Source of the DNA: Candidatus Woesearchaeota archaeon
GTDB lineage: Archaea; Nanobdellota; Nanobdellia; Woesearchaeales; GW2011-AR9
Assembly: GCA_013204355.1 (NCBI GenBank)
Contig: JABMOA010000039.1
Span: 1-34,668 of the forward strand
Length of the DNA stretch: 34,668 nt
Direction of reading: 5' to 3'
Both the position numbers and the translations under genes were made by a program. The notes below the pieces were generated by a model. That model made no database searches. It had not been told where the DNA came from and worked only from the letters and a program-made list of their open reading frames with translations. Each line of letters opens with the position of its first letter. The stretch's first letter is position 1. This document shows, piece by piece, positions 1-34,668 of the stretch.

Positions 1-452
1 GTTGCGTTTGTACCTTTTAACTTGTGAACGAGACCTGGAAACTGTTCAGGTTCGTATTCTGTGTTAGGTAATTTTACTCCTAAGACATTTAAGTTAAGAT
101 CCATACCAATACTTCCTGATGCAACGATGTTTTGAACGGTGATTTCAGGTGTAATTGTCACAATAATATTCATTTTTTTCAAACTTTTAATGATTTGAAG
201 GATACTTTTGTCAACTGCATCTAAGGTTCGTGCACCTGTACATACTACTTTTCCACTTGAGAAGATTAATGCAGATGTTTTAGGGTCTTTGATTCGTAAT
301 ACTAATCCAGGAAATTGTTCAGGGTTGTATTCTGTGTTAGGCAGAGTTGCTGCCATTTTTTCTAAAGGAATGTCTTTTTCAAGAGCTGTTGAGACTACAA
401 TGTTAACAATTTCAATACTTTTTTTTCCTTTTTTAATTTCTTTCTTTGCCAT
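1..452 (-). CDS. tbp: TATA-box binding protein (TBP), C-terminally truncated by window edge
   Basis: Reverse-complement translation from ATG at 452: MAKKEIKKGKKSIEIVNIVVSTALEKDIPLEKMAATLPNTEYNPEQFPGLVLRIKDPKTSALIFSSGKVVCTGARTLDAVDKSILQIIKSLKK...NIVASGSIGMDLNLNVLGVKLPNTEYEPEQFPGLVHKLKGTNA; two TBP repeats (NTEYxPEQFPGLV). No stop inside window, so absent from the ORF track. Confidence 0.95.
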   Translation of the reverse strand, partial: MAKKEIKKGKKSIEIVNIVVSTALEKDIPLEKMAATLPNTEYNPEQFPGLVLRIKDPKTSALIFSSGKVVCTGARTLDAVDKSILQIIKSLKKMNIIVTITPEITVQNIVASGSIGMDLNLNVLGVKLPNTEYEPEQFPGLVHKLKGTNA

Positions 453-475
453 AATAATAACCCCCTGTTATCAAT

Positions 476-543
476 CCTTTATAAATAGACCAAGACTATA
501 TAAAGATTACCTTTATAAATGAAGTATTTTGGCCTTTATATAT
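476..543. promoter_or_regulatory. Divergent promoter region with three CCTTTATA-type TATA elements between tbp and the ThiI-like gene
   Basis: CCTTTATAAAT at 476-486 and 510-520 (identical 11-mers), CCTTTATATAT at 533-543. Confidence 0.55.
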
Positions 544-609
544 TAGGTATATACTTCTCCTCTTATTTAGGCAGAAGCTTTTTAAAGAACATATTCTCTA
601 GTTATTATA

Positions 610-1431
610 ATGGATTATTCACATATTTTATTACGGTACGGTGAGATTTTTTTGAAAGGAAAGAATAAAAATTTCTTTGAAAAGAAGCTTGCGCAGAACA
701 TCAAGAAGCTTGTTGGCGTTTCATCTGTAACAAGACTTCGTTCTAGGTTTGTATGCGAATATATTAAGAATCATCAAGATTTGAAGTGTGTTTTTGGATT
801 GACTTCCTATTCTTTAGCGGTAAGGGTTGAAAAGGACCCTGATATGATTAAGCAGAAAGTAATAGACTTTGTTAAAGATCTGAAAGGAACGTTCAAAATC
901 GCAACAAAACGGTCCGATAAACAGTTTCCTATTGGTTCTATGGATTTTAATATAGAAGTTGGTGGATATGTTGAAGAAAATACTAATTTGGCATTTAGTT
1001 TTGATAATCCTGATTATCTACTTAATATTGAAATCAATCAAGATGCGGCATATATTTTTACTGAAAGTGTTTCATGTTTTGGAGGCTTACCAACAGGCGT
1101 TGAAGGAAATGTATTATTGTTGGTTGAGAATGAAGCTTCCTTGTTAGCTGGTGTATTGTTTATGAAACGTGGTACCAACATATTTCCAATTGCATCTGAA
1201 GAAAAAGATATTTCCTTGTTGCAACAGTATAGTCCAATGGCGTTGAATTTGGTTGTGGTTAAGGATGTTGATACATTTGCAGCTGAAAAGGAGATGGATA
1301 TTTTAGTAAGTGGTCAGAATTTTGAAAGGTTGAAAAAATATGATACTAAAATGTTAGTATTGAGACCATTGATTGGGTTTAGTGAAGAAGAGATTATTGA
1401 GATGTTGGATATGTATTCTAATTCCCAATAA
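610..1431 (+). CDS. ThiI-like THUMP-domain protein with degenerate PP-loop
   Basis: N-terminus MDYSHILLRYGEIFLKGKNKNFFEKKL is typical of ThiI (NFLD/THUMP); GGLPTGVEGNVLLLVENEASLLAGVLFMKRG aligns by eye with the ThiI GGLPxGxxGxVLxLxSGGxDSxVAxxLxMKRG block. Confidence 0.8.
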   Translation: MDYSHILLRYGEIFLKGKNKNFFEKKLAQNIKKLVGVSSVTRLRSRFVCEYIKNHQDLKCVFGLTSYSLAVRVEKDPDMIKQKVIDFVKDLKGTFKIATKRSDKQFPIGSMDFNIEVGGYVEENTNLAFSFDNPDYLLNIEINQDAAYIFTESVSCFGGLPTGVEGNVLLLVENEASLLAGVLFMKRGTNIFPIASEEKDISLLQQYSPMALNLVVVKDVDTFAAEKEMDILVSGQNFERLKKYDTKMLVLRPLIGFSEEEIIEMLDMYSNSQ

Positions 1432-2350
1432 ATCTACTATAAATAGAAACTGCTTCTTCTTCAGAACTTGCTTTAATTAATGCACGTCCATCTTTGAATA
1501 AAAGGAATTTGTCTGTTTGAATTGTTTCTCCATCGTATGTTCCTTGGATTCGTGAGTTTACTTCATCAAAATTAATGTTGCCAGAAACTTGGTATCTTCC
1601 TGATCCACAGAATTTAACAGTTCTGATGTCTTCCTTTTGATCTAAGAATAAATACATTTCATTACATGTTGGACATTTTTCTTTTCTTTTAACAGTTAAT
1701 TTTCTGAAGTCTTGATTCCATACATCATAATGATACAATAATGGTTCAACCGTTTTTTGTAATAATATTTTTAGTGCTAAACTTGTTTGTAATGCTCCGA
1801 TGGATGTTGTTGCAACATTTAGAACACCCACAGTATCACAGGTTTCTAAACTTACATTTTCTGTGAAACATTGTAAACATGGTCCATCTGGAAAGATTGG
1901 CATGGCATAGCCATGTGTTTTGATTGCTGCGCCATAAATCCATGTGATTTTGTTTTTTCTACAATAATCATTTACTAAGAATCGCGTTTTCATGTTATCG
2001 GTGCAATCTAATAGAATGTTTGCTTCTTTGATTACAGAAATATTTTCACTGTTAAGATGAATTGCATGTGTTTTGACTTTGACATCTAAATTAATTTGTG
2101 CAATTTTTTCTTTTGCCACAACTGCTTTACTTCGTCCAACATCTGCTTCATCAAATAATGTTTGTCTTTGTAAATTGGATAATTCAATCACATCTCTATC
2201 TATTAAAATTAATTTTCCAACACCAGATCTTGCTAATAGTTCTGTAGTAACTGTCCCTAATGCGCCAACGCCAATGATTGCAATTGTTGCGTTTTTTAGT
2301 TTGTTTTGTCCTTCTTGTCCTATGATTAATTCTTGTCTGTTATATCTCAT
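1418..2350 (-). CDS. E1-like ubiquitin/sulfur-carrier activating enzyme (UbaA/MoeB/ThiF family)
   Basis: IGVGALGTVTTELLARSGVGKLILIDRDVIELSNLQRQTLF Rossmann/adenylation motif; zinc Cys pairs GPCLQC and KCPTC; candidate catalytic Cys in LETCDTVGVLNV. Confidence 0.9.
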   Translation of the reverse strand: MRYNRQELIIGQEGQNKLKNATIAIIGVGALGTVTTELLARSGVGKLILIDRDVIELSNLQRQTLFDEADVGRSKAVVAKEKIAQINLDVKVKTHAIHLNSENISVIKEANILLDCTDNMKTRFLVNDYCRKNKITWIYGAAIKTHGYAMPIFPDGPCLQCFTENVSLETCDTVGVLNVATTSIGALQTSLALKILLQKTVEPLLYHYDVWNQDFRKLTVKRKEKCPTCNEMYLFLDQKEDIRTVKFCGSGRYQVSGNINFDEVNSRIQGTYDGETIQTDKFLLFKDGRALIKASSEEEAVSIYSRFIGN

Positions 2351-3279
2351 TGTGTAAGGACCTCTTTCATTTCACAGGCATTACAAATGATTTTATTAGA
2401 AGGTTCTTGACATGTTTCACAGGATTTGATAGTGTCATTAGTTTCTTGGTCCTGTTGTTTTAGTAATGGGAGCATTGCAAGATATGATTTGATGATACCT
2501 TGTTTGGTTCCTCTGAAATCTTTTTCAAAATCATTTAACATCACTTGAACTTTATGTCTGAATCCTAGTTGTGAATATGGGCATTCTGTGTAATCTATTT
2601 TGAATCCTTTTAGTATTGTGTATAATCTAACTTCTTTCTCACTGCACATGTATAATGGTTTCACACGTTGTACAAAACCATCTTGTTCATGGATGCCGGA
2701 AATCGGTCCTAATCTTCCTGCAAGCGTTGTGTTTGCTTTAAACAAATTCATCATAATTGCTTGCGCTTCATCATCTAAATTATGACCTGTGATTACTTTG
2801 GTTGCACCTTCCTGTCTTGCATATTTGTTGAGGATGTATCTTCTAAAGACCCCACACACATTACATGGTTTCTTTTTTGTATCTTTGTTAATCTTAGGAT
2901 ATGCTTCATCTAATGGCGCACCAAATTCTTCTTGTGATGTGACTACTTTTAATGGGATTTCATGAGTTGCACAGAATTCTTTTAAATCTACGATTGTGTG
3001 TTGTCTGTAATTTGCAATTCCTTCATCTACACATAATGCAAATAAATGATCTGAGGGGATTTGGTAATGATCAAGATATTTTTTAGTTAAGTAAAGAACT
3101 GTAAGAGAATCCTTTCCACCAGATGCTGCAATACAAATTTTATCTTTTCGGTCTATCAAATGAAACTTGTTGATTGTTTTGAATACTTTTTCTTCAAAGT
3201 AGGAAATGAAGTGTGATTTACACAAAGATCCATGTTGTAAGGTAATGACCGCTTTACTATGACATTTTTCGCACTGCAT
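2347..3279 (-). CDS. tRNA 2-thiolation PP-loop enzyme (Ncs6/TtuA family)
   Basis: N-terminal zinc motif CEKCHSKA, PP-loop SGGKDS, PCNVCGVFRR, TGHNLDDEAQ, C-terminal zinc CETC...CNAC. Confidence 0.93.
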   Translation of the reverse strand: MQCEKCHSKAVITLQHGSLCKSHFISYFEEKVFKTINKFHLIDRKDKICIAASGGKDSLTVLYLTKKYLDHYQIPSDHLFALCVDEGIANYRQHTIVDLKEFCATHEIPLKVVTSQEEFGAPLDEAYPKINKDTKKKPCNVCGVFRRYILNKYARQEGATKVITGHNLDDEAQAIMMNLFKANTTLAGRLGPISGIHEQDGFVQRVKPLYMCSEKEVRLYTILKGFKIDYTECPYSQLGFRHKVQVMLNDFEKDFRGTKQGIIKSYLAMLPLLKQQDQETNDTIKSCETCQEPSNKIICNACEMKEVLTQ

Positions 3280-3281
3280 CC

Positions 3282-3476
3282 TTATCCTCCGGAAACAACA
3301 CTTAAGATTTCAATCGTGTCATCGTTGCTTAGAAGTTCATCTTCTGTGAGAATTTCATTGTTTCTTGTAACTAATACTGTTTCAGAATTGATATTTAAGT
3401 GTTGTAGTAGTTGTTCTACTGATCCATTAAATTCTAATGTTGAGTTTGTTCTATTTTTTTCGTTAAATACATTCAC
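3282..3476 (-). CDS. Ubiquitin-like small sulfur carrier (SAMP/MoaD/ThiS fold)
   Basis: 64-69 aa, beta-grasp-like, C-terminal VVSGG diglycine. GTG at 3476 preferred over the track's TTG at 3491 because GGAG lies about 9 nt upstream of the GTG. Confidence 0.85.
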   Translation of the reverse strand: MNVFNEKNRTNSTLEFNGSVEQLLQHLNINSETVLVTRNNEILTEDELLSNDDTIEILSVVSGG

Positions 3477-3494
3477 TTTTGGACACTCCAAAAA

Positions 3495-3659
3495 TTAATG
3501 TAAAAAAATCTTTGATTTTTGCTTATGTTCATTCTTATCTCCCCTTCGTCCTCTAACAGGGCAAAGGTTTGTAATTGGTATTAAGTTTCGTTCCATATGA
3601 GCAGGGCACGGCACTTTAGGATTTTGTAAACAAAATGTGCCTCCATTGGCGCTGCTCAT
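3495..3659 (-). CDS. Possible 54-aa Cys-containing microprotein preceding the thiolation genes
   Basis: Open frame ATG..TAA: MSSANGGTFCLQNPKVPCPAHMERNLIPITNLCPVRGRRGDKNEHKQKSKIFLH; just upstream of the sulfur carrier. Competes with an RNA-structure interpretation of the same DNA. Confidence 0.3.
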   Translation of the reverse strand: MSSANGGTFCLQNPKVPCPAHMERNLIPITNLCPVRGRRGDKNEHKQKSKIFLH

Positions 3660-3675
3660 CCACTTAACTTAATAC
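3578..3675 (-). ncRNA. Candidate structured RNA / 5' leader element with nested stems
   Basis: Nested perfect complementary arms: 3578-3587 GTATTAAGTT / 3666-3675 AACTTAATAC; 3597-3604 ATGAGCAG / 3652-3659 CTGCTCAT; 3610-3614 GGCAC / 3637-3641 GTGCC; 3621-3626 ATTTTG / 3631-3636 CAAAAT. A minus-strand TATA-like CTTTATAAAAA lies about 25-30 nt upstream of 3675. Confidence 0.45.
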
Positions 3676-3726
3676 GAGTTATTTGTTGTTGTTTTTTATA
3701 AAGATTAGGGTGATTTTTGTTGAATT

Positions 3727-3789
3727 CACTGGACAAGCCTTTTTAGGTTTATTTGTGTTTAATTTATGTGCCACACCCCACTGGACAAG
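3727..3789. repeat. 11-bp direct repeat CACTGGACAAG upstream of the BRO-like gene
   Basis: Identical copies at 3727-3737 and 3779-3789, 52-bp period. Confidence 0.6.
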
Positions 3790-3830
3790 TACGCGTAGAA
3801 TATTTAAAGGAGTAAATCCTTGAGAATGAT

Positions 3831-4718
3831 ATGGAAAAAGAAAATGCACTTGTTGTATTTGAAGATAAGGGAATACGAAGGCTTTGGCATAATGAAGAAT
3901 GGTATTATTCAGTTGTTGATGTTGTGGCCGTTTTAACAAAAAGTGATCGTCCACGTAAATATTGGTCTGATTTAAAGTTAAAAATGAAAGATTATGAGGG
4001 TTTTGAAGTGTCCGTTAAAATCGGACAGTTGAAATTAATAGCACCAGATGGGAAATTACGTGAAACTGATTGTGCTAATGTTGAAACCTTATTTAGAGTT
4101 ATTCAATCAATACCTTCTCCTAACGCAAATAAATTCAAATTATGGCTTGCAAGGGTTGGATATGAACGAGTTCAAGAAATTGAAAATCCTGAACTTACGC
4201 AAAGACGTATGAAAGAACTTTACAAAGCAAAAGGTTATTCTGATGATTGGATTGAAAAAAGAGTTCGTGGAATTGTAATAAGGGATGAATTAACAGATGA
4301 GTGGAAAAATAGGGGTGTAAATACCAATAAAGAATTTGCGATTCTTACAGCAGAAATCTCTAAAGCTACATTTGATATGACACCAAGTGAATATAAACAA
4401 CATAAAGGGCTAAAACGAGAAAATTTACGAGACCACATGAATGATTTAGAATTAATTTTTTCCATGTTGGGTGAAAGAGTATCTACTGAAATTACAAAGA
4501 ATGAAAATGCACAAGGTTATCACGAAGTTGAAGGCGCTGCAAAAAGAGGAGGAAGGGTTGCAGGTAATGCAAGGAAAGAAACAGAAAAAGAATTGGGATG
4601 CCCCATTACTTCACAAGATAATTTTCTCAATAGTCCGGAAAAAAATAAATTTTTAATTTCTAGTCATACCAAAAATAACATAAAAAAGAAAAGATTACTT
4701 AAAAATGAAAAGTCTTGA
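3831..4718 (+). CDS. BRO-N / DinD-like (phage antirepressor-type) protein
   Basis: IRRLWHNEEWYYSVVDVVAVLTKSDRPRKYWSDLK...; ELTQRRMKELYKAKGYSDDWIEKRVRGIVIRDELTDEWKNRGV; matches the DNA-damage-inducible protein D pattern. Confidence 0.85.
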   Translation: MEKENALVVFEDKGIRRLWHNEEWYYSVVDVVAVLTKSDRPRKYWSDLKLKMKDYEGFEVSVKIGQLKLIAPDGKLRETDCANVETLFRVIQSIPSPNANKFKLWLARVGYERVQEIENPELTQRRMKELYKAKGYSDDWIEKRVRGIVIRDELTDEWKNRGVNTNKEFAILTAEISKATFDMTPSEYKQHKGLKRENLRDHMNDLELIFSMLGERVSTEITKNENAQGYHEVEGAAKRGGRVAGNARKETEKELGCPITSQDNFLNSPEKNKFLISSHTKNNIKKKRLLKNEKS

Positions 4719-5118
4719 TCAAGAAGAATATTACTTTCTTCGTGAAAAATTGGAACTAGTGGAAGAAGGATTAAGAGGATTTTGTGATAATGTTGACTGT
4801 GATAAATATGGTTACAAAGACTTGTTAAAAATTAAATACAAACCTGTTCTTGAGCACAATTTTTCTTGTATACCTAAATTAAAAAAAGAAAAACATACTT
4901 TATTACGTTTATTTTCCAAGAAAAGTTTTCAAAAATATCGTTATAAAAAATGTAATATTTGTAAAGAAAGGCTTGATGAATTAGGAAAGGAATATTATGT
5001 CGTTGGGTTTACAAAATTACTTAAAGAAAAGAAAGTTTATCAATATGAAAGTGTTTGCGTTCATAAAAAATGCAGTCAAAAAGTCAAACCTCCCAAAGGT
5101 TGGGAAAAATTAAATTAA
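4705..5118 (+). CDS. Hypothetical protein with possible zinc-binding Cys pairs
   Basis: 137 aa, CNICKERLDELGKEYYVVG and CVHKKC; start overlaps the BRO-like stop by 14 bp. Confidence 0.65.
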   Translation: MKSLDQEEYYFLREKLELVEEGLRGFCDNVDCDKYGYKDLLKIKYKPVLEHNFSCIPKLKKEKHTLLRLFSKKSFQKYRYKKCNICKERLDELGKEYYVVGFTKLLKEKKVYQYESVCVHKKCSQKVKPPKGWEKLN

Positions 5119-5119
5119 A

Positions 5120-5632
5120 ATGGATAACATCATCTTATTAAAAAAAACAAAAGAACTTGAAGATTTATGTAGAAGTTTAGGTTTTGAAAAAACGTTGTTC
5201 TTAGATGATGTGAAAGTAATTGAAGCTAAAACAAATAAGGATTTGTTGAAGAAATATTCCCAATTTACCATTGTCAAACCTATTACAGAAGATTTATTAC
5301 GGTTTGCTCTTGAGAAAACAAAGATTAATTTAGTGTATGGTATGGAATTTCTCCATCCAAAAGATTCTGTTCACTATGTGCGTGGCGGATTAGATCAAAT
5401 TATATGTAAAATTGCTGCTGAGAAAGGAAAGATTATTGGATTCTCGTTTTCAGATATCTTGCATGCCAAGAATCAGCCGAAACTCTTGGGTCGGATGAGA
5501 GCTAATCTTAGATTATGTAAAAAGTATAACGTTCATATATTATTTGGCAATTTTTCTACATGTAAAGAAGATATTCGTTCTAAGAAAGATCTTGTTGCAT
5601 TCTTGAGGACGTTAAGAAAGATAAAGAAATGA
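5120..5632 (+). CDS. rnp3: Ribonuclease P protein component 3 (p30/Rpp30 family)
   Basis: NLVYGMEFLHPKDSVHYVRGGLDQIICKIAAEKGKIIGFSFSDIL..., size and motifs of archaeal RNase P p30. Confidence 0.85.
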   Translation: MDNIILLKKTKELEDLCRSLGFEKTLFLDDVKVIEAKTNKDLLKKYSQFTIVKPITEDLLRFALEKTKINLVYGMEFLHPKDSVHYVRGGLDQIICKIAAEKGKIIGFSFSDILHAKNQPKLLGRMRANLRLCKKYNVHILFGNFSTCKEDIRSKKDLVAFLRTLRKIKK

Positions 5633-5660
5633 ATACATTTAACCCTATTTTACAGCAAGA

Positions 5661-5668
5661 TTTATAAG
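5661..5668 (+). promoter_or_regulatory. TATA box for the giant gene at 5699
   Basis: TTTATAAG 38 nt upstream of the ATG. Confidence 0.5.
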
Positions 5669-5698
5669 TTCATTTTATTTCTTAGATAGAAGTAGATT

Positions 5699-8600
5699 AT
5701 GAAAAAAAGAGGATTGATGTTAGTTGTACTTTTAGTTCTGTCTATATTTTATAGTGCGATGGTTCTGGGTGAGACAAATAAAACAGATGTTAAATTAGAA
5801 AAGTATACTGAATATAAAGCAATTGCTATTAAAAATAATTGTGATGATAAAGAAGAGTGTGAAAAAAAAGAAACACATGTTAATAAGTATTGTGCAGAAT
5901 CAAGTTCTGAGAGTTGTGGTTTTGGTGATGAATGTGATGATGTTGAGATCGGCTGGCCGGATAGTGGACAAAGCTGTATTATTTATTCTTATGAATTGGA
6001 TGGTGGAGGGGATGATGAATGTGTAAGTGCTACTGTACTTACTGGACTTAATGTAAATGAACAATACACTTCTCTTGGAGAAAAAAAAGATATATTAAGT
6101 ACTGATTTTGATGATTTTGTAGATGGGGGGACCAGTAGTGCAGTTCTGGCAGGTGCTGGTGCTGGTGCTGGAATAGGTTCAGTTTTTCCGGTAATAGGGA
6201 CTTTGATAGGTGCTGCAGTTGGTGCTGTAGTGGGTTTGGTTACAAGTATTGCATTAAATATATTTGGAGGTAATGCGGATGCAAAGACTGCTCTTCAATA
6301 TGCTCCTTTTAATTTTAAAGATCAAAATGGAGTTCTTTGTGGAAGTAATAAAAAATGGGTACAATGTGATGAAGGACATAAAGATGCTCTTTACTGGGTC
6401 AATTTTGAAATTCCTATTGAATTAGATGATGGGACTCAACTGAAAAAAACAATCCCTACTCTTCTTTATGAATGTAAGGATTTAGGAAATAATGAAGGAT
6501 TCACCTGGCAAATAAAAGAAGATAGAGATAATGACAAAGATGGATGGACAAAGGCTCAAGGAGATTGTAGTGATTATGGGTATCTAGACCCTTATTTAGG
6601 TTGTCCTGTCTTATCTGAAGAAGATTATCAAGGTCAAACAAAAGAATTTATTCGTGGAAAAGTTAAAGATTTATGTGGTGACCCTGAGTTCTCTTTTTGT
6701 TCAATGTGTACAAATCCTGGAGCAAATGAAATTTGTGGCGATAAAATTAATAATGATTGTAAAGCCCCTTCTGGAGTTATTGATGTTTTTAATTTCCTAG
6801 AAGGAGAAACCAACGACGATTGTAATCTTAATCAAGATGCATGTCGTCAAGATAAAAATCAAAATAATTTTGTAAATGAAAAATTATCTTATGAATCTGG
6901 GTCTAAAGGTTCAAGTACAGGGTTCTGTTGTGGAGCTGGTGGACTTGATGATGTAGGAAAATCTTGGTCTAATGACGATGGTGGTTTTGTGTGTATTAAT
7001 AATGATCCAACTCTTATTGGTGGTGTGAAACTTAGTGATCAATTATGTCCTTCTGGAGAAAATTGGTGTTTAATTTCTGCAACACAAAATCCATTTAAAG
7101 TATTTACAATTAATAAACCTGGTGAGGAAGCCTATGATATTGTGTCAAACAGCGAAGGATGGTATCAATGTAAAGATAATGTTCAAAATTTAGAAGCACC
7201 ATCTTTAAATGTGGAAAATCAAAAATTTTCAAACAGATTTCAATGTTATAAAGAAGGAGATAGATGGAGTTGGGCCGAATGTTTTGGTGAAGGTTCGCCT
7301 AAGAAAAATGATAATGTTAAAGGAAGATATACTGGTCAATCTTTATACACACTTCCTTTAATCAAAGGAAAAGAAAATGAACAAGGTCAAAATATTTTAA
7401 AAGGTGATGGTGTTACAATTGATGTTCAATCTAATTTTAAAGATTGGTATGGTGCAGATACAACATTAGATTTTGAAGGTTACGATTCTTTAGAATTTTT
7501 TGTAAAATATGAAAACCCAGACAATTTAAAATTGCCTGCTGGTCTCACCTTAGAAATATTTGGGCCACAAAATAAAAAATATTATTCTTCTGGTGTTTTA
7601 GGATTTGCGCAAAACGGATTCTTTAGTGAAAATTCTTCTATGCATATTAAAGTTCCAATTCAACCTTACAAAGGTGTCAAAACAATTTCCTTGAAAACCT
7701 TGAATCAACAAAATGCATTTGAATTACAAGGTATGTTTTTAAGTAAAGGTGAAACACAATTTTGTTCAGGGATTGATGATCGTGAACAATCCAATTGGTT
7801 AGAAAATTTAGACCAAGGAGATGCAGAAACATTTTTTGCAACAAGCGAATCATTGTGTAAATCATTATATGGAGATAATGCATGGTTAGGAAATGATGAA
7901 TCCGTAGATATTGAAACAGCTAATTGTTGTGGAAATGTTGCAAACGAATATTATGATGGTGCTTCTGCAACAGAAACAGGGTGTTGGAATTCTCAACCTT
8001 TAGGAATTGGAGATACTTCCATGGACATTAAATTCACTGTAAGTTCAGCAGAAAAACAATTTGATGTGAAGTTCCCTGAAAAATCAGTGAGTTTTACATA
8101 TACTACACATACAGGAAATTATTATTTAACAGGGGAAGGAACTGCAGGCAAGATTGATCCTGAATCATTAGGTAAAGATTCCAGTGCAATTTATTGTTTG
8201 GAGAAAGATTATGGAGGGGATTGTGTAAAATGGAAAGAAGAAACAGTTACTTCAGATCCTATTACAAAAACAATTTCTTTTAAAGGTGAATCTCAGAAAG
8301 TTGAAGAAATAACAATCAATAAAGCTGAACATAGATTGACTTACATGGGCGATTTTTATGGTGAGATTACAATTAATTCAGAGGATGAAGATGTTGTATT
8401 GTCTTTCTATGCTCCATTACAAGGGGATTCTTGGGATAAGATATTACCAGTAAATGAATTAAGAAGTTTATTTGAAAACAAAGTCTACATCATGGCTGAT
8501 TATAAAACAATTGAAGCTAACGAATTAACACCCATTCAGAAAACACAAGAATTAATTTATTCATGTACCAAAGATGAATGTCTTTTCCCGCTTCCTGGAG

Positions 8601-10483
8601 AAGCACCATACACCGTTACAAACCCACATCCAGAATTGTATGAGTTATATTTTGTAACAGGGTCAGACAAAGCTAGTGAACATTTTATTGGGACTGAAAG
8701 GACGTTTGATAAAAAAGCTAACCTGAAAGTAAAGAAAGTTGCACAACAGATTATTTATGATGGCGAATTCTTTGGATGTAGCGCAGTAGATTATTTGATT
8801 GGAGAAGGCAAATTAAAAGAAGAAAATAATCTTAAACATTGTGCTGTGAAGGGAGATGCATTCTGTGCATACTCTGTGTCAGAAGGTGATAATAAAGAAG
8901 TTCTTTCTACAATCAATTCATGGAGTAAAGTAGATGAAACTAAAGTTGGATATGATAATACAGATTCTTTTAACTTTAATAATCCGGAAGATTCTTTCCT
9001 AACTTTAAAGGAAGCGAACTACAAAGCGAATGAACGTAATTCTTCATCTGGCGCTGTACCTGCACGAAATATTTTATCTAATGCTTTATTTATTCCAAGT
9101 GGATCTGAGTTACCTCATTGGGAAATTCTTGCGCAAGGCTCTTTAAAGAAAAATGAACAATTGAATCTTGAAGGTACAAAAGTAAATTTAGATGCGGGCG
9201 AAACATTAAGGTCAGAAAGAATCGCAGTTGTACCCGGTACATTACATTTTGTTCATAATGGAACTTGTGAAGCTTCACTTAATATTATTGATAAAGATGG
9301 GAAATCTAGCGATGCCACATTACCTGAATTTAAAATTGAACAAACATCATATCTTGCATTATCTTTTGAAGGTCCTTGTAGCGTTGAGAAACCAATGCTT
9401 CAATATAGGGACGATGAAGCACCCGCAGAATTTTATTTCCAAGATTTATATCCAGCACGCGCTGGTGCAGCATGTTGTGCAGAGAATGGATGTTGGAATG
9501 GATTTGCATGTGTTGAAGAGATGTCTTCTCTTTCAAATTTCTATGAACCCACAGGTGACAATAGAAATTATAGGTGTGTTGAAGGAGATTGGGTCAACGT
9601 TCCTGCAAACAAAGATTGGATTGAAGATAAGGCAGGATTTTGTCAATCAAAATCACAATGTTTTGTTTTATCTGAAGATGATGGTGGGACTGCAGCGAAT
9701 TCAGCAGCTTCGTTTATTGATGGGTTATATCCAAATTGTATTGACTCTGGGGAATATATTTTAGACAATTATTGTAATGAAGGTGTGTGGACTTCACGGA
9801 CAAAATTTATTGCAGAATCTTTATTAGATGTTGCAGGAAGTAATGATTATTCATTATATTGTACAAACTATCAAGACACTTTATTACATTTAGATGGGAA
9901 AGAGAACCAAATTGCAGGAACCAATTTAGAAACTGTGAAAAAAGAATTAGGGTTAGGCGAAGCAATTGGTGGTGGGCCAGCCGAAGAAATTATCAGGTCT
10001 TGTTTCTCAGATATCAAAGGCGAAGAAGCAGGCCGTTTACTAAACAAAGGTGAAAATAGTTGTATCAATAATGTATGTATCTTAAAGCAAGGTGATAAAA
10101 CCATTATGGGTACAACATTAAATCATCCTTTAGATGACCCTGAAAAATCTTTCTTAATTGCATTAGATATTCCTCCTCAAAAATTAAATGAGATTTGTCA
10201 GACGGGCGAAGGTTTTGTATTATGCGATTTATCTAAAGTAAATCAGGAAGGAGATTTATGGTATAACAAAAATTTAAATGCTATTATTTATAGTAAAGAT
10301 GGTGTGAACTTGAAGAAATCAGGATTAGTAAGTTTCTTCAGTAAATTGTTTGGGGCAGATGATAAAGTAAATCCGTTTGCAGAATTCAAAAGTTTTAGAG
10401 ATATTTATTCCCTAAACATCAATAACAAAGAAATTGTAGGTATTAAACAACTACGGGCATCTAACAGTTCTGCAATTGTATAA
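5699..10483 (+). CDS. Giant Cys-rich secreted surface protein, terminated by an in-frame TAA
   Basis: Signal-like MKKRGLMLVVLLVLSIFYSAMVLGE; many CC/CxC motifs; ANEICGDKINNDC (MopE-like Cys/Asp motif); Gly-rich hydrophobic segment AGAGAGAGIGSVFPVIGTLIGAAVGAVVG. Confidence 0.85.
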   Translation: MKKRGLMLVVLLVLSIFYSAMVLGETNKTDVKLEKYTEYKAIAIKNNCDDKEECEKKETHVNKYCAESSSESCGFGDECDDVEIGWPDSGQSCIIYSYELDGGGDDECVSATVLTGLNVNEQYTSLGEKKDILSTDFDDFVDGGTSSAVLAGAGAGAGIGSVFPVIGTLIGAAVGAVVGLVTSIALNIFGGNADAKTALQYAPFNFKDQNGVLCGSNKKWVQCDEGHKDALYWVNFEIPIELDDGTQLKKTIPTLLYECKDLGNNEGFTWQIKEDRDNDKDGWTKAQGDCSDYGYLDPYLGCPVLSEEDYQGQTKEFIRGKVKDLCGDPEFSFCSMCTNPGANEICGDKINNDCKAPSGVIDVFNFLEGETNDDCNLNQDACRQDKNQNNFVNEKLSYESGSKGSSTGFCCGAGGLDDVGKSWSNDDGGFVCINNDPTLIGGVKLSDQLCPSGENWCLISATQNPFKVFTINKPGEEAYDIVSNSEGWYQCKDNVQNLEAPSLNVENQKFSNRFQCYKEGDRWSWAECFGEGSPKKNDNVKGRYTGQSLYTLPLIKGKENEQGQNILKGDGVTIDVQSNFKDWYGADTTLDFEGYDSLEFFVKYENPDNLKLPAGLTLEIFGPQNKKYYSSGVLGFAQNGFFSENSSMHIKVPIQPYKGVKTISLKTLNQQNAFELQGMFLSKGETQFCSGIDDREQSNWLENLDQGDAETFFATSESLCKSLYGDNAWLGNDESVDIETANCCGNVANEYYDGASATETGCWNSQPLGIGDTSMDIKFTVSSAEKQFDVKFPEKSVSFTYTTHTGNYYLTGEGTAGKIDPESLGKDSSAIYCLEKDYGGDCVKWKEETVTSDPITKTISFKGESQKVEEITINKAEHRLTYMGDFYGEITINSEDEDVVLSFYAPLQGDSWDKILPVNELRSLFENKVYIMADYKTIEANELTPIQKTQELIYSCTKDECLFPLPGEAPYTVTNPHPELYELYFVTGSDKASEHFIGTERTFDKKANLKVKKVAQQIIYDGEFFGCSAVDYLIGEGKLKEENNLKHCAVKGDAFCAYSVSEGDNKEVLSTINSWSKVDETKVGYDNTDSFNFNNPEDSFLTLKEANYKANERNSSSGAVPARNILSNALFIPSGSELPHWEILAQGSLKKNEQLNLEGTKVNLDAGETLRSERIAVVPGTLHFVHNGTCEASLNIIDKDGKSSDATLPEFKIEQTSYLALSFEGPCSVEKPMLQYRDDEAPAEFYFQDLYPARAGAACCAENGCWNGFACVEEMSSLSNFYEPTGDNRNYRCVEGDWVNVPANKDWIEDKAGFCQSKSQCFVLSEDDGGTAANSAASFIDGLYPNCIDSGEYILDNYCNEGVWTSRTKFIAESLLDVAGSNDYSLYCTNYQDTLLHLDGKENQIAGTNLETVKKELGLGEAIGGGPAEEIIRSCFSDIKGEEAGRLLNKGENSCINNVCILKQGDKTIMGTTLNHPLDDPEKSFLIALDIPPQKLNEICQTGEGFVLCDLSKVNQEGDLWYNKNLNAIIYSKDGVNLKKSGLVSFFSKLFGADDKVNPFAEFKSFRDIYSLNINNKEIVGIKQLRASNSSAIV

Positions 10484-10696
10484 TATAAAGGGTTTGACAC
10501 GCCAATCTGTGATTTTGCAGATGCCGATCAGGTTAATGTAGAAGGATTGAAAGTACAGTTATTACAAAAGGTTGGTAATGAACAAAAATTAACATGTGTG
10601 ATTAATGAAAGTTCTCAAAAAGTAGAAGTAGTTTCTTCTCAAGATGCAATCAACGAATTCTGGCCACAATTGACAGGGAAATTACGAGTTGAATAG
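10484..10696 (+). pseudogene. Same-frame C-terminal extension of the giant protein beyond the TAA
   Basis: Frame continues open: YKGFDTPICDFADADQVNVEGLKVQLLQKVGNEQKLTCVINESSQKVEVVSSQDAINEFWPQLTGKLRVE then TAG; 5699-10696 is 1666 codons in one frame. Confidence 0.75.
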
Positions 10697-10724
10697 GTTT
10701 TTTATTCATTCATTCTAGAATAAA

Positions 10725-10733
10725 TTTATAAGT
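10725..10733 (+). promoter_or_regulatory. TATA box for the gene at 10755
   Basis: TTTATAAGT about 30 nt upstream of the ATG, suggesting a leaderless or near-leaderless transcript. Confidence 0.5.
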
Positions 10734-10754
10734 ATCTTTTTCTTCTCTTATAAG

Positions 10755-13295
10755 ATGGACAAAAAGAGGCAGATTGTTTTTTCTAGTAATAAAGCTCAAG
10801 TTACAGTATTTATTATCATGGGAATCATTCTCCTTTTTGTTTTTATTGCGATTATTGCATTTACTTCCCAACTTCAAAAAGAAGAATTCTCAGCAGCTGA
10901 AGAACAAGCATTTAATCAAATGTTTGAAAAGGAAGCGCTACGGATTTTTGTGGAAGATTGTTTACGGGATTCTTTACAAGATGGATTAATTATTGTAGGT
11001 GAACAAGGAAAAATATGGGAAGGTCAACCAGGAGGGGTAACTACCTTTGTTGAAGGTGTCAATGGGATGAAGTTAGCTGACGGAACACAAGTTGCATACG
11101 CACTTGAAAACAAGAAATATCCTCAACATCAGAACGCATATCCTTGTAAGAACGATACATCTTCACCTGAATTTTGTAGATATGAATTTCCTGATACTTC
11201 TTTAGGATTTGGGGAATTAACATTACGTGCAAGTTCTATTACTAACGATTTGCAACGATTCTTAGGTACAAAGACACAAGAATGTGTAGAAACATACACC
11301 AAAGAAAATATTTCAAGTAAAGCAAAGATTGAATCAACAGATGTTGACATTAAATTATCATTATTGAATGATGGGATTGCTGTGAAAGCAAATTACCCTT
11401 TAAAATTTTCACTTGATAATCAAGACTTTTTCCATTTGTCAAGTTTTGACTTTTTTTATTCTACACAGTTTAAACAACTTCTTGATGCCGCTGTTTTAAT
11501 ACCTTTAGAACGAGATTTTAGATATCTTGATTTTGAATTTACAGAAGAAACATTAAAGAAACCAACATTTACATATGCAAACAAACAACAATTTTCTTCG
11601 TGTGACCCTTTCCAGAATAATCCTTTTTTATTTTTCTGTCAACAAGGATTGAATGCAGATCAATATAATAATCTTGGGATCTCCCTTACAAAATCTAGTT
11701 TTGGCGGTGACGATTTATTCACCTTCACACCGTCCAGTTCTTTAATCGTCAACCGTCCAGGCGATTACCATTTTAATGTATTACGTCAAAATAGACCACC
11801 TGCATTAGATTATATAGAACGATTTAGTTGTCCTCTTTCAGATTATGATTATCTTGTTGTGAAAGATGACCCAAAATTAGGCACTGTTGAATTTACACCA
11901 TTTGCAAAGGATCCTGATGAGGATTCAAAAGAATTTAAGTTTGTGAATGGGGTGTTTAAGTTTGAGGAATCTAATGGGACAGTCAAAGTTTCTGCAGAAG
12001 ACCTAAAAGATTTAGAAGGAGTTAACATGTTTTCTATTAAATCAATAGATGAACACGGGTTGGAAGATGTACAAGATGTACGGGTGTTAATTGATCGACC
12101 ATTACAAACCAACTTACAAGTGGATTATCCTTATAATTTCACCCAAAATTATTCATCTTACAAGGAATATTTAGGTAATAATGATATCCTTTTAATTTCA
12201 CGTGAAGATCCTGTATTCATTAATATTTCAACGCCAGGAACATCATTGAAAGGTGCAGTTCCTTCAGTACAATTAATTTTTGAAGGTAATAATGAAAAAT
12301 TTACCTCTTTAATCCCTTTAAATTTAAAAGACGCATGTTTTGCATTTCCTTCATCGCTTGGGAAAAAATCATTATGTGATTTAGATTCCTATAAAAGCAT
12401 GTTCAACGAATGGGATAAATTATTAGCAAAATCTGATCTTGCATTTAAGAATCCGACTCCTACTGGAAAATTATTTTTAAACACAACTACAAATTATTGT
12501 AGTGAACAAGAAGTTTCATCTATGAAAGAAATTAACGTTGCCATTGTTGCATGTTTATCACACAGAAATCCTACGCATCCTTATCCCTATGTAAGAGATG
12601 ACCCTAACGAATATTACAAATATAAATTTCCTGTTGGAGAAGACGGGACTGATTTCAGTAAGAATGTAGGGAAGGAAGATATTAATCCATTTATGGCGTC
12701 AAATATTTGTTGTGCTAGCAATAAAATTCAAACAGCTGGTGCGACATGTTTCATAAATCCAGAACCAGGATGTTATGGAAGGGTTAAAGATTTTACAATT
12801 TCAATAAACTCTAAAAAAAATAACCCTTCTGGATTTTCAGGATATGTGAAAGAAACACAAGTTGCAACCTGTGATGGTGTAAGAGGAAATATTTGTGGTG
12901 GGGAAAAAGAATATAAATTAGAATACAATCAATTAACTTGTGGAAATTCTAGTTTGACAGGTTGTCAAACAATTGCATCTGCATGTCAAAACCAACCGGC
13001 GTATGGATATCCTCAGAAAGATGGTGAGGCAATAGGATGGTGTTATGGTACCATGGGTTGTCAATCTTTATGTCCATCTGGATCAGAAGTAGTAGATCTC
13101 ACTGCAGTAACTACACCTTCAAAAGCTTATGATGCAAATATTGTTGCTAAAACAAAATTAATTACCAATAGTAAAGATTTAAATTTGGGATGCGGTTGTA
13201 ATTCTCAAACAGAAGCAAAAGCGTGTGATGGGAATTTTGATGGAATTTTTGCAGGTCAATGTCGTGGAGGAAAATGTGATGAAGCGAAAGGTTAG
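10755..13295 (+). CDS. Large secreted/membrane-anchored protein with pilin-like N-terminus
   Basis: SSNKAQVTVFIIMGIILLFVFIAIIAF class III-like N-terminus; VEDCLRDSLQDGLIIVGEQG; Cys-rich C-terminal region. Confidence 0.8.
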   Translation: MDKKRQIVFSSNKAQVTVFIIMGIILLFVFIAIIAFTSQLQKEEFSAAEEQAFNQMFEKEALRIFVEDCLRDSLQDGLIIVGEQGKIWEGQPGGVTTFVEGVNGMKLADGTQVAYALENKKYPQHQNAYPCKNDTSSPEFCRYEFPDTSLGFGELTLRASSITNDLQRFLGTKTQECVETYTKENISSKAKIESTDVDIKLSLLNDGIAVKANYPLKFSLDNQDFFHLSSFDFFYSTQFKQLLDAAVLIPLERDFRYLDFEFTEETLKKPTFTYANKQQFSSCDPFQNNPFLFFCQQGLNADQYNNLGISLTKSSFGGDDLFTFTPSSSLIVNRPGDYHFNVLRQNRPPALDYIERFSCPLSDYDYLVVKDDPKLGTVEFTPFAKDPDEDSKEFKFVNGVFKFEESNGTVKVSAEDLKDLEGVNMFSIKSIDEHGLEDVQDVRVLIDRPLQTNLQVDYPYNFTQNYSSYKEYLGNNDILLISREDPVFINISTPGTSLKGAVPSVQLIFEGNNEKFTSLIPLNLKDACFAFPSSLGKKSLCDLDSYKSMFNEWDKLLAKSDLAFKNPTPTGKLFLNTTTNYCSEQEVSSMKEINVAIVACLSHRNPTHPYPYVRDDPNEYYKYKFPVGEDGTDFSKNVGKEDINPFMASNICCASNKIQTAGATCFINPEPGCYGRVKDFTISINSKKNNPSGFSGYVKETQVATCDGVRGNICGGEKEYKLEYNQLTCGNSSLTGCQTIASACQNQPAYGYPQKDGEAIGWCYGTMGCQSLCPSGSEVVDLTAVTTPSKAYDANIVAKTKLITNSKDLNLGCGCNSQTEAKACDGNFDGIFAGQCRGGKCDEAKG

Positions 13296-14367
13296 TTTTA
13301 TAGTTGTACTTTTGATTTTATCTTCATTAATAATTATACCTTCCTTAGCTTCTGCTGTAAATGGGTGTTTTGTTGATAAAGAAAGTAGTAAATATTGTAC
13401 AGATATTTCAGATATTGAAGCGCAAGAAGAATGTTCTTTTTCGGATACATGTGATTTAACTTTGGATTTTTTAGAAGACCAATTGTGTACTTTTGTGGAT
13501 GAATGCCAAAAAATTTTGTGTAAAAGTTCGTGTAAGGTGGAATATAGAGGCCAATGTGTCTTTGGTGAAGTTCCACAAGGTGATGAACAAGAATGGTGTT
13601 CTTCTGGGTGTTGTCAATTTACATTTGGAAATCAGGAGTATTGTCAATCAACACCAGGTCAATGGAAATGTGAAGTTGAAGCTATTAACAGAGATCAAAC
13701 AACATACGGATTTGAATCTAATGCTAATTGTGAAACGTCTTGTCAAGATTTTACATATCAAGCTACATCCTATCCAGTAAGTATAAGTAAAAAACAATTT
13801 ACAACAATTTTATTAGAAGAATCAAAAAAACCTGTAAAAAAAGAAACTTCACCTCCTAAAGAAGCGAAAAATGAAGATGAAAAAGAAAGTAGTTTCTCAT
13901 TTTTCTGGTGGATATTAATCATTGGATTAATTATTTTGATTGCTGTGAAATGGAAATCTTGGTTTAAATCTGACGATGGAAATCTTGTTGAAGAAGGTTA
14001 TGCTCCAAAATCACCAGGCCTTTTCTCTCCTTTTCTTTCAAATCCTTTCACAAAAGCACGTATCAAAAAAATGAAACGCGAACATAAACATAAGCGTAAA
14101 GAGCAACGTATGGAAAATTTATTCGGTGAAGCAGGATTGACATTACCTAAGGAAGTGAAACCTTCCCAAAATTTTGAAGAGTTAGAACGACGAATCAAAA
14201 ATGCTAAAGTTCCAATAATTAATACTTATGTGACAAAACTGAATCAGATTGCAAATCAGCGTGAACGGAAGGAAAAAAATACATTTAACACGCTTAAAGA
14301 ACTACAAAAACGTGAACAAAGCGAAGTTTTCAAAAAATTAAGGCAAATATCTCAAAAAAATAAATAA
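13279..14367 (+). CDS. Cys-rich type I membrane protein with basic cytosolic tail (short paralog of the 14431 gene)
   Basis: ATG at 13279 gives MKRKVSFIVVLLILSSLIIIPSLASA signal; TM SFFWWILIIGLIILIAVKW; basic tail ending EVFKKLRQISQKNK. The track start (13225) is upstream inside the previous gene. Confidence 0.8.
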   Translation: MKRKVSFIVVLLILSSLIIIPSLASAVNGCFVDKESSKYCTDISDIEAQEECSFSDTCDLTLDFLEDQLCTFVDECQKILCKSSCKVEYRGQCVFGEVPQGDEQEWCSSGCCQFTFGNQEYCQSTPGQWKCEVEAINRDQTTYGFESNANCETSCQDFTYQATSYPVSISKKQFTTILLEESKKPVKKETSPPKEAKNEDEKESSFSFFWWILIIGLIILIAVKWKSWFKSDDGNLVEEGYAPKSPGLFSPFLSNPFTKARIKKMKREHKHKRKEQRMENLFGEAGLTLPKEVKPSQNFEELERRIKNAKVPIINTYVTKLNQIANQRERKEKNTFNTLKELQKREQSEVFKKLRQISQKNK

Positions 14368-14430
14368 TTTCTACGTCTTTACTTACACGCAAACCTTATA
14401 AACAATAACTCTTTTATATCCCTTGTATAA

Positions 14431-17400
14431 ATGGGAACAAAAAAAAGAGATGTGTTAGTTGTAATTTTATTCTTATTTTTTCTAGTTTTAATTTCATCAG
14501 TTACGGCTGCAGAAGAGTGTATTCTTTTTGGTTCTTTAAGTTCTAGTGGGATTGACGATAATTTATACTGTCAACCGTATGATGCTTCAGCTAAAACCTT
14601 GTGTGATAAAGATGCCAATTGCGATGAAAAAAAACATGTTATTCCACAAGAATGTTCATCTCTTTCACAATGTCAACAAGTAATTTGTAATACCGCACAG
14701 ACAGGTTGTGAATTAAATACACCTCAAGGGTTATGTGCACAAATTAAAGGAACCGTTGTTGCACCTCAAAATCAAGTTTTAGAATGCACACAAGGATGTT
14801 GTCAGATTGAACATAGTGGTGGCGATTTTTGTCAATTTGGTTCTAATAAGTATCAATGCGATCAAAAAGTTAAGACTTTACAGAATGGTGTTCTGAAAAA
14901 ATTTGATGCAACTTCCGGTATGAACGTTGACAAATGTAATCAACTTTATTGTAAAGTAGAAATTCAACAAGCAACCCTTGAAGGGTCTGTTGTGGATGAA
15001 CAAGGTCAACCAATTGTTCTTGCAACAGTATCATTAGAAGGAAAAAATGTTCAAACAACAACTGCATCTGATTGTACATATAAATTTGAGAAACTTAATG
15101 CAGGGTCATATACAATTCGTGCATCAGCTTCTGGCTACTTAACTTCAACCATTACACTTAATTTAGGTGCAGGAAAAACTATATCTCAAAAATTTATTTT
15201 GAAAGAAGCAAAAAATCTTGTACAATTAAAAGGAAAAGTAATGGATGTAGATAAGAAAATTCTTGCAGATGCAACATTAATCTATAGTGGTCCTTCAAAA
15301 GGTCAAGTGATTTCAAATGTACAAGGTGTTTATGAAGTTCAACTTACGCCAGGAGAATATTCTTTTGCTGTAAGTAAGAAAGGATTCCAAACTTCAAGTT
15401 CACAAGTTGTTCTCAAAGAAGGAACACAAGAAAAAGATTTCACTTTACAAGTTTCATTATTACAAGGTGTGAAAGGAACCACATATCTTGATACTAATAG
15501 TAATGGCCAATTAGATAAGGATGATAAACCTGCATATGGTGCTAAAATTTATATTGATGGTGTTTTTAGAGGGTTTTCTCAACCTCCATATGGAGAATAC
15601 CAATTTGATGTCACTTCTGGAACAAGCCATATTATCACCGGATCTTTTCAAGATTTCGAAGCAATCCCTTTAACATTTCAAATTAAAGAAAAAGAAGGTT
15701 TAATTAGAAATTTACTTCTTACAACAGCAGAAGGAGAATGTTCCGCGGAAGGAAATGAAAAAGAACCTCTTGACTTTTTTATAGCGCCAGTTCAAGGAAA
15801 AGAAGAACTTCAATTAAATTGGAAAAAACCTTGTAAAGAAGTTTTGGGTTATAAAATTACACGAGTACATGGTGAAAAAGAAGAAGCACTGTTTGAGGCA
15901 TCCCCTTTAGATGAAATTTTTATTGACACTGGTGTAACATGGAACGAACAATATAGTTATAAAATTATTGCATTATATAGTAAAGATCGTCAATCTAAAC
16001 CTATCCAATCTGCATTATTATCTCCTGGGAATGAAGTATGTGGTGGAAAATATGATCAAACTGTTAAAAAATGGAAATCATTTTGTCAAGTTGAAAATCG
16101 AAAAACAGTTTTTACCTGTAATGCACAAAATCAATTAGTACAATCCTTAGATTGTGGCAGTCAGGGTCAAACATTTTTCTGCGCGCCACTCAATGAAAAC
16201 GTTGCTGAATGTAAGAGTGCAGGGTTATGTACTGCAGGCGCATCACCTTTTGGGTTATTTGCAAGTAGAGATGTTTGTTATGGTGGAAAATCTGTGGAAA
16301 ATGCAGAAAACTTTTGTTATTATGATTATTCAAATTCAATATCTAATCAATGTAGTAGTTGTACAAAAGTAGATTCTTGTTTTGATTACCGAAGTCAAGA
16401 TGCGTGTGAAATTAATAATTGTGTGTCTTCTGCATGTGATTGGGTAGATGTTGCACAAAATACACAACTGATTGATTATGGTTTAATTGGATTACCAACA
16501 ACTGTTACAAAAGAAACAGGTTCAGGATATTGTGCCCCTCAAAATTATCAGAAAGATGATTCATGTAGTTTATGTGGAAGTGCAGCAGATTTATTTGAAA
16601 ATGCATTTTGTACTGCAGAAGTATGTTCTGCGTTAGGTGCATGTTTTTCTACAAAAGGATTAACTGATTGTTCTTCTTGTGGTGAAGTGCCTACAACTGT
16701 TGCGAATTGTTATACTTATGGATCTCAATTAGAATGTTCAGGTAATGAAGGGAGTGACCAATGTGCGTGGAACAGTTGTTCATGGTTAGGAAATAAAGAT
16801 GGAGGTAGTTGTGTCAAAGATTCTGATAAAGATCAGAAAGACGATTGCGATAATTTCATTGGCGCGGAAGCAATTTCTTGTAGGGTTGATAACTCCGCAC
16901 CTGAAACAGTTCTTGAAGGTTCACATTCAATTTCGCTCGCAAAACCAACGTTAACATTTATTTCAGATGATTCAAAACATCAATATGCCAGTCAACAAAA
17001 CGTTTTAGGAATCTTTGGGTATTGTTTAGATTCCACTGATCCAAATGCGCCAAGTAGTTGCATTGATCAAGATGGTAAGGATGCATTTATTGAAGTTCCT
17101 TTCCCTGGAAATGCTAACAAAGAAACAATTGTTGTAAGTGTCTTAGATTCATTAAAAGATAAAGTAGTAAATGGTCAAAATTATGTTTTAAAATATTATG
17201 CAGAAGATAAATATGGGAACCGTGAAGATACAAAAGAAATTTTTATTTTTGTAGATAATGTAGCTCCAGAATTTGAAATTTCGGAAGATATTCAAACTAC
17301 AGATAGTTCAACAGATTTAGAAGTATTTTTACAAGGGATGAATGAACCAATGAGTTGTGAATTTGTCTTAACACAAGTTCTTCCTTCGGGTGAACAATCA

Positions 17401-20400
17401 AAAATTACACTTGGACAAGATATTCAACAGAAAATAGTATTATATCAAGAATTGACAGGGATAAAATATGCCTTAGATGTTTCATGTACTGATAATTCAG
17501 GTAATGCACAGAAGAAAACCAAAGAATTTACATTTGATTTAGAGCCAACAATAGATATTGTGGAGCCACCTTTATTTGGGGTTGTATCTTCCGAAGATAT
17601 TATTTTTAAAGCAAGAACGCAAGTGGGTGCAACTTGTGAATTATTTTCTTTTGAATCCAGTTTATGGGTGAAGAAAGCAGATTTCATTACCGATGAAACA
17701 GGAAAGGAACATCAAACAACAAGTATCAAAGTCTCTGGTGAACGAACATATGCGGCAGAACATAAAATTGTGTGTAAAGAATTATATGCGCAGAAAGAAT
17801 ATGAAGATTATTATCATTTCACGGTAGATTTCACACCTTCTGCTGTCCAGGCAGTCGTTAAAGAAGAAACACGTGAGGAACGATTTTTAGGAACAAATTG
17901 GGAAACAACCTTTGTAAAATCACCAAGTCTAAGTTTTGAATGTAAAGATGCAGCATGTGAAAAAATATTTTATTGTATGGGCACTTCTTGTTCTGTAGTT
18001 CCATCAAACCAGTATCAAGAATATAATACAGAATTAAAATTAGATAAAAGCACACATGTGTGTTATTATGGTGTTGATAAAGTTTTAAACCAACCGACGT
18101 TTGCAGATTGTGGGGATATTTTTATTGAAGGATATGGTATAGAATTAAAAAATCCTGTTGCACATTATTTTGGTGTGGAACAATGGGGGATTTCTAAAGA
18201 ACCTGTTTTTGATGTCATGTTCACAACAAAAGTTCCAACCAAGGAATGTAGATATGATACAAATAGTAATTTCAAATATCATGAGGCTCCAGGATTTAAA
18301 GTATTAAAACCTAATGCCCAAAATGAATATACAATTGAAAAATTCCCTGAAAGTAGTGGAGGATCAGCATTTTCATCTGGTTCAGTGAAAAAGTTATATG
18401 TCCTTTGTCAAAATAAAGAAGGAAGTATAGGGCCTGAGCAAGAATTATTTTTATCTTATGATAACTCTAACCCTAAAGCACAAAACTTTGTGGGAAGCCC
18501 AAACCCTCTCATTGAAGGGACCAAGGTTGTATTAAGTATTAACACAGATGATAAAACCTTATGTAAATTTAGTGATAAAGGTCATGACACTTATGAATTA
18601 ATGAATTATGCATTTCCTGGTGCAGAATCTGATTTACCTGGAGTTAAATCTAGTTATAAAAGGAAGTTGCACGAAACTCATTATGTGCCTTATTATGTCA
18701 ATAATTTTCAAGGTTTAAAGAATACGATTGAATTAACATCAATGTGTAAAAATGCTGCAGGTGTTTTTTCAGAATTACAAAAATTAACATTGAATATAGA
18801 TTATACTTTGCAAGGAGGTATCACAAAAATAACGCCTCAAGACTCATATATTAATACAGATGCTGTACTAATTCGTGTAGAAACAAGTAAAAATGGATTC
18901 TGTAAAATTAAACAAGATAATAATCTTATAACAATGCAAGGGTCTGGGGGAAGAGTTCACACGTTTAATGTGCCTTCAGTTCTTGGCAGTCACCAATTTC
19001 CTATTGTATGTACCATGGGGGAACATCAAGTTGAAGGAAAAGCGTCTTATACATTAGATAAAACAAAACCAATTATTTCAAAAGTTAATGCAGGATTATA
19101 TTCTTGTGGTAAATCTGAAATTACTGTGTATCCTGTTGTTAATGAAAATATTAGTGCATTTTTCTATGAAGTATATAGTAAATCCGGCGTACAGGAAATT
19201 CCTGAAAATGCAACGAGCTTTTCATTTGGTAAGAAAACGCCTAGTTCAACAAATTTAGGAACACTTATTTCTCAAGGGTCTACAGATGGTTCTAAAGTAA
19301 TTAAAGTTCCTGCTGGGAATTTAACATTAGGCGAAACCTATCAGATTAAAGTAAAGGCTGTTGATTTAGCAGGTAACGAAGGGGACTTTACAGTTAGTTC
19401 AGGTGTTTCCATCACCAATGGTACTGAATCTGTGTGTCAAAGTACAAAAAAACCAGGCGTTGAAGTTCTTAAAACGGAAACCTGTAAAGAAACGCAATTT
19501 GTATTAGAATGTAATTCTCTTGTTGGATGTGGAGATATTAATTACGATGTAAGTACTTCTGTAACTGGATGTGTACCTAATTCCACATATACGGGAGTTC
19601 CGCTTTCTGTTTCAGAAACCAATGTTGTGTGTTATTATGCGATTGATAATATAGGGAATGAATTCAAGGGAACACATACAGTAACCTTTGGTGATGCAGA
19701 TGGTGATGGCATCTCAGATTCTTGTCCTGATACATGTGCAAATACACAGAAAGGAAAAGTTGCAGATAATGAAGGATGTTCTGCAGAGCAAACGCCTGAA
19801 GGTCAAAAGAAGGATACAGATGGCGATGGCTTATATGATTTATTTGAACAAACTTATACTAGGACTGATGGGAGTTGTGTGTTAGACTATTTAGCTAAGG
19901 ATTCAGATTTAAATGGAGAGCCAGATGGTTCTGAAGATTATGATGGTGACGGTTTTTCAAATTTCCAAGAACAAACACAATTACAAGACCCTTGTCAAGC
20001 TGACACTATTAAAGAATCTAATGAAGATTCTAATTTCCCTGTGATTCCAAGTGCACCTTTAAATGATGATACAAATGTGTTAGCATGGGTATTCCTAATT
20101 GTTGGATTACTTGCAATGATTGGAAGTGCAGGATATTTAGTATATTATTATAAGTATGCTCCTCAAAAAAGGGGGGTAGCAGGGGGAAGTGGAACTATTT
20201 CACATCCTGGACAAAAACCGGCTTTGGGAACACGTCCACAACAACCAAGTATATTTCAAGATTTATTTAGAGGACGTCAAAAAGCAAGTCGTGACCTTAA
20301 ACACAAATCCTTATTTGGAGATTTCACAAAGGAGTCTAAAGAAATCCCACACCTAGGTAATCTTTTGAAAGGAAGTGGAAATCATCAAGAAAGGGTTAAT

Positions 20401-20598
20401 GATCTTGCGCAGAAATATGCTACACATAAAGATGAAATTAAACCAGGACTTAAAAAAGAAGAAAAAGGGATTTTTGGGAAATTAGAAAGTATTGCAAAAC
20501 AAACAAAAGATAAAAAAATTAATGATGTTGTCGGTAAGGATGAAGCAAAAGATATTTTTGCAAAATTAAAATCAATTACTAAAAAGAGGAAACAATGA
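14431..20598 (+). CDS. Giant (2055 aa) multidomain surface protein, membrane anchored with cytosolic tail
   Basis: Signal MGTKKRDVLVVILFLFFLVLISSVTAAE; Cys domain; tandem carboxypeptidase-regulatory-like domains (LEGSVVDEQGQPIVLATVSLEGK..., QLKGKVMDVDKKILADATL...); FN3-like region; Asp-rich repeats DADGDGISDSCPDTC / DTDGDGLYDLFE / DYDGDGFSNFQE; TM VLAWVFLIVGLLAMIGSAGYLVYYY; basic tail. Confidence 0.88.
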   Translation: MGTKKRDVLVVILFLFFLVLISSVTAAEECILFGSLSSSGIDDNLYCQPYDASAKTLCDKDANCDEKKHVIPQECSSLSQCQQVICNTAQTGCELNTPQGLCAQIKGTVVAPQNQVLECTQGCCQIEHSGGDFCQFGSNKYQCDQKVKTLQNGVLKKFDATSGMNVDKCNQLYCKVEIQQATLEGSVVDEQGQPIVLATVSLEGKNVQTTTASDCTYKFEKLNAGSYTIRASASGYLTSTITLNLGAGKTISQKFILKEAKNLVQLKGKVMDVDKKILADATLIYSGPSKGQVISNVQGVYEVQLTPGEYSFAVSKKGFQTSSSQVVLKEGTQEKDFTLQVSLLQGVKGTTYLDTNSNGQLDKDDKPAYGAKIYIDGVFRGFSQPPYGEYQFDVTSGTSHIITGSFQDFEAIPLTFQIKEKEGLIRNLLLTTAEGECSAEGNEKEPLDFFIAPVQGKEELQLNWKKPCKEVLGYKITRVHGEKEEALFEASPLDEIFIDTGVTWNEQYSYKIIALYSKDRQSKPIQSALLSPGNEVCGGKYDQTVKKWKSFCQVENRKTVFTCNAQNQLVQSLDCGSQGQTFFCAPLNENVAECKSAGLCTAGASPFGLFASRDVCYGGKSVENAENFCYYDYSNSISNQCSSCTKVDSCFDYRSQDACEINNCVSSACDWVDVAQNTQLIDYGLIGLPTTVTKETGSGYCAPQNYQKDDSCSLCGSAADLFENAFCTAEVCSALGACFSTKGLTDCSSCGEVPTTVANCYTYGSQLECSGNEGSDQCAWNSCSWLGNKDGGSCVKDSDKDQKDDCDNFIGAEAISCRVDNSAPETVLEGSHSISLAKPTLTFISDDSKHQYASQQNVLGIFGYCLDSTDPNAPSSCIDQDGKDAFIEVPFPGNANKETIVVSVLDSLKDKVVNGQNYVLKYYAEDKYGNREDTKEIFIFVDNVAPEFEISEDIQTTDSSTDLEVFLQGMNEPMSCEFVLTQVLPSGEQSKITLGQDIQQKIVLYQELTGIKYALDVSCTDNSGNAQKKTKEFTFDLEPTIDIVEPPLFGVVSSEDIIFKARTQVGATCELFSFESSLWVKKADFITDETGKEHQTTSIKVSGERTYAAEHKIVCKELYAQKEYEDYYHFTVDFTPSAVQAVVKEETREERFLGTNWETTFVKSPSLSFECKDAACEKIFYCMGTSCSVVPSNQYQEYNTELKLDKSTHVCYYGVDKVLNQPTFADCGDIFIEGYGIELKNPVAHYFGVEQWGISKEPVFDVMFTTKVPTKECRYDTNSNFKYHEAPGFKVLKPNAQNEYTIEKFPESSGGSAFSSGSVKKLYVLCQNKEGSIGPEQELFLSYDNSNPKAQNFVGSPNPLIEGTKVVLSINTDDKTLCKFSDKGHDTYELMNYAFPGAESDLPGVKSSYKRKLHETHYVPYYVNNFQGLKNTIELTSMCKNAAGVFSELQKLTLNIDYTLQGGITKITPQDSYINTDAVLIRVETSKNGFCKIKQDNNLITMQGSGGRVHTFNVPSVLGSHQFPIVCTMGEHQVEGKASYTLDKTKPIISKVNAGLYSCGKSEITVYPVVNENISAFFYEVYSKSGVQEIPENATSFSFGKKTPSSTNLGTLISQGSTDGSKVIKVPAGNLTLGETYQIKVKAVDLAGNEGDFTVSSGVSITNGTESVCQSTKKPGVEVLKTETCKETQFVLECNSLVGCGDINYDVSTSVTGCVPNSTYTGVPLSVSETNVVCYYAIDNIGNEFKGTHTVTFGDADGDGISDSCPDTCANTQKGKVADNEGCSAEQTPEGQKKDTDGDGLYDLFEQTYTRTDGSCVLDYLAKDSDLNGEPDGSEDYDGDGFSNFQEQTQLQDPCQADTIKESNEDSNFPVIPSAPLNDDTNVLAWVFLIVGLLAMIGSAGYLVYYYKYAPQKRGVAGGSGTISHPGQKPALGTRPQQPSIFQDLFRGRQKASRDLKHKSLFGDFTKESKEIPHLGNLLKGSGNHQERVNDLAQKYATHKDEIKPGLKKEEKGIFGKLESIAKQTKDKKINDVVGKDEAKDIFAKLKSITKKRKQ

Positions 20599-21101
20599 AC
20601 AAAAAAGGTCTTGCTGTAAATCAGGTGTTTGTATTTATGATTGCGGGTTTAATTTTTGCATTAATTATGATTTTTGGTTATCAAGCAATCACAGGTTTTA
20701 TTGATACAAGTGAAGATGTTTTGTTTACAAAATTTAAGACAACTATTGAATCAGATGTACAAAAGATTCATACTGACTTTGGTTCTATCAGAAAGAAAAC
20801 GTACACTTTACCTTCAACATATGAAGAAGTATGTTTTGTGAATATGGATAAACCTTATTCTCAAGAATGTAACATTGGATTGTTAGCATGCGATACATGG
20901 AAAACATCTGAAGGATACAAAAGTGTAGATCAAAATGTGTTCTTAAAACCATCAGCTTCTACCATTAAAGTTGCACCAATTACATTAACTGATGTAGAAG
21001 ATAAACCATTAGATTTCTTATGTGTTAAAACTGTAAACGGTGGTTTTACAATAATCTTAGAAGGGAAAGGGGACCATGCGGTGATTTCACCAACATCGTA
21101 A
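20595..21101 (+). CDS. Pilin-like class III signal protein
   Basis: MNKKGLAVNQVFVFMIAGLIFALIMIFGYQ; 4-bp overlap with the giant gene stop. Confidence 0.75.
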   Translation: MNKKGLAVNQVFVFMIAGLIFALIMIFGYQAITGFIDTSEDVLFTKFKTTIESDVQKIHTDFGSIRKKTYTLPSTYEEVCFVNMDKPYSQECNIGLLACDTWKTSEGYKSVDQNVFLKPSASTIKVAPITLTDVEDKPLDFLCVKTVNGGFTIILEGKGDHAVISPTS

Positions 21102-21102
21102 A

Positions 21103-22236
21103 ATGGCGCATAAAGGGCAAGTTCAAATTACTGTAAATTGGATTTATATTGTCATTGCTGGCGCAGTCATTTTATTGTTCTTTGCAGGTTTAGTTGTGAA
21201 AGGAAAAGATGCAGCTGAAAAAAATATTGCAGAAGATGTTGTCCAAGTCATGGGGAATATATTTACAGGAGCTGGCGTTTCTGAAAAAACAAAGAATCGT
21301 ATTGAAACAAGTGGCCTTGCAGAATTTACATTTCAATTTACATGTACAGAAGGTGTAAGCACATTCGGGATTAAAGATAAAACTAATTCTGTACAAGATA
21401 CAACGCAGCCTACATTTTCACCTGAAGAAATAAAATCCACAAGGTTGTTATTATGGAGTCTCCCCTATAAATTACCTTATAAAATTGTAGATTTATTATT
21501 TGTTACATCTATTAATACAAAATATTTTTTGATTGCTTTTGACGATATTGATTTTGTTAATGAGTTTGATACTGCAACGGATGATTCAGATAAAACCATG
21601 AAAATCAATTGGCAATCTATCACTTCATTAGAAGATATTGACCCCCAAGGAAATTTTCAAATAAGGATTGTAGATTTAGATGGTATTTATGTTAAGAATA
21701 ACGAAGAAGTCCCTGAAAAAGTACAATCATTAGAAAATGAAAAAGTAACGGCAGTGACGTTCCTTTCAGGAAACTTAGTCCAGTATTATCAAAAGCAAGG
21801 AATTATATGGGCTAAAAAAGGAAAACCTGTAGAAATTGTTTCATTAGGCGGAAAGAGGGATGCCGCAAAATACGCTGCAATTTTTGCACAAGATGGATCC
21901 CAATATAATTGTAATATGCTTAAAGCTTTCAAGAGGTTAAGTTTAGTTAATCAAGTATATCAAGGGAAGTTGAAAGATTTACAGACTTATTATACTGAAA
22001 ATTCCCAATTATCATTAACGAAAGCAAACTGTTATGGTTTAACAGGTGTTGAAGGTTATGCATTTGAACAGAACTTAAAAAATGAAATGGATGCTTATCA
22101 AAACAAAATTGAAACTTGTGTCTTTGAATCAAAGGAAGGTTTAGATTCAACATCATGTCAAGATTTTGTAGGTTTGGCAAGTGCGCTAAGTAATATCAAT
22201 CAACAATTGCAATCGGAATGTATTCCATTATATTGA
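21103..22236 (+). CDS. Pilin-like class III signal protein
   Basis: MAHKGQVQITVNWIYIVIAGAVILLFFAGLVV. Confidence 0.75.
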   Translation: MAHKGQVQITVNWIYIVIAGAVILLFFAGLVVKGKDAAEKNIAEDVVQVMGNIFTGAGVSEKTKNRIETSGLAEFTFQFTCTEGVSTFGIKDKTNSVQDTTQPTFSPEEIKSTRLLLWSLPYKLPYKIVDLLFVTSINTKYFLIAFDDIDFVNEFDTATDDSDKTMKINWQSITSLEDIDPQGNFQIRIVDLDGIYVKNNEEVPEKVQSLENEKVTAVTFLSGNLVQYYQKQGIIWAKKGKPVEIVSLGGKRDAAKYAAIFAQDGSQYNCNMLKAFKRLSLVNQVYQGKLKDLQTYYTENSQLSLTKANCYGLTGVEGYAFEQNLKNEMDAYQNKIETCVFESKEGLDSTSCQDFVGLASALSNINQQLQSECIPLY

Positions 22237-22253
22237 GAGATATAAATATTAAA

Positions 22254-22793
22254 ATGAAATTAGGAAGAAAAAAACAACAAAAATCAAAGATTTTTGAGCT
22301 TTCTCAATCGAGAAAGGGACAGGTACAAATGACTGAAACTATTGCAGTACTTTTCATATTCTTTGTGTTGATTGTTTTTGGCATTTCATTTTTTTATCAA
22401 TATGCACAATCTTCATATAGAGCAGAACAAGAACAATTACTTGGGAAACGTGCAATTGAAACAACTCTGAAAGCATTATTTATCCCTGAATTGATGTGTA
22501 CCAAAGGTGATGCGGAAGCAGAAGATAATTGTTTTGATATGATGAAAGTACGTCATGCGATTGAAATATTTAATGAAAGTAAATTAGTTTATTTTGATAC
22601 TTTTTCGTTTTCTAAAATTAGTCTAACTGAAATTTATCCTGGCAATGAAACTTTTGTATTATATGATTTCCCTAAAAATGAATGGGAAAATTCAGAAAAA
22701 ACATTTTTTATCATTGCAATGAAAGATGAAACAAAAGGTGAAGGCCAGCCACATTTTGGTCTTGGAAGATTAGATATTGAGGTGTATTCATGA
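22254..22793 (+). CDS. Pilin-like class III signal protein
   Basis: SRKGQVQMTETIAVLFIFFVLIVFGISFFYQ; ATG at 22254 favoured over 22218, which overlaps the upstream gene. Confidence 0.75.
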   Translation: MKLGRKKQQKSKIFELSQSRKGQVQMTETIAVLFIFFVLIVFGISFFYQYAQSSYRAEQEQLLGKRAIETTLKALFIPELMCTKGDAEAEDNCFDMMKVRHAIEIFNESKLVYFDTFSFSKISLTEIYPGNETFVLYDFPKNEWENSEKTFFIIAMKDETKGEGQPHFGLGRLDIEVYS

Positions 22794-23332
22794 AAAAAGG
22801 ACAGATGGAAATCATCGGCCTTGTTGTCATCGTGATCTTAATCTCGTTAGGAATGTTATTTATGGCTGTGTTTGCGTTGAGTTCTGATTCGTCTAAAAAA
22901 ACATTTACACGGAAAGGATTAGCTTCAAGTACAGTTAGTGGTATTTTAAAATTAAATGTAGGGGCTGAATGTCCTGGACAAGGTTCTCCTCAATTAGGAG
23001 GTGATATTTTAGAAGATTGTGCGATTTATTTTGGTTATAAAGAAGATTCTGCGAGTTCCATTTATCAATGTCGTGAGAAACATAGTTGTGATTTTTTCAG
23101 AGAAATTTCTAATGAAATCTTGAATGGAACTTTGGGTGAACAGGAAAAAAAATATGAATTTACAGTTCATCTCATTGAACAGAAAGGTGCTACACCTAAA
23201 GATTTAATTGAAATAATCAAGAATAAAGGTGGATGTCCCAAAGCCACAATTTCTAATCAAGATAGTTCTAAACCATTTCCGCTGCAAACAGATGCAGGGT
23301 TAGTAGAAGTTGAGTTGAAAATTTGTGATTAG
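22790..23332 (+). CDS. Pilin-like class III signal protein
   Basis: MKKGQMEIIGLVVIVILISLGMLFMAVFAL; ATGA overlap with upstream stop. Confidence 0.78.
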   Translation: MKKGQMEIIGLVVIVILISLGMLFMAVFALSSDSSKKTFTRKGLASSTVSGILKLNVGAECPGQGSPQLGGDILEDCAIYFGYKEDSASSIYQCREKHSCDFFREISNEILNGTLGEQEKKYEFTVHLIEQKGATPKDLIEIIKNKGGCPKATISNQDSSKPFPLQTDAGLVEVELKICD

Positions 23333-23333
23333 T

Positions 23334-25385
23334 TTATTTACAAGTTAGTTTGATGTAATTCAAGGCACATTTCCCTTGAAAACTAGTTGGTTCACATATA
23401 ATTTTTATTGGTTGATTATAGAACTCACAAGGTTCACTAGAGGTACATGAAGGAATTTTATCTCCTATCAAAGAACCATTATCATAAACTTCAAATATAT
23501 TTTTTCCTGCGATAATTTTTGTTTGATGAGAAATATCAGTGGAAAATGAACCTTCAATATAAGCAAAACCATAGATAGAGGTTCCATTACTTGAACTAAA
23601 ACTAATTTTTCCTGAACCCGAGGAAGAAGGTAACCCATATAATATAGTCATTTTACTATCCTTATAAATCCATTCAAATTCTAAGGTCACTTCCCCATTG
23701 CATGTAAATTTATTTTTTGTTTCCATTGATGAAAGTGTTTTTGGTTTCATTGTGATTGAACCAAGGCTTGTATTAATTGTTCCTCCATTAGTGAAAAGAT
23801 TCCAATTAGAAGCAAAATTATTTCCAAACCCCTCATAAAATAATTCCTTACTTTGTGGCTTACTCTCACACGTTCCATTATTACATGTATCTCCACTATA
23901 ACAACTTTCTATCTTCCATTCTAAACAATTATCTGTATCGTAATCTCCACACGTTTTTATTTTTGTAGAAGATTCACAGGCTGTTTGTCCTTTAGTGTTA
24001 CATTCATTTGTGCATGTTGGATTTACTATAGAATCTACACAGGCCCCATCTTTACAGGTCTTCCCAGAGCCACAACTTGTTAATTTCCATTCTAGGCAAT
24101 CATCTTTATCATAATTTCCACATGTGTTAATTGAATTTCCATAACATACTGTTTTTCCTTCATACGAACAAATATCTTCACAATTACCCGTATCTTCAAC
24201 ACAAATTAACTTTTCTGGACTACAAACATCACCAGATTCACAAGTCACCGTTGTTTTGTAAATACACCCCCCTTGGGATGGTCTTTTACAGATTTCAACA
24301 ATAGTGTCACTAAGGCATTGTTTGCCTTCATAACTACATTCATCCACACAAGTATTTCCATTACAATCACTATCTTGTTTATCAATTAAACCATCACAGT
24401 CGTTGTCAATGCTATCATAACAATCTTCAGAAGGGATGGAGGTTAAACATTTGTAGTTGTGTAATTCTGCGGCGGCCATGACATTGATGTTTTGTGATTT
24501 GAATGTATCTATATTGTGCCATGTTTTATAAGCTTTACACTCGTCTGGTTGAATGATTCCTTCCGCAACAAGACCTTGGTAAAGATCATAGGGGATATCA
24601 AGTATTGCTTTTTTTGTGTAGGTTAGGATTTTTTTTGTATCACTTCCCACTTTAGGGGTTAAATCTACAAGATCAATCACAGCTGTAATTCTTTTATCTT
24701 GCGCTAACCATACATCTTTTGGAAGAAGGCAACCAATTTCTGTACTCGTTTTTTGTTGGTGTTGAGAATATTTTATTGCAGCATCTAATGAATCGAAATT
24801 TGTATTTTGTGTATATGCATATGTTTTTTCTGCTACGGTGCCTAATGTGTTCCAGTCTAAATCTTTTGCACTGTTATGTTCAAAAATATGGAAGTAAGGT
24901 TCTCCTTGAAAATCTCCATGGAAGACTTCAAATCCATCTCCATCTTCAAATACAATATAGGCATTTGCTAAAGAAATCCCATTTTTTCGTGCAAATACAT
25001 TTACGGTTTCATTACTTTGAGAATCCCAGAAATTAATACGTCCTTGTGCATTTGTAAACCCGGAACTTACAGGAATCCCACCCACAGTATGTGTTTCAAC
25101 TTTTGATTTTTGATTTCCATCAACAACACATTCTAATGATTCGCATATTTGACTAGGAGGACAATCAGAATCGGTGTCGCATGAATTACCTGTACAATAT
25201 GATTCATTTGTTTCAGCTTGTGCACAGATGTAGGGTGCGTTGCAATCATTGTCAACATCACATGATGTCTGAGTAGAACAACCAAAGGCCGTGGCTCCTA
25301 GTAATGCCAATCCCGATAATTTCAATGAGATATTATTTCGTACACTTTGAAGAAATGATTTTTCTGTGACTGATTCTAATGACAT
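23334..25385 (-). CDS. Secreted/lipoprotein-like Cys-rich repeat protein, inverted relative to the locus
   Basis: Signal-like LKLSGLALLGATAFGCS; SCDVDNDCNAPYIC; EDCYDSIDNDCDGLIDKQDSDC (MopE-like motif); three about 56-aa Cys repeats; beta-rich C-terminal domain. Confidence 0.8.
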   Translation of the reverse strand: MSLESVTEKSFLQSVRNNISLKLSGLALLGATAFGCSTQTSCDVDNDCNAPYICAQAETNESYCTGNSCDTDSDCPPSQICESLECVVDGNQKSKVETHTVGGIPVSSGFTNAQGRINFWDSQSNETVNVFARKNGISLANAYIVFEDGDGFEVFHGDFQGEPYFHIFEHNSAKDLDWNTLGTVAEKTYAYTQNTNFDSLDAAIKYSQHQQKTSTEIGCLLPKDVWLAQDKRITAVIDLVDLTPKVGSDTKKILTYTKKAILDIPYDLYQGLVAEGIIQPDECKAYKTWHNIDTFKSQNINVMAAAELHNYKCLTSIPSEDCYDSIDNDCDGLIDKQDSDCNGNTCVDECSYEGKQCLSDTIVEICKRPSQGGCIYKTTVTCESGDVCSPEKLICVEDTGNCEDICSYEGKTVCYGNSINTCGNYDKDDCLEWKLTSCGSGKTCKDGACVDSIVNPTCTNECNTKGQTACESSTKIKTCGDYDTDNCLEWKIESCYSGDTCNNGTCESKPQSKELFYEGFGNNFASNWNLFTNGGTINTSLGSITMKPKTLSSMETKNKFTCNGEVTLEFEWIYKDSKMTILYGLPSSSGSGKISFSSSNGTSIYGFAYIEGSFSTDISHQTKIIAGKNIFEVYDNGSLIGDKIPSCTSSEPCEFYNQPIKIICEPTSFQGKCALNYIKLTCK
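23853..24350 (-). repeat. Three tandem about 56-aa Cys-rich protein repeats
   Basis: CVDECSYEGKQCLSDTIVEICKRPSQGGCIYKTTVTCESGDVCSPEKLICV / CEDICSYEGKTVCYGNSINTCGNYDKDDCLEWKLTSCGSGKTCKDGACV / CTNECNTKGQTACESSTKIKTCGDYDTDNCLEWKIESCYSGDTCNNGTC. Confidence 0.8.
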
Positions 25386-25492
25386 AGTTCTTTTTAGGCG
25401 TTGTTTTATTTAAATATTACTCTTATTTTTGGTGAAACTTACGTAAGGTTTATATACATACTTTGTCTTCTTTTATGAAGATGTTTATACTG

Positions 25493-25530
25493 AACGTTAA
25501 ATAAAATTTAAGATAATTCAATTTAACGTT
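25493..25530. repeat. 10-bp perfect inverted repeat AACGTTAAAT-N18-ATTTAACGTT
   Basis: Arms 25493-25502 and 25521-25530 in the intergenic region between divergent genes. Confidence 0.7.
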
Positions 25531-25540
25531 TGTACATACC

Positions 25541-25569
25541 AACAAAAAGTTATAAAAAAACTTTTTGTT
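25541..25569. promoter_or_regulatory. 11-bp perfect inverted repeat enclosing a TATA-like element
   Basis: AACAAAAAGTT (25541-25551) ATAAAAA AACTTTTTGTT (25559-25569); contains TTATAAAA; 30 bp upstream of the ATG at 25599. Confidence 0.65.
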
Positions 25570-25598
25570 TAGTATATATTAAAATGAGGTGAACAAAG

Positions 25599-25961
25599 AT
25601 GGTATTAAATAAAAAAGGGCAAGGGCTTTCTTTAAATGTAATTATAATTGCAGCTTTAGCATTGATTGTATTAGTTGTATTAGCGGTAATTTTCACAAGC
25701 TCTTCAGCAGATTTTGCAGATAAGAGTGATAATGTTGCTGGCGATTCAAAATTGAAATTAACAACATTATCATTAACATATGGTGATTGTCAACCTTCAG
25801 GAAGTGCTGAATCAACATTTATGAATGCATATTCGGCAGCTCAAAGCACAGATGATAAAGATAACGCGGTTTCAAACTTCAAGACCGAAATTACCAGATG
25901 TAAAGATTTTAGTGCAGACAAATTAACGTGCGAAGGTAACTCTGGTTGTCTTTGGGGATAA
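25599..25961 (+). CDS. Pilin-like class III signal protein (candidate major subunit)
   Basis: MVLNKKGQGLSLNVIIIAALALIVLVVLAVIF; strong GAGGTGA ribosome-binding site; short Cys-containing ectodomain. Confidence 0.8.
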   Translation: MVLNKKGQGLSLNVIIIAALALIVLVVLAVIFTSSSADFADKSDNVAGDSKLKLTTLSLTYGDCQPSGSAESTFMNAYSAAQSTDDKDNAVSNFKTEITRCKDFSADKLTCEGNSGCLWG

Positions 25962-25964
25962 ATC

Positions 25965-26228
25965 ATGAACCAAAAAGGTGGGGCTAACATGTGGTGGATT
26001 ATCATTGGTGCAGTTCTTGCACTAGTTGTGTTAGTTGTTCTTGTCTTCATGTTTACCGATAATACAGATCGTGTTAAGGTAGGTTTGAGTGCGTGTTTTG
26101 GTGGAGACTGTAAACCTAAAGGAGAATGCACAGGGAGTATTAATAAAGCTGTAGAATGTTCAGGAAACACAGAAAGTAATCCAATTGTCTGTTGTGTTGG
26201 TAGTGACAAAAAAATTACTACCACATAA
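25965..26228 (+). CDS. Pilin-like class III signal protein
   Basis: MNQKGGANMWWIIIGAVLALVVLVVLVFMF plus short Cys ectodomain. Confidence 0.72.
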   Translation: MNQKGGANMWWIIIGAVLALVVLVVLVFMFTDNTDRVKVGLSACFGGDCKPKGECTGSINKAVECSGNTESNPIVCCVGSDKKITTT

Positions 26229-26271
26229 AATGATCTCTTCTTTTTTTTCTTTATTGAATAATAGGAGAGCA

Positions 26272-26379
26272 ATGAGTACATCAACAATATCTTTGATTGT
26301 CGCTATAATGATCGCTTTGATTGTTTTCATTGTTTTCATTGCCGGTCTCAAAGGAAAATTTGATTTAATAGGTCCATGA
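26272..26379 (+). CDS. 35-aa hydrophobic pilin-like miniprotein
   Basis: MSTSTISLIVAIMIALIVFIVFIAGLKGKFDLIGP; AGGAGA RBS just upstream; stop overlaps next ATG (ATGA). Confidence 0.6.
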   Translation: MSTSTISLIVAIMIALIVFIVFIAGLKGKFDLIGP

Positions 26380-26546
26380 AATTTAACAAATATAAATTCC
26401 TTCCACAAGGGAAGAAGGGAATGGAGATGAAATTAATTGTTACTCTTATTATTTTACTCATTCTCTTAATCCTTGCAACAATATTATGGCAAACAATTGG
26501 GTCCGAATCAGATACTTTGCTTGGTGGGTTAAAGAATTTATTATAA
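26376..26546 (+). CDS. 56-aa pilin-like miniprotein (missed in ORF track)
   Basis: MKFNKYKFLPQGKKGMEMKLIVTLIILLILLILATILWQTIGSESDTLLGGLKNLL; ATGA overlap with 26379 stop. Confidence 0.65.
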   Translation: MKFNKYKFLPQGKKGMEMKLIVTLIILLILLILATILWQTIGSESDTLLGGLKNLL

Positions 26547-26547
26547 C

Positions 26548-27327
26548 ATGGGATATGCAACTAAATTAGTGTTTTATATTATACCTCTTATTTTACTAAT
26601 TGTTGTTGTGTTTATATTTTTTGGTCAAGGTGGAGCATGGGAAGATTTGAAAGATGTAATTTCAGATGCTAAGACTGTTGCACCAGATCTCACTTTTGGG
26701 GAAAATACTCTTAATGCGAGTGAGATTATTACCCCTGCGCATCACGCTGTTAAGATTAAAGAGTTAGTTAAAATAATTAACGAAACAATGTTAAAAAAAG
26801 GCAACGACAATTGTTTTGTAAAAGGGCCGGTATTTGACGATTTTAGAGATGGGGATGAAAGGACATCCATTTCTTTTGTGCGTGTTTCAAATACGGAATC
26901 AAAATTAGTGGTACGTAGTGGTGCAGGTGGAAAACAAATTGATACAACATTACAAGATAAATTTGAAAACCTGGTTCCTTGTGTTATTGGAGGAAGTAAA
27001 GAGATTACGACAAATTTTGTTGCACGTTTCTTTGATAAAACATCTTCAAATCCAGGAAATTATTTTATGCCAGTTGGTGCTGTAACCTTGTCCTATAAAT
27101 TTGGTGCAACAACATCAGATGGTAATGGCATTTCCGTAGCAGATTTTCCTGAAGAAAAGAATCCAATTAATGATGAAGGGGATAATATGGAAAATAATGG
27201 GTGGCTATTTACGCCCGATGGAAAAAATATTTGTTTTTTCCCCACAAATAAAGCAGTAAATGCAGACGATGATGGTATCGATAACGATTATTTTGATAAT
27301 TTACAAGGTGTGAAAATATGTTCATGA
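26548..27327 (+). CDS. Membrane-anchored pilin-like/ectodomain protein
   Basis: MGYATKLVFYIIPLILLIVVVFIFFGQ then about 230-aa soluble domain. Confidence 0.7.
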   Translation: MGYATKLVFYIIPLILLIVVVFIFFGQGGAWEDLKDVISDAKTVAPDLTFGENTLNASEIITPAHHAVKIKELVKIINETMLKKGNDNCFVKGPVFDDFRDGDERTSISFVRVSNTESKLVVRSGAGGKQIDTTLQDKFENLVPCVIGGSKEITTNFVARFFDKTSSNPGNYFMPVGAVTLSYKFGATTSDGNGISVADFPEEKNPINDEGDNMENNGWLFTPDGKNICFFPTNKAVNADDDGIDNDYFDNLQGVKICS

Positions 27328-28508
27328 ATAAAAAAGGAATTACAGCGGGATTTATTGTAAGTATTATGATTACAATGATCGCATTTATTGTTATTTCAGG
27401 AGTATTATTAAGATTTACAAATCAAGGCGATGATTTTGAAGCGGAATTATTATGCAAACAAAGCATTGCATTACGAGTTGCGACAACAGTGAAAATAGGG
27501 AGCGAAGATAGTTGGGGAATCAAAGCAAAACTAAAATCTGTTCCCGCTTTATGTAGGACAATAGATAAAAGAACAACCGGAAACCGCGAAAAAATCAAGA
27601 AAGAAGTTGCAGATTCTATGGCACGATGTTGGGAAATGTTTGGTGAAGGGAAGTATGAAGAATTATTACATAGTTCTGATTTCTCTGTAATCCCCGCAGT
27701 CTTTGATTTTGGTGAAACAGATAATAAATGTTTTAATTGTTATACTATCAATATTGCACAAGATGATATTAAAGGTGGCCCAATTATGGCCGGAGAAATG
27801 GAGGATTATTTGACCACTCATAAATATAAAAACAAAGGTAAAACCTATTTGGATTATATTCAAACTTATGGTGGCCCAGGACGAGTTGTGTTTACTGTGC
27901 CTGCGATTTTACCTCGTGAAGGATATGCAATTTCTATGATGCCTAAGAATAGAGAAGTAGGTGACGGAGAAGCGTGGAAAGGCGTTGGTAAGATTGTTGT
28001 TGGTGTGGTTATTGTGGGTGTTGCTGTTTTAGTAACAGGAGTTGTTGTTGCATGTGTTATTGGTACTGCAGGACTTTGTGCTGCACCTGCTGTTGCCACT
28101 GCTGCCGCCGCTGAAGCTGCAACAGTTGCCACTGCAGCGGCAGCGACATCTACGGCAGTAACAGCTTCAGGAGCTTCCGCAACAGCAATTGTTACAGCTG
28201 CCGCTGAAGCATCTGCTGCTGCTGTTGCTGCCGAAACTGCTATCGCCGCTGCAACTGCGTCATCAGGTATTTTAGGATCGGGAGGAGCAGCGCTTGCTGG
28301 GGCAGGTCTTACTACCAAAGTAGCAGTAGTTGCAGGCGCAGCTAAACTAGGGACAGGTACACTTTTAACAGGTGGAGCGATGGCTTATAGTGGTGGAAAA
28401 AGTGTTTTAACCACATTTTACGGAGAACGTGATGTTAGTTCAATTTACTTAGGAAATTTACAAATTGCACAAGAAATGTGTGGTTCGGGAGATATTGCTG
28501 GTGAATAA
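27324..28508 (+). CDS. Pilin-like protein with Ala/Gly-rich hydrophobic C-terminal domain
   Basis: MNKKGITAGFIVSIMITMIAFIVISGVLL; C-terminal ATAAAAEAATVATAAAATSTAVTASG... segment. ATG at 27324 overlaps the upstream TGA. Confidence 0.75.
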   Translation: MNKKGITAGFIVSIMITMIAFIVISGVLLRFTNQGDDFEAELLCKQSIALRVATTVKIGSEDSWGIKAKLKSVPALCRTIDKRTTGNREKIKKEVADSMARCWEMFGEGKYEELLHSSDFSVIPAVFDFGETDNKCFNCYTINIAQDDIKGGPIMAGEMEDYLTTHKYKNKGKTYLDYIQTYGGPGRVVFTVPAILPREGYAISMMPKNREVGDGEAWKGVGKIVVGVVIVGVAVLVTGVVVACVIGTAGLCAAPAVATAAAAEAATVATAAAATSTAVTASGASATAIVTAAAEASAAAVAAETAIAAATASSGILGSGGAALAGAGLTTKVAVVAGAAKLGTGTLLTGGAMAYSGGKSVLTTFYGERDVSSIYLGNLQIAQEMCGSGDIAGE

Positions 28509-29366
28509 GAAAGGTGAAATGATGTGGAAATTAATCACGTTAGTTCTTGCTATTGTGATTTTAGTAGTTATAGTTGGTGCGTTTTTCCCAAGTCTTTTTA
28601 GTTCTGGTGATATTATAAAAACACAAATTGGAGGGATTGATGCGGATCCTGATTGTGATGATATTAAAGGAGCAGCCGATGAGTGCCCCTGCACTTCTGG
28701 CGATTATGTATCAGTTTATAGAGGATGTCCTGCTGAATTCACATTAGAACTAAAGAATGCAGATAAGCATAAATATAATACAGATACTGCTTGTGGACTT
28801 ATTAATCCTTGTGGAAAAATTAATTCAGAAGAAGAAGAAGGCGGTACTTTTACACGTACACCAGAAGAACAAGCATTACCTCATTTCAGATCCTTAGAGA
28901 TTTTGCACAAGATGATGATGCTTCTAAACAAGGAATAGTTAGGCAAGCCTGTTTAGCATGGGTAGGAGATACACAAGCAAATTGTCCAACTGAAGGTAAT
29001 GATTGTGATGACGATGAATATGCATATCAACCATTAACCGTTAATTGTTGGATTATGGCAAGCGAGCAGGATGCCGGATTAGATCAAAATGATTGTGGTC
29101 AGAAACAATTTGCAGATGGTACAATCATTTCAGAATCCACATATTCCAATATTGATGCATCAGCAGTTCAAACATCTTATCATTCTGTAGATGGTGAAGA
29201 CGATCCTAAAATACTTTTTACCTACAAATGGAAAGCGCCACAGGAATCTGGCTCTCTTTTATGTAATAAGGGATTCTGGGTTGGTTGTGGTGGTGGAAAT
29301 GCAGCAACAATTAAAGTCAATGGCCAAGATTATGAATGTAAAAATCAAGAGTGGACTAAAAAATGA
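28501..29366 (+). pseudogene. Pilin-like class III signal protein split by an apparent 1-nt frameshift
   Basis: GTG at 28501 gives MNKKGEMMWKLITLVLAIVILVVIVGAFF; frame ends at 28938, but frame 0 is open 28824-29366 and continues as QILRDFAQDDDASKQGIVRQACLAWVGDTQANCPTEGNDCDDDEYAYQPLTVNCWIMASEQDAG... Confidence 0.7.
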
Positions 29367-30064
29367 ACCATAAAATCAAACAAGAATCTAAAGGGGTTTT
29401 AATTTTTCCAGATCGTAAAGGAATTATGGTGAAATTTTTAGTGACCTTACTTCTTGCCATTATTATTTTTGTTCCTTCTTGCATATTCGTTAACAAAATA
29501 TTGGATGCGGGCACAAGATCTAGCGAACAAGCAAAGGATAATTTTGTTGATTTCATTAAAGAATTAAATGAATTTGCATTTGATGAAGAAAAAATTGCAG
29601 GATCTCGTTCTAGTACCCAATTAATCTTAGATAAAGAAACTGCGATAGTATATTATGAAAAAGATAAACCTAAAGTTGAAGTTGCAATAGATCCCAAAGG
29701 TACTTCTCTTGGCGTTGATATTGACATGACAATTCAAAAACCAGCCGTATGTAAGGAAGGGAAAAATTGTATTTGTTTATTACGGAAATCAGAGTTTGAA
29801 ATTTCTAGATTGTCAAGGACTATTGATGTGAAACCAAAACGGTTTCTTTGTGAAAATTTAGATTACGAACTTCAGATTGACACTTGTAATATTGGCGAAC
29901 CACATTTAGTTGAATCCTATACTTGTAAAAATGGATTCTTGATTGAACGTAAGCTTGTTGCAGGTTCTTCTAGTGATTCAGTAAATTATTTTGAAGTCCA
30001 ACGGAGATCCACGATTTTCATGTTAAAAGAAGCAAATTCTATTAGAATTACAGGGGTGTCATAA
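29363..30064 (+). CDS. Pilin-like class III signal protein
   Basis: FPDRKGIMVKFLVTLLLAIIIFVPSCIFV; ATGA overlap with upstream stop. Confidence 0.72.
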   Translation: MNHKIKQESKGVLIFPDRKGIMVKFLVTLLLAIIIFVPSCIFVNKILDAGTRSSEQAKDNFVDFIKELNEFAFDEEKIAGSRSSTQLILDKETAIVYYEKDKPKVEVAIDPKGTSLGVDIDMTIQKPAVCKEGKNCICLLRKSEFEISRLSRTIDVKPKRFLCENLDYELQIDTCNIGEPHLVESYTCKNGFLIERKLVAGSSSDSVNYFEVQRRSTIFMLKEANSIRITGVS

Positions 30065-30462
30065 TGTTTTCACAGAAAAAAGGGAACAGTGCGCTTATGC
30101 TCATGTTTGAAATTATTATTGTAGGGTTAGTTGTATTTATGGCGTTTAGTATTGCTGAAAAATTTGCAACATCTCAAACATCTAATAAATATAATTTAGC
30201 AAATGATTTTGGATTAATGGTCAATACGTTAGTTGCGTCTCCAGGTCATGCAATCGTAAATTATCCAGGAGATTTAACTCCGTTTAATATTGTACTAAAA
30301 CAAAATTATGTAGAAATCTGGGAAGCTGAAGGGTCAAAATCAACAATTAAAAAAATGTTTGATGTACCCATAGGATATAAATTATCTGGATTCACAGAAA
30401 AACAGAAAGATGTTTGTTTAGAAAAAACGTTGGACCGAGAAATAAAATTAAGGAAATGTTAA
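30064..30462 (+). CDS. Pilin-like class III signal protein
   Basis: MFSQKKGNSALMLMFEIIIVGLVVFMAFSIAEKF. Confidence 0.72.
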   Translation: MFSQKKGNSALMLMFEIIIVGLVVFMAFSIAEKFATSQTSNKYNLANDFGLMVNTLVASPGHAIVNYPGDLTPFNIVLKQNYVEIWEAEGSKSTIKKMFDVPIGYKLSGFTEKQKDVCLEKTLDREIKLRKC

Positions 30463-30924
30463 ATGGTATTTGATGCAACAAGAAAATCATTGTACTGGAT
30501 GATGGCAGGAATCGTAATTACTATGACAATATTTGGGTTTGCAATGATTTTGTCTATGTTTCAAAATAGTCAATTAGCAACACCAGAAGAATTTGAAGCT
30601 GAAATAATTGCATTACGATTTACACAATCAGAAGATTGTTTTGCATATAAAGATCTAAAAACAGGGAGAGTGTTTCCAAGTGTCATAGACCCACTTAAAT
30701 TAAATAAAGATCAACTTCAAAGATGCTATCAAACATCTACAAGTGCAAAAGGATTAAAAGATTTTAATTTTGGGGTGGAAGTAGATGGATTTACACAAAC
30801 ACCCTTAATGACCAACAATTTCATCCTTAATAGAGTCAAATTTGAACTTCCAAAAAAGAAAGTTTTTGTAAAAAATGGAGATCAATTCATAGAAACACAA
30901 ATGAAGGTATCTATTAGCAGATGA
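30463..30924 (+). CDS. Small single-TM, pilin-like protein
   Basis: MVFDATRKSLYWMMAGIVITMTIFGFAMILSMF. Confidence 0.68.
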   Translation: MVFDATRKSLYWMMAGIVITMTIFGFAMILSMFQNSQLATPEEFEAEIIALRFTQSEDCFAYKDLKTGRVFPSVIDPLKLNKDQLQRCYQTSTSAKGLKDFNFGVEVDGFTQTPLMTNNFILNRVKFELPKKKVFVKNGDQFIETQMKVSISR

Positions 30925-31409
30925 GATTATTCAAAGATAAAAAAGGATTCGTGGACGATATGATGGATTTTATATTCATGACGGTTTTATTAGTTCTCGG
31001 ACTGATGTTGATTGGAGGTGTTCTTTATTTTAATGTTAGTGACAATAAGGATGCTACTATGAAAAAAGTAAATTTTGTTGAAACCACACAAACTCATTTG
31101 TATTATTTAAATTCTGCAACAAAATTAAATAGCGTGCAAACAACTATAAGCGATGTTATTATTTATGCGTTTAATAAAAATGACCAGGCTTTATTTGAAG
31201 CAAAAACAAATTCGTTTTTTAACAAATATAATTTAGAAGGTGCAGTTGACGTGTACGATTCTAATGAATATAATCAAGATCGTGATTATAAACTGTCTTT
31301 TAGTAATAGATTTATTTCAAGTGGGGAAACAAAATCTGTCCTACAATTAGCTAATCCTACAAATAACAATGTTCCTTCAATTACGGTGGTGTTTAAGAAA
31401 AATGAATAA
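30921..31409 (+). CDS. Pilin-like class III signal protein
   Basis: MRLFKDKKGFVDDMMDFIFMTVLLVLGLMLIGGVLYF. Confidence 0.72.
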   Translation: MRLFKDKKGFVDDMMDFIFMTVLLVLGLMLIGGVLYFNVSDNKDATMKKVNFVETTQTHLYYLNSATKLNSVQTTISDVIIYAFNKNDQALFEAKTNSFFNKYNLEGAVDVYDSNEYNQDRDYKLSFSNRFISSGETKSVLQLANPTNNNVPSITVVFKKNE

Positions 31410-32136
31410 GAAAGCAAGCGTATTTCATTGGATTCCACTTTTTTTGATTGGTGCATTTGTATTTTTTATGGTTATGTCAAATAGTGTTAATGTAAGTGTA
31501 AAAGAAAAAGGTGAATGGCAAACCTCCTTTTTACAGGATTTTGTATATCAAGGTGAGGTTGAATTACATAAATTAGATCAGAACGCACTTGTAGTTGCTC
31601 GTAAGAGCACATTACAATTAGCATCTAATGGGGGATATCACAAAGATTCTCCCTGCGGAAAAACGTTTGGATTAAATAAGTTAGGATTACAATGTTTTCC
31701 AAAAGTTGATAAAGAATTTAGTTTAGTTTTCAATGAATTGTTTGAAGGAGATACTTTTGATGTTTTTATTGAAGGGCAAGAAGTTCGTGGAAAAGGTGAA
31801 AAAATGCTTAAAGTAACTTCTCTGAATCCGAAATATGCACAATCACTTTATGAGTTACAAGGAAATTTTCATATTTCTTTAGGATATAGTTTTAATGAAT
31901 ACGATATATTAAAATCGGATTTACTTGAAATTTTACAAAAATGTAATCAAAACAGCGATTTGAATGTTTGTCTTGATCAACATAAAAAAGTAAACTGGAA
32001 ATATTCAGAGTGTGGGTCCAACCAATATAAATCTGAAGGGAGAACTGTTCCTTTTTGTGTTGAAGGAAGTAAAATATTAGATGAATTTGGAAATGCAGCA
32101 GATGTTGAATATAAATTTGCAGTAGATTTTCCTTAA
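31402..32136 (+). CDS. Pilin-like / single-TM anchored protein closing the locus
   Basis: ATG at 31402: MNKKASVFHWIPLFLIGAFVFFMVMSNSV; overlaps upstream stop (AATGAATAA). Confidence 0.7.
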   Translation: MNKKASVFHWIPLFLIGAFVFFMVMSNSVNVSVKEKGEWQTSFLQDFVYQGEVELHKLDQNALVVARKSTLQLASNGGYHKDSPCGKTFGLNKLGLQCFPKVDKEFSLVFNELFEGDTFDVFIEGQEVRGKGEKMLKVTSLNPKYAQSLYELQGNFHISLGYSFNEYDILKSDLLEILQKCNQNSDLNVCLDQHKKVNWKYSECGSNQYKSEGRTVPFCVEGSKILDEFGNAADVEYKFAVDFP

Positions 32137-32205
32137 GTGTTGATTCTAGTATCTAAAACCTTATAAGCGATTTATATCCTATTTTTACTAAGCGAGGTGC
32201 CAATT

Positions 32206-33198
32206 ATGTATAAAATCCCATTACCTGAATTAAAGCAAAAAATTGCTGAAAGTGGTAAAATTTCAGCAAAAGATCTTGATGTAAAAATTAAAGCTAAAAT
32301 CAATGAACTTTCTGGATTAATTAGTGAAGAGGGTGCAGCCCATATTATTGCAAATGAGCTAGGAATCCAATTAGTTCAATCAACTGATGAAAAATTAAAA
32401 ATTAAAGAAATTTATGCAGGCATGAAATCTGTGACAACTGTAGGAAAAGTTGTAAGGAAATTTGAAACGCGTGAATTTGCAAAAGGAGAAAGTACAGGAA
32501 AAGTATGTTCTCTTGTATTAGGTGATGAAACATCAACCATTAGGGTTGTATTTTGGAATGAGCAAGTTGATTTGTTAGATTCTGTTAATGAAAACGATAT
32601 CCTTATTGTAAAAAATGCATACGTTCGTGAAAATAAGGGTGGGAAAGAAGTTCACTTAGGTAATAATGGTGAAATTGAAATTAATCCCGAAGGTGTTACG
32701 ATTGAAAATGTGCGTGAAGCTATGACTACATTTACGCGAAAACCAATTGAAGAATTAAAGGGCGGCGAAGAGGGTGCAGAGATTGTTGGGACAGTTGTAC
32801 AAGTTTTTGATCCACGGTTTTTTGAAGTGTGTTCTGAATGTAATAAACGTGCACGTCAATCTGGTGAAGTTTATAATTGTGAGACACATGGCGAAGTTAA
32901 GCCAGTGTTATCTTATGTTATGAACCTGGTTTTAGATGATGGAACTGGAAATATTAGAGGAATTTTCTGGAAGAATCAAACAAATAATCTTTTGAATAAA
33001 GAAGAAACTGATATGACTATCTATAAAGATGACCCTGCCAAATTTGAAGAGGTAAAAACGTCTTTATTTGGTGAACAATATAAATTGATGGGCCGTGTAA
33101 AAATGAATGACATGTTTAACCGTTTAGAATTTAATGTTCAGATGGTTGAAAAAGCAGATGCGCAAGAAGAGATAGCACGTCTAGAAAAAGTAGAATAA
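32206..33198 (+). CDS. rpa: Single-stranded DNA-binding protein RPA (OB folds plus zinc finger)
   Basis: YKIPLPELKQKIAESGKISAKDLDVKIKAKINELSGLISEEGAAHIIANELGI; OB region VVRKFETREFAKGESTGKVCSLVLGDETSTIRVVFW; CSECNKRARQSGEVYNCETHG zinc motif; GAGGTG RBS before ATG 32206. Confidence 0.88.
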   Translation: MYKIPLPELKQKIAESGKISAKDLDVKIKAKINELSGLISEEGAAHIIANELGIQLVQSTDEKLKIKEIYAGMKSVTTVGKVVRKFETREFAKGESTGKVCSLVLGDETSTIRVVFWNEQVDLLDSVNENDILIVKNAYVRENKGGKEVHLGNNGEIEINPEGVTIENVREAMTTFTRKPIEELKGGEEGAEIVGTVVQVFDPRFFEVCSECNKRARQSGEVYNCETHGEVKPVLSYVMNLVLDDGTGNIRGIFWKNQTNNLLNKEETDMTIYKDDPAKFEEVKTSLFGEQYKLMGRVKMNDMFNRLEFNVQMVEKADAQEEIARLEKVE

Positions 33199-33270
33199 AT
33201 TATTTTTTATTTTTTCCATAAAGGCAACATTTAAAAACCTTAATTTCTTTCTAATCAAAAAAGAGGTTAC

Positions 33271-34668
33271 ATGGTTAGGTCAAAACTAGATAGATTTGTA
33301 CAAGTTTTAATTCCACCCTCTTTAATTTTATTGTTGACTTTTACTATTATAGAACTGTTTTATAATTTACCAGGTTGGTTTGTTTTTACTTTAGAACTTT
33401 TTGATGCATACGTGATTATTATTTTTGCAATTGACTTATATTATCGGTGGTTTGAAACACCTAAATTTGTTCCTTATGTTAAAAAACATTGGTTAGATAT
33501 TATTGCAACGATTCCGTTCCCTTTTATTTTCTGGGGAGTAGAAGGATTAGCATTATTACAGGGGTTGAAAGGGATAAGACTATTAGCACGTGCCGCAAGA
33601 GCTTTGAAAGCGGCTCGTTTGACAAAATTATCAAGAATGATTAGATTGATAAGATTTGGAACGAGGGCTCCTCGGATTGCACGGTTAAAAGGACAAGTTA
33701 AAGAAGGTAAAATCCGGAAAGTACAACCTCACGAGAAAACAATGAAAGGTGTGCTTAGTTTCAAAGTTATTCTTTTAATTACAATTAATTCAATTATGGG
33801 GACAGGGATTTGGTTTCTTACTTCGGCTGGAGCTAAGTATGCTGGTCCAGCATCATTAATTTCTTGGGTTATTCTTGCGTTAATTGCAATTTATATTTCC
33901 ATGTGTTTTGGAGAATTAGTAAGTATGTTTCCTAAAGCAGGTGGTGTTTATGAATTTGGAAAACAAGCATATGGTCGGTTTGCATCCTTTGTCATTGGAT
34001 GGACAACGTCTATTGCAGGTTCTGTGACCATCGCAATGTTAATATTAGGTGCATTACAATATCTTCTTCCAAATAGTCCTCAATATTATATCCCTGCCGC
34101 AATTGCCTTAATTCTTGCATTTAGTTATGTTGCATTTAGGGGAATGGACACGTCCACTTATGTGTTAGTTACCTTTTCATTAATTACGTTAACAGCCGTC
34201 ATTGGTATTATTATTCCTGGATTGTTTAACTTTAACCCTTCAAATATGTCTCCCTTCTTTGTATTTCCAACAATGAGTATCGCACTTGCAATCTTTTTTA
34301 TTGCAGAAACTTTTTTTGGATGGGAATCAGCAATCTTCTTAGCTGCAGAAACAAAAAACCCCTCAAAAGTGATGCCTCGTGCATTAATAACTGGTACAAT
34401 TGTGATTGCAGTTTTAGCATTTCTTCTTGCGTTTACAGCAATGGGCACAATTCCATGGGAAAAATTTTCTGAATCTGCAGCACCTTTACGTGATTTAGGA
34501 GTTGCACATTTCGGACAATTAGGAGGGCTTATTTTTTCATTGCTCATTTTCGTTTCTGTGATTGGCGCAACGGCTGGATGGATTGTAACAGCTCCTAGAT
34601 TGTTAATGGCAATTGCAGAAGATAAATTATTTTTCACGCAATTTGCAAAAATACATCCAAAATATAAA
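33271..34668 (+). CDS. Voltage-sensor-like domain fused to APC-family amino-acid transporter (partial, runs off window)
   Basis: Continuous frame from ATG 33271 (GAGGT RBS): S3-like HWLDIIATIPF; S4-like RLLARAARALKAARLTKLSRMIRLIR; then APC motifs SIMGTGIWFLTSAG, FGELVSMFPKAGGVYEFGKQAYGRFASFVIGW. No stop in window, so absent from the ORF track. Confidence 0.85.
   Translation, partial: MVRSKLDRFVQVLIPPSLILLLTFTIIELFYNLPGWFVFTLELFDAYVIIIFAIDLYYRWFETPKFVPYVKKHWLDIIATIPFPFIFWGVEGLALLQGLKGIRLLARAARALKAARLTKLSRMIRLIRFGTRAPRIARLKGQVKEGKIRKVQPHEKTMKGVLSFKVILLITINSIMGTGIWFLTSAGAKYAGPASLISWVILALIAIYISMCFGELVSMFPKAGGVYEFGKQAYGRFASFVIGWTTSIAGSVTIAMLILGALQYLLPNSPQYYIPAAIALILAFSYVAFRGMDTSTYVLVTFSLITLTAVIGIIIPGLFNFNPSNMSPFFVFPTMSIALAIFFIAETFFGWESAIFLAAETKNPSKVMPRALITGTIVIAVLAFLLAFTAMGTIPWEKFSESAAPLRDLGVAHFGQLGGLIFSLLIFVSVIGATAGWIVTAPRLLMAIAEDKLFFTQFAKIHPKYK

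Follow-up and report, generated by a model that had tools for sequence, protein, structure and literature searches.

A voltage-sensor domain joined to an APC-family transporter core in a single reading frame of Woesearchaeota

Voltage-sensor domains (VSDs) have been described in channels, in phosphatases, in proton channels and in a single animal transporter. To our knowledge, the latter (SLC9C1 of animal sperm, which has a fold unrelated to the one described here) is the only transporter reported to be regulated by a VSD. The last gene of the DNA stretch that we analyzed (hereafter the window: 34,668 nucleotides, representing the entire contig C22 in the draft genome, 1.04 Mb in size, of a Candidatus Woesearchaeota archaeon) raises the question of whether a VSD may also control an amino-acid permease. 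According to an earlier note, made from the sequence alone, this gene contains one uninterrupted frame in which a VSD precedes a canonical APC transporter core.

The frame is indeed continuous: it begins with an ATG at 33271 and stays open up to the final base, 34668 (+ strand), with zero stops and 466 encoded amino acids. Because the contig ends exactly at 34668, the gene is truncated and lacks its 3' end; complete orthologues comprise about 757–793 residues. In the window protein, the VSD spans residues 1 to about 132 and is followed by a basic linker (residues 133–160; 33667–33750, +), presumably cytosolic, and then by the APC core, of which TM1 to about TM8 are encoded (33751–34668, +).

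In the transporter portion, the Pfam family AA_permease_2 matched residues 162–465 above its cut-off, with an E-value of 2.6e-31 (2.8e-42 in a complete orthologue), and the APC-superfamily signatures in TM1 (GTGI) and TM6 (FGWES) were intact in 25/25 fused proteins, in agreement with the canonical core described earlier. The nearest solved relatives are BasC, GkApcT, AdiC and LAT1. The fused proteins share the transporter core and the GTGI and FGWES motifs with BasC (1e-29), GkApcT, AdiC and SLC7, but these have neither a VSD nor a C-terminal methyltransferase domain. Moreover, where BasC has a lysine in TM5 (K154), the aligned residue of the window protein is a Thr.

Homologues split consistently into two genes would have pointed to an assembly artifact. 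When 99 related genomes were searched for the same architecture, as the earlier note had proposed, the homologues turned out to be fused rather than split: the VSD–APC frame was found in 19 genomes, including that of the window, in addition to some partial copies, and the relatives showed 63–91% identity. For a broader survey we used a 199-position profile covering the VSD, the linker and TM1, reading the counts from tables. This profile detected the full fusion in 27/362 genomes of one Woesearchaeota order, distributed over seven families (17/51 genomes in the family of the window), whereas among 382 genomes sampled from the phylum it found no fusion beyond this order. A single-frame fusion common to 27 genomes led us to reject an assembly join. 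We likewise rejected a split into two genes and a start codon inside the frame: the N termini of VSD-less paralogues resemble the fused protein from about residue 158, but a Met near that position is not conserved in the orthologues.

In a tree of the transporter core, all the fused proteins, including one copy truncated at a contig start, fell into one clade with a support of 100/100, so that the fusion would most simply have arisen once. In this clade the linker has a conserved motif, KIRKVQPHEK, which is missing from the VSD-less paralogues.

Is the N-terminal portion a genuine voltage sensor? When residues 1–159 were searched alone, the Pfam family Ion_trans gave an E-value of 1.7e-5 (1.3e-5 in a second search of the VSD), right at the curated cut-off, and the reversed VSD, used as a control, still matched Shaker weakly (E 0.15). 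Part of the single-sequence score must hence reflect composition, and we did not rely on single-sequence E-values. A profile built from 20 fused VSDs, searched against the PDB, returned voltage-gated channels only: the KvAP VSD ranked first (3.9e-6), followed by HCN channels (HCN1 6.5e-4), hERG, Kv1 and Kv2. The fused protein shares the S1–S4 module with KvAP, other voltage-gated K+ channels and HCN, but in these the module is followed by a pore and here by an APC transporter.

Structure prediction, based on an alignment of three sequences, offers weak support at most. The AlphaFold model of the whole protein (pLDDT 36) was discarded, while that of the VSD alone (pLDDT 58) had four helices, at residues 5–30, 35–62, 66–80 and 86–144. 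A Foldseek search with this low-confidence model ranked the KvAP VSD at the top, with a non-significant E-value of 0.083.

S1 (about residues 12–31; 33304–33363, +) carries the acidic residue E28, which is E in 23 and D in 4 of the 27 fused proteins. S2 (about residues 40–62; 33388–33456, +) contains D45, F52, D55 and R59, all invariant in 27/27, as are D7, P82, R135, K150 and H154. S3 (about residues 70–90; 33478–33540, +) does read WLDIIATIPF, as previously noted, and includes P82 as well as D76, which is conserved in 26 of the 27 proteins and replaced by E in the remaining one. The S2 arrangement F52-xx-D55, together with D76 in S3, fits a gating-charge transfer centre, which, by these residues, is complete in this VSD.

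In S4, together with the cytosolic stretch that extends it (about residues 95–132; 33553–33666, +), every third residue is basic. The nine Arg/Lys residues counted in the earlier note are R103, R107, R110, K113, R116, K119, R122, R125 and R128, that is, a first interval of 4 and then eight basic residues exactly three apart. Since a run of eight at spacing 3 was reached in only 21/100,000 shuffles of the 51-residue segment, composition alone is an unlikely cause of this periodicity. The spacing is retained by the orthologues, in which the basic residues of the S4 region vary from 9 to 12. The distance between the IPF motif of S3 and the PR motif after S4 was 38, 41, 44, 47 or 50 residues in 19/20 proteins (the sole exception being L005), although these 20 proteins are phylogenetically related and the three-step rule is to be read as a pattern, not as a probability. 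As the length of S4 shifts by whole three-residue units, the basic residues stay in register. HCN channels, too, possess a long S4 in which every third residue is basic.

The fused gene is under purifying selection. In two close pairs, dN/dS was about 0.07–0.10 for the VSD and 0.06–0.08 for S4, with the APC core being the most constrained region (0.02–0.04). These results bear on the idea that the N terminus is merely a vestigial or coincidental arginine-rich helix bundle, or the product of an assembly join, devoid of any voltage function. The weak match of the reversed VSD to Shaker and the borderline Ion_trans score speak in its favor, but the fusion recurs in 27 genomes, the profile finds VSDs only, the charge-transfer residues are invariant and dN/dS is low; we deem this explanation very improbable. 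The Pfam and PDB profile matches, the occurrence of the fusion in 27 genomes and the purifying selection confirm, as far as sequence can tell, the prediction that the frame encodes a VSD joined to an APC-family transporter core.

The complete orthologues, however, revealed a further component, which lies beyond the contig end and which a reader of the window could not have seen: the twelve-TM core is followed by a domain of about 170 residues. This domain matches methyltransferase families in the VSD-less paralogues and in some fused proteins (Methyltransf family matches were seen in L034 and L017). The glycine of SAM motif I, found as LE-x-G in the VSD-less proteins and expected of a class-I SAM methyltransferase, was kept in 24/24 VSD-less proteins and in 0/25 VSD-bearing ones; an acidic residue after beta-2 is also gone in many fused proteins. 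Because the fusion forms one clade, the loss of motif I counts as one correlated event rather than 25. We read the C-terminal domain of the fused clade, whose dN/dS is about 0.1, as probably catalytically dead. The VSD-less APC–methyltransferase paralogues of the same order (e.g., L022) belong to the same subfamily and share the C-terminal domain, with cores about 50–63% identical, but differ in lacking a VSD, in having motif I intact and in their TM1 motif, GTGIFFLP as opposed to GTGI[W/Y]FLT in the fused proteins.

APC transporters of this order with a C-terminal class-I methyltransferase and an intact SAM motif I are encoded at L022:1495-3387(+), L027, L030 and L035:3695-5575(+). One APC–methyltransferase protein, L075:839-3427(+), has an additional C-terminal match to DUF3108 (residues 683–796).

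The persistence of the methyltransferase fold after the loss of motif I, at a dN/dS of about 0.1, is what one would expect of a binding, non-catalytic domain. Together with the differing TM1 motif, it lends some credit to a transceptor, in which the APC core would bind an amino acid while transporting little, and the VSD and C-terminal domain would signal to cytosolic partners. We find this unlikely, given that constraint is strongest in the APC core, that its TM1 and TM6 motifs are canonical and that no partner gene is consistently linked to the fusion. The upstream neighbor of the fusion in the window resembles an RPA gene and a RadA-like gene follows the fusion in L033 (as judged from reading the translations), but we saw no functional link between the fusion and these neighbors. 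A PADLOC search gave no defence-system match.

VSD-like proteins also occur alone. Stand-alone VSD-like genes are more widely spread than the fusion, being found in other orders of the class, and often flank these transporters, though some occur in genomes where no transporter of the family was found. In the window's family, a VSD-like gene and a transporter lay within a few kb on one contig in 11/13 genomes holding both (hand count). Several such pairs are divergently adjacent, and in G161 and G162 the VSD-like gene is directly upstream of the fusion. Furthermore, both G005 and the genome of the window have an Ion_trans channel gene near a transporter paralogue. When two modules are found fused in a single chain and also encoded by neighboring genes, this is usually a sign of a functional link.

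The stand-alone proteins (L035:8385-9083(-), L036:6318-6944(-), L039:4908-5468(+), L045:3770-4285(+) and others) are mostly about 170–240 residues long, display F-xx-D and S3 WLD motifs and often adjoin APC genes; most of them have an insert near the sequence GQAILHESLEA, ahead of a short S4-like arginine array. Another VSD fusion is L079:357-1199(+), a protein of 280 residues in which an Ion_trans S1–S4 follows an unrelated, apparently multi-helix N-terminal membrane segment. L001:1339-2244(+) and L036:5297-6277(-), located near APC transporter or VSD-like genes, encode Ion_trans plus Ion_trans_2 channels that may carry a zinc-ribbon at the C terminus, the matches to which lay below the cut-off.

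That these genomes also encode VSD-like proteins standing alone, even where no transporter of this family was found, implies that the domain can occur without a pore. The fused VSD might accordingly be an accessory module, serving for membrane insertion, for oligomerization or as an Hv1-like proton or cation leak that feeds a proton-coupled permease. An anchor, though, would hardly need the conserved charge-transfer residues, S4 register and linker, and the Thr found in place of BasC K154 gives no support to a lysine-based proton coupling, so the odds seem to us to be well against such a role.

We lean instead towards a voltage-regulated amino-acid transporter, in which the membrane potential would gate transport via S4. 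Weighing against this reading are the low confidence of the AlphaFold models, the non-significant Foldseek match, the borderline Ion_trans score, the varying number of basic residues in the S4 region and the break of the three-step rule in L005. Both termini of the VSD, like the N terminus of the APC core, are expected to lie in the cytosol. Given that the joining segment is also strongly basic, this topology is consistent, and S4 would then continue through the linker into TM1a. In LeuT-fold transporters, TM1a is the helix that gates the cytosolic side and moves during the transport cycle. A change in membrane potential could hence move S4 and thereby lock or release TM1a, while the presumably dead methyltransferase domain might serve as a cytosolic brake or scaffold, like the intracellular helices of SLC9C1. 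A plausible use of this arrangement would be to permit uptake only in the energized cell, so that scavenged amino acids are kept when the membrane potential collapses. In its most specific form, this reading would make the protein a prokaryotic voltage-gated secondary transporter, with S4 coupled directly to TM1a of the LeuT-fold permease and the methyltransferase acting as a brake; we offer this form tentatively, as a possibility whose details may well prove wrong. If true, there would have been two or more origins of voltage gating among transporters, on folds unrelated to each other, and S4 would have been tuned in evolution by gain or loss of whole three-residue charge units. The natural series of S4 lengths, from 9 to 12 charges in one-unit steps, would represent a ready-made experiment on gating charge.

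A precedent is provided by SLC9C1, whose transporter is locked or released by a very long S4 (PMC10620092). Like SLC9C1, the archaeal protein combines a secondary transporter and a VSD in one chain, has a very long S4 and bears an extra cytosolic domain. The charge-transfer residues of SLC9C1, Y743, E746 and D767, are spaced exactly like F52, D55 and D76, with the same F-xx-D interval in S2 and the same 21 residues between the S2 and S3 acids (PMC13095418). However, SLC9C1 is an animal protein with an NhaA-fold transporter, a VSD placed after it and a CNBD, whereas here the VSD precedes a LeuT-fold APC transporter, the organism is an archaeon and a methyltransferase-like domain is found instead of the CNBD. 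The fusion may work like SLC9C1 but, judging from its domains, falls outside the SLC9C family. As for other VSDs free of a channel pore, that of Ci-VSP is joined to a phosphatase and Hv1 is by itself a proton channel.

We found no description of a VSD–APC or APC–methyltransferase fusion in the literature searched, which included few subscription journals. What is new here, by its predicted architecture, is a VSD-bearing transporter that differs from SLC9C1 in fold, domain of life and extra domain. Should it function as its domains suggest, it would add a second kind to the known VSD-controlled transporters, and the first from a prokaryote, offering a minimal prokaryotic system for how S4 drives a LeuT-fold transporter. 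The carriers are tiny, uncultured archaea, and the fusion suggests that archaea with small genomes may regulate nutrient uptake by membrane potential.

The remainder of the window presents two other features. Positions 5699–20598 encode, in tandem, very large proteins (1594, 846, 380 and 2055 residues) that are rich in cysteine and appear to be extracellular. A run of small proteins follows at 20595–32136, several of which start with MNKKG or similar and possess an N-terminal hydrophobic helix; upon reading, they resemble the pilin-like proteins of archaea or those with a class III signal peptide.
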